A stretch of 64,000 nt of DNA from assembly GCF_947499265.1 (NCBI RefSeq), contig NZ_CANMNK010000001.1:767001-831000 (forward strand). Reading direction: 5' to 3'. Of this stretch, positions 1 through 64,000 are shown one piece after another (the stretch's first letter is position 1; each line of letters begins with the position of its first letter). Both the position numbers and the translations under genes were made by a program. The notes beneath the pieces are model-generated. The model was not told the origin of the DNA. It searched no databases and saw nothing but the letters and a program-made list of their open reading frames with translations. This stretch comes from an uncultured Roseobacter sp. Its GTDB lineage: Bacteria > Pseudomonadota > Alphaproteobacteria > Rhodobacterales > Rhodobacteraceae.

Positions 1-109
1 TTCCAAGGCTTAATGCGAATCGCTAAAGCTATGTTTTGGCGTGCTAAAAAGTGATCTGTGTCTATTCCTAAACATTGTTTGCTTTGTCAGAACCTATCAA
101 ACTTGTGCT

Positions 110-2167
110 TCATGATTGCGCTTGGATCGCGCGGACCGCTGGGTCAGGGCTGACAAACTCTTGAACGTCCTGCAGGTTCATCGGCTTGCCGAACAAAAAG
201 CCTTGCACAAAATCACAGTTCTCCGCTTGCAGAAAGGAGAGTTCCTGCTCATTTTCAACGCCTTCCGCAAGAACAGGGATACCCAAGGCTTCGCCAAGAA
301 GTAGCGTTGATCGGACAATTGCCGTACGATATCGATCCTGGTTCACGTCCTGGATAAAGCTTCGGTCGATCTTAATCTTGTCAAACGGGAAAGCTTGCAG
401 CGCAGCCAAGGACGAATACCCGGTCCCAAAATCATCCATTGCAATCCGCACGCCCATCGCCTTGATTTTGTGCATTACCTTGAGCGTATAGGCCTGGTCG
501 TCGATAATACTGGACTCCGTAACCTCTAATTCCAGGCGTCCAGGCGGCAGTCTGCTTTCGATCAAAATATCGGACAGCTCCTCAATAAACGAGGGCTGAG
601 CGAGCTGTTGAGGCGCTACATTGACCGCTACGCTCAACGGCTTTGCCCATTTTGCGGCTTCAAAACATGCGGCACGCAAGACCCATATACCAATCTCTCG
701 GATCAAACCGGTTTCTTCGGCAATTGGAATAAACTCAGCAGGCGAGACCATGCCGCGCGTTGGATGGTTCCACCGCAATAAAACCTCAAAACCGATTGGT
801 TCCAGCGTTTTCAGATCGTTCTGAAGTTGAAATGCAAGCTCAAGCTGACTGCTGGATGTCACTTGCCTGAGGTCATTTATCAAAAGCAGCCGATCCCTGC
901 TTTGCCTGTCCATTTCCGCGTCGTAGATGCAAATATTGGCCTCCGTTTGCAGCTTGGCACGGTACATCGCCAGGTCGGAGTTGTGCTGTAGATCGTCAAG
1001 ATCAGAGCCATCACTTATGCTGGTCGCAATCCCGATGGAGGACCCTATGGATAGCGAGTATTCTTCGGTATCAACAGGTTCTGACGTCAGCGCATGCAAC
1101 CTTTCCGCGAATGAAACGACTTCCTCTATCGATTGAAAGCCCACTTTCAGGGCAACGAATTCATCCCCTCCCGTGCGCGCAACAAATTCATGTTCTTGGC
1201 ATGCGGTTTTTAGTCGGTTTGAAATTTCCTTTAGAAAGCGATCTCCCACGGCATGCCCGCGAAGATCATTCACTTCCTTGAATAGGTCGAGGTCGATCGT
1301 CAGAACTGCAACCTTTAGGTTTTCATCTCGCGACATCAACTCCTTGCACTCGTCCATTTTCCGGCTGAGCTGCAACCTGTTCGGTAGCTTGGTCAGATGA
1401 TCATGCGTCGCCGTATACTCCAATTTCTCCAAGGCTTCTCGTTCGAGGTTGGTCTCGATGCTCAGCGCAGCAAAACCCACAACCAAAATCAAAATCGTCA
1501 CAGCGAATATGAGCAGACCAAGCGTTGCGTCCGGCATGAACTGTTGCGGGACTTCATAGTAGGGGCTCAACTCCACGGAAAATGCTGCCATCCCGGTGAA
1601 GTGCATCGAACAGATGGCCAAGACCATCAGAACGGCACCGCCGAGCCAGCAATACCGTGTGATTGGGTAGGCAATTCTATGATAGGCAGCAGCCCCGAGA
1701 AGGCAGCCCAGGAGCAGCGACATCAATACCATCGATGGGTCCCAACGGATCTCACCAGGCAAGAGGTACGCCGACATTCCGATGTAATGCATCATTGAGA
1801 CTGAGAGACCGAAGCCTGCCCCTGCCGCGATAAAATGAAATTTTCCGTCTCCGTAGGCCAGCAGCGCGTTGGCTGCGAGCATTCCGAAAACGGCAACGCC
1901 CAGTGAGACACCTGTCAGAACCGGTTCATATCCATGTTCGAAACCGGGCTCATACGCCAGCATCGCAATGAAATGCGTCGACCAAACCGTTGCGCCGCTG
2001 ATGAGGCTGCTGAGAAACAGCTGTATCCGTCTGCGCAATCCGGTTGCAGAGAACAATCGCCTTGAAACAAGGACAGAGATACACGATCCAATAACGCACA
2101 CGATCGCAGCCACTGCGACAAGCCAATGGTCATGTTCTTGAGACAAACACTCTATTACGCGATACAA
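110..2167 (-). CDS. MHYT-GGDEF-EAL bifunctional c-di-GMP protein
   Basis: Inner-membrane protein predicted to make and/or degrade cyclic di-GMP. The N-terminal ~235 residues are a membrane MHYT sensor with three motif copies (THFIAM 64-69, MHYIGM 126-131, MHFTGM 188-193). A GGDEF domain follows, with an intact GGDEF signature at 333-337 and no RxxD inhibitory site just before it, then an EAL domain with the variant EVLLRW at 461-466 and DDFGTGYSS at 578-586. Both catalytic halves look usable. MHYT domains are proposed to bind copper and sense gas. The start is TTG, with AAGGA about 11 bases upstream. The gene stands alone; c-di-GMP control of the downstream polysaccharide locus is possible but not shown by the sequence. 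Confidence 0.93.
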   Translation of the reverse strand: MYRVIECLSQEHDHWLVAVAAIVCVIGSCISVLVSRRLFSATGLRRRIQLFLSSLISGATVWSTHFIAMLAYEPGFEHGYEPVLTGVSLGVAVFGMLAANALLAYGDGKFHFIAAGAGFGLSVSMMHYIGMSAYLLPGEIRWDPSMVLMSLLLGCLLGAAAYHRIAYPITRYCWLGGAVLMVLAICSMHFTGMAAFSVELSPYYEVPQQFMPDATLGLLIFAVTILILVVGFAALSIETNLEREALEKLEYTATHDHLTKLPNRLQLSRKMDECKELMSRDENLKVAVLTIDLDLFKEVNDLRGHAVGDRFLKEISNRLKTACQEHEFVARTGGDEFVALKVGFQSIEEVVSFAERLHALTSEPVDTEEYSLSIGSSIGIATSISDGSDLDDLQHNSDLAMYRAKLQTEANICIYDAEMDRQSRDRLLLINDLRQVTSSSQLELAFQLQNDLKTLEPIGFEVLLRWNHPTRGMVSPAEFIPIAEETGLIREIGIWVLRAACFEAAKWAKPLSVAVNVAPQQLAQPSFIEELSDILIESRLPPGRLELEVTESSIIDDQAYTLKVMHKIKAMGVRIAMDDFGTGYSSLAALQAFPFDKIKIDRSFIQDVNQDRYRTAIVRSTLLLGEALGIPVLAEGVENEQELSFLQAENCDFVQGFLFGKPMNLQDVQEFVSPDPAVRAIQAQS

Positions 2168-2743
2168 TTGATTAGTCGTCCTTGGGCCATTCTATTCGCG
2201 GGATATCACGACAGTCGTTAATGATGCGTCCCGTTTGCCTTGAGTATCTGCCTCTTATTCGCGCAATTTTTCAGGAAATTAGAGCGATCCCACGATCTGA
2301 ACTGGGGCCGGCTTTGCTTCTTAAGGATATGAATATTATAGAATTTTAGTCGTCCTGCCCATTTTGGTTTTCGGCGCTTATGCTCAAAAGGTTTTTGATC
2401 ATGTAGCGTGTCATGAATTGAAGCTTGTGGGGAGATGGCCGCGTTTCGACCATTGGATTTCTTACAAAATAAATAAGCGCCAGGAGTGTAAGCTGTGGGT
2501 CCTATCTGACGAGTAACTTCACGCTCTCGACCGCTTCCTTCGTTCGGTCCAACCCCCGCGCTCAGAATCCTGGTAGGGCAGTGGAAAGTCGCGTTCGAGG
2601 CGCGGACGTGTCATTCTGATCGTGCCGCATCACACAGGGCGCCCCAATCATCGCAATCATACGCGATGACTTCCAAGAATGGTCGCGTGCGGGGAGCAAG
2701 CTCCCATCTACCAACCGCACAGTGCTTCTGATACCTTCTCAGC
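2168..2743. other. intergenic region, no gene seen
   Basis: A 576-base spacer between the divergent c-di-GMP gene and the zinc-protease-like gene. It is more AT-rich on the left than the coding DNA around it. I found no convincing reading frame, tRNA, repeat or terminator. It presumably holds both promoters, but no clear -35/-10 pair could be picked by eye. Confidence 0.5.
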
Positions 2744-3388
2744 ATGAGTGCTTGGCATATTCACATCATGAACGCCCGCAACCAGCTGACCGAGTTGCTC
2801 GAAACGCTCACCTCTGCAGTTTCAGACGCTCAGAACGGCTGCATAAATGTTCACGACCCCGTTGCTCTCGACCTCACGGTTCGGGGCACGAATTGGCCGA
2901 TGCCCAAGGCACTTCGCGTGAGCGGGTCGGCATATGGTCCGGGCCGAATTGACATCGTGATTGATATGTCGGCTGGGTTCAGCGGCGAAGAACTCCATCA
3001 GGCAATGCTGCGCACGATTTATCACGAGTTTCATCATGTATTGAGATGGGATGGTCCCGGATATGGGCAAACACTTGGCGAAGCACTCGTTTCCGAAGGG
3101 CTCGCACAACACTTTGTGCATGAGATGATGACCTGTCCGGCTGAGCCTTGGGAAAACGCTATTGATGGCGCTGAATTGCTGGAGGCGCAAAGCCTCGCCG
3201 CGCAAGAATTCGACGCGAAGCCCTATGACCACTCAAAATGGTTTTTTGGCCGCGGCAAGCTTTCGCGATGGGCGGGCTACACCGTGGGGTTTGAAATGGT
3301 CGCAAAATACCTTGCTGAACAATCGGATACGACGGCGCTCCATAACGCAACGACTCCAGCGTCAGAGTTTGCGCGATTTCTGAGGTGA
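2744..3388 (+). CDS. DUF2268-like putative zinc metalloprotease
   Basis: A 214-residue soluble protein carrying a gluzincin-type motif: HEFHH at residues 94-98 within YHEFHHVLRW, followed by EALVSEGLA, whose glutamates (113 and 118) could be the third zinc ligand. This arrangement resembles the DUF2268 family of predicted zinc-dependent proteases, whose substrates are unknown. There is no signal peptide or membrane segment. No Shine-Dalgarno is obvious before the chosen ATG, and an in-frame ATG eight codons later is an alternative start. It is isolated, with divergent and convergent neighbours, so context adds nothing to function. Confidence 0.8.
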   Translation: MSAWHIHIMNARNQLTELLETLTSAVSDAQNGCINVHDPVALDLTVRGTNWPMPKALRVSGSAYGPGRIDIVIDMSAGFSGEELHQAMLRTIYHEFHHVLRWDGPGYGQTLGEALVSEGLAQHFVHEMMTCPAEPWENAIDGAELLEAQSLAAQEFDAKPYDHSKWFFGRGKLSRWAGYTVGFEMVAKYLAEQSDTTALHNATTPASEFARFLR

Positions 3389-3533
3389 ATTTGGAAACCA
3401 GCTCCCCTGCGACGCTTCGAAGGGGAGCCGATATGACTTGCGATGAGGTGCCGTCTTTCAAAATGCATCCTTTCGGCATGAATGTTGCGCCGAGTAGTCT
3501 CTATGTACGTTTGATCGCAGCTTTGCGCCGTTT

Positions 3534-6500
3534 CTACACGCGATCACCTGTTGAAGTTCCGCGCTCTGCCGTGGGTTTTGTATCGGCGGGGCGGTTGATG
3601 CCAAGCCAATCGTTTAGCGGGCGCATCAGCATGCCAAGCGCCACGCCGCAGCAGATCTGGAATACGATATTTGCCAGTTTTGCAGCCGTGGAATCACCTG
3701 CCAGACTGCTGAAAACAAAGTCAGCGGCAGAATGGGTCAAATAGATCATCAGCGAAAAGGCAGCCACGGTGACCACAATTTTTGCCAGCAGACGTGGCAG
3801 TGGGACATAGGGAAAAACCGTGCACAGAAACAGGGCCAGGATCCACCAGAGTTCCGAGTGATTGGTCAGCAGAGAATGCGTGAGCGCGAGATGGCATAGG
3901 ACAAACCCGAAGCTGATCACCTGGCGGCGGAAGGTATCTGCTGCTGCGACCAGCGCACCGAGGGCGAGAAACGGCAGCAGCGTCGTTGGCGATCTGAAGA
4001 GCAGGCGCGCGCTGGCCAATATCTCTCCGTGATGAAGCGCTGCGACCAGAATTGTGCCGATCGCCACCACCTCGGTCAGCACAAAGAAAATGGCCAGGCT
4101 ACGCCATGGGTTTGCCGATAGCTGCCGCCGTATACCGGGAAAACAGAGCAACACCCCGATGGCCAGGAACATCTGCAAATAGACATGCAAAAACCATAGC
4201 CATTCCAGACGATAGGGGATCCACCTCTGGCCCAGGAAAACAACATCAAAGAAATTGACCAGGTTTCGATAAAACAGCAGGGAGGATAGCTCGACGTTGT
4301 TGCCGATATAGAAATGCCAGCTGAAATACAGCAGCGAAACTGGCACTAAGGGCACAAGAAGCCGCCCCAGCAAAGCCCAAACACGCCGGGCGTGGCCGTC
4401 TTTTAGCACGGCAGGCAGTTGCAGGTGCCCAAACGAAAACCCGGCGAGTACGAAGAGCACAATCGACATCCCGCCTGTCAGCTTGAAACCTGCATGAAAG
4501 GCCACGATCTCAACGATGGCGAGACACCTGAGCAGCACGAAGGTTTCGACCCTACTGATCTCAAAACGCGGCGTCGCCGCCGGAGTTTCTGTTGACGTTG
4601 AGGGGGCGAGCGCGGCCAATTCGGTAATGGTCATCCACGGCCAGTTGGTAGGCAGGTTCAGACCAAGCGCCTCAAGATCAAGGCGGGTTTCGATTGTTGA
4701 CAGGCTATCGGCGCCCAGATCAAAGAGGGACTGATCCCGCGTGGCAAACGCGCGACCGGAGTGTTTGACGAGTATCTCGGCAATCGATGTCTCGGCAGAC
4801 CCTTCTGGCGCATCGGATGGCGCAGCGGCATCGGATGTTTCGATGTCCTGCGCCAACTCCGCAAGGGCATCCTTGTCGATCTTGCCGTTCGGAGTGAACG
4901 GAAAGTGATCCATGACCACGATCCGGGCCGGCATCATGTAGGTCGGCAGATTGCTGAACAGCGCCGCCCGGATTTTCTTTTCCGTGACCTCTGCGACCTC
5001 TGACAGCGCAAACAGCAGCAGCCGGTCGTCTGAGATAAGCGCGCAGGCCCGCTCGACGCCCGGCACCGCTTCGGTGGTGGTTTCGACCTCGCCCAATTCC
5101 ACGCGGAAGCCGTTGATCTTGATCTGCCCGTCCCGGCGTCCAGCAAAGTAAATCAGCCCATCCGGCATCTGGTACCCGATGTCGCCGGTGAAATGTCGGC
5201 AGGCCGCGCCGGTTTCGGGCGGGATCCGTTGATTGACCCCCGCCACGGGATCCGCCAGATCGGCGACAATCTCACCCACTTCCCCGACCGAAACCGGGGA
5301 GCCGTCGTCGGCGACCAGTCGGACACCGGTCCAGGGCAGGGTGCGGCCGATGGCAATGTCGCGGGTGCGTGCCGCCCCTTCCTCGATTTCATTGATCACA
5401 AAGGCCTGGGGCGTTTCTGTCGTGCCAAAAACGTTGAACTGGCGCACGCCCGGCACCAGATCGTGCCACTGCTCGACCACCCGTGGCGGCAGCCTTTCAC
5501 CGCCCCAAAAAATCGCTTTCAGGCCATCGAACCCGTCCTCTGACGCCATATCCGTTGTCAAAAGGCGCGCCGATGTCGGACTCAGGCGCAACACATTGCA
5601 GTGCGTTTTCGCGATCAGGGCACGGAGGCGTTTGGGGTCCATCATCTCGCACGGACTTGGGATGGCGATTGTGCCGCCATGGGACAAAGGCAAAAAGATG
5701 TCGCGCGGCGTTGGATCATGCGAGAGCCCGGCCATCATGGTTGTTGTGATGCGGCCTGGCAGCGCAAGTGTGCGCGACTGCCATGAGATGAACCGTTGTA
5801 AGGTCTTGTCGGGATGGGTCGTCAGCTTTGGCTGGCCGGTCGTGCCCGAGGTAAAGAGGTGATAGGCCGCATCCCGTGGCGCGCCGTTCACGATGTTGGG
5901 GAGCCGATCCGTTTCGCGCATCGGTGTGATGCGCGTCACTTGCCCGGCGATCTCAGCGGGCAGATCGACACCTGCCTCAATGACATAGCGTGTTCCGAGC
6001 TGATCCAGCATCCTTTCGATCCGCGACACGGGATAGGTCGCATCGACCAGCGCAAAGGAGGCGCCGCTGGCGGATACCCCCAAAACGGATGCAACCAGAT
6101 CAGAATTGCGTTGCGCAAAAATGACAACCCGGTCCCTGGGCGTGACCCCAGCGGCGTGCAATCCACCGGTTATGGACCCCGCGCGGTGGGCGAGAGCGCG
6201 GTAGGTGAGCGTCTCTTTTGAGGTGATGATGGCTGCAGCATCAGGTTGCCGGTCCGCCCACTCAAAAAAAGCTTCGTGAATCCGCCGGGTCGGTTCAGGC
6301 TCCAGCGTGGATTGCGGCACGACGACCTCACGGCCCTTGCGCGCACGCTTGAGTATCTCCCGGCAGGTTTGGTGTGGGTTTTCAAGGGCGGCCTCAAGGA
6401 TCCTGCCTTGCAGATCAAGGAAGAGTTCCGCGCGTGTCTCTGACAGTTGTGCGGCGTTGTAAAATGCCCGCGCCTTCAGAACGCTCCGGTCCGTCGACCA

Positions 6501-7631
6501 TATGAGGTTCAGATCATATTCCGTCCGCCTGTCAAGAAACTCGCGCGGTCCGACGTCAAGCTCACCTGCCGTGATCCGGGCTGCGGGCGGGAACATATTG
6601 ATGGAAACACTGGGTGCCTTTTGCTCGGAGATCACAAGGTCCAGAACCGGCTCATTTTCCAGAGCAACAGTGTCGCGCGTCTGCGCCGATACCGCAGTCG
6701 AAAAAGCGGCAAATTCCTGATCGAGATCCACGCTGAGGTTCAGGGGCAAGGTGTTGGAAAACGGGCCAATGACCGAATTTGGGGCGCCGAGCGCCTTGCG
6801 TCCTTCGGTCTGGAAAAAGCTTGAGACCGCTTCTTCTCCGGAATAGCCGTGCAAACCGAGGGCGTAGGCGGCTGCAAGCACGCCGAACTGCGTGGCACCG
6901 ATTGATTTGCCCAGTGCGCGAATGGGTTTTTGCACATCCTCGAAACTACGTTCGACGTAACGGCCTGCCGCAGCAGCCTCTTCGTCATGGACGCCGTCAC
7001 CCACCAGCCGCACCGGTTTTGGCAAGGAGCGCACCAGATCCTTTACGTCGGTTGGCGCGCGGGCATCGTCCATCCCCGTTGCGGCAAATTCGTAGTAGGA
7101 CCTGGCGGGCGGCAATGTCTCCCCTGCGTAGAGCTTCAGCAATTCCTTGGTCATGACGCCTCGGGAAAAACCATCCGTGACCGCATGGTGCGCCGCAATT
7201 GTAAAGCGCCAGCGTTCCCCTAGATCCGCCACAAGAAACCGGATCAAAGAGCCGCTTTTAAGGGGATCAACATCGTCAAACACAAGAGGCAAGGCCCAGC
7301 TCCGAAAGGCAGACAAGCTCTGATCGGCCATGTCGCAATGGTGAAGCTGAAGGCTGGGTATTTGTGAGACCACGGCGCTGACATGGCCGCCGGAAATTTC
7401 AAATCGTGTCCGTAAGGACTCGTGGCGTTGCACCAGGTTTTTGGCCGCCGCTGAAAAGGCATTTCTGTCAAATGGTCCCTCAACCAGATGACCCAGCGGG
7501 ATCATATATGACCCTGCGCCCGCGAGTTCGGCTTTTACATATCGGCTCTGATTGTCGCTTGCTGGAACGCGAACCTCTGTCGCGCTTTCCACGCGCAGTG
7601 ACGTGCCATCGGAAACTAAATACTGTCGCAT
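3534..7631 (-). CDS. NRPS module (C-A-PCP) fused to acyltransferase-3 membrane domain
   Basis: A single 1365-residue protein. Order: condensation domain ~35-430 with catalytic HHAVTDG (148-154); adenylation domain ~450-930 with A3 FTSGTTGQPK (593-602), A5 FNVFGTTET (732-740), A7 FTGDIGY (814-820), A8 from GRRDGQ (831) and A10 NGKID (915-919); peptidyl-carrier domain with GADSL, whose Ser976 would carry phosphopantetheine; then ~1026-1350, a multi-spanning acyltransferase-3/OpgC-like domain with the R-x10-H signature (Arg1035, His1046). There is no thioesterase or reductase. I infer that an amino acid is activated, loaded and perhaps acylated, then passed to a membrane-side acceptor by the fused acyltransferase. 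No phosphopantetheinyl transferase or other NRPS gene is nearby. The substrate is unknown. Confidence 0.9.
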   Translation of the reverse strand: MRQYLVSDGTSLRVESATEVRVPASDNQSRYVKAELAGAGSYMIPLGHLVEGPFDRNAFSAAAKNLVQRHESLRTRFEISGGHVSAVVSQIPSLQLHHCDMADQSLSAFRSWALPLVFDDVDPLKSGSLIRFLVADLGERWRFTIAAHHAVTDGFSRGVMTKELLKLYAGETLPPARSYYEFAATGMDDARAPTDVKDLVRSLPKPVRLVGDGVHDEEAAAAGRYVERSFEDVQKPIRALGKSIGATQFGVLAAAYALGLHGYSGEEAVSSFFQTEGRKALGAPNSVIGPFSNTLPLNLSVDLDQEFAAFSTAVSAQTRDTVALENEPVLDLVISEQKAPSVSINMFPPAARITAGELDVGPREFLDRRTEYDLNLIWSTDRSVLKARAFYNAAQLSETRAELFLDLQGRILEAALENPHQTCREILKRARKGREVVVPQSTLEPEPTRRIHEAFFEWADRQPDAAAIITSKETLTYRALAHRAGSITGGLHAAGVTPRDRVVIFAQRNSDLVASVLGVSASGASFALVDATYPVSRIERMLDQLGTRYVIEAGVDLPAEIAGQVTRITPMRETDRLPNIVNGAPRDAAYHLFTSGTTGQPKLTTHPDKTLQRFISWQSRTLALPGRITTTMMAGLSHDPTPRDIFLPLSHGGTIAIPSPCEMMDPKRLRALIAKTHCNVLRLSPTSARLLTTDMASEDGFDGLKAIFWGGERLPPRVVEQWHDLVPGVRQFNVFGTTETPQAFVINEIEEGAARTRDIAIGRTLPWTGVRLVADDGSPVSVGEVGEIVADLADPVAGVNQRIPPETGAACRHFTGDIGYQMPDGLIYFAGRRDGQIKINGFRVELGEVETTTEAVPGVERACALISDDRLLLFALSEVAEVTEKKIRAALFSNLPTYMMPARIVVMDHFPFTPNGKIDKDALAELAQDIETSDAAAPSDAPEGSAETSIAEILVKHSGRAFATRDQSLFDLGADSLSTIETRLDLEALGLNLPTNWPWMTITELAALAPSTSTETPAATPRFEISRVETFVLLRCLAIVEIVAFHAGFKLTGGMSIVLFVLAGFSFGHLQLPAVLKDGHARRVWALLGRLLVPLVPVSLLYFSWHFYIGNNVELSSLLFYRNLVNFFDVVFLGQRWIPYRLEWLWFLHVYLQMFLAIGVLLCFPGIRRQLSANPWRSLAIFFVLTEVVAIGTILVAALHHGEILASARLLFRSPTTLLPFLALGALVAAADTFRRQVISFGFVLCHLALTHSLLTNHSELWWILALFLCTVFPYVPLPRLLAKIVVTVAAFSLMIYLTHSAADFVFSSLAGDSTAAKLANIVFQICCGVALGMLMRPLNDWLGINRPADTKPTAERGTSTGDRV

Positions 7632-7872
7632 GTGACCATGCCTTATGAGTTACGAAAAAAATCAGCGTATCGAGAAAAGAAGAAAAATATGTCAATTCTG
7701 AGGGACTTATGTAGCAATATCCCAAAAATCTAGGGCGTGTCATCGAATATGGTTTAATTTCAACTCTGGCGTGAGAAATACGCGGAATCAGCGCGAAAAT
7801 TGTTGATCAGGACCGCGATGGCGTCAGATCGTCGGCCTTCGATCCCGCGTCAGATGCGCGTGACTTGATCGG

Positions 7873-9339
7873 TTATCGGCGCAGCACGGCCTCTGCTTCT
7901 ATTTCCACGCGGTACCCGCCAATCAACCCGGCAACGACGACCAGGGTGTTCGCGGGCTTGATCTCGCCAAAGACGCGCCCATGCGCCCGTGAGATCGCCT
8001 CAACATCCGCCTCATCGACGATGTAAATCCGGGTGCGTATGACGTCTTCGGCGCAGGCGCCCAGCGCTTCCAGCGCCGCAAGGATCTTGTCGATGACAAA
8101 GATCGTCTGCGCCCCCGCGTCCGCCTCAGCGACAATGCGATCTGCCCCCGCTGTCGCTGTCGTGCCCGAAACGAGAATGCGATCGTCGATGCGCTGGGCG
8201 CGGGTGTAGCCGGCGATATCTTCCCACTTTGACCCGCTCAGGACGCGTTGCTGATCGTCTCTGCCCGCCACATCTTTGGCGGTGAAGGGCAACGGCATCG
8301 TATCCAGGTGATGGCTGAGATCGCCGGAGGCTGTCAGGAAGGGCGGACGCCGGTATTCGTCGCCGCAATCGCCGGGCACCGGGCGGGTGGTTGAAAAAGC
8401 CTCCTCAAGGCGCCCGTGATCTTCCGTGTCGAGCTGAAATGAGAAGAGCCGCAGATTGTCCCCGACATGCATCCGCTCGCCCAGTCTTGCGCCAACAATG
8501 ACACCGGCAACGGCGGAATGCTCTAGCACCCAGCGGGTCGCGACGTTCGCAATTGACACTTCATGCTTTCGGGCAATTTTATCGGCGGCAGCAAGGATGC
8601 CCTGAAACGCTTGCCACCCGCCGGTCACCTCAATGAAACGTTTATATTTCATCTTCGACCAGTCGTTGATGTCCTCGGGCTCGGGCTGTCCCAGCCAGCG
8701 TTCGGATAAAAATCCACCGCAGAGGGTGCCATAGGCCAGAAGCTTTGTCCCTCTGCGATGGCACAGATCGGAAAGCGCCCCCGCAGCACGCCGGTCGACC
8801 AGCGAAAATGAGACCTGATTGGTCAAGAGCGGCACGCCGTCGGCCAATGCCAGATCCAGATGGGCTGCATCAAAGTTGGTCACTCCGAGCTCGGCAATCA
8901 GGCCCTCGGCGCGCAGTTGCGTCAATTCATGCAGCGCATCGAGCCAGGCTGGATGCTGAAAGCCCCACCAGTGAAATTGCAGCAGATCGATACGGTCCAC
9001 CCCAAGACGCTCCAGCCGCGCCTCGACGCCTGCGTGCACCACATTACGCGTCATCGGACCGGGCGCAGGGCACCATTTGGTGAAAGCAAGCGGGCGGGGC
9101 GTGTCGGATCGGGCCAGCAGATGGCCCGTAATGATCTCCGCGCTGCCATAGTGGTCCGCCATATCAAAGGTGTCGAAGCCCTGATCGGCATAGGCGGCCA
9201 GCCACGCCGCCCCGGTCTCAGGGTCGATGGTGGCGCCGCCTTTCTCAATATCCGCAACCTGCCACAGGCCGGTCAGGACACGGGAGATCTCCAGATGATC
9301 AGAGAGACGCAAACGATCCGGTCGTGTCGAGTAGGTCAT
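7873..9339 (-). CDS. aldo/keto reductase fused to RidA-like domain
   Basis: The N-terminal ~330 residues form an NAD(P)H-dependent aldo/keto reductase barrel with the catalytic tetrad visible: Asp59 and Tyr64 (DMADHY), Lys88 (AFTKW) and His123 (LLQFHWW). The C-terminal ~145 residues are a YjgF/YER057c/UK114 (RidA) domain ending VEIEAEAV. The RidA active-site arginine, normally in a PARS-like loop, is Asn here (PANT), so imine deaminase activity is doubtful. The chosen ATG has AAGGA ten bases upstream; the frame stays open to 9450, but that extension would run up to the divergent gene. It is divergent from the second reductase/ABC operon, suggesting a shared pathway. Confidence 0.88.
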   Translation of the reverse strand: MTYSTRPDRLRLSDHLEISRVLTGLWQVADIEKGGATIDPETGAAWLAAYADQGFDTFDMADHYGSAEIITGHLLARSDTPRPLAFTKWCPAPGPMTRNVVHAGVEARLERLGVDRIDLLQFHWWGFQHPAWLDALHELTQLRAEGLIAELGVTNFDAAHLDLALADGVPLLTNQVSFSLVDRRAAGALSDLCHRRGTKLLAYGTLCGGFLSERWLGQPEPEDINDWSKMKYKRFIEVTGGWQAFQGILAAADKIARKHEVSIANVATRWVLEHSAVAGVIVGARLGERMHVGDNLRLFSFQLDTEDHGRLEEAFSTTRPVPGDCGDEYRRPPFLTASGDLSHHLDTMPLPFTAKDVAGRDDQQRVLSGSKWEDIAGYTRAQRIDDRILVSGTTATAGADRIVAEADAGAQTIFVIDKILAALEALGACAEDVIRTRIYIVDEADVEAISRAHGRVFGEIKPANTLVVVAGLIGGYRVEIEAEAVLRR

Positions 9340-9449
9340 GTCAGGGCGCATCCTTTTGTCCGGGCGATTGGTCCTTGAGAGCCGCGCCACTTCCGTTAAC
9401 ATGTCCCAGATACTAAGGGCGGCGGCATCCGTCCAGCGGAAGGGACGCA

Positions 9450-9833
9450 ATGGGAACCAGGGAAGGTGATCGGGGCTTCTGGCTTTACGATCTGAAGGTC
9501 GAGACGGTTCTGGACGGGCGCACGCCGGTGTGCCGCCACATCGAAGGCGACAGTTTCCGGGTTGAAGGCGAAACGCTAGTGTTCGAGCCGGGGGCGCGGG
9601 TGTCGATGTATGCGCTGGCGGGTTTGCTGCCCTTGTTGCCGGTGAAACAGCGCGATACCGACCCGGAAGATTGGGTCAGCACCGATGCCGAGGTCGCCTG
9701 TCCTGATCCGCATTGCGGCGGGCGGTTTCGGATCACGCGGCTGAAGGAACGGCGCTGGTTCACGCATGCGGCCACGACGGGGTTGCCTGCTGAACGCGGC
9801 ACGCCCTACTGGCAGGAAGGTGGTCGCGAATGA
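9450..9833 (+). CDS. TIGR04076-like small protein
   Basis: A 127-residue soluble protein of unknown function. The layout (a cysteine and GDSFRVEG early, FEPGARVSMYALAGLLPLLP in the middle, CPDPHCGGRF late) resembles the conserved hypothetical TIGR04076 family, in which short proteins carry spaced cysteines that could bind metal. Here the cysteines in CPDPHC could do so. The start ATG has GGAAGGGA five bases upstream. It overlaps the next gene by ATGA, so it is translationally coupled to the aldo/keto reductase and is the first gene of the ABC-importer operon. The family assignment is from memory of the pattern and moderately sure. Confidence 0.75.
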   Translation: MGTREGDRGFWLYDLKVETVLDGRTPVCRHIEGDSFRVEGETLVFEPGARVSMYALAGLLPLLPVKQRDTDPEDWVSTDAEVACPDPHCGGRFRITRLKERRWFTHAATTGLPAERGTPYWQEGGRE

Positions 9834-10912
9834 TCCCTGAGACCGCAACTCTGCGCCCGGGCTACGACATTTCCCGCGTGATCAAGGGCGGCTGGCAGCT
9901 GGCTGGTGACCACGGCGCGGTCGACCGCAAGGATGCCGTGCGCGACATGGAAGCCTTTCTGGATGCGGGGATCACCAGCTTCGATTGTGCCGACATATAC
10001 ACCGGCGTCGAGGAAATGATCGGCGATTTCATCGCAGAAGTGCGGCTGCGGCGCGGCGCGGAGGTGGCAAACCGGGTGCACGTGCACACAAAGCTGGTCC
10101 CGGATCTTGGGCTGCTGGCCAATATCAAGCCCGAAGATGTCGAAGCGATCATCGATCGCTCGCTGAAACGGTTGCAAATCGATCGCCTGCATCTGGTACA
10201 ATTCTATTGGTGGGATCTGTCGATGGGTGATCCGCAGGCCGGGCTCGACGTTCTGAAAAGATGCCAGGAAAAGGGTAAAATCGCCTATCTCGGCACAACC
10301 AACTGGGATGTGGCGGAAACCCAGCCCTTTATCGATGCCGGGTTCGATCTGGTCTCAACCCAGGTGCAATATTCTCTGCTGGACCGGCGTGCGGCGTGCG
10401 GGTTGGCACAATGGACCGCCACAAGTGACATGCAATTGCTGTGCTACGGCACGCTGGCGGGGGGATTCCTGACGGAAAAGTGGCTGGGTCAGTCCGACCC
10501 GGGGTTTTCCTTTGCAAACCGCAGCCTCGTCAAATATCGCCTGATCATCGATGAATTCGGGCCCTGGGAGCGTTTTCAACAACTGCTTGGCGTGTTGCAA
10601 TCGATTGGGGCGAAACACGGGGTCTCTTTATCCTCGGTCGCCACGCGCTGGGTGCTGGACCAACCGCAGGTCGCTGCCGCCATTGTCGGTGCGCGCTACG
10701 CACGCCATCTGCCGCAGACGCTTGAGGTGTTCAGCTTCGCGCTGGATGCGGATGACCAGGCCGCCATCGGGTCAGTTCTGGAGGCGGCACCGGGGCCCGC
10801 CGGTCCGGTTTTCGCCTTGGAGCGGGACCGTAACGGGCGGCACGGTCGGATCATGAAATACAATCTCAATACACGCCCCGATGATCAGGTGTTGGGGGCA
10901 ACGGGTGGCTGA
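9830..10912 (+). CDS. aldo/keto reductase with altered catalytic tetrad
   Basis: A 360-residue stand-alone aldo/keto reductase, paralogous to the reductase half of the divergent fusion protein (shared GLW/GGWQ start, SLLDRRAACG, CYGTLAGGFLTEKWLG). Asp52, Tyr57 and Lys88 of the tetrad are present, but the fourth residue, usually His, is Tyr126 (LVQFYWW); the fusion protein keeps His there. Such a substitution is known to change the balance of reduction chemistry in some family members, for example steroid 5-beta-reductase, where it is Glu. The substrate is unknown. It is coupled by ATGA to the gene before and overlaps the next gene (GTG start) by 8 bases. Confidence 0.9.
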   Translation: MIPETATLRPGYDISRVIKGGWQLAGDHGAVDRKDAVRDMEAFLDAGITSFDCADIYTGVEEMIGDFIAEVRLRRGAEVANRVHVHTKLVPDLGLLANIKPEDVEAIIDRSLKRLQIDRLHLVQFYWWDLSMGDPQAGLDVLKRCQEKGKIAYLGTTNWDVAETQPFIDAGFDLVSTQVQYSLLDRRAACGLAQWTATSDMQLLCYGTLAGGFLTEKWLGQSDPGFSFANRSLVKYRLIIDEFGPWERFQQLLGVLQSIGAKHGVSLSSVATRWVLDQPQVAAAIVGARYARHLPQTLEVFSFALDADDQAAIGSVLEAAPGPAGPVFALERDRNGRHGRIMKYNLNTRPDDQVLGATGG

Positions 10913-11678
10913 AGCGATCCTGACGACGCAGGGCCTGAGCCGCAGCTTTGGGCCGCTCAAAGCGGTGGATGCCGTATCGTTGCAGATTGCCCGGGGGTCC
11001 ATTACCGGCCTGATTGGCCCAAATGGCGCGGGTAAGTCGACATTCTTCAACCTGCTGACGGGGGCATTGCACCCCGACGGCGGGGCCGTGCATCTGGAGG
11101 GGCGGGACATCACAGGCCTGTCCCCTTCCAAACTTTTCGCGCTGGGATTGGGCCGGACGTTTCAGATCCCCCGCCCCTTTGCACGGATGAGTGTTCTGGA
11201 AAATGTCATGCTGGCCCCGACAGAGCAAATCGGCGAGACGGTGTCAGGACCGTTTATGTTCCGCAAGCGCATGCAGGAACAGGAAACGCGCATCCGAAAA
11301 CGGGCCATGGAGGTGTTGGATTTCGTGACGCTGGGTGCTTCGGCGGACCATCCGGCGGGCAAGATATCGGGCGGTCAGATGAAGCTTCTGGAGCTGGCGC
11401 GCGTCCTGATGGGCGATCCTGACCTGATCCTGCTGGATGAGCCGGCTGCCGGGGTGAACCCGGTCCTGACCGAAACGCTGATCGGAAAAATCGAGGAACT
11501 GAACCGTCAGGGCAAAACCTTCGTAATCATCGAGCATGATATGGATTTTGTGATGCGCCATTGCGATCCAGTGATCGCGCTGGCCGAAGGGCGCGTGGTT
11601 TTTCAGGGCAGCGCAGAGCAGGCGCTCGCCGATCCGGTATTGCTGGACGCCTATCTCGGGACATCAGTTGATGCCTGA
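10905..11678 (+). CDS. livG: branched-chain amino acid-type ABC transporter ATPase (LivG-like)
   Basis: Cytoplasmic ATP-binding subunit of a HAAT-family importer. Walker A is GPNGAGKST, the signature is ISGGQMKLLELARVL, and Walker B is LILLDEPAAGV followed by the H-loop histidine in IIEHDM. The long insertion after the Q-loop is typical of LivG rather than LivF. The start is taken as GTG (coding VAEAILTT), overlapping the stop of the preceding reductase by 8 bases; an upstream in-frame ATG at 10881 adds an unlikely leader. It overlaps livF by 8 bases. The transported compound is probably the substrate of the neighbouring reductases rather than necessarily an amino acid. Confidence 0.92.
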   Translation: MAEAILTTQGLSRSFGPLKAVDAVSLQIARGSITGLIGPNGAGKSTFFNLLTGALHPDGGAVHLEGRDITGLSPSKLFALGLGRTFQIPRPFARMSVLENVMLAPTEQIGETVSGPFMFRKRMQEQETRIRKRAMEVLDFVTLGASADHPAGKISGGQMKLLELARVLMGDPDLILLDEPAAGVNPVLTETLIGKIEELNRQGKTFVIIEHDMDFVMRHCDPVIALAEGRVVFQGSAEQALADPVLLDAYLGTSVDA

Positions 11679-12402
11679 TCCGGTGCTGACCGCTTCTGAC
11701 ATCACGGCGGGCTATGTGCCTGACCTGCCCATTTTGCGAGAGGTTTCGATCACCGCGCGCGCGAGTCAGATCACGCTGATCATCGGCCCGAACGGTGCAG
11801 GCAAATCGACGTTGATCAAGGCGATTGCCGGGCTGATCCCGGTCAGTGCAGGCCGGGTTGCGTTTGAAGGGGACGACATCACGAACATCCGTCCCGATCA
11901 ACTGACCGCCCAGGGCATCGCCTATGTCCCCCAGACTGACAACATCTTTCGCAGTCTGACGATCCGCCAGAATCTCGATCTGGCGCTGCGCCGGGCTGGC
12001 GGCGACGCAGGCGCGCGGTTGGCGCGTCTCTTCCAACAATTTCCAGCGCTTGCCGAGAAACACCGTGACAAGGCAGGCACCCTGTCAGGCGGGCAGCGTC
12101 AGTTCCTCGCCATCGCGATGGCGCTTGCGACCGATCCGCGGGTGATCCTGATGGATGAACCCTCCGCAGGGCTGTCGCCGAAAGCCACTCAGGAGGTGTT
12201 GGAACACGCCCAAGCGCTGGCCGCCACTGGCGTGTCCATCCTGCTGGTGGAGCAGAACGTCAATCAGGCGCTGCGTCTGGCTGATCATTGCTACATCCTG
12301 GCGGAAGGGCGCAATCAACTGGACGGGGCGGCGCAGGACCTGCTGGGCAACAAGGTGGTGGGCGAGATCTATCTTGGCGGGCGACGGGTCGGGGCGGCAT
12401 GA
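11671..12402 (+). CDS. livF: branched-chain amino acid-type ABC transporter ATPase (LivF-like)
   Basis: Second ATP-binding subunit of the importer. Walker A is GPNGAGKST, the signature is LSGGQRQFLAIAMAL, and Walker B is VILMDEPSAGLSPK; the length (243 residues) fits LivF. It would pair with LivG on the cytoplasmic face of the LivH/LivM channel. The ATG overlaps the livG stop by 8 bases, and the stop overlaps the livH start as ATGA, so the whole set is translationally coupled. Confidence 0.92.
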   Translation: MPDPVLTASDITAGYVPDLPILREVSITARASQITLIIGPNGAGKSTLIKAIAGLIPVSAGRVAFEGDDITNIRPDQLTAQGIAYVPQTDNIFRSLTIRQNLDLALRRAGGDAGARLARLFQQFPALAEKHRDKAGTLSGGQRQFLAIAMALATDPRVILMDEPSAGLSPKATQEVLEHAQALAATGVSILLVEQNVNQALRLADHCYILAEGRNQLDGAAQDLLGNKVVGEIYLGGRRVGAA

Positions 12403-13313
12403 TCCAGAATCTGATCGACGGCATTCTCACCGGGTCCTATCTGTCGCTTGGCGCCATCGGGCTGACGTTGGTCATGCATATCCTGCGCTTCGCCAATTTC
12501 TCGCATGCGGAGCTTTTGTCGCTCGGGGCCTATTGTGCGCTGGTTTTTGATGCGCTTGTCACCGCTTTGGTTCCGGGCCTGGCGGCAAAACTGGGGCCCT
12601 TGTCGCTGACCTGGGCGCTGATCCTGGCAACCCTGATATCGATGGTGCTGACCGGCCTTTCGGCCGCGCTGATCGACCGGCTGGTCTTCAAACGTGTCCG
12701 GGAAAAGGGGCAGGAGCTTTCCATGGTCTTCGCCAGCTTCGGCATGGCGCTGGTGATCCGCAACGTGATCGGCTTGATCTTTGGTCTGTCGCCAGAGCTC
12801 TATTCCAAGGACATCGCCTTTGCGACCATCCTCAGTCGGGACCCGCTGATCCTGGTCAAACCGGATCAGGTTTTCGTTCTGGTGGCAGCACTTTTGCTGA
12901 TGCTGATCCTGCATCTCATCCTGTCGCGCACGACCTTTGGTTATGCCTTGCGGGCGGTCGCGGAAAACCCGTCGCTGGCGCAGGTCAATGGCGTCAACCT
13001 TGCCCGCACGATCATGGCCGTCTGGCTCATCGGCGGCGGGCTGGCCGCCGTGGCGGGCGTCTTTTACGGGCTCAGTCACCAGATCATACCGGTCATGGGC
13101 CGCGATCTGGTGCTGCCGATCTTCGCCGCCACCATCGTCGGCGGTATCGGCAGCGTTTACGGCGCGGTGCTGGGCGGTTTCATCGTCGGGATCGCGGGCA
13201 ATCTGGCGCTGGTGATCCTGCCGTCGGGCTATACGCCGTCGGTTCCCTTCCTGCTGATCCTGGTTGTTCTGCTGATCCGACCGCACGGGCTTTTTGGCGA
13301 GGCGCGGGCATGA
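12399..13313 (+). CDS. livH: ABC transporter permease (LivH-like)
   Basis: Inner-membrane permease of about 304 residues with roughly eight hydrophobic spans and the typical opening MIQNLIDGILTGSYLSLGAI. The conserved region around LRFANFSHAE and the late motif AATIVGGIGSVYGAVLGG identify the LivH branch. The ATG sits inside ATGA with the livF stop; an upstream in-frame extension exists but lies wholly inside livF. The stop overlaps the livM start as ATGA. Confidence 0.92.
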   Translation: MIQNLIDGILTGSYLSLGAIGLTLVMHILRFANFSHAELLSLGAYCALVFDALVTALVPGLAAKLGPLSLTWALILATLISMVLTGLSAALIDRLVFKRVREKGQELSMVFASFGMALVIRNVIGLIFGLSPELYSKDIAFATILSRDPLILVKPDQVFVLVAALLLMLILHLILSRTTFGYALRAVAENPSLAQVNGVNLARTIMAVWLIGGGLAAVAGVFYGLSHQIIPVMGRDLVLPIFAATIVGGIGSVYGAVLGGFIVGIAGNLALVILPSGYTPSVPFLLILVVLLIRPHGLFGEARA

Positions 13314-14278
13314 TTGGTGTGATTTCCTATCTGGTGTTCTTCGCCACCACCGCTGCGATTCTGTCGATTGCGGTGCTGGGGCTGAACCTGCAATGGGGCA
13401 ATACCGGGCTCTTCAATGGCGGTGTCGTCGCCTTCTTCGGGGCGGGCGCTTACGGGACGCTGATCCTGGGCGGCACGCCGCAGGACGGGCATCTGGGCGG
13501 TTTCGGGCTGATCTACCCGGCGGCCCTGCTGGGCGGCATGGCGCTGGCCGGGCTGATGGCCTGGGTCGTCGGGCTGCTGACACTCAGGCTCCGCCATGAC
13601 TACCTCGCCATCGCCACCTTCGGTGTCGCAGTCGCCTTTGAAAACCTGATGCGCAATGCGGAATGGCTGGCAGGCGGTGCCAAAGGCGTGCGCGGTTTTG
13701 AGCGACCCCTGCGCGCCGCCCTTGGGGACGGGTTCCTTTATAATCTGCTCTTTTTCATTGTTGTCCTGCTGCTGCTGATTGCGGTTTACCTGTTTCTGGA
13801 ACGCCTTGTGGCCTCGCCATTCGGGCGGTTGCTCCGCGCCATCCGCGAAGACGAAGAGGCCGCACAATCGCTTGGCAAGAGCCCCGCACGCATCCGTCTG
13901 ACCGCCTTTGTCACCGGTTCGGTCATCCTCGGCCTCGCAGGTGGGCTTTACGGCACATTCTACGCTTTTGTCAGCCCGCAAGACGTGTTGCCCACGCTCA
14001 CCTTTCAGATCTGGGCGATGCTGATCGTGGGCGGTGCGGGCAACAATCGCGGTGCGATCTTTGGCGCTTTCCTCATTTGGGGCGCCTGGACGGCGTCCGG
14101 TTGGGCACTTTCGCGTTTCGCGCCGATTGAGGCGCAACTCTACACCGGATCGATGCAGTTTGTGTTGATCGGGGTCGTGATCGTCGGCATGCTTATGTGG
14201 CGGCCTCAGGGGCTTTTGCCGGAGCGGCTGGTCGTATCACAGAGGGGAGCAACCCCTTTGGCTAAACAGGGAGAATAA
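13310..14278 (+). CDS. livM: ABC transporter permease (LivM-like)
   Basis: Second inner-membrane permease, 322 residues, with multiple transmembrane spans. The conserved stretch after LRLRHDYLAIATFG and the EAA-like loop (RAIREDEEAAQSLGK) are hallmarks of LivM permeases. It would form the translocation pore with LivH. It is coupled to livH by ATGA, and the binding-protein gene begins one base after its stop. Confidence 0.92.
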   Translation: MIGVISYLVFFATTAAILSIAVLGLNLQWGNTGLFNGGVVAFFGAGAYGTLILGGTPQDGHLGGFGLIYPAALLGGMALAGLMAWVVGLLTLRLRHDYLAIATFGVAVAFENLMRNAEWLAGGAKGVRGFERPLRAALGDGFLYNLLFFIVVLLLLIAVYLFLERLVASPFGRLLRAIREDEEAAQSLGKSPARIRLTAFVTGSVILGLAGGLYGTFYAFVSPQDVLPTLTFQIWAMLIVGGAGNNRGAIFGAFLIWGAWTASGWALSRFAPIEAQLYTGSMQFVLIGVVIVGMLMWRPQGLLPERLVVSQRGATPLAKQGE

Positions 14279-14279
14279 C

Positions 14280-15542
14280 ATGTCCATCATGAAACTTATC
14301 TGGGCCGCGGTTGGCCTGGCCCTTGGGCTATCTGCGCTGGCGGGTGCCGTTCACGCGCAGGAGTGCACCACCAAGATCGGTGCGGTTCTGCCAACCTCGG
14401 TGGATTGGGGCCGCCCGATTGCGGAGACGGCGCAATTTGCTGTCGATCAGGTGAACGCCGCCGGGGGTGCCGCAGGCTGCGCCATCGAGATGGTGCTCCG
14501 GGATACGCAGGTGGACCCGAAGGTGGGCGTCGATGCCGCCAAGGCGCTGGTCGATCTGGAGGGGGTGAAACTGCTGTTGGGCGCGGTCTCTTCGGGCGTG
14601 TCGATGCCGATCCTCACTTCCGTGACGGTGCCAAGCGGCGTGGTGCAGATGTCGTGCTGCTCCTCCTCGACCGCCTTCACCAAACTGTCCGAAGAGGGCA
14701 AGACAAGTGGTCTTTGGTTCCGCACCTTCGCCACGACGGGTGTGCAATCGGCAATCGGGGCGAAAGTCGCCAAGGACAAGGGCTATGGATCGGTAGCAAT
14801 CCTCTACAAGAATGACGACTGGGGGCAGGATATGGCGCGGCTGATTGCAGCTAATTTTGCCGCCGTCGGCGTTGAGGTCACAGCATCGGTTGCCCTGAAT
14901 GACGGCCAACCCTCCTACCGCGCCGAGGTGACGGAAGCGCTGACCAGCCAGCCAGATGCGCTCTACCTGGCACTTTACCCGGCCGAAGGCACTGCAGCGG
15001 TCCGGGAATGGATCTCGCTTGGGGGCAGCCAGAACATGATCCTGGCCAACTCGCTGAAATCGGATGAATTCCGCGACAATGTCGGCATGCAATATCTTGG
15101 TGCAGCGGTTGGCACCGACACGGCCTCACCCCGCTCGGAAAGCGCCGATGCCTTCCGCGCCGCTTATGTGGAGCGTTTCGGGTCTGAGCCGAACGGTCCC
15201 GGCCTAGCCAACAGCTATGACGCGACCATGATCGCACTTCTGGCGATGGAAGCGGCGGGCAAAGACGCCACAGGCGCAGACATTGCAGCCGCTATTGCGA
15301 AGGTGACCGACGCGGATGGCACGCCGGTCAGCGCCGATACGGCAGGTTTCCAGCAGGCCAGGGAGGTCCTCGCGGGCGGGGGTACGGTGATGTATCAGGG
15401 CGGCACGGGTGACGTCCGCTTTGACGCCAATGGGGACGTGTCAGCGCCTGCGGTGGTCTGGTCCTTTACGGACGCAGGTACGCAAGAGGTTGAATACCTG
15501 TCCCTGAACGAGGTCGACGCATTCATCGCATCGCTCAACTAG
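14280..15542 (+). CDS. periplasmic binding protein of the ABC importer (LivK-like)
   Basis: A 420-residue type-I periplasmic binding protein (Leu/Ile/Val-binding fold) with a classical signal peptide of ~27 residues, probably cut after AVHA. The mature protein begins QECTTKIGAVLP and has the two-lobe pattern VDQVNAAGGAAG, AVSSGVSMPIL and a Ser/Cys-rich ligand-pocket stretch (SCCSSSTAF). The start has GGGAG six bases upstream. It is last in the operon, where binding-protein genes of this family often lie, and is followed by a hairpin terminator. Ligand unknown; the aldo/keto reductase company argues against assuming branched-chain amino acids. Confidence 0.92.
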   Translation: MSIMKLIWAAVGLALGLSALAGAVHAQECTTKIGAVLPTSVDWGRPIAETAQFAVDQVNAAGGAAGCAIEMVLRDTQVDPKVGVDAAKALVDLEGVKLLLGAVSSGVSMPILTSVTVPSGVVQMSCCSSSTAFTKLSEEGKTSGLWFRTFATTGVQSAIGAKVAKDKGYGSVAILYKNDDWGQDMARLIAANFAAVGVEVTASVALNDGQPSYRAEVTEALTSQPDALYLALYPAEGTAAVREWISLGGSQNMILANSLKSDEFRDNVGMQYLGAAVGTDTASPRSESADAFRAAYVERFGSEPNGPGLANSYDATMIALLAMEAAGKDATGADIAAAIAKVTDADGTPVSADTAGFQQAREVLAGGGTVMYQGGTGDVRFDANGDVSAPAVVWSFTDAGTQEVEYLSLNEVDAFIASLN

Positions 15543-15560
15543 GCGAAAACCGGAGACTTG

Positions 15561-15600
15561 AAAGATCGGCCGCCACGATAAGGGGGTCGATCTTTTCGTT
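15561..15600 (+). terminator. rho-independent-like terminator after the liv operon
   Basis: An 8-bp perfect stem, AAAGATCG (15561-15568) with CGATCTTT (15588-15595), closes a 19-base loop and is followed by TTCGTTTT. It lies 18 bases after the binding-protein stop and before the convergent aminotransferase gene, a sensible place for a terminator. The loop is long, so moderate confidence. Confidence 0.5.
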
Positions 15601-15659
15601 TTAAGGAGATCAGCGTTCCATCGGGCGCGATCCGCCGAGCACATGATTGACTGACGCCG

Positions 15660-16823
15660 CTATCTCAGGGCGCGGTTTGCAATGTCCCGTACGGTGTCGG
15701 CCAGTTTGGCGGTGCGTTCGGCGTCCCACGTCGTGTCGACAAGGAACGCCAAGCTGGTCTCTCCCAACGCTTGTGCGACAGGCAGCGGTGCCTCTGGCGC
15801 CAGTCCCCGGCTAGTGAAGGTCTCTTCGCGGTAAATCTCTGAGCAGCTGCCGGAAAAGGCCGGGAATCCCGCCTTTGATATCTCTGCCAGAACCCGATCG
15901 CGTGACCAATCCGCGGCAAGCGCCTCGGGACGCACAAAGGCATAAAACCGATACCAGGCATGCGTGATATCCGAGGGCGGCATCGGCACGCGCAAGGCGT
16001 CACACCCCGAAAGCGCGCCGCTGAGAATGCGGGCATTCCGCTCTCTGTGCGCCCGCCAATCGTCAAGATGCGACAGCTGTATGCGCCCGATGACGGCGGC
16101 GGGTCCGGCCATCCTGAGATTGGTGCCCGGCCCGGCATTGTGCAACCACCGAAACCCCGGGGGGTGATCGGTGTCAAAGACATTGGCATGGCCCTTGCCG
16201 TGATCCTTGTGGCTCCAGGCGCGGCGCCACAGATCATCGTCATTGCAAAGCAGCATGCCGCCTTCGCCGCCTGTGCTGATGATCTTGTCCTGACAAAAGG
16301 AGAACGACCCGAAAGTGCCGATGGTACCGACATGCCGATCACCCAACTGCGCCCCATGCGCTTGCGCGCAATCTTCGATGACCCACAGGTTATTCGCCCG
16401 CGCCAGATCCATGAAACCGTCCATGTCGCAGGGCCACCCGGCGAGGTGTACTGGCAAGATGCCGCGCGTCTTGGGCCCGATCAGGGGGGCCACGGTTTCC
16501 GGCGTGATGTTCCCGGTGTCGGGGTCGACATCGGCAAACACTGGCACGCCACCGGCCAGCAGAACGCAGCTGGCAGAGGCCATGAAGCTCCGGGGGGCGA
16601 CGATCACCTCGTCGCCCGGTTGCAGATCAAGCACATGCAGGGCCGTATCCAGCGTCACTGACCCGTTGGCCATGGCGATGGAATGGCGGGCGCCTGTGTA
16701 GTGACAATAGGCTTTTTCAAAGTCGCCGACATCCGGGCCGGTCCAGGCATTCACCTTGCCGGAGCGCAGCACGGCGGCGACGGCTTCAATCTGTTCGGTA
16801 TCGTAAACGGGCCACTGGCTCAT
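15660..16823 (-). CDS. DegT/DnrJ/EryC1 PLP-dependent sugar aminotransferase
   Basis: A PLP enzyme of the nucleotide-sugar aminotransferase family, 387 residues. Asp151 (VIEDCAQAHG) would hold the pyridine nitrogen and Lys180 (SFCQDKIISTGGEGGM) would form the Schiff base, so this is a true aminotransferase, unlike the other DegT homologue in the window. It likely aminates a keto-sugar nucleotide for surface polysaccharide. The ATG has AAGGA seven bases upstream; an upstream extension would overlap the PIG-L gene. It is last gene of a leftward four-gene operon (initiating transferase, formyltransferase, PIG-L, this), which fits synthesis and N-acyl editing of an amino sugar. Confidence 0.9.
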   Translation of the reverse strand: MSQWPVYDTEQIEAVAAVLRSGKVNAWTGPDVGDFEKAYCHYTGARHSIAMANGSVTLDTALHVLDLQPGDEVIVAPRSFMASASCVLLAGGVPVFADVDPDTGNITPETVAPLIGPKTRGILPVHLAGWPCDMDGFMDLARANNLWVIEDCAQAHGAQLGDRHVGTIGTFGSFSFCQDKIISTGGEGGMLLCNDDDLWRRAWSHKDHGKGHANVFDTDHPPGFRWLHNAGPGTNLRMAGPAAVIGRIQLSHLDDWRAHRERNARILSGALSGCDALRVPMPPSDITHAWYRFYAFVRPEALAADWSRDRVLAEISKAGFPAFSGSCSEIYREETFTSRGLAPEAPLPVAQALGETSLAFLVDTTWDAERTAKLADTVRDIANRALR

Positions 16824-16836
16824 GCTAGTTCCTTTT

Positions 16837-17535
16837 TCAGACGACGGTTCTGACGAGGACAAATCCTTCTGCCGCAGGTCTGTGCACGGTAGCCCCCCGC
16901 AGCGTGGCCAGCGCGCGCAGCGCTTCAACCGATCTTTCGTGCGGGGCGGGGAAGACCTGGCTGGCAAATTTCCTAAATGCCGCGATTTTCTGGTCCACGG
17001 TGTCCGAGATATCGATGAAGACATTCGGCACAAAGGCGGGGGTCAGATAGGGCGCGTTCCAGTTGGTTTCCGACAAGGTTTCATAGGCCAGAATTGTGGC
17101 CGGATAATCTGCTTGGTGCGGCCTGCTGGCGACCAGCGTCGACAGGAAACTGAGTTGATGGTCGAGGTGGATGTCGCCTGGATGCGGTGCTAGGATCAGC
17201 GCGGGCGCCACCTCGCGCACCAATTTCCCCAAGCCTGCATTGAGCGCGCCATGCGGTTCTTCGGCCAGCGCGGCCGCGGGAAAATCCAGCCAATGTGTCT
17301 TTGTCACGCCCAGCAGCTCATGCGCCGCGGCAGCTTCGGCCTTTACGGTGCGGATCTGTTCCGCATCGAATTTTGGCGGCTGACCACTGGTGACAATGCC
17401 GATATGAACCTCCCGACCTTCGCTGGCAAAGCGCGCAATTGTGCCGCCCGCCCCCAGCACCTCGTCGTCCGGATGCGGTGCGATGACCAGAACAGGGCCC
17501 GTCGAGGACACAAGGTCGCTGGGGTTATGGGTCAT
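16837..17535 (-). CDS. PIG-L/LmbE family deacetylase
   Basis: Zinc-dependent N-deacetylase of ~232 residues. The metal-binding signature APHPDDEVLGAGGT lies near residues 19-32 and the second histidine-rich motif is PHPGDIHLDHQLS. Family members remove acetyl groups from GlcNAc-like residues, as in GPI, mycothiol and bacillithiol synthesis. Sandwiched between a formyltransferase and an aminotransferase, it could expose an amino group on a sugar for formylation. The ATG at 17535 is preferred over a TTG two codons upstream. It overlaps the formyltransferase gene by 11 bases and lies 13 bases before the aminotransferase start. Confidence 0.9.
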   Translation of the reverse strand: MTHNPSDLVSSTGPVLVIAPHPDDEVLGAGGTIARFASEGREVHIGIVTSGQPPKFDAEQIRTVKAEAAAAHELLGVTKTHWLDFPAAALAEEPHGALNAGLGKLVREVAPALILAPHPGDIHLDHQLSFLSTLVASRPHQADYPATILAYETLSETNWNAPYLTPAFVPNVFIDISDTVDQKIAAFRKFASQVFPAPHERSVEALRALATLRGATVHRPAAEGFVLVRTVV

Positions 17536-18448
17536 GGCCAAAGTCTTTCAGCTTGCTGTGAAGGGGCGGTGGTTTGTCAGAGCCGGACCACTCAAGAATA
17601 TCGAGGCATTTCCCATCACCACAGGCCACGGTGAAGGATCGTCCGTTGATGTCCTGAATTTGCCCGGGCAGGCCAATAAACCGCCCCGCTTCAGGTGTGT
17701 GCCGGACAGCGGTCAGCGTGATCTGCGCGCCGTCCCCTGCATAGGTGAACGCACCGGGGTAGGGGGGACCCACCGCCCGGATCAGGCGGTGAATTTCCGC
17801 TGCCGGACGGGTCCAGTCGATGCGCCCGTCTTCGGGCCTGCGACGGGCGCAGATGCTGATGCCGTCGTCTGGTTGCGGTGTGGAGGGAATGTCACCCGCA
17901 GCAATGGACGTCAGCAGTGGTGGCAACATTCCGGCAAGCGCCTCCAGCACCCGGTCATAGAGTTCACGCGCCGTCACCGTGTCGGGGTCGATTTGAAACC
18001 TGGCCTGTGCAGCGAGGGGGCCATCATCGGCACCCGCGCCCAGCCAGAACAGGCTGGCGCCGACATCCCGTTCACCAAGGAGGATGGTCCAGGGGAGCAC
18101 GCCACGCCCGCGAAGTTTCGGCAGGGCGGTGGGGTGAAATCCGATGCATCCCAGTTTCGGAATTGCCCTGAAGTCCGGGCCGCAGATTTGCGACCAGCCA
18201 ATGACCAACGCCAGATCTGGTTCGACACCCTTGATGGCCGCCAGCGCCTCCGGCGCGTTGATCTGCGACGCGTAAAGCACCGGTATGTCATGGGCGGCAG
18301 CCACCGGGTCCAGATCGGCAAAATCCGAATGGCGTTGCGCCAGATCAGGGGGCAGGGTGACGATCAGCGCCGGTATGTGTCCCGCGGCGCACATGCTTTC
18401 CAAGGCCGCGTGTGATCCTTCCACAGCACCCACAAATACCGTTCTCAT
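17525..18448 (-). CDS. methionyl-tRNA-formyltransferase-like sugar formyltransferase
   Basis: A 307-residue protein with the formyltransferase Rossmann half (GFHPTALPKLRGRG at 103-116) and a C-terminal region resembling the Fmt C-lobe (LIRAVGPPYPGAFTY). In characterised N10-formyl-THF formyltransferases the catalytic triad is Asn-x-His plus Asp. Here His105 and an Asp (141/142 in ADDGP) are present, but the Asn position is Gly103. It is too unlike Fmt, and too clearly placed in a glycan operon, to be the housekeeping enzyme. Likely role: N-formylation of an amino sugar, though another one-carbon or acyl donor is possible. It overlaps the sugar-transferase gene by ATGA. Confidence 0.83.
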   Translation of the reverse strand: MRTVFVGAVEGSHAALESMCAAGHIPALIVTLPPDLAQRHSDFADLDPVAAAHDIPVLYASQINAPEALAAIKGVEPDLALVIGWSQICGPDFRAIPKLGCIGFHPTALPKLRGRGVLPWTILLGERDVGASLFWLGAGADDGPLAAQARFQIDPDTVTARELYDRVLEALAGMLPPLLTSIAAGDIPSTPQPDDGISICARRRPEDGRIDWTRPAAEIHRLIRAVGPPYPGAFTYAGDGAQITLTAVRHTPEAGRFIGLPGQIQDINGRSFTVACGDGKCLDILEWSGSDKPPPLHSKLKDFGHDP

Positions 18449-19065
18449 GCGGATACTCCGGCGGAGTTTTTCGGCAGATGCGCATTAAGCCAGCGCGTTG
18501 CGTCCTCCAGACGCTCTGGCCGACGTTTTTCGCCGAAAAGAGCGACGCCAAGCGTTTCCCACAGAATGCGCAGATCCAGTGCCGTGGACCGGTGGGACAC
18601 ATACCACAGATCCAGCCGCAGCTTTTCTTCGTTCGACAGAGTGGTATTGCCGCTGACTTGCGACCAGCCTGTCAACCCGGGTCTGACAGCACTACGCAGA
18701 CGTCCCGTTTCGCCAAATTCATCGATGGTTTCCGGCAGCAGCGGTCTGGGCCCGACAAGCGCCATGCGACCGAGCAGGATGAGCCAGAGTTGCGGGATTT
18801 CATCCAGACGCAGCCTGCGGACTAGCACGCTTATCCGTGTCTGTCGTTCTGCGTCTGGAAGCAATGTGCCGCTCGCATCCCGTTCTTCCCGCATCGTCCT
18901 CAGTTTGGCGATGTCGAAGGTTTTACCGGATTTGCCCGATCTGGTCTGCCAAAACAGAATAGGACGGCCGAGATCGACCCAGACCAAACAGCACGCAAGG
19001 AGGAGGACTGGGAACGCAAAAATGCCGACGAAAAGGCAGATCAAGATTTCAAACAGGCGATTCAT
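18445..19065 (-). CDS. initiating sugar-phosphate transferase (short PglC-like type)
   Basis: A 206-residue bacterial sugar transferase that should move a sugar-1-phosphate from a nucleotide sugar onto undecaprenyl phosphate and start a polysaccharide repeat. It has one N-terminal re-entrant/membrane helix (LICLFVGIFAFPVLLLACC), then FWQTRSGKSGKTF, KLRTM, the catalytic Asp-Glu in RLDEIPQL, VGPRPLLPE and RPGLTGWSQVSG, all family hallmarks. The small size is that of the minimal monotopic enzymes. It is the first gene of the leftward operon, divergent from the glycosyltransferase at 19321. Confidence 0.93.
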   Translation of the reverse strand: MNRLFEILICLFVGIFAFPVLLLACCLVWVDLGRPILFWQTRSGKSGKTFDIAKLRTMREERDASGTLLPDAERQTRISVLVRRLRLDEIPQLWLILLGRMALVGPRPLLPETIDEFGETGRLRSAVRPGLTGWSQVSGNTTLSNEEKLRLDLWYVSHRSTALDLRILWETLGVALFGEKRRPERLEDATRWLNAHLPKNSAGVSA

Positions 19066-19320
19066 AACACACAGTGAATACTTTACCCTAAAAACCGCCG
19101 AACTCTCTGCCCGACGCGTTCAAAAGAGCGACCAAGGCTGTTTCAACGGCAACCAAAAATGCCAAAATATTAAGCAGCTTTCGCCGCAGAACTTAAGAAT
19201 TACGTCCGAATCTCAGGCGAAATTACACGTAATTCCGCAATTTCCAAATAGATTCTCGGCATCGGTCAAGTTGGAATTCAATCGGGAATTGCAATAAGTT
19301 AGGCGATTTCCCGGAATGGT
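19066..19320. other. divergent intergenic region of the polysaccharide locus
   Basis: A 255-base AT-richer spacer between the leftward amino-sugar operon and the rightward glycosyltransferase genes. No gene seen. It presumably carries divergent promoters for the two halves of the locus; no clear operator was found. Confidence 0.45.
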
Positions 19321-20556
19321 ATGCATTCCTCTTTGTCTCAGGAAAGTTTACTTGTAATGCCAAAAAAAAGTAAGAACACTAACATTATGATTATTGTTCA
19401 TTTTATCACCAGCACGGGAGTGGGTGGTGCTCAAATTATGTTAAAGAGGTACTTGGCTGCGCTCGGACCGGAGGCCAAAAACCACAGTGTGGTTTCCCTG
19501 ACCGGCATTGGATCGATTGGGCGAGATATCCAGAATATGGGCGTTCATGTTGAGCCGCTTGGGCTGAAGCCCGGGCGCGTGAGCCTGTCAGCCATCGCGA
19601 AAATGCGAAAGATGCTGCGGCAGCAGCCGGTCAGCGTCGTTCATGCCTGGATGTATCACGGATGTCTGGCATCGATCATCGGATTGGCGGGCAGGTTCGG
19701 CAAAAAACCGGGACTGGTTTGGGGTGTGCATCACTCCTTGCAGGACATCAAAAAGGAAAAGTTTTCCAGCCAGATGATCATCCGGATCATGGCGGCCTTG
19801 TCGGGGAGTGTCGGGCGCATCACCTATTGCTCCGACGTGTCCCGAAATCAGCATGAGGCAATTGGCTTCAATGCAAAGAAATCAGCGCTCATTCCCAACG
19901 CCGTCGATACCTCGGAATTCAAACCTGACCCTGCCGCGCGTGACAGGCTGATCGAGGTTCTTGGTATTCCGGGTGATCGACTGATGGTGGGGAATGTATC
20001 GCGCAGCCATCCGATGAAAGACCATGTCTCCATGATGCGGGCCACCGCAAAGATGCTGGATGAGGGCCACAACGTTCAGGCTGTTCTGATCGGCGAGGGC
20101 CATACAGGCAGTGCCGCTGCGGTAGAAGCGCAGTCTTTGGGAATTGCCGATCGTGTGAGCATTCTGGAGATGCGCCACGACATCGCCAAGCTGGTGCCAG
20201 GTCTGGATGTTTTTCTGCTGTCGTCAGCCTGGGGTGAGGCGTTCCCCCTCGCGGTGACGGAGGCGATGTCGGCAGAGGTGCCCTGCGTGGTCACGGATGT
20301 CGGGGATTGCGCAAAACTCGTCGGGGATACCGGCACTGTGGTGCCGCCATCCGACGCAAATGCACAGGCATCAGCTGTGGGCGCATTATTGTCCGCGGGT
20401 GAAGAAGAACGGGCGCGCCTGGGCAGGGCCGCGCGCCTGCGTGTTCAAGATAACTTTTCGATGAATCAATACGTACAACTTCATAGAGATGCCTACCATT
20501 CGGTGCAGTCAGGCCGACCGCAGGCGGCGCATAATATCCGCTCGATGTCTGCCTGA
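19321..20556 (+). CDS. glycosyltransferase family 4
   Basis: A cytoplasmic GT-B glycosyltransferase of up to 411 residues. The N-terminal domain has the donor/acceptor loop STGVGGAQ, and the C-terminal domain has VGNVSRSHPMKDH and the E-x7-E type element near SAWGEAFPLAVTEAMSAEVP, as in retaining GT4 enzymes. It would add a sugar to the lipid-linked repeat. GGAA lies close before the chosen ATG; ATGs at 19357 and 19387 are possible alternatives, the last starting right at the first beta strand. It is the first rightward gene of the locus. Confidence 0.9.
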   Translation: MHSSLSQESLLVMPKKSKNTNIMIIVHFITSTGVGGAQIMLKRYLAALGPEAKNHSVVSLTGIGSIGRDIQNMGVHVEPLGLKPGRVSLSAIAKMRKMLRQQPVSVVHAWMYHGCLASIIGLAGRFGKKPGLVWGVHHSLQDIKKEKFSSQMIIRIMAALSGSVGRITYCSDVSRNQHEAIGFNAKKSALIPNAVDTSEFKPDPAARDRLIEVLGIPGDRLMVGNVSRSHPMKDHVSMMRATAKMLDEGHNVQAVLIGEGHTGSAAAVEAQSLGIADRVSILEMRHDIAKLVPGLDVFLLSSAWGEAFPLAVTEAMSAEVPCVVTDVGDCAKLVGDTGTVVPPSDANAQASAVGALLSAGEEERARLGRAARLRVQDNFSMNQYVQLHRDAYHSVQSGRPQAAHNIRSMSA

Positions 20557-20626
20557 ACAAGAATTGTGTTAAGCGCGGCTCAGGCCGCCGTTTGGAATTA
20601 GTTTAAGCAAGGGACCCCTGCGCGTG

Positions 20627-20645
20627 CGCATCGGGAACCGATGCG
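20627..20645 (+). promoter_or_regulatory. perfect hairpin abutting the ribosome-binding site of the BY-kinase gene
   Basis: CGCATCGG (20627-20634) and CCGATGCG (20638-20645) form a perfect 8-bp stem with a 3-base loop. The Shine-Dalgarno GGAG begins at the next base, and the start codon follows within 3-9 bases. In RNA this would sit directly on the initiation site. It could tune translation, protect the 5' end after processing, or end transcription from the preceding gene; there is no U-run. Confidence 0.5.
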
Positions 20646-20651
20646 GGAGTG

Positions 20652-22529
20652 ATGAATATGACAGCACAAGGGCCGATTTCGCAATTGGGTCAGACGGAGC
20701 CGGAGGGCAGGGTCGGGCTTGATGGCGCCTGGAGCATCGTTCGCCGCCATTTGTTGATGGTCATCTTGATTGTCACTGCTTTTGTCGGGCTTGCCTATGC
20801 CGCCGTCAGCTATTTGCCGGAGGAGTACAAGACCCGGTCGACGGTGATCTTGACCTTGCTGGAGACGAGGGTCAGCGCCACGGAAGTGGAATTGGAGACA
20901 TTTGAGCTTTCACGCCTGGTGATCGAGACCGAGCTGGATATTCTGCGCTCTCGTGACTTCGCCGTGGAAGTCGCGGAAGCGCTGCAATTCTTTGACGAAC
21001 CGACGTTTGCGGGCGAGCCGGGCGTTGCCGAGGATCCAAACGATCCGGTTTGGCGTGAAAAGGTCATTGATAAAACTTTGAAATCCTACACTGTTTTCCG
21101 CCAGGGGGAGAGTTTGGCAGTTGAAATCGTGGCGGAATCGACCGATCCCCGCATGGCCGCGAACATCGCAAATCAGGTTGCCAGATCGTATATTGAAAAA
21201 TCCGTTCTCAAACGCCGTGAAGGCATTGTGCAATCCATTGAGTTTCTGCGCGGGCGCGTCGATCAATTGGGCGAAGAGCTTTCGCAGTCTGAGCTGAGCC
21301 TTGCAGCCTTCATCCGCGAGAACGATCTTGATGATGAGAACCTTTCCGATCAGCTGCGCGCCGATGTGGACCGGCTTGTTTCCATCGAGAGCATTTTGTC
21401 AAAGGATCCAACCGCGCAAGACGAATTCGAAGCGACGACACAGGACCTGCGGGCTGCCGAAGCTGCACTACATGATCGCACGCGGTCGCAGCTGTCGCTG
21501 ATGCGGATGGAGCGCTCGATGGAACTGCTGCGCGCGCGCTATCAAACAGCCATCGAGAAACTGAACGAGCTTGAAAACCAATTGCAATTTGTGTCCCAGG
21601 GTGCTCGGCAGGTGTCTGTGGCGCGGGTTCCGATTGACCCATTCTGGCCCAACAAGCGCACGACGCTTGCGGTCAGTGTGGTGGCGGGTCTGGCGCTGGC
21701 CTTCATCGCGGCCCTGCTGCTGGAAGGTCTTAACAACAAGCTTTGGAACGAAGATCAGACGATCGCAGCCTCCGGGGTTCCGAATTTCGGGTTTGTGCCC
21801 AAAATCAAGAAGAAGGGTCTGTTTTCCCGAGAGTACTCACCCATCTGGTTTCTCCACGCAAACCCCAACTCGGGATTTGCGGAGGCGCTGCGCAGCCTGA
21901 TCACCCTGTGGTTCAACCTGGCTGCCGGAGGGAAAGTGGTGATGGTCACCTCTGGTCTGCCAAACGAAGGAAAATCGACATTGACCGTGGCGCTGGCGGC
22001 TGCTGCGGCCAATGACGGGATGAATGTACTGGTTCTCGACCTCGACAGCCACCGCCGCGGGGCGTCTAAAATGCTGGGCTCAACTGAAAAACTGGCAACA
22101 TTTCAGGATGTTCTGTCCGGGAAAACCGTTGGCGTGCCCGCCTATGTGGATGGCGAGGAAGTGACGGGCGTGCAGGTTCTTGGCCTGCAAACGCGGCACA
22201 AAACGTCACCGCAGGATCTGAAACAGGATCTGCAGGCTCTGAACAAGAAGCTGAGCGCGGACTATGATCTCGTGTTGGTGGATACACCGCCGGTGCTTGT
22301 CGTGGACGAACCCTGCCGTTTTGGTGCGTTGGTTGAATCGACGCTGCTGGTTGTCAGGTGGGGTCGCACGACCGACGAGGTGCTGCGGGATACCGTTGGG
22401 AAACTCGCCAGCAACGGTATCGAAGTTTCCGGGACCGTCATCAACAACGTCGACCCGCGCAAACAGCGCAGATACGGATACGGCGGATATGCGCATTACT
22501 ACAGTTACGGCGCATCAGGGTATCACTGA
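20652..22529 (+). CDS. Wzc-like polysaccharide co-polymerase / BY-kinase
   Basis: A 625-residue fusion of a Wzz co-polymerase domain and a bacterial tyrosine kinase. TM1 is ~36-54, a periplasmic coiled-coil-rich region ~60-330, and TM2 ~340-358. The kinase has Walker A SGLPNEGKST (~435), Walker A' LVLDLDSHRR (~462) and Walker B DYDLVLVDTPP. The C-terminal tail is Tyr-rich (seven Tyr in the last ~20 residues, ending YYSYGASGYH), the classic autophosphorylation cluster. It controls chain length and export with the outer-membrane ExoF-like protein. The start is ATG 20652 or 20658, just after a hairpin. The stop overlaps the next start (TGATG), coupling it to the beta-helix protein. Confidence 0.94.
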   Translation: MNMTAQGPISQLGQTEPEGRVGLDGAWSIVRRHLLMVILIVTAFVGLAYAAVSYLPEEYKTRSTVILTLLETRVSATEVELETFELSRLVIETELDILRSRDFAVEVAEALQFFDEPTFAGEPGVAEDPNDPVWREKVIDKTLKSYTVFRQGESLAVEIVAESTDPRMAANIANQVARSYIEKSVLKRREGIVQSIEFLRGRVDQLGEELSQSELSLAAFIRENDLDDENLSDQLRADVDRLVSIESILSKDPTAQDEFEATTQDLRAAEAALHDRTRSQLSLMRMERSMELLRARYQTAIEKLNELENQLQFVSQGARQVSVARVPIDPFWPNKRTTLAVSVVAGLALAFIAALLLEGLNNKLWNEDQTIAASGVPNFGFVPKIKKKGLFSREYSPIWFLHANPNSGFAEALRSLITLWFNLAAGGKVVMVTSGLPNEGKSTLTVALAAAAANDGMNVLVLDLDSHRRGASKMLGSTEKLATFQDVLSGKTVGVPAYVDGEEVTGVQVLGLQTRHKTSPQDLKQDLQALNKKLSADYDLVLVDTPPVLVVDEPCRFGALVESTLLVVRWGRTTDEVLRDTVGKLASNGIEVSGTVINNVDPRKQRRYGYGGYAHYYSYGASGYH

Positions 22530-23917
22530 TGTTACACGCCGCCGCTGTTTTATCGGTTCTCTTGCTGATGCCCGAAGCGTCGGGCGCAGGTCCTGCTGAC
22601 GGGATTGCGTTCCCGGGTGCCGATGGGTTTGGCGCGGTCGCAACCGGCTGGAAAGGTGGCGAAATTCACAGGGTTTCATCTTTGGCCGATGACGGCCCCG
22701 GCTCATTGCGTGCCTGTGCGGCGAGCAGCGGGCAGCCGCGAATTTGTGTGTTTTCGGTGAGCGGCACCATCGAGTTGCGCGGTCCGATCAAACTGCCATC
22801 CAATATATATGTTGCCGGGCAAACCGCACCGGGGGATGGCATTCAGTTGCGACTGGTTGGTGGCAAGCACGGGCCGCTGATCCTGAAGAATGTGAATGAT
22901 GTTGTGGTGCGTCATCTCAAGGTGCGCCCCGGGCCGAGCCCGACACCGTCGCCGTCCGTGGATGCGATCACGGTGGAGAACGGGCAACGGATCTATCTGG
23001 GCAACCTGTCGATGGCCTTTGCCACGGATGAAACATTTAATGTCCACGTATCGGGAGCGACGGCGGCAGATATTACCCTTGCCGACAGCATTCTGGCTTA
23101 TAGTTTGGACCGCTCTAATCATCCGAAGGGACGACACTCGAAGGGCGCGTTGATCTGCTCAACCGAGAACGTGAACAATGCTTGCGGGCGGATTTCGCTG
23201 CACCGCAACCTGTTTGCCCACCACAGGGATCGGCAACCTGACGTCAAGGGTACCTCCATCGGTCCGGTGGAGGTGATCAACAACGTCTTTTACAACCCGG
23301 TCAGCCAGTTCGGCGAGTTTTACGATCTGATCGGGGATGCAAAAATTGCCTATCTTGGCAATGTCGCGTTATCCGGACCAAACACCATTCGGAAAACGCC
23401 CGAAGCCGTGCAGGTTTTTGAGTGGGAGGATGCGTTTCACGTTGAGCTTTTGGCCGAGGACAATATCGCGACATCTGCGCAGGGGTGCCGCGTGCGGCAA
23501 ATGCACGTGCTCGACCCCATTGCGCAGCAGCAACAAGTCGCAGCACCGGGATGGCAGACAAACATTGCGGCCCGGCCCGCAGCGCAGACCCTCGGTGATG
23601 TCCTGGGGATAGCCGGAGACCAGATCCTGGGCAGACGGGCTCCCGACGCGCTGGATCAGCGGGTGGTGTCTGATGTCCGAAACTGTGGTGGCGCGATCAT
23701 TAACGAGGTCACGCAAGTCGGTGGCTGGCCGTCGATTGCATCAGCCGATCCAGCGTCACAAACAGACAGCGACGGTGACGGTTTTCCGGACCTGTGGGAA
23801 GCCGGCCAAAGCGGGCTGGACCCAAACGAAGCGGATGATCCCTGGGAGGGTAATCCCCAGACCGGGCTGAGCCATGTCGAAACCTGGTTGGCGGCGCTCG
23901 CTGGGGATGGGAGTTAG
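22529..23917 (+). CDS. secreted pectate-lyase-like right-handed beta-helix protein
   Basis: A 462-residue protein with a signal peptide of ~20-24 residues (hydrophobic LSVLLLMPEA, then SGAGPADG). The start of the mature part, AFPGADGFGAVATGWKGGEIHRVSSLADDGPGSLR (quoted only as a landmark around residues 28-60), is the pattern of pectate-lyase superfamily proteins. The repeated short strands (NIYVAGQTAPGDGIQL, VVVRHLKVRPG) fit a parallel beta-helix. The C-terminal DSDGDGFPDLWEAGQ looks like a calcium-binding thrombospondin-type-3-like element. It is translationally coupled to the BY-kinase. Probable role: trimming, releasing or editing the exported polysaccharide; PL1-like lyase versus hydrolase cannot be told. 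Confidence 0.88.
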   Translation: MLHAAAVLSVLLLMPEASGAGPADGIAFPGADGFGAVATGWKGGEIHRVSSLADDGPGSLRACAASSGQPRICVFSVSGTIELRGPIKLPSNIYVAGQTAPGDGIQLRLVGGKHGPLILKNVNDVVVRHLKVRPGPSPTPSPSVDAITVENGQRIYLGNLSMAFATDETFNVHVSGATAADITLADSILAYSLDRSNHPKGRHSKGALICSTENVNNACGRISLHRNLFAHHRDRQPDVKGTSIGPVEVINNVFYNPVSQFGEFYDLIGDAKIAYLGNVALSGPNTIRKTPEAVQVFEWEDAFHVELLAEDNIATSAQGCRVRQMHVLDPIAQQQQVAAPGWQTNIAARPAAQTLGDVLGIAGDQILGRRAPDALDQRVVSDVRNCGGAIINEVTQVGGWPSIASADPASQTDSDGDGFPDLWEAGQSGLDPNEADDPWEGNPQTGLSHVETWLAALAGDGS

Positions 23918-24213
23918 GTGATGATCGGAATGTATCAGCTGCTGAGCGAAATTAGTGGCGGGACCGATGGCTTAGGCTTGCGCGCGGGTCCCAAGCTTGA
24001 CAGGGGTTTCGGAGCGGATAGGTCGCGCCGTCAGACATTCAGCGGGCCATTGCATCTGTGTTGCGATGCACAACTCAATGCCCCAAGAGCGGAATTCGTC
24101 GGAAACAAATTCCCCGCATTCCAAGTCTTGTCTTCCAAAGTTGCAGGAGAGCTATCGGCAATGCCGACAGTCTCCCAATTGTTCAATGTGTTTGATTTCC
24201 GGAGGAAATACCC
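23918..24213. other. intergenic region before the ExoF-like gene
   Basis: A 296-base spacer with no credible gene; the one open frame (99 codons, starting right after the beta-helix gene stop) runs into the export gene and has no family-like features. It contains a 13-base palindrome (24155-24167) and a strong GGAGGAA ribosome-binding site (24201-24207). Confidence 0.45.
24155..24167. promoter_or_regulatory. 13-base palindrome upstream of the export gene
   Basis: TCGGCA-A-TGCCGA is a perfect inverted repeat with a single central base, about 47 bases before the ExoF-like start codon. It could be an operator for a dimeric regulator or a small stem-loop. No second copy was noticed. Confidence 0.35.
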
Positions 24214-25434
24214 GTGAAACGTCCTGTGCTGGTACCCTTTCTTATCGCGGTTTTTCTTTGGCTCTCCGCGCCATTTGCGATCGCACAGACATACACGTTG
24301 ACCGGACAGGACCGTGTCCTGATACGGGCCATGCAATGGGACAGAACCACCGGCTCATATTCACAATGGCCCGGCGTTTCCGGTGAATACGTCGTGTCAA
24401 CAGAGGGGCTGATACATGTCCCGCTGGCTGGCCAGCTTGAGGCCAAGGGAAAGACGGTCGGGGCCTTGTCCGAGCAATTGCAACTCAGGCTGCACCGCCT
24501 GATCGGAACCTCGGAGCCGCCGCAGGTCGCGATGGAAATCATTGGGCATCTGCCGGTGTACGTTTTGGGAGACGTGCAAAACCCGGGAGCTTACCCCTAT
24601 CGGCCCGGTCTCACATCACAACAAGCGCTCGCGGTGTCGGGCGGTTTGCTCCGGATCATCGATGCAGACGCTCCAGGCAACGCTTCGGAACAGTTGAGGC
24701 TGGCAGGCCAGATACGGGTTGCTGAAGACCGGATCAGAGCCCTTCAGGAGGAGCGCAACCGCCTCAACTGGGATCTTGGCGCATTGGGTCGGCAGCTCGA
24801 AACGGGTTCGGATGCAGCCTGGCCGACGGGGAGAGAAGGCGAGATCCTTGCTGCTGTGCAGACCGCGCGGGCCGCTCAAAATGCGCGGATTCTCGATCTG
24901 CAGGCCGTGCTGAAAGAGCAGATTACCCGCCTAAGCTCTCAGATCGCGCTACGGGATGAGCAGATCGCCCTGACAAAAGCGGAGCTCGAAAACGTCAGTT
25001 CGCTGAAAGAGCGCGGGCTGACCGTGAACACACGGGTATCAAGCCTGAACAACGCGCTCAACGATCTGGAGGCGAAGCGCCTGCAGTTGGAGATCGGCCT
25101 GCTGACCGCGCAACAACAGCTCAATCTGGCAGAGCGGGAAGAGTTGACTTTGCTGGACGATGCAAAATCGGGCGGCCTGTCACGGTTGAACAACGTCGAG
25201 CAGGAAATCGCAGCCCAGCAGATCGGCCTGACAACCCTTCGCTCATTGTATGAAGAGGCGGTTGCAGCCAACCCCTCCGCCGTGGTTGATCCGCTGACCG
25301 AGCGGGTGACGAAGTATTTTGTTACGCGCGGGTCGGACCCGACCGTGCTCGAATTGACCGCGACGGGTGAATTGCTGCCGGGCGACACAATCGAAATCCG
25401 CCGCGTCTCGATAGGTGAAAAAGCTGCCAATTAG
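24214..25434 (+). CDS. ExoF-like polysaccharide export protein
   Basis: A 406-residue periplasmic/outer-membrane export protein. A signal peptide of ~24 residues ends at PFAIA. It is followed by a Poly_export (Wza-like) domain (LTGQDRVLIRAMQWD ... STEGLIHVPLAGQL), an SLBB-like segment (VYVLGDVQNPGAYPYRPGLTSQQALAVSGG), then a long coiled coil (~150-350) rich in Leu, Gln, Glu and Arg. The coiled-coil extension is characteristic of the rhizobial ExoF branch rather than E. coli Wza. It lacks a lipobox cysteine. The start is GTG with GGAGGAA six bases upstream. It would form the exit channel working with the BY-kinase two genes upstream. Confidence 0.9.
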   Translation: MKRPVLVPFLIAVFLWLSAPFAIAQTYTLTGQDRVLIRAMQWDRTTGSYSQWPGVSGEYVVSTEGLIHVPLAGQLEAKGKTVGALSEQLQLRLHRLIGTSEPPQVAMEIIGHLPVYVLGDVQNPGAYPYRPGLTSQQALAVSGGLLRIIDADAPGNASEQLRLAGQIRVAEDRIRALQEERNRLNWDLGALGRQLETGSDAAWPTGREGEILAAVQTARAAQNARILDLQAVLKEQITRLSSQIALRDEQIALTKAELENVSSLKERGLTVNTRVSSLNNALNDLEAKRLQLEIGLLTAQQQLNLAEREELTLLDDAKSGGLSRLNNVEQEIAAQQIGLTTLRSLYEEAVAANPSAVVDPLTERVTKYFVTRGSDPTVLELTATGELLPGDTIEIRRVSIGEKAAN

Positions 25435-25618
25435 ATATGAGCGAAATGAAAATCGAATGCATTGGAGACCGCGACAAACAGCCGTTGTACACCGCTGAAA
25501 TGATAGTTTGGAGATTACGTTTTTAAGCCACCAACCTTTGCGAGAACTTCGGGATTTCAATGCCCCGATCCGCATAATCGCCCGGAATTTAATGCCAGTA
25601 TGAACAGATGAGGTTTTG

Positions 25619-26449
25619 ATGCCGACCCCAGATTTAAATGTTGATTTTTTGATAATCGGTGCCGCCAAATGTGCCACAACCTGGCTGCAGCAATCGCTTT
25701 CTGCCAACAAATCCCTGTATTTACCCGAACCGGAGCTACACTTCTTCTCACGTGAGTATGACCGCGGGATCGCCTGGTATCAGGACCAGTTTTCCGGGTT
25801 CGGACGCGATGTCACAATCGGAGAAAAATCCAATTCCTACCTCACCGAACCGCAGGCCGCCGACCGCATTGCCAAACACTATCCGGATGTTCGCCTGATC
25901 GCTCAACTGCGCGACCCGGTGAAACGCGCCTACTCTGACTACTGCATGCTACTGCGCCGCGGTAGTGTATCGACCGACATCTGGCGGCATCTGGATCCCG
26001 AAAAAGCGGCCGATGAAAGGTTCCTTATCGACAGCCGGTACGGGCATCACCTGACGCGTTTCAGGAATACCTTTCCCGAAGAAAACCTTCTGATCCTCGA
26101 CTTTGATGACGTCACGCGGGAGCCTGAAAAGCAGCTGCGCCGTGTTGCGGATCATCTTGGGGTAAAGGGCGCGCTGCATCCGCCCGTGCAGGAGCGTGTT
26201 AAAGACAAAAATGCGCCCACTGTGCCGCATAGATTTCGACGTGCGCTGGCCCCCTTGCGGCCTATGCTCGATCCGTTGCGAGACAAATGGCCGGTCCGCG
26301 CCATCCGTGACCGGATTGCCCGACCGGTGAAATATCCGCCTTTGCATCCCGATCTCGCCAAAAAGATGAGGGATCACTTCCTGCCAGATATCGAGTTGCT
26401 GCAAAAATTTGAGCCAACAATATCAGCGCATTGGCTTGGAGAGAGGTGA
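25619..26449 (+). CDS. PAPS-dependent sulfotransferase
   Basis: A 276-residue sulfotransferase-fold protein. The 5'-phosphosulfate-binding loop is IGAAKCATTWLQQSL near residue 12, and the 3'-phosphate-binding segment is LRDPVKRAYSDYCMLLRRG, both as in heparan-type sulfotransferases. It would transfer sulfate from PAPS to a hydroxyl or amine of the polysaccharide. No signal peptide is seen, so it should act in the cytosol on lipid-linked repeats or nucleotide sugars. ATG 25619 is used in preference to the TTG just before it. It lies 184 bases after the export gene and may have its own promoter. Confidence 0.9.
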   Translation: MPTPDLNVDFLIIGAAKCATTWLQQSLSANKSLYLPEPELHFFSREYDRGIAWYQDQFSGFGRDVTIGEKSNSYLTEPQAADRIAKHYPDVRLIAQLRDPVKRAYSDYCMLLRRGSVSTDIWRHLDPEKAADERFLIDSRYGHHLTRFRNTFPEENLLILDFDDVTREPEKQLRRVADHLGVKGALHPPVQERVKDKNAPTVPHRFRRALAPLRPMLDPLRDKWPVRAIRDRIARPVKYPPLHPDLAKKMRDHFLPDIELLQKFEPTISAHWLGER

Positions 26450-27042
26450 TGGATCGCAGCGGTATCACGCGCAAGGAGAGAGCGGAAACCGGCGAATCGT
26501 CGCCGATTCGGGCTCGAATTCCGGTGAGAATCATCAATGAGGCGCTGTTTGCACGAATTATGTTGCTAAAAAAATCATCACAATTCGTTTTTTTGCGCAT
26601 TCAATTTATGCGAGAGGTTTTAGTAAATATATGATTTTAAACCAATAAAGTCGAAATTATGTATCTTTTGTGACATCTTCCCGCATAGGTAGACCGCATT
26701 ATGATGGAAATCAGCGCGGTCATGCATATAATTATTAACAATAGGTTAACACGTCTTAGTTGTAACGATTGCAAAAGTTTTTTTATCCCGGGCGACACTG
26801 GGAAAGACGCAATTCAAGCGTTTTTTGAGTACGAAAATGAAGTTTGGTGAAGTGGTGTTAGGAGGCTTTGAATTGAATTTTTTTGAATGTTGCCGGGGTT
26901 TGTTCATCCCGTGACAAAATTAGCTTTAGCCGGGGTTGCGCTGGCTGGCTGAGCACAAGGAGCGGTGATCCAAGATTTCCTGGGCGCTCCAACTCTAAAA
27001 TTTAAGACGTACCGACGAACCAACGAACGTGGAGCGTTGCGC
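26450..27042. other. long AT-rich regulatory region before the CapD-like gene
   Basis: About 590 bases, clearly AT-richer than the flanking genes, between the sulfotransferase stop and the chosen CapD start. It contains a 7-bp hairpin (CGAATCG/CGATTCG, 26493-26510), a perfect CtrA-type box (26735-26750) and an AGGAGG ribosome-binding-like site (26860-26865) that serves no annotated gene. The short open frames here have no recognisable content. It is the likeliest place for the main promoter of the downstream sugar operon. Confidence 0.55.
26735..26750 (+). promoter_or_regulatory. CtrA-type binding box
   Basis: TTAA-N7-TTAAC is an exact match to the alphaproteobacterial CtrA consensus, in a 590-base non-coding region upstream of the CapD-like operon. 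CtrA is the cell-cycle/motility response regulator of this class; in Rhodobacterales it commonly controls motility and surface traits. Binding is inferred from the match alone. Confidence 0.5.
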
Positions 27043-29154
27043 ATGACTGATTATATTTCGACCGGTGATGATGACCGGGATGGTATTCATTCGACACCTA
27101 GTTTCCGACAAAGCGTTTTGTCAGATTTTGAGTACTGGTTCAAACAGACGATTGCAGAGATCAAGGCCAATTGCCGGTTGGTTGTTGGCGACATTCTGTC
27201 TTCCGCTTTATCGGGCGCTTTGGCGCTTTTGCTGGCGTTTGGTGTCGTCGCCCAACCTCATCTGCTCAATGCGCTGTGGCCTGTGGTCCTGATGTCCTGC
27301 GTCACCGGCATTCTGGTTTATCCGCTTGCAGGATTTTACCGTCGTCACACGCGGTCCACGTCTCTGCGGGATGTGACGGTGATTGTGCGCGGCGCTGTTT
27401 CCATGGTCGCGGTGTTGGCCATTCTCTCCACGTTCCATGCAACAACCGCGGCGGTGCCGGTTGCGGTATTTGTCATTCAATTCTTCCTTCTCGTGCCCGC
27501 GCTGGGGGCATTGCGCGTGGTGGCGCGGGGTCGCGAGATGTCACGCCGCGCGCAGCGGCTTGGTGATGTCGCGACCGACAGGGTGCCGGTGTTGATCGTG
27601 GGCACGGGCACGTCCAGCGATCTGTTCGTGCGCTCCCTGCGCAACACGCAGACGAAGTACCGGCCCATCGGCATCATCGATGATGCGCGCAATACCAACG
27701 GCCTTTATTTCCATGATGTGAAGATCATCGGGTCGCTGCGGGATCCGGAGCCGATCATCGCCCATTTCAAGACGTCGGATGAATTGCCCCAGCGGCTGCT
27801 GCTGACCGAACCGGTGACCCATTTTGACGCGGACGGGATCCGCAAGCTGACGGATTGGGCCGAAGCCTACGGCATCAAAGTGTCGCGTCTTGCCGGTCTT
27901 GATGAAATGAAATCGGGCGGGACGACCGAAACCACGGAGCTGAAAACCGTCGACCCTGAAGATATTCTCAGCCGCCCGCAAAAAATCGTAGAGAGGTCTT
28001 TGCTGCGCAAGCTCTTCGAAGGCCGCCGGGTTCTGGTCACCGGCGCTGGCGGGTCAATTGGCAGCGAGTTGGCACGGCAGATTGCCTCCTTTGAGCCAGC
28101 AGAACTGGTGTTGGTCGATAACTGCGAATTCAACGCCTATTCGATCGATATGGACCTGTCCCGGCACTTTCCCGACGTGTTGCGCCGGGTCTATGTGGCC
28201 AGCATTCGCGATGAAATGCGTGTCAGGTCCATCTTTGGCAAGCACCGCCCGGAAATTGTGTTCAATGCGGCGGCGCTGAAACATGTTCCGATGGTTGAAT
28301 TGAACCCGTGCGAGGGTGTTTTGACCAATGTCGTTGGCACCCGGAATGTCGCCGACGCGGCGCGTGATGTCGGCGCGATTGCGATGGTGCAGGTGTCCAC
28401 GGACAAGGCGGTGAACACCACCAATGTCATGGGCGCAACAAAGCGGGTCGCGGAATTTTATGCTCAGGCGCAGGACCGCATCACCAATGAAACCGATGAG
28501 ATGACGCGGTTTTTCTCGGTGCGTTTCGGCAATGTGCTGGGGTCCTCCGGCTCTCTTATCCCGCTGTTTCAACAACAGATTTCCAAGGGGGGGCCGCTGA
28601 CCATCACCGATCCGCAGATGGAGCGGTATTTCATGACGATCCGCGAAGCGGTCCAGCTTACGCTGGTTGCGGCGGCAAGCGGGCTTGAGCTGGAGACAAG
28701 CCATGGCGAGATCTTTGTTCTCGATATGGGGCGCCCGATCAAAATCGTGGACCTTGCGAAACGTATGATTGAATTGGCGGGGCTGAAACCCTCCAAGGAC
28801 ATTGCCATTGAATTCATTGGCAAGCGCCCTGGTGAAAAGCTGTTCGAGGAGTTGTTCGACGCCACCGAAGAGCGCAAGGAATGCGGCATTCCGGGTGTAA
28901 GTTCGGCCCAACCCGAGGGTGTTCCGATTGCACGGTTGCGTGCTGCGATACTGAAGCTGGAACATGCCGCGCGCCGTGGTGATGAGCTGACGGTCAAACG
29001 TCTGCTCAAGAATCTGGTGCCGGGATACGGGATCAACGGTCTGCGATCGGTCGAAATTCCGGAGGGCGACACCGGTGTGTCAAAAGGCCAGGTTCCCGTG
29101 GTGCCTGCCAACCAGAACCCCGATGCCGATGAGTTGTTAAGGACCGGTGTATGA
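27043..29154 (+). CDS. FlaA1/CapD/WbpM-type nucleotide-sugar 4,6-dehydratase, membrane-anchored
   Basis: About 703 residues. The N-terminal ~180 residues have four hydrophobic spans, followed by a CoA-binding-like Rossmann domain (VPVLIVGTGTSSDLFVR) and a C-terminal extended SDR domain with GAGGSIGSELARQ (NAD binding) and the catalytic stretch VSTDKAVNTTNVMGATKR. Met replaces the usual Tyr before GATK, as in WbpM/CapD, which dehydrate UDP-GlcNAc-type sugars to 4-keto-6-deoxy products. It would feed the aminotransferase at 15660. ATG 27043 has GGAG eight bases upstream; a GTG at 26965 would add 26 residues. It overlaps the next gene by ATGA. Confidence 0.92.
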   Translation: MTDYISTGDDDRDGIHSTPSFRQSVLSDFEYWFKQTIAEIKANCRLVVGDILSSALSGALALLLAFGVVAQPHLLNALWPVVLMSCVTGILVYPLAGFYRRHTRSTSLRDVTVIVRGAVSMVAVLAILSTFHATTAAVPVAVFVIQFFLLVPALGALRVVARGREMSRRAQRLGDVATDRVPVLIVGTGTSSDLFVRSLRNTQTKYRPIGIIDDARNTNGLYFHDVKIIGSLRDPEPIIAHFKTSDELPQRLLLTEPVTHFDADGIRKLTDWAEAYGIKVSRLAGLDEMKSGGTTETTELKTVDPEDILSRPQKIVERSLLRKLFEGRRVLVTGAGGSIGSELARQIASFEPAELVLVDNCEFNAYSIDMDLSRHFPDVLRRVYVASIRDEMRVRSIFGKHRPEIVFNAAALKHVPMVELNPCEGVLTNVVGTRNVADAARDVGAIAMVQVSTDKAVNTTNVMGATKRVAEFYAQAQDRITNETDEMTRFFSVRFGNVLGSSGSLIPLFQQQISKGGPLTITDPQMERYFMTIREAVQLTLVAAASGLELETSHGEIFVLDMGRPIKIVDLAKRMIELAGLKPSKDIAIEFIGKRPGEKLFEELFDATEERKECGIPGVSSAQPEGVPIARLRAAILKLEHAARRGDELTVKRLLKNLVPGYGINGLRSVEIPEGDTGVSKGQVPVVPANQNPDADELLRTGV

Positions 29155-30419
29155 CAGCCATGCCGACAATTGTGGATGACGCATTTGTGCAGCCTGCGGA
29201 TGATCGCAAGCTGCACAAACGTCGTGCGATTGTCATTGGCAGTCTGGGGTATTCCCTGGTGAATTTCCGGCTCGACCTGATGCGACGGTTTCAGGAAAAC
29301 GGCTACGAGGTGCTGGCCCTGGCGGCGGAGATCGACCCTGCGACGGCACAGATCCTCGACCGGCATGGCATTCGGCATCGTGAGATCCCAATGCAAAGAA
29401 CGGGCACGAACCCGTTCCAAGATCTAAAAACGCTGCGGGCCCTGGTGTCTGAACTGCGATCCGAAAAACCGGATATTGTTCTCACCTACACGATGAAGCC
29501 GATCATCTACGGATCGTTGGCGGCACGGATCGTCGGTGTGGGCGCCTGCTTTGCCATGTTCACCGGTCTTGGGTACGCCTTCATGGAAGATGCGCCGCAC
29601 GGGCGCCGTCGTCTGGTACGCGATATTTCAATCCGACTTCACCGTCCTGCACTCAAGCGGATCAAGGCAGCTTTCTGCTACAACGCCGCGGATCGGCGCG
29701 ACATTCGCCGTTTTCGCATGATCGACGATGCCACGCCGCTTTATGACGTGCCCGGATCAGGCGTAGATACGGTGCGCTTTGCCCCCAAACCGATCCCTCA
29801 AGACAAGATGCGGTTTTTGTTCGTCGGACGTCTGCTGCGCTCCAAAGGCCTTGAGGTGCTGGCAGCGGCGGCGGCGCTCTTGCGTGCTGAAGACCTTGAA
29901 TTCGATGTTCAGGTTCTCGGGCCACGCGACAGCAACCCCGATGCGATAAGTGATGCCCAATTGGCCGATTGGCAGGCGCGCGGGCTGCTGACCTACGCCG
30001 GTGAAACGGATGATGTTGTTCCGTTCCTGCAGTCCTGCGGCGTCTTTGTGCTGCCCACGCAATTGCGCGAAGGTATCCCGCGCTCGATCCTCGAGGCGAT
30101 GTCCTGTGGGCGCGCGGTGATCACAACGGATGCGCCCGGATGCGGTGAAAACGTGGCCCATGATGAGTGCGGTCTGGTTGTGCCACGCGGGGATGCAGCC
30201 TCTCTCGCAGCGGCCATGCGGCGCTTCATTCAACTGCCGGAACTGGCGGTTTCGATGGGCAAGGCAGCGCGCGCGCGTGTGTGCCTGCACAATGACGTCC
30301 ATGCTGTGAATGGCCGTCTCATGCGTCTGATGGGTATCGAGGATCCCCTTCATGCGGAATTCAAGCCCGACGTTGTCGAGCATAAGTTTCGCGGCGAAGT
30401 CGAGTGTGTGTCGACATGA
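29151..30419 (+). CDS. glycosyltransferase family 4
   Basis: A 422-residue GT-B enzyme. The N-terminus GYSLVNFRLDLMRRF and the middle VLTYTMKPIIYGSLAAR match the branch of GT4 transferases found in capsule and O-antigen clusters (PglA/WbcQ-like). The C-terminal donor site has FVGRLLRSKGLEVLA and REGIPRSILEAMSCGRAVITTD. It probably adds the second sugar to the undecaprenyl-linked primer. AAGGA lies seven bases before the ATG, which overlaps the previous stop; its own stop overlaps the GtrA start. Confidence 0.91.
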   Translation: MTAMPTIVDDAFVQPADDRKLHKRRAIVIGSLGYSLVNFRLDLMRRFQENGYEVLALAAEIDPATAQILDRHGIRHREIPMQRTGTNPFQDLKTLRALVSELRSEKPDIVLTYTMKPIIYGSLAARIVGVGACFAMFTGLGYAFMEDAPHGRRRLVRDISIRLHRPALKRIKAAFCYNAADRRDIRRFRMIDDATPLYDVPGSGVDTVRFAPKPIPQDKMRFLFVGRLLRSKGLEVLAAAAALLRAEDLEFDVQVLGPRDSNPDAISDAQLADWQARGLLTYAGETDDVVPFLQSCGVFVLPTQLREGIPRSILEAMSCGRAVITTDAPGCGENVAHDECGLVVPRGDAASLAAAMRRFIQLPELAVSMGKAARARVCLHNDVHAVNGRLMRLMGIEDPLHAEFKPDVVEHKFRGEVECVST

Positions 30420-30853
30420 TGTGCGATGAAACATCCACAGCGATGCCCCAGGCATCCAACACGCGGACCCGCGCAATCCGGTTCCTGGGAACGGGCGTGG
30501 TCAATACGATGTTTGGCTATGGCGTTTACGCCTTGCTGGTCAGTCTTGGCGCCCATGTTCAGGTCGCACTGGCGGCGCAGTTTGCGCTGGGCGTGATCTG
30601 GAACTACGCGCTCCACGCCAGATTTGTTTTTGGCGTCAGCGGGTACGACAAGTTGCCAAGATATTGCCTGGCCTATGTCAGCGCCTACCTGTTCAACGCC
30701 GTCCTGCTCCAGATCCTATCGAACGCCGGGATGAACCCCTACGCGGCGCAGCTCTTAGCGCTGGTGCCAACCGTGATTTTGTCCTTCGTTCTGGTTTCTT
30801 ACGCGCTTGGCGCCTCGCTTGATGTCAAGGGAGGTCGCAATGAGCGTCTCTGA
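30416..30853 (+). CDS. GtrA-like small membrane protein
   Basis: About 145 residues with four hydrophobic helices and the GtrA-family opening RFLGTGVVNTMFGYGVYALLV. GtrA proteins are thought to help flip undecaprenyl-phosphate-linked sugars, working with a GtrB-type glycosyltransferase and a GT-C transferase. A GtrB-like GT2 occurs at 38074 and a GT-C protein immediately follows, so all three parts are present. The start is ATG 30416 in an ATGA overlap, or the adjacent ATG 30419. Confidence 0.88.
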   Translation: MMCDETSTAMPQASNTRTRAIRFLGTGVVNTMFGYGVYALLVSLGAHVQVALAAQFALGVIWNYALHARFVFGVSGYDKLPRYCLAYVSAYLFNAVLLQILSNAGMNPYAAQLLALVPTVILSFVLVSYALGASLDVKGGRNERL

Positions 30854-32489
30854 CATGCATGGCCCTGCCGTCAAAAGACGGAACATGACGGGTACCGATG
30901 CCCCGCATCAGCTGTCGCGGATGCTGATTAAGGGGGCCGTGGCGTTTTGCGGGATCATGCTGTTGGCGGGTATCTACGGTCGGCTGATGAACTACGGGCT
31001 GCGTCGTGACGAGATGATGTTTGTACCGCCAGCGGCTTTTTTGCCCGGCTGGGACCTCTACCAGGATTTCTTCTATAACCACGTGCCGAACTCAGCCTGG
31101 TACTTCAAGGGGGTCAATCTGTTCTTCGGCGAGGCAGGGTTGCTTTTCGCCGCCCGTTTCGGCGTGTTTCTGGGATGGCTGGCCCTTGTGGGCAGTGTTT
31201 TCTGGGTAACGCTGCGCATCTCGAAAAACCGCCTCTTTGCGTTTTTCTGTGCGGTTGCGATGCTGACCGCCGATCCTTTGCTGGGTGAGGCGGGAATGGC
31301 CGCTTCCAACAACTTGCTGCCGCTTCCCTTTGCCGTATTGGGTCTTGGGCTCTTCATCATGGAGACCCTGAAACAACAGGTGAATGCGCGCCTTCTGTTC
31401 TGCGCCGGTGTCTGCCTTTCCATTGCTGCCGGTATGAAAATCAGCGCGGTTATTTTCATCCCACCGGTGGCAATTGCCGCCTTCCTTCTACCTCTGCACA
31501 TGGGGTTGGCGGATCGCTTCAAACGTGTCGTTTTCCCGTTGCTCGTTGGCGGGCTGATCGGTGCCTTGCCGCTCTTTTGGTATCTGATTTCCGATACTGA
31601 GCTTTTCCTGGCGCATGTCATTGGATTTCACCTGGGCCCACACATCGCCTATTGGGACGCCAACGCCTATACGGAACCGAACCTGGCCATGGGGCTCGGC
31701 GGTAAACTTCTGCTGGCCTATGGCGGATGGCTGGCAGGTGTGCCGCTGATCATGGGCGTGGTTGCCACCTATCTCGTCTGGGTGGCATTGCGCGACAAAA
31801 GCACCGGGCACGTCCGCGAAGAGGGTTACTTCGGCCAGCTGCTGGTGTGTTTCGGCGCGATTTGTCTCGCCATTCTGATGAGCTTCTCTCCGACACCGGG
31901 GTTCCCGCAATACTACGTCCTGCCACTGGTGTGCCTGCCCATCTTTTGCGCCGTGGTGTTCCGCCGCATCTCTCCGGACTCGCAGCGCGCGATCGTGCCG
32001 CTTCTGGGAGCCAGCATGCTGGTCATGATGGTTCTGGCGGCACCGCGCCTGGGCGCTGGCGTTCTTGCGTTGACCCAGCCCGACAAGCTGACCGTGTCGC
32101 GCATCTCCACCGATGCTCAGCGGCTCAACCAGATCATCGTGCAGGATCATGGCCTCACCGGGCCTGTCGCGACCTTTTTGCCAATCTATCCGCTTGAGGC
32201 TGATCTGCCTGTCTATGCGGAATTTGCGTCGGGGCAATTTGCCTACCGCATTGTCCCCTACACCGCCCCTGAGCTTGCGGCGCATTACACGATGGTGGGG
32301 GAAGACGGGCTCGATGCGCTTTTTGCGCAGACGCCCCCGGCGGCATTCCTGCTCGGATATGCCGAGGCCCTCGAAGGCCCCATGCTCCGCTACGCACAAG
32401 CCAACGGGTATCAGCTTCTTGAAGCGGAGCGTTTCGAGAACCGTTACGGTCCGGGTCAGCTCTATATTCGAACGCGGGGAGGGGAGTGA
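30840..32489 (+). CDS. GT-C type membrane glycosyltransferase (GT39/ArnT-like)
   Basis: About 549 residues with roughly ten transmembrane spans. After the first span an extracytoplasmic loop holds LRRDEMMFVPPAAFLPGWDLYQDFFYN (landmark, ~residues 60-86); the Asp-Glu pair fits the catalytic acidic motif of GT-C enzymes that use polyprenyl-phosphate sugars. A soluble C-terminal tail follows the last span. Likely role: adding a GtrB-made, flipped lipid-linked sugar as a side branch outside the membrane. GGAGG five bases upstream supports ATG 30840. It overlaps gtrA by 14 bases. Confidence 0.85.
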   Translation: MSVSDMHGPAVKRRNMTGTDAPHQLSRMLIKGAVAFCGIMLLAGIYGRLMNYGLRRDEMMFVPPAAFLPGWDLYQDFFYNHVPNSAWYFKGVNLFFGEAGLLFAARFGVFLGWLALVGSVFWVTLRISKNRLFAFFCAVAMLTADPLLGEAGMAASNNLLPLPFAVLGLGLFIMETLKQQVNARLLFCAGVCLSIAAGMKISAVIFIPPVAIAAFLLPLHMGLADRFKRVVFPLLVGGLIGALPLFWYLISDTELFLAHVIGFHLGPHIAYWDANAYTEPNLAMGLGGKLLLAYGGWLAGVPLIMGVVATYLVWVALRDKSTGHVREEGYFGQLLVCFGAICLAILMSFSPTPGFPQYYVLPLVCLPIFCAVVFRRISPDSQRAIVPLLGASMLVMMVLAAPRLGAGVLALTQPDKLTVSRISTDAQRLNQIIVQDHGLTGPVATFLPIYPLEADLPVYAEFASGQFAYRIVPYTAPELAAHYTMVGEDGLDALFAQTPPAAFLLGYAEALEGPMLRYAQANGYQLLEAERFENRYGPGQLYIRTRGGE

Positions 32490-32557
32490 TGATCCATCCT
32501 TGCCATACCGCCCGGCACGATGTGCCAATTCGGTCAATTCTTTCGACCGGTCACCAG

Positions 32558-32573
32558 TTAAGCATTTGTAAAC
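32558..32573 (+). promoter_or_regulatory. near-consensus CtrA-type box before rfbF
   Basis: TTAA-N7-TAAAC, one mismatch from TTAA-N7-TTAAC, lies 26 bases before the cytidylyltransferase start codon, in the 109-base gap after the GT-C gene. With the exact box at 26735 it hints at shared control, but a one-mismatch AT-rich word can arise by chance. Confidence 0.3.
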
Positions 32574-32598
32574 ATTAGTTACTACGAGGGAGTTTGAT

Positions 32599-33405
32599 AT
32601 GAAGACGATACTGCTTGCAGGGGGACTTGGGTCCCGCCTTGCCGAGGAAACAGTAAAGATTCCAAAGCCCATGGTCGAGGTGGGCGGGCGCCCGATCATC
32701 GCCCGCGTCATGGATATCTACAGCCATTTTGGTCACCGCGATTTTGTGGTCGCGGCGGGGTATAAGGCGCTTTTGCTCAAGCAATTCTTCGCCAATTATC
32801 ACCTGATTGCGAACAACATCTCGGTCTCTGTCGATACCGGCAAGATGAAGCTGGTGCCGACCACGCCCGGCGGCTGGAACGTCGCAGTTGTCGACACCGG
32901 TGCGGATACGATGACCAGCGGGCGCATTCGCAGATTGCGCGACTGGCTGCAGCCGGAAACATTCATGTGCACCTATTCCGATGGTCTGGGGAACATCAAT
33001 GTTGACGCGCTACTCGACTTCCACCGGTCCCACGGCAAGCTTGCAACGGTTACCGCCGTGCAGCCACCGGCGCGGTTCGGCAACATTGAGCTGAAGGGCG
33101 ACCGGGTGGATGCGTTCACCGAAAAGGTCCGCTCGGGCGATACCTGGATCAATGGCGGATATTTTGTATTCGAACCGGGCGTTCTGGACTACATGGTCGA
33201 TGATACGGAGCCGCTGGAGCAATCACCGCTGACGCAGATGGCCCGCGACGGTGAGCTCATGGCCTATCGTCACCACGGTTTCTGGCATCCGATGGATACG
33301 ATCCGGGACCGCAACACACTGAACGCGCTTTGTGACGAAGACGTGCCGCCGTGGCTCAACTTCGACGAAGAGTTGCCCGCAAGCATGCCGGCGCTGGCGA
33401 TCTGA
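32599..33405 (+). CDS. rfbF: glucose-1-phosphate cytidylyltransferase
   Basis: Makes CDP-glucose from CTP and glucose-1-phosphate, the entry step to CDP-3,6-dideoxyhexoses. The 268-residue protein opens with the nucleotidyltransferase motif MKTILLAGGLGSRLAEET and KPMVEVGG, with INGGYFVFEPGVLDYM later, as in Salmonella RfbF. GGGAG six bases upstream fixes the start. It is first of a five-gene set (rfbF, rfbG, RfbH-like, C-methyltransferase, SDR) that reads as one deoxysugar pathway. Confidence 0.94.
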   Translation: MKTILLAGGLGSRLAEETVKIPKPMVEVGGRPIIARVMDIYSHFGHRDFVVAAGYKALLLKQFFANYHLIANNISVSVDTGKMKLVPTTPGGWNVAVVDTGADTMTSGRIRRLRDWLQPETFMCTYSDGLGNINVDALLDFHRSHGKLATVTAVQPPARFGNIELKGDRVDAFTEKVRSGDTWINGGYFVFEPGVLDYMVDDTEPLEQSPLTQMARDGELMAYRHHGFWHPMDTIRDRNTLNALCDEDVPPWLNFDEELPASMPALAI

Positions 33406-33415
33406 AGTTAAGCTA

Positions 33416-34552
33416 ATGGATAGTTTTTACTCAGTGGATTTCGGCCAGGTATTTGCCGGGCGCCGCGTTCTGGTCACCGGGCATACAGGCTTCAAGGGGG
33501 GCTGGTTGTCGGTATGGCTGCAGCGGCTTGGCGCGCATGTTACGGGCCTTTCGCTCCCGCCCGACGAGGGGCCGGGGTTCTTTGACCTATGTGGTGTGGA
33601 AGGTTTGGTCGATAGCCGCATTGCAGACATTCGCGATGCGGACGCCGTGCATGAGACGCTGCGCGACGTGGATGCAGAGATCGTATTCCATTTGGCCGCG
33701 CAACCACTGGTGCGGTATTCCTACCGGCATCCGGCGGAAACCTTTGCAACCAATGTGTCGGGCACAGCCCATGTGCTCGACGCGGCAAAATCGATGGACT
33801 CTCTGCGCACGGTTGTCGTGATCACCAGCGACAAATGCTACGATAACCGCGAATGGACATGGGGGTATCGCGAGAACGATCCTCTGGGCGGCACCGATCC
33901 TTACAGCGCGTCAAAGGGCTGCACCGAATTGGTGGCGAACGCTTACGCCAACGCCTTCTTCTCCGAACCCGACGGGCCACGCCTGGCCACAGCGCGGGCC
34001 GGAAACGTCTTTGGTGGTGGCGACTGGGGCGAGGACCGTCTGGTCCCGGATATCGTGCGCGCTGCGTTTTCCGGAACGCCATTGGACATTCGCAGCCCTA
34101 GCAGCATCCGGCCCTGGCAGCATGTGATGGAGCCGCTTTCGGGATATCTGATGCTGGCCGCCGCACTGACCTCGCAAGGTCGGAACTATGCCGGGGCGTG
34201 GAACTTCGGGCCCGATGTATCGGGCACGGTCAACGTGCGCGAACTTGCCGGAATGATCCAGAAATTCTGGGGTCCGGAAGCGCCCAAGCTGATCTTTCAG
34301 AATGAAGAGCACTCCGCAGAGCCCAAGCTGCACGAAGCTGGCATTCTGCGTCTGGACAGCACCAAGGCGCAAACAGGGTTGGGGTGGAAACCACGCCTGA
34401 ACCTGCCCGAAGCCATCAATCTGACCACCGAATGGTACAAGGCGCAGTTGGACGGCGCTGACATGCTGAGCATCACCCGGTCGCAGATCGACCATTACAA
34501 CAGTCTAATGTCCGAAACGCTTTTGAGTGATCAAGTTACCGCGGCCCAATAG
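33416..34552 (+). CDS. rfbG: CDP-glucose 4,6-dehydratase
   Basis: Converts CDP-glucose to CDP-4-keto-6-deoxyglucose. A 378-residue extended SDR with NAD-binding TGHTGFKGGWLSVWL near residue 18, SDKCYDN and the catalytic YSASKG (Tyr-x3-Lys). The TGHTGFKG variant of the glycine motif is typical of RfbG. The start is the ATG eleven bases after the rfbF stop; an upstream extension would lie inside rfbF in another frame and is rejected. Followed 31 bases on by the RfbH-like gene. Confidence 0.93.
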   Translation: MDSFYSVDFGQVFAGRRVLVTGHTGFKGGWLSVWLQRLGAHVTGLSLPPDEGPGFFDLCGVEGLVDSRIADIRDADAVHETLRDVDAEIVFHLAAQPLVRYSYRHPAETFATNVSGTAHVLDAAKSMDSLRTVVVITSDKCYDNREWTWGYRENDPLGGTDPYSASKGCTELVANAYANAFFSEPDGPRLATARAGNVFGGGDWGEDRLVPDIVRAAFSGTPLDIRSPSSIRPWQHVMEPLSGYLMLAAALTSQGRNYAGAWNFGPDVSGTVNVRELAGMIQKFWGPEAPKLIFQNEEHSAEPKLHEAGILRLDSTKAQTGLGWKPRLNLPEAINLTTEWYKAQLDGADMLSITRSQIDHYNSLMSETLLSDQVTAAQ

Positions 34553-34583
34553 CCGCCTTTTATCGAATAGGGAGAATACCATC

Positions 34584-35792
34584 ATGAGAGTCAACTACGG
34601 CCAGACGGTTCATGGACAAGAAGAAATTGATGCGGTCGTCGAAGTTCTGCAGACCTCGACGCAAATGGGGCCGCGCGTACGCAAGATGCAGGAACGTGTT
34701 TCCTCCCTGTTTTCAAAAGATCACGGCATCATGGTCAACTCAGGATCTTCGGCGAATTATCTGGCCGTTGAGATACTGGACCTGCCCAAGGGCAGCGAGG
34801 TCATCACCCCCGCTTTGACCTTTGCCACCACGGTTGCGCCGCTGGTGCGTCACGGGTTGGTGCCGACCTTCGTGGATGCCGCTGAAGGCACCTATAACAT
34901 CGACGTAGACGCCATTGAGCGGATGATTTCGTCATCGACCTCGGCGGTGATGATCCCCTCGCTGATCGGGAACCTGCCGGATTGGAAGAAGATCCGTGAG
35001 CTTGCGGATGCGCATAATCTGAAGGTGATCGAAGACAGCGCCGATACGCTGGGTGCAACCATGTCCGGCACCAGCACCGGGGTCTATTCCGACGTGTCGA
35101 CAACCAGCTTCTACGGCAGCCATGTGATCAATGGCGCGGGCAATGGTGGCATGCTCTGTGTCAATGACCCCGATCTTGCACGCCGTGCGCTGCTCTTGCG
35201 GTCCTGGGGACGCAGCTCGTCGCTCTTTGTGGAATCCGAGTCGATTGAGAACCGGTTCAACGTGCACCTCGATGGCATCGAATATGATGCCAAGTTCCTC
35301 TTTGAGGATCTGGGATACAACCTCGAGCCATCTGAAATCAGCGCGGCGTTTGGCCTGGTGCAGCTTGGAAAACTTGATCACAACATTGCCGAGCGGGAAA
35401 AGAACTTCGACGCACATGTCGCGTTCTTCTCAGCCTATGAGGACTGGTTCATCCTGCCAAGACAGCTGGAAAACTCGCGCACCGGCTGGCTGGCTTTCCC
35501 GCTGACCATCCGCCCCGATGCGCCGTTCACCCGCCGTGAATTGCAGATTTTCCTGGAAAAGGCGGACATTCAGACACGCCCGGTCTTTACCGGCAACATC
35601 CTGCGCCAGCCCGCGATGAAAAAGGTCGCCTACCGTGCGGATGACGCGGGCTATCCGGTTTCGGATCACGTGATGCGCGGCGGTATCCTCCTGGCCTGTC
35701 ACCATGGTCTGACCGATGCGCATGTCGATTACATGCACCGGACCTTCGAAGATTTCGCGCAACAGTTCGGCAGCCGGAAAAAGTCAGCATGA
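34584..35792 (+). CDS. RfbH/ColD-like PLP/PMP sugar 3-dehydratase, without Fe-S cysteines
   Basis: DegT-fold protein of 402 residues. The Schiff-base lysine is replaced by His180 (FYGSHVINGAGNGGM), as in the 3-dehydratases RfbH/E1 and ColD, while Asp151 (VIEDSADTLG) is kept; so it deoxygenates rather than aminates. RfbH/E1 carries a [2Fe-2S] cluster on four cysteines following RDWGR; here the equivalent stretch, RSWGRSSSLFVESES (207-221), has none, and the whole protein has only two cysteines. No E3 reductase gene is present. I infer a ColD-type mechanism on CDP-4-keto-6-deoxyglucose giving a 3-deoxy product. GGGAG precedes the ATG by nine bases. Confidence 0.88.
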   Translation: MRVNYGQTVHGQEEIDAVVEVLQTSTQMGPRVRKMQERVSSLFSKDHGIMVNSGSSANYLAVEILDLPKGSEVITPALTFATTVAPLVRHGLVPTFVDAAEGTYNIDVDAIERMISSSTSAVMIPSLIGNLPDWKKIRELADAHNLKVIEDSADTLGATMSGTSTGVYSDVSTTSFYGSHVINGAGNGGMLCVNDPDLARRALLLRSWGRSSSLFVESESIENRFNVHLDGIEYDAKFLFEDLGYNLEPSEISAAFGLVQLGKLDHNIAEREKNFDAHVAFFSAYEDWFILPRQLENSRTGWLAFPLTIRPDAPFTRRELQIFLEKADIQTRPVFTGNILRQPAMKKVAYRADDAGYPVSDHVMRGGILLACHHGLTDAHVDYMHRTFEDFAQQFGSRKKSA

Positions 35793-35801
35793 TTTTGGCC
35801 C

Positions 35802-35817
35802 GCCGGTAACCCGGCGC
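35802..35817 (+). other. GC-rich hairpin between deoxysugar genes
   Basis: CGCCGG-TAAC-CCGGCG is a perfect 6-bp stem with a 4-base loop in the 59-base gap between the 3-dehydratase and C-methyltransferase genes. TTTCGTTTT follows only after a further 9 bases, so it may be a weak attenuator or an mRNA-stabilising element rather than a true terminator. Confidence 0.35.
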
Positions 35818-35851
35818 ACTCTGGTTTCGTTTTACAAAGGAGTTTGTTTCC

Positions 35852-37096
35852 ATGAATTTGCCTTTTAACCCACCGTCATCGCGCACGCAGTGTCGCACGT
35901 GCAAATCCGAAAACCTGATGATGGTTCTGAGGATGGGGGATCATCCTCCCGCGAACATGTTTGCGCGCAAGGAAGACGTTGGCAAGCCGCAAACGGCGTT
36001 CCCGCTGAACTGTCAGGCCTGCCTGGACTGTGGCCTCATTCAGGTCGCGGATCAGGTGCCACCGGATTTCTTCACCGATTACCTTTATGTTCCGTCAGGC
36101 GCTGCGACGATGCACACCCATTTTGCCGAACTCGCTGAGGTTGCCGTGGCCCAGGCGGATGGTGAATTGATCGTGGACATCGGCTGCAACGACGGGCTCA
36201 TGCTGTCGCATGCCAACCGTCTGGGGGGCCGCACGCTGGGTGTCGATCCGGCGGCCAACCTGGCGAAAATCGCCGAAGAGCGGGGCGTGCGTGTCCATGT
36301 CGGTTTCTTCAACGCCGAAACGGCGAAGGGTCTGCGGGAAACTGAAGGTCCCGCACGCGTCATCACCACGACCAACACGTTCAACCATATTGATGACCTG
36401 CACGGGTTTACCCGTGGCGTGCTCTCGCTTCTCGCGGATGACGGCGTGTTCGTGATCGAGGTCCCCTGGGGCAAGGAAATCCTGGAAACCAACGAATTCG
36501 ACAATGTGTATCATGAACACCTGTCCGAACTCAGCTTGCTGTCCATCGTCCGTCTGGGTGAGGGGGTCGGCTTGGATGTGGTCGACGTGACCAAGCTGCC
36601 AGTGCACGGCGGATCAATGCGCGTCTTCATGAAGCCTGCTACGGCAAATGCGCCAAAGGCACCGATCGTTGCGCAAATGCTGGCCGAAGAGGCCGCCGCT
36701 GGCGTGACCGACCGGGACAGCTATGAGCAGTTTTCGCATCGCGTTCAGAATCTGGGGGAAGACCTCGTCAAGCTGCTGGCGTCGCTCAAGGCAGATGGCA
36801 AGACCATCGCGGGCTACGGTGCGCCAGCGAAGGGCAACACGCTGCTCAATTACTTCCGGATCGGGACAGAGACGCTGGATTTCCTGGTGGACCGCAACCC
36901 GCTGAAACAGGGGCTCTATTCCCCTGGTATGAACATCCCTGTTCTGTCTCCAGACGTGGTTGCCGAGCGACAGCCAGACTACCTTCTGGTTCTGGCCTGG
37001 AACTTCTTTGACGAGATTCGGGAACAAATGGCGGATTTCGAAGCGCGCGGCGGCAAGTTCATCGTGCCACTGCCAACGCCGAAGATCATTCCATAG
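35852..37096 (+). CDS. nucleotide-sugar C-methyltransferase
   Basis: A 414-residue protein in three parts: an N-terminal zinc-binding domain (Cys14, Cys17, Cys54, Cys57, Cys60), a SAM-dependent methyltransferase core with VDIGCNDG at 108-115, and a C-terminal Rossmann-like domain (AGYGAPAKGNTLLNYF). This is the architecture of TylC3/TcaB9-type sugar C-3-methyltransferases, and the active-site histidine motif YHEHLS is present. It would methylate carbon 3 next to a 4-keto group. Placed directly after the 3-dehydratase, it predicts a branched 3-C-methyl CDP-deoxysugar. AAAGGAG nine bases upstream fixes the start. Confidence 0.92.
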   Translation: MNLPFNPPSSRTQCRTCKSENLMMVLRMGDHPPANMFARKEDVGKPQTAFPLNCQACLDCGLIQVADQVPPDFFTDYLYVPSGAATMHTHFAELAEVAVAQADGELIVDIGCNDGLMLSHANRLGGRTLGVDPAANLAKIAEERGVRVHVGFFNAETAKGLRETEGPARVITTTNTFNHIDDLHGFTRGVLSLLADDGVFVIEVPWGKEILETNEFDNVYHEHLSELSLLSIVRLGEGVGLDVVDVTKLPVHGGSMRVFMKPATANAPKAPIVAQMLAEEAAAGVTDRDSYEQFSHRVQNLGEDLVKLLASLKADGKTIAGYGAPAKGNTLLNYFRIGTETLDFLVDRNPLKQGLYSPGMNIPVLSPDVVAERQPDYLLVLAWNFFDEIREQMADFEARGGKFIVPLPTPKIIP

Positions 37097-37105
37097 GGGA
37101 CACTC

Positions 37106-38077
37106 ATGGCGCGCGTTGTCATCACAGGAGCCACCGGCTTCATCGGATCACATCTCGCCCGCGCCTGTCTGGCGCGGGGGGATGATGTGACCGTGATGGC
37201 GCGCCCATCTTCATCATTGGAGCGGCTCGAAAGTCTGGCCGGGCGGCTTGACGTGCGTCGGCTGGACCTTGCGGATACGCCTGCGGTGACCGCCTGTTTG
37301 AACGCATCCCGGCCGGAGATCATTTTCCACGCCGGTGCCCGCACACGCTACGCGGCCCCTGCCGATCTGACGGACATGGCGGAAAGCGTTGATGACAACC
37401 TGACGCCATTGTTTTCCTTGCTCTCCGCAGCAGCAAATGCGTCGGACCCCCCGCGGGTTCTGGTCCGCACCGGCACAATTGCGGAATATGGCGACACCGA
37501 GCTTCCCTATACCGAAACCCAATGTGCATTCCCCAGGAACGCTTATGGGGCATCCCTGCTCGCCGGGACGCAATATATGTCCATGGCCAGATCCCGCCTG
37601 CCCTTTGATGCGGTCACTGCCCGCCTGGCATTGACCTATGGGCCCGGGCAGTCACGCGATTTTCTGATACCACATCTGGTGGACCAGTTGCTCAAGGGCG
37701 AAGCGGTCACCATCGCGCGCCCGGATGACAGGCGTGACCTTATCTATGTCGATGATGTCGTGGCGGCGCTTCTGCAGATTGCGGAAAACCCAGAACCCGT
37801 CGGGCCCATGGTCAATGTCTGTTCGGGTGAGGCTCCAAGAATGGGCGAGGTTGCCTTGATGTTGCTGCGCGCGACCAAGGCGGCACGTGACCTTGTGGAA
37901 ATTTCGCAACAGACATCCCAGCCCGTGGAACTCGTGTGTGATGGTGGGCACATGGCCGAAACCCTCAGCTGGTCCGCTGGCGTGCCTCTCTTCGACGGTC
38001 TTGAAAGGACAGTGCAATGGGCAAAACACAAATCTCAACTGCTGCACCCCTCAGAACAGCGTTTGGCGGCGATATGA
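37106..38077 (+). CDS. NAD-dependent epimerase/reductase (extended SDR) of the deoxysugar pathway
   Basis: A 323-residue extended SDR with the NAD(P) motif ITGATGFIGSHLARACLARG. It probably reduces the 4-keto group of the methylated CDP-sugar, like RfbJ or TylC4. The active-site Tyr147 is in NAYGASLLAG; the Lys expected four residues later is Leu151, while Thr122/Thr124 (VRTGT) could be the Ser/Thr member. Loss of the Lys is unusual and may mean a changed mechanism or a non-redox role. GGGGA lies six bases upstream. It overlaps the next gene by ATGA. Confidence 0.86.
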   Translation: MARVVITGATGFIGSHLARACLARGDDVTVMARPSSSLERLESLAGRLDVRRLDLADTPAVTACLNASRPEIIFHAGARTRYAAPADLTDMAESVDDNLTPLFSLLSAAANASDPPRVLVRTGTIAEYGDTELPYTETQCAFPRNAYGASLLAGTQYMSMARSRLPFDAVTARLALTYGPGQSRDFLIPHLVDQLLKGEAVTIARPDDRRDLIYVDDVVAALLQIAENPEPVGPMVNVCSGEAPRMGEVALMLLRATKAARDLVEISQQTSQPVELVCDGGHMAETLSWSAGVPLFDGLERTVQWAKHKSQLLHPSEQRLAAI

Positions 38078-39051
38078 CGACGGTCTCGATCCTGATCCCG
38101 GCCCTCAACGAAGAGGACAACGTTCGCGATGTCTATCAGCGGGTGCTGCGTGTTTTTGAGGGTCTGAACGACTATGAGCCGGAGATCATTTTTACGGACA
38201 ATCACTCTGATGATCGTACCTTCGAGATCCTGTCAGAGATTGCGGCCGACGACACCCGCGTGCGCGTCATCCGGTTTTCGCGCAACGTCGGATATCAGGC
38301 CTCTGTGCTGACGGCCTATCGCTCTGCCAAGGGTGCCTGCGCCATCCAACTCGATTGCGATCTGCAGGACCCGCCGGAGCTCATTCCGCAGATGCTCGAT
38401 ACCTGGAAACAGGGGTATCACGTTGTCTACGGCGTGCGTCGCAGCCTACCGGATGGGCCGATCATTGCAGGTTTGCGTCGGGCGTTTTACGCGCTGATCG
38501 ACAAGATCAGCAACGATGATCTGCCGCGCAATGCCGGCGAGTTTCGACTGACAGATCGGCGTATACTGGACGAGTTGAAGCGGGTTGATGACCGGTCACC
38601 CTATGTGCGCGGATTGATCAGCGGGATGGGGTTCAACCAGATCGGATTTGAATACGACCGACAGGCCCGTACCGCAGGCAGTTCCAAGTTTCCGATGCGG
38701 GCGATGATTTCGCTTGCCGTGGATGGGCTGATCAACCACTCGCTGATCCCCTTGCGTCTGGCCTCCATGATCAGTCTTGCGGTCGGATTGATGACATTTC
38801 TTCTGCTGATTGGATATGTGGTCGGGAAGGTTGTCTTTGGACAGGATTGGCCAGCCGGATTTGCAACCACCACCATTCTTTTGCTGTTGTCGATGACCTT
38901 AAATGCCATGTTTCTCGGCATTCTTGGAGAGTACATCGGACGGATTTTTCTCCAGTCGAAAGATCTGCATAGGCCACTCATTGAGCATGATTTGAACCGA
39001 CCGGATGATGTCGAGGGCACTCCAACGGTGCGCTCGCATGCCGCTGAGTAG
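38074..39051 (+). CDS. GtrB/DPM1-like glycosyltransferase family 2
   Basis: A 325-residue protein with a cytoplasmic GT2 domain (SILIPALNEEDNV, nucleotide-binding DCDLQDPPELI) and two C-terminal transmembrane helices (~235-295), the layout of GtrB-type polyprenyl-phosphate sugar transferases. It would load the CDP-sugar product onto undecaprenyl phosphate for flipping by the GtrA-like protein and use by the GT-C enzyme. The start ATG overlaps the SDR stop; an ATG 57 bases upstream would add a leader within the SDR. Confidence 0.9.
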   Translation: MTTVSILIPALNEEDNVRDVYQRVLRVFEGLNDYEPEIIFTDNHSDDRTFEILSEIAADDTRVRVIRFSRNVGYQASVLTAYRSAKGACAIQLDCDLQDPPELIPQMLDTWKQGYHVVYGVRRSLPDGPIIAGLRRAFYALIDKISNDDLPRNAGEFRLTDRRILDELKRVDDRSPYVRGLISGMGFNQIGFEYDRQARTAGSSKFPMRAMISLAVDGLINHSLIPLRLASMISLAVGLMTFLLLIGYVVGKVVFGQDWPAGFATTTILLLLSMTLNAMFLGILGEYIGRIFLQSKDLHRPLIEHDLNRPDDVEGTPTVRSHAAE

Positions 39052-39066
39052 GGAAAGGAAATTCAA

Positions 39067-40209
39067 TTGCGACTTCTACTGATCCAGGGTGGTTTTGGTG
39101 CTGGCGGCGCTGAAAAGAACGTCGCCGCCATCGCGGCAGATCGTGCCCGACAAGGGGATGAGGTTCATGTCGCCGGCCTGACAATGCCTGAAAGTGGCCC
39201 GTTCTTTTCCTATCCGGATACCGTGACGCTTCATCCGATCATAAACCCGGACACGGCGCCGGGATATGGCGCACAGCATAAGCGATTGCTGCACATTCGC
39301 CGCACCATCAAGAAAGTGCGGCCCGACGTGATTGTCTCGTTCCTGACCAAGGTGAATGTGCTGACACTTATTGCGACGATCGGTCAGCGTGTGCCGGTTG
39401 TCATTTCCGAACGCAACAATCCGCGGGTTCAAGGTGGCCATCCGCTTTGGTACCATGGACAAAACTGGCTTGGGCGACATGCGACCGCGATAACCGTCCT
39501 GACGGAGCGTGCCAGTGAAGATATGCCCAAAGCCTTGCAAAGAAAGGCGGTTGTCATCCCCAACGGCTGCTCGCCTTATCCGGTCAGTGCGGCCTCCAAT
39601 ACAAAGGATAGCATAAAGCTTGTCGCGGTCGGTCGCCTGGACCGGCAAAAGGGTTTTGACATGCTGCTGCAGGCAATGGCCAAGGTGCATGACAAGGTGC
39701 AAGGCGCGCATCTCACCATCTGGGGGGAGGGCCCAGAGCGCGCAAGCTTGGAAGCCCAACGAGAGGAACTCGGTTTGACGGATTGCGTCACCATGCCGGG
39801 TAATTGCCCGCCCGGAACCTGGATGAGCGATGCGGATATGTTGGTGTTTTCCTCGCGATACGAAGGTTTTTCCAATGTGGTTGCAGAGGCCACGGTGAGC
39901 GGACTGCCTGTTGTATCCTTTGATTGCCCCTATGGACCGCGCGAGATGATCCGTGATGGTGACAACGGCATTCTGGTGCCACTCGAAGACGTGGATGCGC
40001 TTGCCGCTTCCGTGATATCTCTGTGCCACGACGACGCATTGCGCGGCCAGATGCGCTTGCGTTCAAAGAAATGCCGCGAATGGCTTGATCCCACGCGTGT
40101 CCTTCAACAGTGGAGTGAGGTCATTGATCGGGCAGCGCTGAGCGCGAATATCCCGGTGGGACGAAAGGCTCAGCTGGGCAAAGCTGCGTCCAACTCGTCC
40201 ATACTCTGA
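39067..40209 (+). CDS. glycosyltransferase family 4, TTG start
   Basis: A 380-residue GT-B enzyme: LLLIQGGFGAGGAEKNV at the N-terminus, VAVGRLDRQKGFDMLL, then YEGFSNVVAEATVSGLPVVSFD with the E-x7-E element, close to the N-acetylgalactosaminyl/galactosyl GT4 group. The start codon is TTG, supported by AAGGAA seven bases upstream and by the fact that the first beta strand begins immediately. Its 3' end overlaps the convergent HAD gene by 40 bases. Confidence 0.9.
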   Translation: MRLLLIQGGFGAGGAEKNVAAIAADRARQGDEVHVAGLTMPESGPFFSYPDTVTLHPIINPDTAPGYGAQHKRLLHIRRTIKKVRPDVIVSFLTKVNVLTLIATIGQRVPVVISERNNPRVQGGHPLWYHGQNWLGRHATAITVLTERASEDMPKALQRKAVVIPNGCSPYPVSAASNTKDSIKLVAVGRLDRQKGFDMLLQAMAKVHDKVQGAHLTIWGEGPERASLEAQREELGLTDCVTMPGNCPPGTWMSDADMLVFSSRYEGFSNVVAEATVSGLPVVSFDCPYGPREMIRDGDNGILVPLEDVDALAASVISLCHDDALRGQMRLRSKKCREWLDPTRVLQQWSEVIDRAALSANIPVGRKAQLGKAASNSSIL

Positions 40210-40832
40210 ATTTCGATCTGAGCGGCATGGTCTAGATCCGGCGCGAGAGGCGAATGAATGGCGCCGGTACGTCGGATCTGAATGGTCAACCATCCCCGTG
40301 CCTTTGGCGTGATGAAATCCTTGGCCGGATTGTCCGCGATATACACCATCTGAGCCTTCGGTGGCGCCAGTTGTTCCATTTCTTCGAACGCACGGGGATG
40401 CGGTTTTCCGAAGCCTTTGGGCCAGCTACCTGTCGCACGAATGTGCTGAATGCGTTGATCCAGCGCCAAGGCTCGGACTTTGGCCATCTGTGTATGTTCA
40501 GGGCCGTCGGTGATTAATCCAAAAGGCGACGCATTTTCTGTTCGCGCCAAAAATTGATCGGCGTCCGGGCATAAAGAAATCTGAGGGGCATGTCCGCGGT
40601 ACTCAGCCACTAATGCCGCAATCAGACCGGGTGTCGCGGATATCCCATGTGATGCGCAGGCCCGATCAAAAATATTGCGCCGCTCCCCGGAGGCAAAGAG
40701 CTCTCGACATGTGGCGCCAAAACCGGGGAGGCCGTGGTTGTCCGCCACCCAGGCGTCGACATGCCGGTAGCCACTGAAAGCGAAATCTCTTTCCAGGTAG
40801 AGCGTATCGTCCAGATCAAATACGATCATCAA
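40170..40832 (-). CDS. HAD-superfamily hydrolase
   Basis: A 220-residue phosphatase-like protein with motif I VFDLDDTLYLE (nucleophile and acid Asp), motif II around FGLITDGP and motif IV YIADNPAKDF. It resembles the small HAD phosphatases found beside glycan and amino-acid ligase genes. It is coupled to the ATP-grasp gene upstream (ATGA overlap), so the two probably form one step: ligation and dephosphorylation, or making the acceptor. Substrate unknown. Its end lies 40 bases inside the convergent glycosyltransferase gene. Confidence 0.9.
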   Translation of the reverse strand: MMIVFDLDDTLYLERDFAFSGYRHVDAWVADNHGLPGFGATCRELFASGERRNIFDRACASHGISATPGLIAALVAEYRGHAPQISLCPDADQFLARTENASPFGLITDGPEHTQMAKVRALALDQRIQHIRATGSWPKGFGKPHPRAFEEMEQLAPPKAQMVYIADNPAKDFITPKARGWLTIQIRRTGAIHSPLAPDLDHAAQIEIQSMDELDAALPS

Positions 40833-41800
40833 TCAACGTAAACGGCGCTGTCATACCGCATCATGCGAACGCCTTCCCTCCAGTTATCATGGGCTGTGCA
40901 GGGGCGCCCCATCGTTTCTTCCAACAGCCACTGTGCAAAGGTTGCGCCCGCATGGTCCGCAAGGGGATAGCCGCCACCGAAGCGAGCATTGATCTCAATG
41001 ACGCAAGGGCCGTGGATGTCATCCTCAAGGGTTTGGAAACAGGCAACACCTCGCAGATCTGGTAGGGCTGAGACGATGCCTTCGGCAATGTCACGCAGGT
41101 CCTGCCGACGCCGCGTGACGCCTTTTTCAACCTCACCGGCTCGAATGCTCTTGCGCAGGTGCGGGATAACGGTGCGTAAAACGCCATCCGCATCCACAAA
41201 GATGTTAACCGTGAATTCCGGACCCCTGACCAGATTTTGAAAGATCATCGGCTCGGGGAATTCGGTCGGAACGTCCTCTATTCTGTCAAAAACCTGAAGA
41301 CCGCGGCTCGCGCTGCCGCCGCTGGGCTTGGCGAAAACGGGCCAATTGAGCCTGTCAGGAGTTGCGCGCAGTTCGTCCAATGAAAGCGTGCTTGGTACCG
41401 GAACGCCTGCTGCGGCCAAAACTTCCGCCGTGAGTCTTTTGTCGCGCACGATGTCGAGGACATGGGCAGGTGATACATGCAAACGGGCGCCCGCTCGCGC
41501 GAACTCTTCATGGGCCAAAGCCAAAGGTTTCAAATCCGGATCAATTGTCGGGACGACCAGATCAATTGCGTTTTCCTTCACCGCCTGCAGGACCGCCGCC
41601 GCATATTCGGGCGCATCCGATCTTGGCATTTTCAATGCAACGTCAGCGATGGCGCAGGCCGCAGCTTCGTCCGGGACAAGGTCGCTGGCGTAGACCTTGA
41701 GATCAATGTTCAAGCGCTCGGCTGCAGATCGAAAACACTGGATCAACCCGACCCGCCGTCCTGCAGAACAGACAAGGATACGCATGCTGTTCTGTGACAT
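40829..41800 (-). CDS. ATP-grasp ligase (carbamoyl-phosphate-synthase-like)
   Basis: A 323-residue ATP-grasp enzyme: pre-grasp domain MRILVCSAGRRVGLIQCF, ATP-binding FAKPSGGSASRG, and the metal/ATP carboxylate motif VIEINARFGGGYPL near the C-terminus. Such enzymes join a carboxylate to an amine or similar through an acyl phosphate. In a polysaccharide locus a likely role is amide-linking an amino acid to a uronic or amino sugar, but this is inference. GGGAG six bases upstream favours ATG 41800 over one ten codons upstream. It is first gene of a two-gene operon with the HAD protein. Confidence 0.9.
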   Translation of the reverse strand: MSQNSMRILVCSAGRRVGLIQCFRSAAERLNIDLKVYASDLVPDEAAACAIADVALKMPRSDAPEYAAAVLQAVKENAIDLVVPTIDPDLKPLALAHEEFARAGARLHVSPAHVLDIVRDKRLTAEVLAAAGVPVPSTLSLDELRATPDRLNWPVFAKPSGGSASRGLQVFDRIEDVPTEFPEPMIFQNLVRGPEFTVNIFVDADGVLRTVIPHLRKSIRAGEVEKGVTRRRQDLRDIAEGIVSALPDLRGVACFQTLEDDIHGPCVIEINARFGGGYPLADHAGATFAQWLLEETMGRPCTAHDNWREGVRMMRYDSAVYVD

Positions 41801-42092
41801 AAAACTCTCCCGAAACCATACATTAACCAATGCTTCAGACTAACATGGTTTTCACAAGAATGCGTTCAAAAATAAGGTCTTGAGAGTAAATTTTTCCAGC
41901 AACATTCACGGCGGATTTTGCTTATTTATAGGCTGTGCGATGTCTTGGAAGTGTGATCAGCGGCGCTTGGGTCGCCTCAAATTGGCACCGCACAAAAATG
42001 CGAGGAGGATGGCGGCGCCTAGGGACCTGTCGTGCCCAAGCGTATCTGCCGCCATCCAAACCGTAAGAGTTACGGCGATTTTTTCACGCTCA

Positions 42093-43748
42093 TTACGCGA
42101 TCAGCGTTCCATCGTTCAGGTCATCCGCCAATAGATCATTCATCCATTCGGCGACTTCGTAGATGGACCGATTGCCGTTACCATCTTCGTCTGCGAGGCG
42201 ACTGCGTCCAAGCATTTCGAACCCCAGATGATAAATGCCGTCCGCCACCCGATCGACAGCATTTGAACCGTATAAAAGTGTTCTGTTGCCGTTGCCCTGA
42301 ACAAGGTGGAACCCGGTTTCGACACCGGTCTCGTCGTCACCATGCAATTCCGACCACTCATCAGCATAGTTTCCCAATAGGAACCGATTGAGGGTCACAA
42401 TATCAGACGATTGAATAGCGCCGTCCTCAGCCACGCCGGTTGAAAGAATGCCCTCGACAATCAGCGCATTCATCGCAGCCGCAGCTTCTGCACCTTCCTC
42501 GATGTTGTCCAGCGGCGTCCCCTGTGCGAGCTTCTTGTCGTTCAGAATAATATCGACGAGGGTGTCGAGACCGGTACCCGTCAGCGCAATGTCGTCTGGC
42601 ACCTGCGGCGGTTCCGGTTCAGGACGGGGGTTATCAACCGCGGGCATTTCGGCAACCGTGGTATATTCGCCATAGTGCGCTTTGGAGTCGTTGTAGATCT
42701 CGTCGCCCACCAAAACCGCATTCAAAACCGTGATTGTCCCAAGAACATCTCCGTCATGCGCGCCGTTTGGGCTGCCGGTGAAATTACCATCACGATCTAC
42801 GCTATAGCCGCCCTGATCCGACCAGACGTTGATGATGGTGTCTTCTTTGCCATTGTTGTCCACGTCATCATAAGACAGCCAGAAGTTGGTGGTATGGCCA
42901 ACGACCTCGATTGTGTCTCCCTCGTAGGCTTTGAAATCAAGGACGGTATCGTCACCGCCATTGGTGACCCAGTGATCGTGCACATTCCCGTTTTCACCCG
43001 CAACATCATGCCAGGCGATGGTGCCGTCAGCCTTCAGGTTTCGGGCCGCGATTTCCGGCGTTGTGTTGATGTTAAACTGGAAACGGAACACATCTGCGCC
43101 ATCGCTGCCGGAGACGAGGTCATCACCCAAGTCGAGATCATCGTCATAGTAGGGCACGAAACTCGGATCCTGATAGGGGATCGGTTCTCCGGAATTGGAC
43201 ACGGTGAGAACCACTTGGCTGCCACCTTGCTTGTCGCTTTGCAGCGAACCATCCGCCAGATCGTCAGCAAGCAACTTGTTCAACCAACCTGCCACCTTCT
43301 TGGTTGATTGATTGGCCTCGCCGTCTTCATTTCCGAGCCGGGACCGACCGATCATTTCAAACCCGAGGTGGTAGATGGAGTCCGCAACCCGATCGACCGC
43401 GTTTACACCATAAAGCAATGTCCTGTTCCCGTCGGATTGAACCAGATGAAACCCTGTTTCGACGTCGTCTTCGTCATCGCCGTGGAGATCAGCCCAGGTA
43501 TCGGCATGATTTGTGACAAGGTAATCGTTGATCGCAACGACATCGCGTTTTGAAAATTTGCCGTCATCGGCAACGCCGGTCGATTTGATGGCTTCGATGA
43601 TGAGAGCGTTCATCGCGGAGGCTGCTTCCATTCCGGCCGTAATATCGGCTGTCGAAGTCCCCTGCGCCAGTTTGGCGTCACTTCCGATTATTTCAATCAG
43701 TTTATCAAGCCCGGTCCCGGTCGGGGCGGGTATGGAGATGTTAGTCAA
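42093..43748 (-). CDS. acidic protein with duplicated domain flanking an RTX-like centre
   Basis: I do not recognise this 551-residue protein. Residues ~11-168 and ~398-551 are copies of one domain sharing most positions (TGLDxLxxII, LAQGT, AAxAMNALI, HGDDExxVETGFHLVQ, NRTLLYGxNAVDRVAD, IYHLGFEMxGRSRL). Between them a ~210-residue Asp/Gly-rich part has a calcium-binding look (LDLGDDLVSGSDGADVFRF, DDVDNNGKED). A Pro/Glu linker (PRPEPEPP) precedes the second copy. There is no N-terminal signal peptide. An acidic Gly/Asp-rich protein suggests type I secretion or extracellular calcium binding, perhaps to the polysaccharide. The start is TTG with AAGGA eight bases upstream. Confidence 0.85.
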   Translation of the reverse strand: MTNISIPAPTGTGLDKLIEIIGSDAKLAQGTSTADITAGMEAASAMNALIIEAIKSTGVADDGKFSKRDVVAINDYLVTNHADTWADLHGDDEDDVETGFHLVQSDGNRTLLYGVNAVDRVADSIYHLGFEMIGRSRLGNEDGEANQSTKKVAGWLNKLLADDLADGSLQSDKQGGSQVVLTVSNSGEPIPYQDPSFVPYYDDDLDLGDDLVSGSDGADVFRFQFNINTTPEIAARNLKADGTIAWHDVAGENGNVHDHWVTNGGDDTVLDFKAYEGDTIEVVGHTTNFWLSYDDVDNNGKEDTIINVWSDQGGYSVDRDGNFTGSPNGAHDGDVLGTITVLNAVLVGDEIYNDSKAHYGEYTTVAEMPAVDNPRPEPEPPQVPDDIALTGTGLDTLVDIILNDKKLAQGTPLDNIEEGAEAAAAMNALIVEGILSTGVAEDGAIQSSDIVTLNRFLLGNYADEWSELHGDDETGVETGFHLVQGNGNRTLLYGSNAVDRVADGIYHLGFEMLGRSRLADEDGNGNRSIYEVAEWMNDLLADDLNDGTLIA

Positions 43749-43836
43749 TTTCTTAGTCCTTCAGTTGTATTTCCAGTTTCTTGTCGCGGCGATACTGGCA
43801 CCTCCTTGAAACAATCATCTGCCACGCACATGTCAT

Positions 43837-43851
43837 ACACGCTTAGCGTGT
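43837..43851. promoter_or_regulatory. palindrome upstream of the duplicated-domain gene
   Basis: ACACGC-TTA-GCGTGT is an inverted repeat with perfect 6-base arms about 90 bases upstream of the TTG start. It is a plausible dimeric-regulator operator. Single copy; function inferred from symmetry and position only. Confidence 0.3.
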
Positions 43852-43991
43852 TGTAGCCATTGGGACGGGGGCGGCGAATTTCCTCTTGTTTTCAGCGCGC
43901 AACCATACGTCAGCGAATTGTTGCTCGTCAAAACGCCCGCATCGGCGGAAAAAATTCGAATCTCGTGAATTGGTGAAGTGATTTGTTTTCG

Positions 43992-44007
43992 GTAACCAAT
44001 TGTTAAC
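43992..44007 (+). promoter_or_regulatory. near-consensus CtrA-type box
   Basis: GTAA-N7-TTAAC differs at one base from TTAA-N7-TTAAC. It lies in the divergent spacer 244 bases upstream of the duplicated-domain gene and over 600 bases from the flippase gene. It is the third such word in non-coding DNA of the polysaccharide locus. Confidence 0.3.
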
Positions 44008-44629
44008 CATTTTATTAGTGGTCGTTTTTTAGTTTGTGTTCTGCGCTTAATTTGAGACTTCAGCTGTTTTTGAGAAGCTGTCCGGCGGCAATCGCCACAT
44101 CATCTCGCCAAAAAAGGTAGACCTAGTGATCGGACTAGGCACACCGGCTCCGTCAATTCGATGCCAAGATCAATGGGTGTGGGCGGACTTGCGCTAAAAT
44201 GTCGATGTCAAGTATCGACCACTAAGCTTCACCGCCACCAGGGCTTCGGCGTGATTTGCTCTTGTGAGGGGAGACCCACTTTGAAAGCGCAGCGCGCCAG
44301 TTTGAAATTCTGAACGCAACAATCTGGGATTGATATGATCTTGGCGGTTCTATCATGCGTTGCTTCAGCGCAGTGTTTAACGTCCAATTCCCAGAAAACC
44401 ATCGGTTTGCGTGATTTCACGCTACGCACATTTCGCAAAAGCCGATAGAATATAACCCATTGTCAAGAACGCCATTTCTGTCGCGCCCAATTTAGTTGAT
44501 GAGTTAAAATGACTTTGTTTCGCCCCCAACCCGACCGAGTGAAATGCTAATTTATCGCACGAAAACAACCGTTTTTTCGTCGGAGACAGGCTGTTTATCC
44601 ATGGCGCCAGTTCACATGGGATCGGTCCA

Positions 44630-45955
44630 GTGATTGCACGGTTTGTCACGAAACTCCGCGACGAGCCCATTTCCGGGCGGCTGCTTAAAAATCTCAAATG
44701 GATTTTCTCGTCCCAAATTATCATTGCTTTGCTGGGCCTTGTTTATTTGACGATTGCGGCACGTGCCCTCGGGGCCGCGGGATTGGGCATGTTGGCCATT
44801 CTGGAAGCATACGCTCGTATTGTGGCGCGACTGACGCATCTGGAGCCCTGGCAAGCTGTTATCCGTCATGGCAGCGATGCCTTGGAACAGCAGGATTCAC
44901 ATCGATTTGGTCGGCTGATCGGATTGTCGGTCAAGCTTGATCTCGTGGGCGGTCTCCTCGCCGCTGCGGTTGTTTTGCTGCTGGCCCCTTTGGTCAAAAC
45001 GCACTTCGGCGTCAATGCGGACTGGATGCCATATGCCGCTGCACTGGCTGTTTTATTCTCGCTGCACGCCACTGGGATTTCATTACTTCGTCTCTTCGAC
45101 CGATTTGATATTTTAGCCAAAGTGGACGCAGGGATGGCGGCGTTACGCACAGCCCTGGCCGGTGCGGTGCTGTTTCTGGGGTTGGGCCTGCCTGGGTTTG
45201 TGGCGATCTTTGTGGGGATCAGCCTCATGCAAGGGGCACTGACCTATGCCGCCGGTGTTCGGGAGATGCGGCGCAAGGGGCATCGCATCGAGATGCATGG
45301 CACACGCACCTCGCTCTCGGAAAACCCCGGCTTTCTCAGGCTCATGATCAACAGCAATCTGGCAGTTATTCTACGGCAGACGACGCAGCGTCTGGATGTA
45401 TTGATCTTGGCGGTGCTGGTGACCCCGACCGCGGTGGGATATTACCACCTCGCACGTCGGTGCGGCGAGGCTGCCTTGCGCATTGGCCGTCCGATCAATC
45501 AGGCCGTCTACCCGGAACTGACCAAACTTGCGGTCCGCCGTGAATTCGACCGTCTCGCGCGACTTGTAAAGGGCATCGGACTGGGGTTTGCGGGGGTTCT
45601 GGCGGTGGTCTTGTCGGGTGTCATCTGGTTCATCGATGCGATCGTCATCGGTCTTTTTGGAGCCGAATTTGCGCCTGCTGTACCGGTGGTGACGATTCAG
45701 GCGGTGGCGGTTGGGCTCTACCTGATTGGCATTGTGCTGGGACCAACTCTCCTGAGCCTTGGCGAAGACAAGGCGCTTGTGCGGGTCGGAGCACTCACGT
45801 CCGCATTGTTTTTTGCGTTAATCATTCCACTAACCACGCTCTTGGGCGTGTCCGGTGCCGCGCTCTCGCACCTGATATGTAACGGCGTGTGGTTGCTGCT
45901 TTGTGTTTTCCTCGTTCGCCGATCCTTACGCGCCTTGAAAGACCAGACGACATGA
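44630..45955 (+). CDS. Wzx-type polysaccharide flippase
   Basis: A 441-residue MOP-superfamily membrane protein with about 12-14 transmembrane helices (first: IIIALLGLVYLTIAARALG). It has the oligosaccharide-flippase pattern including the early charged loop and the VTPTAVGYYHLARRCGE segment midway. It would translocate undecaprenyl-linked repeats to the periplasm for the polymerase encoded convergently next door. The start is GTG with only a weak GGGA upstream. Confidence 0.9.
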   Translation: MIARFVTKLRDEPISGRLLKNLKWIFSSQIIIALLGLVYLTIAARALGAAGLGMLAILEAYARIVARLTHLEPWQAVIRHGSDALEQQDSHRFGRLIGLSVKLDLVGGLLAAAVVLLLAPLVKTHFGVNADWMPYAAALAVLFSLHATGISLLRLFDRFDILAKVDAGMAALRTALAGAVLFLGLGLPGFVAIFVGISLMQGALTYAAGVREMRRKGHRIEMHGTRTSLSENPGFLRLMINSNLAVILRQTTQRLDVLILAVLVTPTAVGYYHLARRCGEAALRIGRPINQAVYPELTKLAVRREFDRLARLVKGIGLGFAGVLAVVLSGVIWFIDAIVIGLFGAEFAPAVPVVTIQAVAVGLYLIGIVLGPTLLSLGEDKALVRVGALTSALFFALIIPLTTLLGVSGAALSHLICNGVWLLLCVFLVRRSLRALKDQTT

Positions 45956-46110
45956 AGATTCTGAACTATGAGTGTTCGCAAACTTCGCGGGGCTAAAAAC
46001 CACCCCGGCAAGTCGTGACTTAATGTTTGGGTGCCGCGCAATTGTCGCGGTCGGTCCATTGCGTCAGCAGACCCTAAATCTCGGAAACATCTTTCGCGTA
46101 GATTCTTCGG

Positions 46111-47397
46111 CTACCTGGGTCGCGACGCCGCGACTAACTGGGATAGGCTCACGCTCATTGCCAAAAGCAAGGGGATCGCCCAAAAGCGTGCATAGATATG
46201 CGCGAACCCGTTCAGCGAAAGAGCAAACAAGCAGACATAAGTGATGGTGAGCGCACCTGATAAATGCGTATGTCGGCCAAAGAACGCGCGCCACCCGATG
46301 TAAAAAGCTATTGCCGGTAGGCAAATCAGTCCGATAAGCGATATCAACCCACCTTCGGTTAACGTGAGCAGATAGGTGTTGTGGACCGGGGCACCATGCG
46401 CGCTCACAACGCGATACTGTTCAATGCCTAAACCGATCCAAATGGTCTCGCGCGCCATTTCCAATGCTTCTTGGTTGAGCGCAAATCGGTCCTCAAAGGT
46501 CCCTGCTTGACTGGTGTCGCCGCTTTGTAACGCACCGTATACGCGTTTAACGAAAATTTCTGGCAGGAAGTATTCGCCCCAAAGTGCCACAACTGCCAAA
46601 ACTGCGAAGGCCACCACGATGGAGGCAGCAAGCAACCGCATCGATCCGCTCAGGAAAATCAATAAAAAACTGCCGATTAGCGCGAGAAAGAACCCCGTGT
46701 TGGAGCCGGTGAGCAGAATGCCATAAGCGATTGGCGCGCTGAGCAGCAGCAAGACAGCTACGGATATTTTTCGGGAGAAATACAGCCATTGGCAAAAGAC
46801 AAGTGCCACCGCTCCCAGCGCACCGGTTGCATTTTCCCGTTCCACAAGACCGTACATGCGACCGCTTCGGCTGACAAACCTCACGTCCTCGGGGTTGAAG
46901 GCCATCATGAAAGCGCCGTGCAGCATGATCAACGCGACCGAGACGACGAAGATCTTCACCAGAAAGATGATCTCGCTTTGCGGGCGGGCGCAAATGGCCA
47001 TCGGAAGCAAAACGAATGAAAAGATATATTGAGCGAAAACGGTTGTCGCCGTTGTCGGATTTCCCTTTACCAGCGAGCCTAGCATCAATCCGAATAGAAA
47101 GAGCGCCACCGCCGCGTACCAGCTTGGCGTTTGTCTGCCGAAGGGTTGCGTTGCCAGTCTTCGGGTTGCCAGCATCAAGAGCACGGTTGCCAGCGCAAAA
47201 AGGTCGCTCAGGGTAAAATAAATCAGATCTGTGCGCAGATAATTCATCGGCGAAAGAAAGACTGTGGCCGAGATCAGAAACATTTCCAGCCTACCGGATG
47301 TGGTGTGGGTAGAGCGGGGTTTTGCCGTTCTGGCGGCGCGCGGAGGCTTGCCAAACACAGCGGAGGCTTTCCCGAATGGGGCTTTCGCGGATGCCAT
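46111..47397 (-). CDS. O-antigen ligase / Wzy-type polymerase family membrane protein
   Basis: A 428-residue protein with about ten to twelve transmembrane helices after a ~35-residue basic cytoplasmic tail. The Wzy_C pattern is present: a large periplasmic loop with FEDRFALNQEALEMARE, then HGAPVHNTYLLTLTEGGLISLIGL, with the conserved His and Asn. With the Wzx-type flippase, Wzc-like kinase and ExoF-like channel it completes a Wzx/Wzy pathway, so polymerase is more likely than ligase. AAAGGAGGT sits three bases before the ATG. A 12-base word shared with the subtilase promoter region lies 84 bases upstream. Confidence 0.88.
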   Translation of the reverse strand: MASAKAPFGKASAVFGKPPRAARTAKPRSTHTTSGRLEMFLISATVFLSPMNYLRTDLIYFTLSDLFALATVLLMLATRRLATQPFGRQTPSWYAAVALFLFGLMLGSLVKGNPTTATTVFAQYIFSFVLLPMAICARPQSEIIFLVKIFVVSVALIMLHGAFMMAFNPEDVRFVSRSGRMYGLVERENATGALGAVALVFCQWLYFSRKISVAVLLLLSAPIAYGILLTGSNTGFFLALIGSFLLIFLSGSMRLLAASIVVAFAVLAVVALWGEYFLPEIFVKRVYGALQSGDTSQAGTFEDRFALNQEALEMARETIWIGLGIEQYRVVSAHGAPVHNTYLLTLTEGGLISLIGLICLPAIAFYIGWRAFFGRHTHLSGALTITYVCLFALSLNGFAHIYARFWAIPLLLAMSVSLSQLVAASRPR

Positions 47398-47740
47398 TGA
47401 ACCTCCTTTAAATTGTCCTAAAACCGCACATGAACCTGCGGCCTGTCACCATTAAATAGTCGTTGTCGTTGAAGCGATCTGTTCTGAACGCGATTTTAGA
47501 TAATAAAATGAGACCATTGGTAAATTAGGGCGCTGGTGTGTTGATGAGTCAATGACATTATCACGTTTTGGATCAAATATTTAGATGGTCCAAGCAGAGG
47601 TTGTATGAACTTCGCCTGCAGCGGGCAGAAAACCTCCCATTTACTTTTTCAGACCGCTGGCCGAAGCCGCTGTTCAGCATCCTCGAACACACAAAACGGT
47701 CCTGCGCCTGCCCGCGCGGTGGTCAACCATCCGACGGCCA
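47398..47740. other. intergenic region, AT-richer, shared 12-base word
   Basis: A 343-base spacer between the polymerase gene start and the subtilase gene end. No gene seen. It should contain the polymerase promoter. On the minus strand it carries CGCGTTCAGAAC (47481-47492), found again at the same distance before the subtilase gene. Confidence 0.45.
47481..47492 (-). promoter_or_regulatory. CGCGTTCAGAAC element, copy 1
   Basis: A 12-base word 84 bases upstream of the polymerase start codon, on the same strand. The same word sits 85 bases upstream of the subtilase start codon. Its core GTTC-A-GAAC is an inverted repeat, as for a dimeric regulator. Confidence 0.35.
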
Positions 47741-49117
47741 TCACGGCAATTGAGCGATGGTCCCGGCAAGGTTCAAGATACCGTCCCCGTAACGCGCATT
47801 CCAGCCCTTGCCCGCGCTGCTATGTGACCCGTCGCGTAGGGCCTTGCGCATCTCGGCGGGCGAGACCGCGTTCATGGACCAGCCCTGGCGCAACGCCGCG
47901 ACGGCCCCTGCTACCACAGCCGAGGCCCCGGAGGTGCCCGCACTTCTGAGATGCGCATTGGCGTTCTCAACGAACCAGCTTGGCGCGCATACATCCGGTT
48001 TTTCAGGTCGGCCAGCCCCGGTGTCAAAGCCGCCTGGTCCCGGGCCTTGCGACGCCGCACCAACCCAAATGCCATCGCCGCGTACGGCACCGACACAGGT
48101 TACATCGGGCAACCCGTTGGCGCCCCAAATACTGCGGCCGGGGCCGCGGTCATACCCGCTTGATCGCGGATCGCCACAGAATTGCCCGCTGTTGCCAGCC
48201 GCAAAAATCACGTCGTGATGGCACCCAAGCTCGCTCAGATAGCTGTTCAGCGCGTGGTTTGGATCGTCGGTGTAAAAGCCGCGCAGTTTCTCTGAAAATC
48301 GGTCAACGATGCCCCAGGCGTTGAGGATGACCCAGGGGCCGTTGCAGGACAAAAAGAAGTAGTTCAGGAATGCGAAGGCAAAAAGCGCGCGCAGCGAAAA
48401 GTTTTCAACCTCTGTAATGCGTTGCGGCAAAAGCGGCAGATCGAAATATGTCGCGTCGGGCGCAATATCAACGAGTGATCGTAACAGCATTGCGCCATGC
48501 CCCTGGGGGACTGGCGCATGGGGTAGCTGCATTTCCCCCGGCACTTGGGATTTGCCATCAGCTGTCCAGTACATGCCCCCGCCATAGGTGCCCCCGAGGG
48601 TTTCGAGGTAGTGCCTGTTGATGCCCTGATCGACGACAAACACATTGACGCCAGCACCGGTGAGTTTGCAGGCCTGTAGGCTTTCCACCTCGATCAACCT
48701 GTTTGCTTGTGCGCGTCCAGCAAAGTGACGGCCCATTCCATCACCTGCACACCAATGTTGATTGGGTTTCGCCGATGTCATCGACAGCGGGGTCAGATCG
48801 ATCCCGAGAATGCGGGCAATATCGGGTCGATCACTGCCAAAGGCGCGCTCGCGGAAGCGCCCCAGAAATTCGCGTGCGACTTTTTCGTTCTCGGCCTCCA
48901 GGGGAATGCCGTACCCAAGGCCGGGTTGTCCGGGTTGCGAGAGCCGCTCGCCATACCGGTCTCTGGCTTGCCAGGGGTTGTTGCTCGGTCCCGGGGGAAG
49001 CTGATAGTCCTGAGGGCCAAATTCAGCGACCAACCTCTCCAGATCAAAACCAACCGCTTTGAGGTTTTCTTCAAGCCTGCGCTTGCTTGTGTCAAAGAGA
49101 TAGAGCTTCACTCGCAT
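47741..49117 (-). CDS. subtilisin-like serine protease (S8), no visible signal peptide
   Basis: About 458 residues. The catalytic triad and oxyanion residue are all visible: Asp in VFVVDQGINRHY, His in PQGHGAMLL, Asn in IFAAGNSGQF and Ser in AGTSGASAVVAGAVAAL. The N-terminal ~150 residues are a hydrophilic, Arg/Glu-rich extension without a signal peptide, and a hydrophobic stretch (ALFAFAFLNYFFL) lies between His and Asn. It may therefore act in the cytoplasm or be exported by another route. ATG 49117 has GGA six bases upstream; an in-frame ATG nine codons earlier is less likely. It is divergent from the cyclase gene. Confidence 0.9.
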   Translation of the reverse strand: MRVKLYLFDTSKRRLEENLKAVGFDLERLVAEFGPQDYQLPPGPSNNPWQARDRYGERLSQPGQPGLGYGIPLEAENEKVAREFLGRFRERAFGSDRPDIARILGIDLTPLSMTSAKPNQHWCAGDGMGRHFAGRAQANRLIEVESLQACKLTGAGVNVFVVDQGINRHYLETLGGTYGGGMYWTADGKSQVPGEMQLPHAPVPQGHGAMLLRSLVDIAPDATYFDLPLLPQRITEVENFSLRALFAFAFLNYFFLSCNGPWVILNAWGIVDRFSEKLRGFYTDDPNHALNSYLSELGCHHDVIFAAGNSGQFCGDPRSSGYDRGPGRSIWGANGLPDVTCVGAVRGDGIWVGAASQGPGPGGFDTGAGRPEKPDVCAPSWFVENANAHLRSAGTSGASAVVAGAVAALRQGWSMNAVSPAEMRKALRDGSHSSAGKGWNARYGDGILNLAGTIAQLP

Positions 49118-49201
49118 GTGTATCCGCCTTTCATCACCCACCATTCAAAAAGCACGTCACAGGTTTCTCTGTATCGGGGACGATGTACTGACACCACTTC
49201 A

Positions 49202-49213
49202 GTTCTGAACGCG
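49202..49213 (-). promoter_or_regulatory. CGCGTTCAGAAC element, copy 2
   Basis: Identical 12-base word 85 bases upstream of the subtilase start, matching copy 1 before the polymerase gene in sequence, strand and distance. It lies in the divergent spacer that also serves the cyclase gene. A 10-base version also occurs at 44308-44317. Confidence 0.35.
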
Positions 49214-49365
49214 TATTGGCACAATGATATGTCTCACGTTAACTTTTAGTCCGAATCGCTCAATAATGCACCTGAAAGGTCAGTTAGTGGTGAGATCATT
49301 TTGATTGGGGGCGCACCTATGGCGGGACAACCGCCCTGGCAATCGAGCATCGATAGTTGCAGTCA

Positions 49366-51186
49366 ATGATGCGTGGTACGACAGCCCGGCTCTCTGAGAG
49401 CGGCGGTGCTCTGCCACCGGGCGCGGGACCGGTGGGACATAAAGAGCGCGGTGATCAGGAGAACGCAAATCATCTGTGCGTCGCCTTTGCGGATGTCGTC
49501 GGGTTTTCCGCGATGATGCATGAAGACGAACAGGGGACTTTCCAGCGTTGGACGGGCCTGCGGGAAAAAGTTATCCTGCCCCTTCTGGAAAAATTCGACG
49601 GCAAGCTGGTGAAATCAACCGGCGACGGCATTCTTGCGACTTTTGATGATGCTGTTGCGGGCGTGAAATGGAGCCTTGAATTGCAATCGCAGGCACGCAA
49701 GCGGCGTCAGGGCCTGTCGCTGCGCGTCTCGCTGAACTATTGCAGCGTGCTGCGGGACGGAAACGATCTGCTCGGCGACGGCGTAAATGTCGCGGCCCGT
49801 TTGCAGGAGCATACATCGCCGGGTGGGGTGATCCTGACGCAATCCGTGCAGGATGAAATCGAAGGCCTCGCCACCTATGAAACGACGTCTGTAGGCCCCC
49901 TGAAGCTGCGAAAACTTGGGAAGTTATTTTCGGCGTTTCAGTTGAAAACGGATGGTCGTCACCTGCAGGACCCGACGCCCGGGGTTACGGATTTGCCATC
50001 GCTTGCGGTGATGCCCTTCGTGAACCTAGGCGGAAATCAGGAGGATGATTATCTGGCGGCAGGCATCGTGGAAGACATCGTGGTGTCTCTGTCAAGTCAC
50101 CGGGATCTCACGGTAATTTCGCGATCCTCGACGCTTGCATTTGCACGGCAACCGATAAACCCGAAAGAAGTGGGAGAGGTGCTGGGCGTTCGCTATCTGA
50201 TCACCGGCACGCTGCGTCGGAGCAACGACCGTATTCGGATTTCAGCGCAACTGCTCGACACGGCGATTGGCAAACAGCTCGCCAGCCTCCGACGGGACTT
50301 CAAGGCGCGGGACATGTTCTCAGTGCAGGATGAAATTGTCGAAACAGCTCTGGTCCTGTTGCTGCCCGAGATGCATTCCGAAGAACGCCGCCGGGCGTTG
50401 CGCAAATGGCCTTCGTCATGGTCCGGGTATGACAATTATCTGAAGGCGCTGGATCTGATCGGGAGCCTGAAACCAAAGTCTTTTGAACTGGCGCGCACCC
50501 ACCTCAATCGTGCGATTGACACCGATCCGGGGTTTTCATCGCCACTGGCCTGGGCCGCCCGTTGGTACAGTTTGCGGATCGGTCAGGGGTGGTCGAAGGA
50601 CCCCAGACAGGATTCCTCGACCGCCGCCGATCTGGCGTTGCAGGCCATCAGGATCGACGAAAACAATGCGTTGGCGCATGCCACTTACGGGCATGTGCGC
50701 TCATATTTGTTTGGGGATTTCGACACGGCGATCGAACATCTGGATCGGGCGCGCAAGATCAACCCAAACAGTTCCACCGCGTCACTGTTGTCCAGTGTCA
50801 CACTGTCGAGCATGGGCCGCTGCGACGAGGCGGTCACCGCTGCTGAGCGCGCCTTGCGGCTGTCTCCTTTTGATCAGTGGCTGTTTATGCATTATGTTTT
50901 TCTGGGTATCGTTCATTATGACGCGGGCAATTATGAACAGGCATTATCTTGGCTGTCGCGCGGTATCGCGGAGAATGATCGTTATACAACCGCGTTTCGC
51001 GTTCTGGCCGTCACCCAGGTTGCTCTTGGCGATGAGCTTGAGGCGCGCCGTACCACGCAGCGGTTGATGCAACGCGAACCGAATTTTCGGTTATCAGACT
51101 ACAAACACACTCACAAACTCTATCAAGACCCGCATAGAGCTGAGCAATTTAGAATGCGCCTCCGGCAGGCGGGTGTGCCGGATTGA
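49366..51186 (+). CDS. class III nucleotide cyclase with TolB-like domain and TPRs
   Basis: About 606 residues. The cyclase domain (~37-200) has both metal-binding aspartates (Asp43 in FADVVGFS, Asp87 in STGDGILATF) and GDGVNVAARLQE, so it looks active; adenylate cyclase is likely. A TolB/FlgO-like region follows (SLAVMPFVNLGGN, DYLAAGIVEDIV, VRYLITGTLRR), then about four to five TPR-like repeats (ARTHLNRAIDTDPG, AIEHLDRARKINPN, AVTAAERALRLSP, ALSWLSRGI) for protein contacts. This architecture is common in alphaproteobacteria. No membrane span. The start is uncertain (TTG 49357, ATG 49366 or 49369). The PAP2-like gene follows 30 bases on, probably co-transcribed. Confidence 0.92.
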   Translation: MMRGTTARLSESGGALPPGAGPVGHKERGDQENANHLCVAFADVVGFSAMMHEDEQGTFQRWTGLREKVILPLLEKFDGKLVKSTGDGILATFDDAVAGVKWSLELQSQARKRRQGLSLRVSLNYCSVLRDGNDLLGDGVNVAARLQEHTSPGGVILTQSVQDEIEGLATYETTSVGPLKLRKLGKLFSAFQLKTDGRHLQDPTPGVTDLPSLAVMPFVNLGGNQEDDYLAAGIVEDIVVSLSSHRDLTVISRSSTLAFARQPINPKEVGEVLGVRYLITGTLRRSNDRIRISAQLLDTAIGKQLASLRRDFKARDMFSVQDEIVETALVLLLPEMHSEERRRALRKWPSSWSGYDNYLKALDLIGSLKPKSFELARTHLNRAIDTDPGFSSPLAWAARWYSLRIGQGWSKDPRQDSSTAADLALQAIRIDENNALAHATYGHVRSYLFGDFDTAIEHLDRARKINPNSSTASLLSSVTLSSMGRCDEAVTAAERALRLSPFDQWLFMHYVFLGIVHYDAGNYEQALSWLSRGIAENDRYTTAFRVLAVTQVALGDELEARRTTQRLMQREPNFRLSDYKHTHKLYQDPHRAEQFRMRLRQAGVPD

Positions 51187-51216
51187 TGATGAAACCTATT
51201 TGACAGGAGATTTCCC

Positions 51217-52317
51217 ATGGCTGGATCCAACGGACCGATAGGCACTTTTGACGCGCGGGACGCCAGAGATGCGCGCGATGCACGGGACGCGAGAGATGCC
51301 CGCGATGCGAGGGGCAGCGCGCAATATGGCGGTGGCCCAAGCTATTTGGGGATCGGCATATCACCCGACACCAAATATGAAGGTGAAGCTCAGGTGCCCC
51401 CCAATCCAGCCATATCCGTAGAAGACCGCTGGTGGCCCGGCAATCAGTGGCCAGCAACGTCACCGGAGGCTTTGGACGCAACAGGCGACCCGCAGCGTTT
51501 GCACAGTATCTACAAGTATTACAAATCCGCGACGTTCAAGAATTGGTCCCCGGGGAATGAGGCGATTGCCTTTCTGTCCGAGTTCTCCGCCTTGGACAGC
51601 ACCGCATCGGGCAAACCGGATTGGACCGACATCAGCGTGCCGACCCCGGCCCGGACGCTCACCAACAATACCGACATCACGACATTTCCTTCCGGCGCCT
51701 TGTGGGATCTGGATGACGAATTGACGGAGCTTGTTGGACTGATCGAATATCGTCCCGGTGCGATGAGCGAAGCCTTGCAACAGCGCGACACAGTCATCGG
51801 GTATTATCAGGCAATCCTGTCGTTCACCTATCTATCGCATCCGCATACTTTCAGGCTCTGCCATGTCGCGCTGGTGGTTGGTCAGTTCCTGGCCATGCAT
51901 TTCAAAGCGCGGTTCAATCGCCCCAGACCTTCGCAATTGCACCCGGCGCTATTGCCGCCGATTGATGTGCCGCAACACGCCGCTTACCCCAGTGGCCATG
52001 CGACCGAAGCCTGGATGATCGCCTATTGCCTTGATGAGGTGATGCGGGATGGGGATGGCGGTGACAGCAAGATCATGGAATTTACCCACCCCAATGGTCA
52101 GCTGCGCAATCCGCTACACGATATGGCGAAACGCATCGCCCGAAACAGGGAAGTGCTCGGCCTGCATTATCCGTCCGACAGCGAGGCCGGCAAAACTCTG
52201 GCGCTGGATGGCTTCGATGTTTTGAAGCTGTGCCCGTCAATCGGTATGCTTGGTGGCAGCGGCCTTCTTGAAAAAGCGCGCCAGGAGTGGGTCGAAACAA
52301 AGATTTCCGTGCCCTAA
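51217..52317 (+). CDS. PAP2 / vanadium-dependent haloperoxidase-like protein with DAR repeats
   Basis: A 366-residue acid-phosphatase/haloperoxidase fold. The three vanadate/phosphate motifs are K-x6-RP (KARFNRPRP), PSGH (YPSGHATE) and R-x5-H-x3-D (REVLGLHYPSD, with Asn instead of Ser before the Arg-rich start). No signal peptide. Residues 12-32 are seven perfect Asp-Ala-Arg units, a charged low-complexity stretch. The fold does not distinguish phosphatase from bromo/chloroperoxidase, although soluble long proteins with bacterial vanadium-haloperoxidase-like layout exist. AGGAGA six bases upstream fixes the start. It follows the cyclase gene closely, and a TetR gene follows after four bases. 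Confidence 0.87.
   Translation: MAGSNGPIGTFDARDARDARDARDARDARDARGSAQYGGGPSYLGIGISPDTKYEGEAQVPPNPAISVEDRWWPGNQWPATSPEALDATGDPQRLHSIYKYYKSATFKNWSPGNEAIAFLSEFSALDSTASGKPDWTDISVPTPARTLTNNTDITTFPSGALWDLDDELTELVGLIEYRPGAMSEALQQRDTVIGYYQAILSFTYLSHPHTFRLCHVALVVGQFLAMHFKARFNRPRPSQLHPALLPPIDVPQHAAYPSGHATEAWMIAYCLDEVMRDGDGGDSKIMEFTHPNGQLRNPLHDMAKRIARNREVLGLHYPSDSEAGKTLALDGFDVLKLCPSIGMLGGSGLLEKARQEWVETKISVP
51250..51312 (+). repeat. seven tandem 9-base units encoding Asp-Ala-Arg
   Basis: Seven consecutive 9-base units, each coding DAR but with different synonymous codons (GAC/GAT, GCG/GCC/GCA, CGG/AGA/CGC/AGG). The protein repeat is exact while the DNA has drifted, so the peptide appears selected and is not a recent slippage product. 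Confidence 0.85.
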
Positions 52318-52321
52318 AGCC

Positions 52322-52921
52322 GTGGCGCGCCCCAGGACAGGCGATAAGCCGAAAGACATCCGGGAGGCCACCGTCGGCGAGATTGCGTCCACCGGATCGA
52401 CCGCCGTGTCCGTCAACAAGATCGCCGTGCGCGCGGGCCTCTCGGTTGGCACCCTTTACCGGTATCACGAGACCAAGGATGATCTGCTGTTCTGGGTGTT
52501 CCTCGAAGTGAAACGGGACATTCATCGGAGCATGATGGATGCCGCGCGTGAGTGTGTGGGGCCCGCGGCGCGACTTCGTGCAATGTGGTTCGCTCTGGTG
52601 GCCTACGGGTTCAAGGCGCCGCAAGAGTTCCTGATGGCCGAGATGATGAGCGCCGAAATCCGCGAGGATATTCGCCAAAGCGGCCAATTACGAGACATGC
52701 AGGACGCAGTTTTGGCGGAGATCCAGGCGGGTATCGATCAGAAGGTGCTGGTGCAAACCTCGGTCCGAACCATCGAAACGATACTGGCATCAATAGCGAT
52801 CACGCTTGCGCGGCGGGCGTCCTTGGGCGGGTCGCCAACAGGGCAGGAGGAACTCGACCGGATTTTCACGCTGATCTGGCGTGGGATCGCGCGGGCTGAT
52901 GGACTGTCAGATAAGATCTAG
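52322..52921 (+). CDS. TetR-family transcriptional regulator
   Basis: About 199 residues. The N-terminal helix-turn-helix VSVNKIAVRAGLSVGTLYRYHETKDDLL-type segment (landmark around 37-64) is typical TetR; the C-terminal ~130 residues form the ligand/dimer domain. The start is taken as GTG 52322 (coding VARPRTGDK), four bases after the PAP2 gene, because the longer frame runs inside that gene; no strong ribosome site is seen, so coupling is likely. It could control the convergent MFS gene or its own operon. Confidence 0.85.
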   Translation: MARPRTGDKPKDIREATVGEIASTGSTAVSVNKIAVRAGLSVGTLYRYHETKDDLLFWVFLEVKRDIHRSMMDAARECVGPAARLRAMWFALVAYGFKAPQEFLMAEMMSAEIREDIRQSGQLRDMQDAVLAEIQAGIDQKVLVQTSVRTIETILASIAITLARRASLGGSPTGQEELDRIFTLIWRGIARADGLSDKI

Positions 52922-52934
52922 GAGTGGTAACCGG

Positions 52935-52961
52935 GCGTGTGGACGGTTGGTTCCTACACGC
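52935..52961. terminator. possible bidirectional hairpin between convergent genes
   Basis: GCGTGT (52935-52940) pairs with ACACGC (52956-52961), and inside it GGA pairs with TCC. It lies between the convergent TetR and MFS genes. There is no T-run on either side, so it is only a weak terminator candidate. Confidence 0.35.
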
Positions 52962-52986
52962 GCACCCTCTAATGTCCCGAGATTTG

Positions 52987-54144
52987 TCACTCATCGTGCG
53001 CCATTTGGCGCCCCAGCTGCCAGGTCATCAAGCAACAGAAAACTGCGGCAAGGGCGGATATCAGTAAGGGCAGCCTGAAACTATCGCTCGCGTCGAACAT
53101 TGCGCCACCCGCCCAGGGCGCGAAAAACCCGGCAACCCCCCAGGCCGTAAAGATGAAGGAGAAACGTTTCTGAAACCCAGCTGCGCCAAACACGGATCTG
53201 GTTACAACGGGCACCGTCGATGCAACGATCCCATATCCAGTGGCGATCAGGATCAGGGCGACGCACAGCATCGCGGGTCCGGCGTGAAACACGGCAGACA
53301 AAAGACCGCAAAGGGTTATCGCCATTGCCAGAAATAGGCATTGCTCAAGCCGCAGGTGGCTGGAAAGAAAGGCAACAGACAATCGCCCTGAGGTATTGCC
53401 AATGGCGATGCCTGCAAGGCCCAAGCTGGCCAAGGTCAAACTGGTTTGCGCGGCGTCCATCATCTTGGAGGCGAGCCCTAATACCATCAACCCGCCGAAG
53501 GAGCCGAATGCGAATACCGCCCAAATCACCACCAGATTTTTGCGGGAATGACCTTCGCTGGGGTGTGCCGCTGAGGAGCCAGCGGGCGGCTGTGCCTTTT
53601 CCGATATCGCCGGGGCTGCGGCAAATGCGGCGCAGGTTGAGGACATAAGAAGCCCGGCTGCCAACACAGACAACCCGCCCATTCCAACCCCATGTGCGTC
53701 CATCACGCGCCACACCGGCCCGAAAACCGCGCCGCCTGTCCCAAAGGCCGCAACCATGGCGGGGGTCGCGATCCTATGCGCCGGTGTCAAAGCCGCGACA
53801 CCCAGTGCCGCGATGTAGATGCCACCGCTCGCGGCGCCAAATCCGCCACTGAACCAAAGCAAAAAGGGCACATACCCCTGGGCCCGAGCGGCTGCAAAAA
53901 CACATACCGCTCCAAGGATACCAAAACAGGCGACAGCCCGCGGTGTCGATGTCTGCCAAGGCAGTTGCGGTGTCAGGATAACCGACAGCGTAAAGCTCGC
54001 TATGGCCAATGAGAAGACGAGACCAGTTTGCGCGGTCGAAACACCATATGCCGCTTGCAGGGGCGCGATGAGCGCGCTCCAGCCGTAAAGACCGCCAGCG
54101 CAGAAACATACCAGGCCAGAGGCCAAAAGAGCGCGCCAGGTCAA
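52987..54144 (-). CDS. MFS transporter
   Basis: A 385-residue major facilitator with about twelve transmembrane helices; the first is LLASGLVCFCAGGLYGWSALIAPL. The N-terminus and the QTGLVFSLAIASFTLSVIL helix resemble the oxalate/formate-antiporter-like group. Cargo is unknown. It is transcribed away from the thiolase operon, sharing its divergent promoter region, so it may import a substrate for that pathway; it is also convergent with the TetR gene. Confidence 0.9.
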   Translation of the reverse strand: MTWRALLASGLVCFCAGGLYGWSALIAPLQAAYGVSTAQTGLVFSLAIASFTLSVILTPQLPWQTSTPRAVACFGILGAVCVFAAARAQGYVPFLLWFSGGFGAASGGIYIAALGVAALTPAHRIATPAMVAAFGTGGAVFGPVWRVMDAHGVGMGGLSVLAAGLLMSSTCAAFAAAPAISEKAQPPAGSSAAHPSEGHSRKNLVVIWAVFAFGSFGGLMVLGLASKMMDAAQTSLTLASLGLAGIAIGNTSGRLSVAFLSSHLRLEQCLFLAMAITLCGLLSAVFHAGPAMLCVALILIATGYGIVASTVPVVTRSVFGAAGFQKRFSFIFTAWGVAGFFAPWAGGAMFDASDSFRLPLLISALAAVFCCLMTWQLGRQMAHDE

Positions 54145-54222
54145 AGTGATTTCCTTGCTTGAACATCACTGCGGCACCGCGAAAACCCACACAGGTCGCA
54201 ATAGCGCAGCGGTAAAATCAAC

Positions 54223-54234
54223 TTGTATCTACAA
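54223..54234. promoter_or_regulatory. TTGTA-TC-TACAA operator-like palindrome
   Basis: A perfect 12-base inverted repeat in the divergent spacer of the MFS and thiolase genes, 56 bases before the thiolase start. Its GT-N4-AC core resembles GntR/HutC-type operators, and the operon it precedes encodes a GntR/UTRA regulator. Binding is inferred. Confidence 0.45.
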
Positions 54235-54289
54235 ATATGTTAGGTCAAAGTGAGGGTGCGATCCAGCCAAATGTGGGTGCTCCAGCAAG

Positions 54290-55471
54290 ATGCAAATCAG
54301 TGACGTCATGGTGACAGGTGCCGCACTTACGCCATTCAACCGGCGCAGGGATGGGACCGGCTTTCGCGATTGGGTGGTGTCCGCATTTGGAACTGCACTG
54401 GAACTGTCTGGGTTGGACAGATCCGATATTCAGGCGCTCTACGTCGCCTCGGAAAGCGATTTCTTTCATTTGCAACTGAACCCAGCCTCCGTTCTGGCGA
54501 CGGAGCTCGGCTTGACGGGCGTTGCAGCCACCCGCTGCGAAGGGGGCGGTGCGTCCGGTCAGATTGCTGTGCACACCGCCGCGCGCGCGATTCAGGCCGG
54601 GGCGGCCAAGCATGTGGCTGTCGTTGGGGTGGACCCATCTGCGTCCAGCCTGTCGGGGGACGCGATCCGTGAACTCTACGGGTTTTCATTTGATGCCTGG
54701 ACAGACGGGATGACGGGTCTGACCTCGACCGCGCTTTATGCTCTATCCTATCAAGTTTTCGCCGCCGAACATGGAACAACCGAGGCTGATCTGACAACTG
54801 TCACCTGCCAGAACCGGTCGAATGCCTGCCACAATCCCGGCGCGCATTTGCACCGTAGGGATGGTCCGCAGGAGATCACAGACAGCCCACCCATCGCGAT
54901 ACCCTATCAGCGGCTGCATTGCTCGCCGCTGTCAGATGGTGCCGCCGCCCTCATCTTATCGCGGCGGGATGCGATGCCTGCCAATCGCGCAACGGCCCCA
55001 ACGCTTGCGGGTATGGGGGCGGCCTCCGATCACATGCATCTGGGCGCGCGCGAAAATGCGGGCAGTTTCGCTGCCAAGACCCAAGCGATGCAGCGCGCCT
55101 GCGCGGAGGTCGGGATTGGCCCCGGTGAAATTGGCATCGCAGAAATCTATGATGCCTATGCCGGGGCGCAGTTGCAGGCGATAGCGGCATTGGGGTTAAG
55201 CGCGGAGGTATCGCGGGACCTTCAGGCCGGTGCTTTTGCACCCACGGGGCGTTGCGCGATCAACCTGTCCGGCGGATTGATGGGGCAGGGGGCGCCGGTT
55301 GGCGCAACCGGTGTCGGGCAAACTGCAACCTGCGCCTTGATCCTTGAGGGGCGATATCATCCAGAGCTACAGCCGCAAACCCTGCCCCGCTACGCGCTGG
55401 CCGATACCCATGGCGGCGTCTGCACCCTGGCGGCAGTGACGATCCTTGAACGCGGGAGTAGCGCGTTATGA
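54290..55471 (+). CDS. thiolase-superfamily protein lacking classical catalytic residues
   Basis: A 393-residue protein of the SCP-x/Ltp thiolase branch. Classical thiolases use a Cys in CASG, a His in GHPxGATG and a second acid/Asn motif. Here the first is GASG (Gly87 in CEGGGASG, 83-90), the second is GAPVGATG (334-341, Ala for His) and the third is IYDAYAGAQ (286-294). Normal thiolysis seems impossible. The next gene encodes a DUF35 OB-fold protein, and thiolase/DUF35 pairs include steroid side-chain retro-aldolases (Ltp2-ChsH2), which also lack the Cys. Likely a CoA-ester aldolase or condensing-type enzyme. The ribosome site is weak. First gene of the operon; overlaps the next by ATGA. 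Confidence 0.88.
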   Translation: MQISDVMVTGAALTPFNRRRDGTGFRDWVVSAFGTALELSGLDRSDIQALYVASESDFFHLQLNPASVLATELGLTGVAATRCEGGGASGQIAVHTAARAIQAGAAKHVAVVGVDPSASSLSGDAIRELYGFSFDAWTDGMTGLTSTALYALSYQVFAAEHGTTEADLTTVTCQNRSNACHNPGAHLHRRDGPQEITDSPPIAIPYQRLHCSPLSDGAAALILSRRDAMPANRATAPTLAGMGAASDHMHLGARENAGSFAAKTQAMQRACAEVGIGPGEIGIAEIYDAYAGAQLQAIAALGLSAEVSRDLQAGAFAPTGRCAINLSGGLMGQGAPVGATGVGQTATCALILEGRYHPELQPQTLPRYALADTHGGVCTLAAVTILERGSSAL

Positions 55472-55848
55472 TTTCCCATCGGCTCACCCTTGAGTATACG
55501 CTGCACCCGGGCTGGCTGGCCCCGTTTGTCGAAGGGATTGCAAGTGGCAATGCCATGGCGCGACGCTGCAAGAGTTGTGCCGGCACCAGCTTTCCGCCGC
55601 TGCGCGTCTGTCTCTGCAGTGAAACGGAGGGCGAATGGGTAAAGCTATCCGGTATGGCACATATCCTCTTTCGCACCTCAGGGCAGGATGGCGATTTCGG
55701 TCTCGTGCAATTCGACGGGGCCACAACCAAAACCACGCTCCGCCTGATTGACATCGCTGACGAAGACACCTGCGGCGTGATTGCAGCGCCGAAAAGCAAC
55801 CTGCCGATGTTATGCCTGACCCGCCTCCCCTCCGGACGCTCGACATAA
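55468..55848 (+). CDS. Zn-ribbon/OB-fold protein (DUF35)
   Basis: A 126-residue acyl-CoA-associated OB-fold protein. The rubredoxin-like zinc ribbon has Cys34, Cys37, Cys48 and Cys50 (RRCKSC ... VCLC); the last pair is C-x-C rather than the usual C-x2-C. The OB-fold follows (GEWVKLSGMAHILFRTS ... FGLVQFDG). DUF35 proteins form complexes with thiolase-fold partners and bind the CoA thioester. It is translationally coupled to the thiolase-like gene and overlaps the CoA-ligase gene by 37 bases. Confidence 0.88.
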   Translation: MISHRLTLEYTLHPGWLAPFVEGIASGNAMARRCKSCAGTSFPPLRVCLCSETEGEWVKLSGMAHILFRTSGQDGDFGLVQFDGATTKTTLRLIDIADEDTCGVIAAPKSNLPMLCLTRLPSGRST

Positions 55849-57515
55849 CCGCCGGGCTCGATATCCCGTCAGCGCTGCTGCCGCAGCTGAACCTGCATCG
55901 GGAAGGGGACGGGTATCGGATTCGCTGGCCGGATGACGCCAATATTTTCCATATGACGCTTGGCAAACATCTCGGGGCCGAGACCCGCGATCATCCTGCG
56001 CTGATATTTGAGGACACTGCAGGCGAAACCCATGTGCAGAGCTTCGCCGAGGTGGATCGCGCCGCAACAAATCTGGCCGCCATGCTGAAACAGCTGGGGT
56101 ATGCGCGCGGCAGCCTCATCGGACTTCATACCGGGCAGCATCCCGATACGGCGGTGGCCCATATGGCCATATGCAAGCTTGGCGGTGTCGCCGTGACCCT
56201 GTCACAGCTTTATGGGCCTGATACGCTGCGTCATGCCATGAACGATTGCCAGTTGCCGGTGATCCTGACATCGGTCGCTGCCTGGGAGTCCATGCGCTCA
56301 ACCGCGCGCACCGACTTCCCGCACCTCAAACATGTGCTTTGCCGCGACCCGCAGGCGGGTGATCTCGATCTTGCCGCCGCCTTTGAAACGGACGCTGGCA
56401 GCTTTGTCCCCGACTACATGGGGAGCGATGATCCCGCGTTGCTGATGTATACCTCCGGATCGACAGGTAAGCCCAAGGGCATTTTGCACGGGCACCGCAT
56501 TTTGGCCGCCTATACACCGTCGATCAATCTGTTTTTCAACCTCGCGATGGACGACGAAGACGCCGTCTATTGGTCCCCGTCGGATTGGGCCTGGGTTGGC
56601 GGGCTTTTGGACATGTTGTTCCCGGCCTGGATGGCCGGACGACCGATTGCCACCTCTTTGGACCGGTTCACCGCCGAGCATGCCTATGGGTTCATGAGCC
56701 GCCACAAGGTGACGCATAGCTTTCTGGCGCCCACCGCAATCAAACGTCTCGCGCAAACGCCGGATCCACATGCGGCCTTCGATCTGTCCCTCAAAGTGAT
56801 CTGCACCGGTGGCGAGGCCTTGGCCTCTGAAACCCTGAACTGGGCGGAACAGAAGCTGCGCGTCGTCTGCAACGAGTTTTACGGCATGACGGAGGTAAAC
56901 CATCTGATTGGCAATTGCGCAGCACTTTATCCTCGGCGGCCTGGGTCCATGGGGCGGGCCTATCCCGGACACGATGTTCATCTGGTGGATGCCGAAGGGC
57001 ATCATGTGGCGGACGGCGAGCTAGGAGAGATTGTTACGCTGAACGCTTCACCAACCCGGTTTCTGGGGTATCTCAACAATCCTGAAAAAACTGCGGAGAT
57101 GGCACTGGGCCCATACCTGCGCACTCATGACCTGGCGGTGCGCGATGCGGATGGGTATTTCTGGTACAAAGGCCGGTCTGATGATCTGATCAAGTCGTCA
57201 GGGTTCCGCATTGGTCCAGCAGAGATCGAGGAGTGCCTGCTGGCGCATCCCAGCGTCGCCGAGGTTGCGGTGATCGGTAAACCGGACGCTGATCGGGGAT
57301 CGATCGTGAAAGCGGTGATCAAGCTGAAGGCCGGGGTGACAGGCGATGACGGTTTGTCCGAGCAATTGGGCGATCATGTGAAGACCCGGCTGGCAGGCTA
57401 CAAGGCCCCGCGCGAATTTGCCTATGTCGATGGATTTGAAATGACGTCTTCCGGCAAGATCAACCGCCGGGCGCTGCGTGAAGCAGAAGAGAAGGCGCAG
57501 GGAGGCACCGCATGA
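55812..57515 (+). CDS. acyl-CoA synthetase (AMP-binding)
   Basis: A 567-residue adenylate-forming CoA ligase of the medium-chain/acetyl-CoA-synthetase-like branch. The ATP loop is LLMYTSGSTGKPKG, the aromatic/acid motif YGMTEVNHL, the hinge region YKGRSDDLIKSSGFRIGP, and the catalytic lysine is in SSGKINRR near the C-terminus. It would activate a carboxylic acid to its CoA ester for the thiolase/DUF35 pair. It overlaps the DUF35 gene by 37 bases and the aldehyde-dehydrogenase gene by ATGA. Confidence 0.92.
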   Translation: MPDPPPLRTLDITAGLDIPSALLPQLNLHREGDGYRIRWPDDANIFHMTLGKHLGAETRDHPALIFEDTAGETHVQSFAEVDRAATNLAAMLKQLGYARGSLIGLHTGQHPDTAVAHMAICKLGGVAVTLSQLYGPDTLRHAMNDCQLPVILTSVAAWESMRSTARTDFPHLKHVLCRDPQAGDLDLAAAFETDAGSFVPDYMGSDDPALLMYTSGSTGKPKGILHGHRILAAYTPSINLFFNLAMDDEDAVYWSPSDWAWVGGLLDMLFPAWMAGRPIATSLDRFTAEHAYGFMSRHKVTHSFLAPTAIKRLAQTPDPHAAFDLSLKVICTGGEALASETLNWAEQKLRVVCNEFYGMTEVNHLIGNCAALYPRRPGSMGRAYPGHDVHLVDAEGHHVADGELGEIVTLNASPTRFLGYLNNPEKTAEMALGPYLRTHDLAVRDADGYFWYKGRSDDLIKSSGFRIGPAEIEECLLAHPSVAEVAVIGKPDADRGSIVKAVIKLKAGVTGDDGLSEQLGDHVKTRLAGYKAPREFAYVDGFEMTSSGKINRRALREAEEKAQGGTA

Positions 57516-58984
57516 AGATGATCCCGCTGTTGCCGGAAGTCGCGGCATTCATTGACGCCAGACAAGCCTTGCGGATCGGGGGGCAAACCTGTGATGCACC
57601 CGAGAACCTGACCGTGATCAACCCGTCGACCGGTCGGCCGCTGGCAGTGGTCGCTCGCGCTGGCCCCGCAGAGGTGGATCGCGCGGTGCAAGCGGCAACA
57701 CAGGCCTTTCAGCAGGGGGATTGGGGCCGCATGTTGCCGCAAGACCGGGGTCGTATTTTATGGCGGTTGGCGGATCTTATCGAAGAACGGGCACCTATTC
57801 TCGGGCAGCTCGATGCTCTCGACAATGGCAAACCATACGTTACCGCACGGTATGTCGATGCGCATTGGTCAGCCCGGCACTTCAGGTATTTTGCCGGATG
57901 GCCAGACAAAATCGAAGGGGCAACCATCCCGGTCGGGACACCGGACCGTTTGAACTACACCCGTGTGGAACCCGTGGGGGTCTGCGGCCTGATCACGCCC
58001 TGGAACTATCCGCTGCTGATGGCCTCGTGGAAGCTCGCGCCGGCGCTTGCGGCGGGTAACACAATCGTTCTGAAGCCTTCTGAGGAAACGCCGCTCTCGG
58101 CCCTCTATCTGGCGGATTTGGCGCTGGAGGCTGGCATCCCTGCGGGCGTTCTGAACGTTGTTCCCGGATATGGTCGTGATGCGGGGGATGCGCTTGCGTC
58201 GCATGCGGGCGTGGCCAAGATCGGCTTTACCGGCAGCACGCGAACCGGACGGGAAATCGTGAAAGCCTCGGCAGGAAACCTCAAGAAGCTCTCTTTGGAA
58301 TTGGGGGGAAAAGCGGCGAATATCATCTTCCCGGACGCGGAGTTGTCCCGCGCCATTCCCGGTGCCTTCTGGGCCAATTTTGGCAATAATGGCCAAAGCT
58401 GCACCGCCGGGTCGCGGCTCTATGTGCATGCGGATGTCTATGATCAGGTGCTTGATGGTCTGACCGGTTTGGCCGCCGGGATCCGTGTCGGCCCGGGCCT
58501 CGAAGACCCCGGGCATGATCTGGGGCCGGTGATCAGTGAAAAGCAGATGCAGATGATCCTTGGTCATGTCGAGACCAGTCAGAAAGAAGGCGCAACGGTG
58601 CTGGCCGGGGGAGTTCGGGCCTCAGGCGATGGCTGGTTCATACCGCCGACAATCATAAGCGCCGTCATGGATGAGATGATAATCGCGCGGGAAGAAGTGT
58701 TTGGCCCGGTTTTGTCGGTGTTGAAATTCGATGATGAGGCGGATGTCTTGGCGCGGGCCAATCATTCAGACTACGGGTTGGCGGCTGGTTTGTGGTCTCA
58801 GGATGTCACCCGTGTCCGACGGTTCGCTGACGCGCTGGAGGCTGGAACCGTCTGGGTGAACTGTTGGGGCGAAACCGATGCGGCCTCCCCTTTTGGGGGC
58901 GTCAAACAGTCAGGCTACGGGCGCGAAATGGGCAAAGACGCCATCGGGCTATATACTCAGACCAAAAGCGTTTGGGTCGGATAA
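57512..58984 (+). CDS. NAD(P)-dependent aldehyde dehydrogenase
   Basis: A 490-residue ALDH-superfamily enzyme with the general-base Glu in LELGGKAANI, the nucleophilic Cys in NNGQSCTAGSRLYV, the cofactor motif GFTGSTRTGR and the late EVFGPVLSV. Closest in style to betaine/gamma-aminobutyraldehyde-type dehydrogenases. Oxidation of an aldehyde released by the thiolase-like aldolase would give an acid for the CoA ligase, which makes a coherent pathway. Overlaps the ligase gene by ATGA. Confidence 0.93.
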   Translation: MKMIPLLPEVAAFIDARQALRIGGQTCDAPENLTVINPSTGRPLAVVARAGPAEVDRAVQAATQAFQQGDWGRMLPQDRGRILWRLADLIEERAPILGQLDALDNGKPYVTARYVDAHWSARHFRYFAGWPDKIEGATIPVGTPDRLNYTRVEPVGVCGLITPWNYPLLMASWKLAPALAAGNTIVLKPSEETPLSALYLADLALEAGIPAGVLNVVPGYGRDAGDALASHAGVAKIGFTGSTRTGREIVKASAGNLKKLSLELGGKAANIIFPDAELSRAIPGAFWANFGNNGQSCTAGSRLYVHADVYDQVLDGLTGLAAGIRVGPGLEDPGHDLGPVISEKQMQMILGHVETSQKEGATVLAGGVRASGDGWFIPPTIISAVMDEMIIAREEVFGPVLSVLKFDDEADVLARANHSDYGLAAGLWSQDVTRVRRFADALEAGTVWVNCWGETDAASPFGGVKQSGYGREMGKDAIGLYTQTKSVWVG

Positions 58985-58997
58985 GGGAACCGTATCT

Positions 58998-59744
58998 ATG
59001 CAAGCGGAAACGCAACCGAAATACGAACATGCATACCGGGTGATCCTGCAACGGCTCAAGGCTGGCCGCTATCCTGTCGGGGGCAGGATGCCCACCGAGA
59101 GCGAGCTTGCCACGCATTTCGCGGTCAGCCGGGTCACGATCCGTCGGGCGCTCGATATGCTGGTGCAGGACGGATATGTGGAGAGCAAGCAGGGCAGCGG
59201 CTACAGGGTCCTGACACTATCGCCTGCCTCTGACACCTGTCTGACGTCTTTCACTGATGCGATGCTGCGCGCGGGTCATGATCCGTCATCCCGGTTCATA
59301 TCACTGCACCATTTCGCTCCTGGGGCTGCCGAAACAGCGGGCCTTCCACCGGAAATGCAGAACACCGAAGTCAGCCGCGTGGTTCGGCTCCGGCTGGTTG
59401 ATGACAAACCCAGCATGCTGGTGATGACCTACGCCCCGCGCGCCCTGCTCAAAGATGCCAAGCCGGAGGATTTTCCGGAAAGAGGGCCGGAGCAATCCAT
59501 TCTGCGCATCCTCAGCGCGCGTTTCGGGCTGGATTGGTCCGCAGCCTGCGAAGATATCAGCCCCATTCTGGCGGATGACAGGCTGGCCGAAACCTTTGAG
59601 ATCGCGCCGGGGCAACCGCTTTTGAAACAGGCCTGTTCGGCCTTCGATGACACGGGCCGCATGGTGTTTCACGAGGATGTATTCCGCTCTGGTTCCGTCA
59701 GTTTCAATTTGTCCCAATCGGCCCGCACGCCGCGTCACGTTTAA
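58998..59744 (+). CDS. GntR-family regulator with UTRA domain (HutC-like)
   Basis: A 248-residue repressor-type protein: winged helix-turn-helix at ~25-80 (MPTESELATHFAVSRVTIRRALDML, landmark; ESKQGSGYRV wing) and a C-terminal UTRA ligand domain (~100-245). It probably represses this operon and senses a pathway metabolite. AGGGA ten bases upstream favours ATG 58998; the longer frame overlaps the dehydrogenase gene. The palindrome at 54223-54234 is a candidate operator. Confidence 0.92.
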   Translation: MQAETQPKYEHAYRVILQRLKAGRYPVGGRMPTESELATHFAVSRVTIRRALDMLVQDGYVESKQGSGYRVLTLSPASDTCLTSFTDAMLRAGHDPSSRFISLHHFAPGAAETAGLPPEMQNTEVSRVVRLRLVDDKPSMLVMTYAPRALLKDAKPEDFPERGPEQSILRILSARFGLDWSAACEDISPILADDRLAETFEIAPGQPLLKQACSAFDDTGRMVFHEDVFRSGSVSFNLSQSARTPRHV

Positions 59745-59756
59745 GGATTTCCGCTC

Positions 59757-60836
59757 ATGACCTTCACGCCGCTTTCGCCTGACCTGATGCAAGACCGTTT
59801 GTCCCTACCGCAGGGCGGTCCGGTCCGGCTCCTGATCGACACCGACGCGGCAAATGAAATCGACGATCAGTTTGCGATCGCGTGGGCACTCTTGTCGCCA
59901 GAACATATGACCGTTGAAGCGGTGACGGCCGTGCCATTTTCCTTCGCGCATCACCAGCCGGAATTGCTTGCGGCGGAGCGTGCGCTGGAAGAGGGCGCCA
60001 CCCGCGCCGAGCATCTGGTCGGCGGGTTTCAGGGGTGGCTGGACCGGTTGCATGCTCAGGGGCGCCGCGCGGCGGATCTGAAATTCGTGGGGACAGCGGA
60101 GGGGATGGAGCTGAGCTACCGCGAAATCTGCACCATTTATGACAAGCTTGGGATATCTTCGGATGGGAAGGTTTTCAAAGGGGCATCCCGTTATATGCAA
60201 ACCCCGGATGATATTGTGGATTCCGAGGCTGTCGAGACCATCATCCGTCTGGCCAAGTCAGGCGACGCACCGCTCTATATCGCGGCGATGGGCTGTGTCA
60301 CGAACATCGCAAGCGCCTTGCTGAAGGCGCCTGAGATACGCGAGCGTATTGTCGTGATCTGGACATCGGCCTATCCCTCAACGGCGCCGCATTGCAACCG
60401 CCCGTCGCTCAATCTTGTGCAGGATGTCCACGCCTCGCGCATCATCTTCGACAGCGGCGTGCCGCATATCTATCTGCCAGGCTACCATGTCGGTGCGCAG
60501 CTCAAGATTTCGCGCCCCGAAATGGCGCAGTTTGTCAAAGGACGCGGGGCCATTGGCGACTACCTCTACTATCTTTACACCCACAACCCGTTACATGACA
60601 TGTTCGCAATTTCGGATGCCGAGCGACGCAGCTGGGTCATCTGGGACATCATCAATATCGCTTGGCTGATCGATCCTGACTGGGTTCCGACGCATCTGAC
60701 GACTTCGCCCATCCTGGATGAGAATCTTTTTTGGGAGAAACACGCGGAGAGGCACCAGATGCGCGAGGCACATGATGTCCAGCGCGATGAGATTTTTCTC
60801 GACTTCTATGACAAGCTGGCCGCTGCGGCTAAGTAA
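59757..60836 (+). CDS. nucleoside hydrolase family protein
   Basis: A 359-residue IU-nucleoside-hydrolase-fold protein. The calcium/ribose site is LLIDTDAANEIDDQFAIAWALL, with more residues between the aspartates than the classic DTDPGxDD; a second region is ALYIAAMGCVTNIASAL-like (landmark after APLYI). It may split an N- or other ribosyl bond or a related glycosyl linkage. Last gene of the rightward operon, 12 bases after the regulator gene; it ends 8 bases inside the convergent isomerase gene. With sugar enzymes opposite, freed sugar could feed that operon. Confidence 0.88.
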   Translation: MTFTPLSPDLMQDRLSLPQGGPVRLLIDTDAANEIDDQFAIAWALLSPEHMTVEAVTAVPFSFAHHQPELLAAERALEEGATRAEHLVGGFQGWLDRLHAQGRRAADLKFVGTAEGMELSYREICTIYDKLGISSDGKVFKGASRYMQTPDDIVDSEAVETIIRLAKSGDAPLYIAAMGCVTNIASALLKAPEIRERIVVIWTSAYPSTAPHCNRPSLNLVQDVHASRIIFDSGVPHIYLPGYHVGAQLKISRPEMAQFVKGRGAIGDYLYYLYTHNPLHDMFAISDAERRSWVIWDIINIAWLIDPDWVPTHLTTSPILDENLFWEKHAERHQMREAHDVQRDEIFLDFYDKLAAAAK

Positions 60837-62250
60837 AGTCGCGCCTGTCCAGATGCCCGCGCATCGGGACCCGCCCCAGAACATCCATAGCGGTCCAGGA
60901 CGCGAATTCCGTCAGAACTCCCGCGATATCTCCGGGTACCAGGACGAAATGATGCTCAAGCCCATGCGCCATGACGCTGGCCACGACGTCTTCGAGGTCA
61001 GCGCGCTGCCCGTCGATCTCGAAGTCTTCCAGCCAGCCACGGCATCCGGTGAACCCGCTTGGATTGCGCCCGGAAACCCGCGCGGTCATACCAAAGAATG
61101 CGCCAGCGTTGCGGGCGACCCGAAATACCGTGACAGGCCCATCGCGAAACACCAGATCGCTGATCGCCCCGTAGATCGGACCCGCCTCGGTGCCGCGTCC
61201 GATCATCGGATGGTTGATCCACTTCGCGCCTTTTTGATCTGCCAGATACAGGGGCCCGCCGCCGCCATGCCACATCAGCAGTTGACCGGTTTCCAGATCG
61301 GGTTCGGTCATATCCAGCAGGTATCCGACCCGGCCCGTAAGTGATGTTGCAATGAGTTGCGTAACGGCGCCCAGCACATCGCCCTCTGACGCTATGGGTA
61401 GGTTGTGACGCTCTTCCAGCCAGGTGAATGCAGCACCAGGGTGCATGCCGGGATCGTCCTGTAGTGCGGGCCAGTCGCTGACCGCCAGAGCCGCATACTC
61501 GCCCGCTTTTGCGATCTCCAAAAGTGCCAAGGCCGCGCGTGCCGTCAGCGCCATTTGATCGTCCGACACGCCGGACACCTCCGCAGCGCTTGCCATCTGG
61601 GTCACCTCAGCGGCCACCAGATCTGCGTCCAGTGCCGCCATCCGCCCGGTCAGCTCATGCATGTCGTGATGCGCGACCTCAACGCCAAGCCGCGCGCACA
61701 AATCCGAGGTCGACACCTCCATGTTGTAGAAGGTCATGGCCAATCCGCCGATAACACCGATCCGGGCACCGCTCAGGGATTTGGCAGCCTTCAGCGCGCG
61801 CAGCGTACAGCGGAGCTTGTTTTGCAAGTCAGTGCTCTCTGGCGTGCCGTGATACCATTGGGCCGGGTGTTTGGAGAGATCGCGTACCTGACGTGCGATT
61901 GACATGGACATGTTCAAGGAGACGAAATTATTCAATTGCACATCGCCGATGCGCACCGGTTCCGGTACCGACCAGAAACCACACCGAAATTCTGACGCCG
62001 CAACGGTGCGGGCCACGTCGCCCATGGTAAAGCCACCGTGCAGGAGTAGAATAAAATCAACACCTTGCGCTCTGCACGCCGCAAGCGCCGTTTCGGTTTG
62101 CCGTGCATCCATCGGGATGTCCGCGTGCACATAAAGCGCCACATCTTCAGCGTCACAAAGGGAACCCAAAGCAGCCTCAGCCGCATCCCAAACCCCGTGC
62201 TTTTCCGGGAAATAGCTGGGCAGTGACGCGCGGATCAGTCCTAGTTTCAT
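60829..62250 (-). CDS. L-fucose/L-arabinose isomerase-like protein
   Basis: A 473-residue protein of the fucose-isomerase superfamily: the N-terminal Rossmann-like domain MKLGLIRASLPSYFPE, VDFILLLHGGFTMGD and SLNMSMSIARQVRDLSKHP, and a C-terminal domain with LLMWHGGGGPLYLADQ containing the likely metal-site histidine. It is probably an aldose-ketose isomerase, but true isomerases and related carbohydrate enzymes share this fold, so the exact reaction is open. GAGGA seven bases upstream fixes ATG 62250. Third visible gene of the leftward sugar operon. Confidence 0.85.
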   Translation of the reverse strand: MKLGLIRASLPSYFPEKHGVWDAAEAALGSLCDAEDVALYVHADIPMDARQTETALAACRAQGVDFILLLHGGFTMGDVARTVAASEFRCGFWSVPEPVRIGDVQLNNFVSLNMSMSIARQVRDLSKHPAQWYHGTPESTDLQNKLRCTLRALKAAKSLSGARIGVIGGLAMTFYNMEVSTSDLCARLGVEVAHHDMHELTGRMAALDADLVAAEVTQMASAAEVSGVSDDQMALTARAALALLEIAKAGEYAALAVSDWPALQDDPGMHPGAAFTWLEERHNLPIASEGDVLGAVTQLIATSLTGRVGYLLDMTEPDLETGQLLMWHGGGGPLYLADQKGAKWINHPMIGRGTEAGPIYGAISDLVFRDGPVTVFRVARNAGAFFGMTARVSGRNPSGFTGCRGWLEDFEIDGQRADLEDVVASVMAHGLEHHFVLVPGDIAGVLTEFASWTAMDVLGRVPMRGHLDRRDFT

Positions 62251-62260
62251 CGTATCATCC

Positions 62261-63025
62261 TCAGATCCGCAGATAGCCGCCGTCGACAACCAGCGACGTT
62301 CCCATCACATATTTCGCCAAATCGGACGCGAGGTAAACACAGGCATCTGCTACCTCTTCAGGCTCGCCCCACCGCCGCGCCGGGATCATGTCCAGATACC
62401 CCTCGCCGGTCTCGGTGCCGATCACAGGATCGTCCTCGATGTTCATTTGGGTGCGCATGATGCCGGGGTTCACATTGTTGACGCGGATGCCCATCGGCCC
62501 CAATTCATCGGCCAGCGAATAGGTCAAAAGGCGTACGGCGCCCTTGGACATGTTGTAATGCGAAAACCCGCCAGTGCCGCGCATTCCGGCGATTGAGCAC
62601 ATATTGATGATGACGCCGCTCTTGCGTTTTACCATGGCGCGTGCGGCCATTTGCGATCCGAAAAATACGCTTTTGACATTGACGTCCTGCATGCGGTGAA
62701 AGGTTTCTTCGGTTGCCTTCAAGATGGGTTCCTTCTGCAAGATACCGGCATTGTTGACCATGATATCCAGCCCGCCCCAGGCCTCGGCCGTGGCAACCAA
62801 CGCCTCCAGTTCATCGATCTTGCTGACATCACAAGAAACGAACTTAGCCGCGCCTGGGGACTTTGCGTTTATGACATCTGCCGTGGGGGTGCCGCCTTCG
62901 CGACCGACTTCCTTCAGATCCGCGACGATCATTTTGGCGCCTTGCGCGACGAAGGCCTCTGCGATGGCCCGGCCGTTGCCGCTTGATCCACCGGTGACGA
63001 TCGCGATTTTGTCTTTCAGGAGCAT
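62261..63025 (-). CDS. SDR-family NAD(P)-dependent oxidoreductase
   Basis: A 254-residue classical short-chain dehydrogenase: cofactor motif VTGGSSGNGRAIAEAF, NNAG, catalytic Ser in INMCSIAG and YNMSK (Tyr-x3-Lys), and VNPGIM after it. Likely oxidises a sugar or sugar alcohol in the pathway of the flanking isomerase and aldolase. Its ATG directly abuts the aldolase stop (TGAATG), and the isomerase start follows 10 bases after its stop. Confidence 0.93.
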   Translation of the reverse strand: MLLKDKIAIVTGGSSGNGRAIAEAFVAQGAKMIVADLKEVGREGGTPTADVINAKSPGAAKFVSCDVSKIDELEALVATAEAWGGLDIMVNNAGILQKEPILKATEETFHRMQDVNVKSVFFGSQMAARAMVKRKSGVIINMCSIAGMRGTGGFSHYNMSKGAVRLLTYSLADELGPMGIRVNNVNPGIMRTQMNIEDDPVIGTETGEGYLDMIPARRWGEPEEVADACVYLASDLAKYVMGTSLVVDGGYLRI

Positions 63026-63931
63026 TCAGGCCTTCCTTTCCAATGCAGCAATCAACCGGTGCAGACGATCCCGCCCGGTTTGGTCCAGCCAATTGCGCAG
63101 CGCGCGCTCCCCCTCTGCGCCGAAGACCGCGACCCCATCAGACCAGATCGCGCGCCCGCACATGAAGCCTGCAAAGTCGACTTCGGCTTCCACAGCCAGC
63201 TTCAAGGAGGCTTCGAACCGGTCAAACGTGACACCGGCGCTGAGATAAACGAGATCGATGCCATTTGCCGCTTCCGCCGCTTGCTGGAAAGCCTCCAGCG
63301 CCTGTGTACGAGACATTTGCCCAGTCCCAAACCCTTCGACAAAATTCAGATCGACGGGAACCTCAACTTTCAACACATCCACCTGAAATTTGGGGTCGGC
63401 GAACGCTGCCGTCGCGCGCCGCACCAGATCAGGCTTGAGCGCTGCAAAATCCTCGCCACCGGGTGTGACGTCAGGGTGATAGACCAAAGGCTCCATGAGG
63501 TACCGGATGCCCGCGTCGCGGCAGCGCTGACCGATATCCGCGACCAGATCATGCTTGCGTTGGTTTAGATCGGGATCATCATCCGGCGCGTAATACATGA
63601 AGAATTTCAGCTGCTTGACGCCCATACCGGGATAGTCCGAAACCTGAAAACTATCCGGCAACACTGTGATCCGGTCTGCATCCGAGATGTGATAAACGTC
63701 AGCTTCAAACGCGAGCATGCGGTCGCAGCCCGTGGGGTAGTTCTGCAACAGGTCGGGACCGCATGTTGCGTCAACAAGAACCGTGCTGGCGTCGGGTCCG
63801 AGCATTTCCAGTACCGCGCGTTTGAACGTCAACAGATCATCAGATTTGGCATCGCTCCCCCGCGCCGCGCGAATGCTGGCCTCCAACCCGCTGCCGGCAT
63901 CGACAGCCACACCATGAATCCTGTCCGGCAT
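63026..63931 (-). CDS. LacD-like tagatose-1,6-bisphosphate-type aldolase
   Basis: A 301-residue class I aldolase of the LacD/DeoC superfamily. The Schiff-base lysine is in VDVLKVEVPVDL, and the barrel strands FFMYYAPDDDP, RYLMEPLVYHP and LVYLSAGVTFD match LacD. The N-terminus lacks the usual ALAIDQRGSL strand and has VAVDAGSGLEASI instead. It would cleave a ketose phosphate to triose phosphates. Operon partner of the SDR and isomerase-like genes; three bases separate it from the partial gene upstream. Confidence 0.87.
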   Translation of the reverse strand: MPDRIHGVAVDAGSGLEASIRAARGSDAKSDDLLTFKRAVLEMLGPDASTVLVDATCGPDLLQNYPTGCDRMLAFEADVYHISDADRITVLPDSFQVSDYPGMGVKQLKFFMYYAPDDDPDLNQRKHDLVADIGQRCRDAGIRYLMEPLVYHPDVTPGGEDFAALKPDLVRRATAAFADPKFQVDVLKVEVPVDLNFVEGFGTGQMSRTQALEAFQQAAEAANGIDLVYLSAGVTFDRFEASLKLAVEAEVDFAGFMCGRAIWSDGVAVFGAEGERALRNWLDQTGRDRLHRLIAALERKA

Positions 63932-63934
63932 AGC

Positions 63935-64000
63935 TCAGCCCCCCTGCGCACTGATGTGCGGAAAGTGAGGCGCCTTGTGCGGCGCGCGCCACAGCCCCAG
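63935..64000 (-). CDS. 3' end of an upstream gene, cut by the window edge
   Basis: An open frame enters from the right edge and ends at TGA (63935-63937), giving 21 C-terminal residues ending HISAQGG. The stop is three bases before the aldolase start, the tight spacing seen in the rest of this operon. Its identity cannot be told; a sugar kinase would suit an operon with an isomerase and a bisphosphate-type aldolase, but that is a guess from context. Confidence 0.45.
   Translation of the reverse strand: MGLWRAPHKAPHFPHISAQGG

Follow-up and report, generated by a model that had tools for sequence, protein, structure and literature searches.

A one-gene C-A-PCP-AT3 protein from an uncultured Roseobacter sp. 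as a candidate carrier-fed transmembrane acyltransferase

A single gene of an uncultured Roseobacter sp., located in the stretch of 64,000 nucleotides that was analysed as a whole (the window), encodes a condensation (C), an adenylation (A) and a carrier (PCP) domain followed by a membrane acyltransferase-3 (AT3) domain. Its sequence leads us to regard the product, with modest confidence, as a one-protein, carrier-fed transmembrane acyltransferase that would be self-contained and Dlt-like. In the proposed cycle, the A domain would adenylate an amino acid and load it onto the phosphopantetheine arm of S976, a step well supported by the domain anatomy. The C domain, we infer, would then N-acylate the carrier-bound amino group, with acyl-ACP or acyl-CoA as the most likely donor because the genome yielded no further C domain. 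Finally, the AT3 domain would move the (N-acyl-)aminoacyl group from the carrier across the membrane onto an acceptor at the outer face, which could perhaps be a surface glycan, and this transfer would stand in for release by a thioesterase.

Domain anatomy and conservation of the fusion

The gene and its features are:

3534..7631, minus strand: whole gene, 1365 aa, C-A-PCP-AT3, in an uninterrupted frame
6354..7565, minus strand: condensation domain, residues 23-426
7170..7190, minus strand: HHAVTDG, C active-site motif, residues 148-154
4857..6269, minus strand: adenylation domain, residues 455-925
5700..5720, minus strand: HDPTPRD, A-pocket motif (Asp235, Pro236, Arg239), residues 638-644
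4602..4799, minus strand: carrier (PCP) domain, about residues 945-1010
4704..4706, minus strand: S976, expected phosphopantetheine site, in DLGADS
3612..4541, minus strand: acyltransferase-3 membrane domain, about residues 1031-1340
4494..4529, minus strand: R1035-x10-H1046, first AT3 helix
4362..4373, minus strand: AT3 RXXR site, here L1087-x-x-R1090

The earlier note had described C, A and carrier domains followed in frame by an AT3 domain with R-x10-H, and this is confirmed by the frame, the Pfam matches, HHAVTDG, S976 and R1035-x10-H1046. The motifs of a nonribosomal peptide synthetase (NRPS) module are present (HHxxxDG in C, Asp235 and Lys517 in A, the carrier serine). The absence of a thioesterase was likewise borne out, as no thioesterase family appeared in the Pfam results for the whole protein (E <= 0.001) or for its last 400 residues (E <= 10). 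NRPS partner modules were not found either, this gene being the single match to PF00668 in the genome (E <= 0.001).

The C and A domains are recognized directly by PF00668 (113 bits, cut-off 30.6) and PF00501 (AMP-binding, residues 455-789, 181 bits, cut-off 29.9); TIGR01733 also matches the A domain, with 248 bits, under that model's cut-off of 317. For the carrier, the PP-binding match of this protein alone is below threshold (E 0.045). In A4, an alignment of the PCP-AT3 region of 32 members, PF00550 (PP-binding) is matched by 26/32 at E <= 0.01, G-x-D-S is invariant (32/32), and the best solved matches of the alignment profile are acyl carrier proteins. One PF01648 match was found in the genome, and it looks like AcpS. 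The AT3 assignment was reached in a similar way: the protein alone scores 25.4-25.6 bits against Acyl_transf_3 (PF01757), under the cut-off of 31, while 30/32 members of A4 match at E <= 0.01 and the relatives L089 (41.8 bits), L072 and L081 exceed the cut-off. An AlphaFold2 model of PCP and AT3 together reached a pLDDT of 90.8 and a pTM of 0.89. These profile matches of relatives and the model rule out a chance AT3 match. As to the TmAT fold of the family, a Foldseek search returned HGSNAT with a probability of 0.96, but with a weak E of 0.22 and a TM of 0.38; MBOAT was absent from the Pfam scans, which returned AT3 instead.

A search for the architecture across genomes, as the earlier note had proposed, recovered 11 full-length C-A-PCP-AT3 proteins including this one, together with 21 loci of a short form lacking C (A-PCP-AT3). 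The ten full-length relatives are 42-59% identical to it and retain the catalytic motifs of all four domains; nine are in one frame and one is cut by a stop. By their AT3 domains, the 11 long forms make up one clade (support 1.0). Members with C occur in Albibacillus kandeliae and Silicimonas algicola. Because the fusion is thus conserved in independent genomes, with 10/11 full-length members in one frame, the objection that a frameshift or assembly join lies between carrier and AT3 fails, and the fusion is considered genuine. Nor are homologues always separate genes, since relatives are fused; in one genome, G235, the A-PCP and AT3 frames lie side by side with a slight overlap, either as two genes or through a frameshift. 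Searches of viral contigs and of a viral structure library gave no useful match, and a plasmid search gave two weak ones. G222, in which C-A-PCP stands beside an OpgC-type acyltransferase, was considered as a model and dropped because the protein ends in a thioesterase. A literature search, limited and covering few subscription journals, found no description of a C-A-PCP-AT3 or A-PCP-AT3 protein.

Gene neighbourhood and the acceptor

One further feature of the window offers a possible source of the acceptor:

15660..45955, no strand assigned: surface polysaccharide cluster, about 8 kb from the gene

With 13 queries taken from this cluster, polysaccharide-type genes were detected near 2/11 long and 3/21 short forms, compared with 1/39 control loci; as the queries come from the window's own cluster, distant polysaccharide genes would be missed. 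Such genes lie close by in the window itself and at L095 and L034. Gene context therefore hints only faintly at a glycan, and the same carrier-fed transfer might instead serve a membrane lipid, a siderophore or another small metabolite, which we consider the leading alternative and yet rather unlikely. It would fit the 9/11 long forms near which the polysaccharide queries were unmatched and the short form of the actinobacterium Mycolicibacterium crocinum, which lies in an iron ABC-transporter operon and overlaps its last gene by 4 nt. In the accessible text of a review of the family, macrolides are also named as substrates of AT3 proteins (CmmA), but the characterized acceptors are mainly sugar-containing surface structures (PMC9558356), and the polysaccharide genes near the three loci named above also favor a glycan.

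A ketopantoate-reductase-like gene (best fold match 3hwr, E 3e-12) directly follows 4/11 long forms. Neither the genome studied here nor G747 gave a match to it at E <= 1e-5, so it is not a general partner, and it was rejected as a conserved operon partner revealing function.

Condensation domain and adenylation pocket

From solved structures, the C domain received no clear starter-type assignment; TycC was the best solved match of its profile. H, H, D and G of the active-site motif are conserved in 10/10 members for which the aligned frame covers the C domain; L090, the remaining member, had been aligned without its C piece.

In the A domain, the pocket code is D-P-R-[R/H]-F-G-x-Q-A-K, with two basic residues, and D, P and R of HDPTPRD are found in 11/11 long forms. 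The pocket is amino-acid-like. The code presumably resembles that of fungal aminoadipate reductase, and this likeness together with the two basic residues makes an acidic amino acid a first guess for the substrate. TIGR03443 (Lys2 type) also matches the A domain (E 1.2e-58, best stretch 588-751), its 199 bits falling well short of the model's cut-off (1030).

Alternatively, the C domain could join another carrier-bound unit or be silent, the AT3 domain then transferring a plain aminoacyl group or a dipeptide. This is judged unlikely, more so than a non-glycan acceptor. TycC is a module that we take to be an elongation module, and L106, a second protein of the genome that has an A-like region and matches PF00550, could supply the donor. 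However, a silent C domain is improbable given the conserved HHxxxDG, and C occurs exactly where the amino-type pocket does, Asp235 being present in 11/11 forms with C and 0/21 without. Moreover, G747, which has the same long form, contains three PF00550 matches, of which the others are two short carriers. N-acylation of the carrier-bound amino acid stays the preferred role for the C domain.

The RXXR site and the donor of AT3

AT3 enzymes typically carry acetyl groups across the membrane. In ordinary AT3 proteins, the RXXR motif at the cytosolic face of TMH3 is described, in the accessible text of the review, as highly but not absolutely conserved and is predicted to bind acyl-CoA (PMC9558356); it is reported as essential in OafA in the part of that study available (PMC7448272). 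Its first basic residue was found in 0/32 or 1/32 carrier-fused AT3 domains, depending on which of two alignments was used (lost in 32/32 or 31/32), versus 23/26 other AT3 proteins from the same genomes as the fusions. Of these 26 controls, three are AT3-SGNH proteins, and the other 23 either show no Pfam domain besides AT3 or have a short frame, the Pfam scan having covered the long ones. R-x10-H is retained throughout both groups (32/32 carrier-fused, 26 controls). The residue is also missing in L156 and L065, A-carrier-AT3 proteins of a separate AT3 branch that are nested among the ordinary KXXR members L159, L163 and L168 (support 0.96); L156 is an adenylation-AT3 fusion whose carrier-like stretch was recognized by eye. 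It is likewise missing in L188 and L062. As two fusion branches with related sequences carry an altered RXXR, there were perhaps two separate losses. Counting against the proposal, a looser search found some [RK]xxR nearby in 5/11 long and 1/21 short forms, and the adjacent-frame AT3 of G235 carries R-F-A-R.

R1035 corresponds to OafB Arg14 and R1090, at the position of the second Arg in RXXR, to OafB Arg74; in simulations, both OafB residues contact the 3'-phosphate of CoA. The second position is basic in 11/11 long forms (R 7, K 3, H 1), and the CoA contacts are thus not cleanly lost. Nevertheless, an ordinary acyl-CoA-dependent acetyltransferase fused by happenstance, with a carrier that is not the donor, is quite improbable: the intact R-x10-H, the basic second position and the acyl-CoA donors used by AT3 proteins in vitro (PMC9558356, accessible text) would suit it, but the loss of the first basic residue, repeated in a separate branch, the adjacency of A-PCP and AT3 in G235 and the lack of a detected thioesterase for release of the carrier product argue against it.

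Altogether, the fusion and the RXXR change suggest that the AT3 cargo comes from the built-in carrier rather than from coenzyme A, a carrier-bound donor being handed to AT3. The earlier proposal of AT3 as the enzyme of release and transfer gains support from the altered RXXR, while the aminoacyl cargo and the lipid or glycan acceptor that it named are putative. A broader scenario, which we hold tentatively and at slightly short of even, is that on two or more occasions AT3 enzymes exchanged acyl-CoA for a fused carrier as donor and that one clade gained a C domain, so that a single polypeptide would make an N-acyl-amino acid on its carrier and export it by handing it directly through the membrane to an acceptor at the outer face.

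Acyl-CoA is taken as the general AT3 donor in the accessible text of the review (PMC9558356). If the proposal is true, AT3 domains with a built-in carrier and a partly lost RXXR in two branches would represent a second feeding route for AT3 pores, and the range of AT3 cargo would extend beyond small acyl groups to include (N-acyl-)aminoacyl groups. As a single polypeptide, the protein would also be a direct system for studying donor delivery through the membrane.

Comparison with known systems

To our knowledge, neither the Dlt system nor AlmE-AlmF-AlmG includes a C domain. The latter, which places glycine on lipid A of Vibrio cholerae, combines amino acid adenylation, a carrier and an acyltransferase as here, in three genes and with an acyltransferase of a different type from AT3. 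Lys2 alpha-aminoadipate reductase has a similar A domain by TIGR03443, and the pocket likeness is one that we presume; it terminates in a reductase, whereas the gene described here terminates in AT3.

In the Dlt system, as described in the accessible part of one study, DltA, the carrier DltC and the MBOAT protein DltB carry out D-alanylation of lipoteichoic acid; the AcpS-modified carrier docks on DltB, where the arm is long enough to reach the active-site His, and the tunnel is blocked in DltB structures, so that a shape change is required (PMC11035591). Adenylation, carrier loading, docking on a membrane acyltransferase and transfer at the outer face would be shared with the present protein (Dlt features from PMC11035591, same part), whereas Dlt has separate genes, MBOAT rather than AT3, and a teichoic acid acceptor. 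The claim of an undescribed class is thus partly right: here AT3 takes the place of MBOAT, all parts sit in one gene and a C domain is present, but the coupling of adenylating enzyme, carrier and membrane acyltransferase is already known from Dlt.

Likeness to the AT3 family (OafA/OafB, OatA) consists of the profile match, R-x10-H and the multi-helix membrane domain. In the accessible text of the review, the family differs in its acyl-CoA donors and highly conserved RXXR, of which the first basic residue is missing here; the in vitro donors are given as acetyl-CoA "rather than" ACP, and SGNH and alanine-racemase as the two commonest AT3 fusions (PMC9558356). The terms "acyl carrier", "AMP-binding" and "peptide synthetase" are absent from that review text (PMC9558356). 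For the proposed C step, a precedent is provided by OaaC, a stand-alone condensation domain that makes fatty acid amides from an amine and an acyl chain carried on an ACP, as stated in the accessible part of its description; it differs in its free amine acceptor and in having no AT3 domain (PMC13142362).

Architecture and conservation of the fusion protein

The condensation (C), adenylation (A), carrier (PCP) and acyltransferase-3 (AT3) domains described by the earlier note as lying in one frame are confirmed, and this anatomy is conserved, with 10 of 11 proteins of this long form encoded in a single frame and the Fluviibacterium copy interrupted by one in-frame stop.

3534-7631, minus strand: C-A-PCP-AT3 gene, an uninterrupted frame of 1365 aa
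Residues 23-426 of the window protein: Condensation, well above the Pfam cut-off
Residues 455-789 of the window protein: AMP-binding, well above the Pfam cut-off

The carrier and AT3 parts of the window protein were sub-threshold in Pfam when scanned singly. An alignment (A4) of the PCP-AT3 part of 32 family members, 11 long forms and 21 short forms (A-PCP-AT3 without C), matched Acyl_transf_3 in 30/32 and PP-binding in 26/32, and the carrier serine G-x-D-S and the R-x10-H of the first AT3 helix were present in all 32. Solved structures best matching the A4 profile were acyl carrier proteins. AlphaFold2 gave a single confident model of PCP-AT3 (pLDDT 90.8, pTM 0.89) with about 10 predicted membrane helices, counted by eye, for which Foldseek returned carrier domains and human HGSNAT (probability 0.96, but E 0.22 and TM 0.38). 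HGSNAT and AT3 proteins are described as a single TmAT superfamily (PMC12423673). The proposed absence of a thioesterase also held, none being detected in Pfam scans of the window protein.

Distribution of long and short forms

The search for the full architecture across genomes that had been suggested recovered at least 11 long forms, window included, the ten relatives having 42-59% identity to the window protein. Within the family, the long form turned up in 3 of the 295 genomes, the own genome counted, and among 390 genomes of the order it is in the own genome, G092, G747 and G962; 22 of the 390 matched overall, the 18 others mostly with the short form. At class (385 genomes) and phylum (398) level it was found in the own genome only, with 4 and 8 other matches, respectively, in frames of 866-953 aa, the split G235 excepted. 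Within the genus, the gene is present in G747, with no match in the 8 listed congeners. A two-peptide-pattern scan of genome_contigs gave nine relatives matching from C through AT3 (two Tropicimonas, Fluviibacterium, a Gemmobacter MAG, Albibacillus, Rhodovulum robiginosum, uncultured Roseobacter, Silicimonas and a Henriciella MAG), whose looked-up genera belong to Rhodobacterales, save Henriciella (Hyphomonadales); three of them are G962, G092 and G217, and the window and G747 bring the total to 11. All 11 form one clade in the AT3-part tree (support 1.0).

The short form (about 800-950 aa) was read at 21 loci. Three more proteins without C, and one split arrangement (G235), were:

L156, 1456-3888: adenylation-carrier-AT3 of a different AT3 branch, its carrier seen by eye only
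L065, 592-3060: adenylation-carrier-AT3 of a different AT3 branch from the main family
L188, 5669-8206: actinobacterial A-PCP-AT3 relative carried by a plasmid of Mycolicibacterium crocinum under the annotation 'AMP-binding protein'
L064 (G235), 1-2494: A-PCP and AT3 in neighbouring, overlapping frames

The plasmid gene sits at the end of an iron ABC-transporter operon, and the G235 frames adjoin a glycosyltransferase-like frame. At another locus (L039 of G222, 7531-14785), a C-A-PCP-TE protein adjoins an OpgC-type acyltransferase and a family-2 glycosyltransferase.

Adenylation pocket and condensation domain

Pocket positions are named by GrsA numbering, anchored on motifs. The 11 long forms carry D235, P236, R239, (R/H)278, F299 (once V), G301, (V/L/I)322, Q330, A331 and K517. 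All 21 short forms keep K517, while none of them has D at position 235, where 18 carry S. Judged by these residues, presence of the C domain coincides with a predicted amino-acid-type pocket, because D235 occurs in long forms and never in short forms. R239 and R/H278 point to a substrate with an acidic group. The aminoadipate reductase model TIGR03443 matches the pocket region far under its cut-off.

HHxxxDG is intact in all 10 aligned long-form C domains. An upstream NRPS donor for the window C domain is unlikely since the own genome has a single C domain, though this argument is tempered by a second own-genome protein (L106, 793-3159 on contig 3) with an A-like region, a PF00550 match and a C-terminal extension. 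A C domain linking ACP-bound acyl chains to amines is described in OaaC (PMC13142362). Comparison with solved structures gave no decision on C subtype.

A probable change of the donor site in AT3

Acyl-CoA is thought to be held in AT3 proteins by R-x10-H and RXXR, both described as essential in OafA (PMC7448272, PMC9833829, PMC9558356). For controls, 30 AT3 matches were taken from ten of the same genomes, minus three family members and L156, itself an adenylation fusion, leaving 26, of which three are AT3-SGNH. R/K-x10-H is retained in 26/26 controls and 32/32 family members, whereas 23/26 controls and 0/32 family members have a basic residue at the first RXXR position (Fisher p 3e-13). An alignment that still had L156 among the controls gave 22/26 against 1/32 (p 5e-11); both p values are only nominal because the sequences are related. 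The first basic residue is also missing in L156, L065, L188 and L062, a further locus. L156 and L065 pair (0.93) within a group holding the ordinary KXXR members L159, L163 and L168 (0.96) and yet both lack it, which looks like one fusion in their branch and a separate one in the main family, each with this loss.

Several observations count against a clean donor-site story. The second RXXR position is basic in 11/11 long forms and R in 13/21 short forms, and in simulations of OafB the corresponding Arg74 makes contact with the 3'-phosphate together with Arg14 (PMC9833829). A looser local search found [RK]xxR in 23/26 controls, 5/11 long forms and 1/21 short forms, and the G235 AT3 carries R-F-A-R. 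Altogether, the donor site appears changed in the family, consistent with a carrier-bound donor, short of proof.

Gene neighbourhood

A large surface polysaccharide cluster (window 15660-45955) encodes a sugar transferase, glycosyltransferases, an export protein, epimerases, two DegT aminotransferases, a C-methyltransferase and a Polysacc_synt (flippase-like) protein. With 13 of its proteins as tblastn queries, nearby matches were found at 2/11 long, 3/21 short and 1/39 control loci, the own-locus match being a glycosyltransferase on the opposite side, beyond the window. An epimerase, a phosphoglucomutase/phosphomannomutase and a glycosyltransferase adjoin the gene at L095; its neighbours at L089 are two phosphodiesterase-type proteins and a GMC oxidoreductase. 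This evidence for a polysaccharide link is suggestive at most. Directly after 4 of the 11 long forms lies a ketopantoate-reductase-like gene, for which neither the own genome nor G747 gave a match and whose modelled product matches KPR and D-mandelate dehydrogenase folds:

L090, 12079-13149: ketopantoate-reductase-like gene
L089, 12071-13150: the same
L092, 12065-13129: the same
L097, 8942-10009: the same

Upstream of the NRPS-AT3 gene, 241 nt away and in the same orientation, lies a gene (window 7873-9450) for an aldo-keto reductase with a fused RidA-type (L-PSP) domain.

Comparison with the Dlt system

Most likely, the AT3 part would pass a putative (N-acyl-)aminoacyl group from the carrier across the membrane. 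In the Dlt system, the AcpS-modified carrier DltC docks at DltB's inner face, from where its arm can span the roughly 20 A to the active-site histidine, though the DltB structures described show a blocked tunnel (PMC11035591). A search of the own genome for PF01648 gave one match, read from its sequence and neighbours as AcpS-like; a divergent second transferase could escape such a search. Carrier and pore are in one chain in the window protein, unlike in Dlt; C-A-PCP-AT3 would work similarly to Dlt, yet is not a member of it, and belongs to the AT3 family with one usual motif altered.
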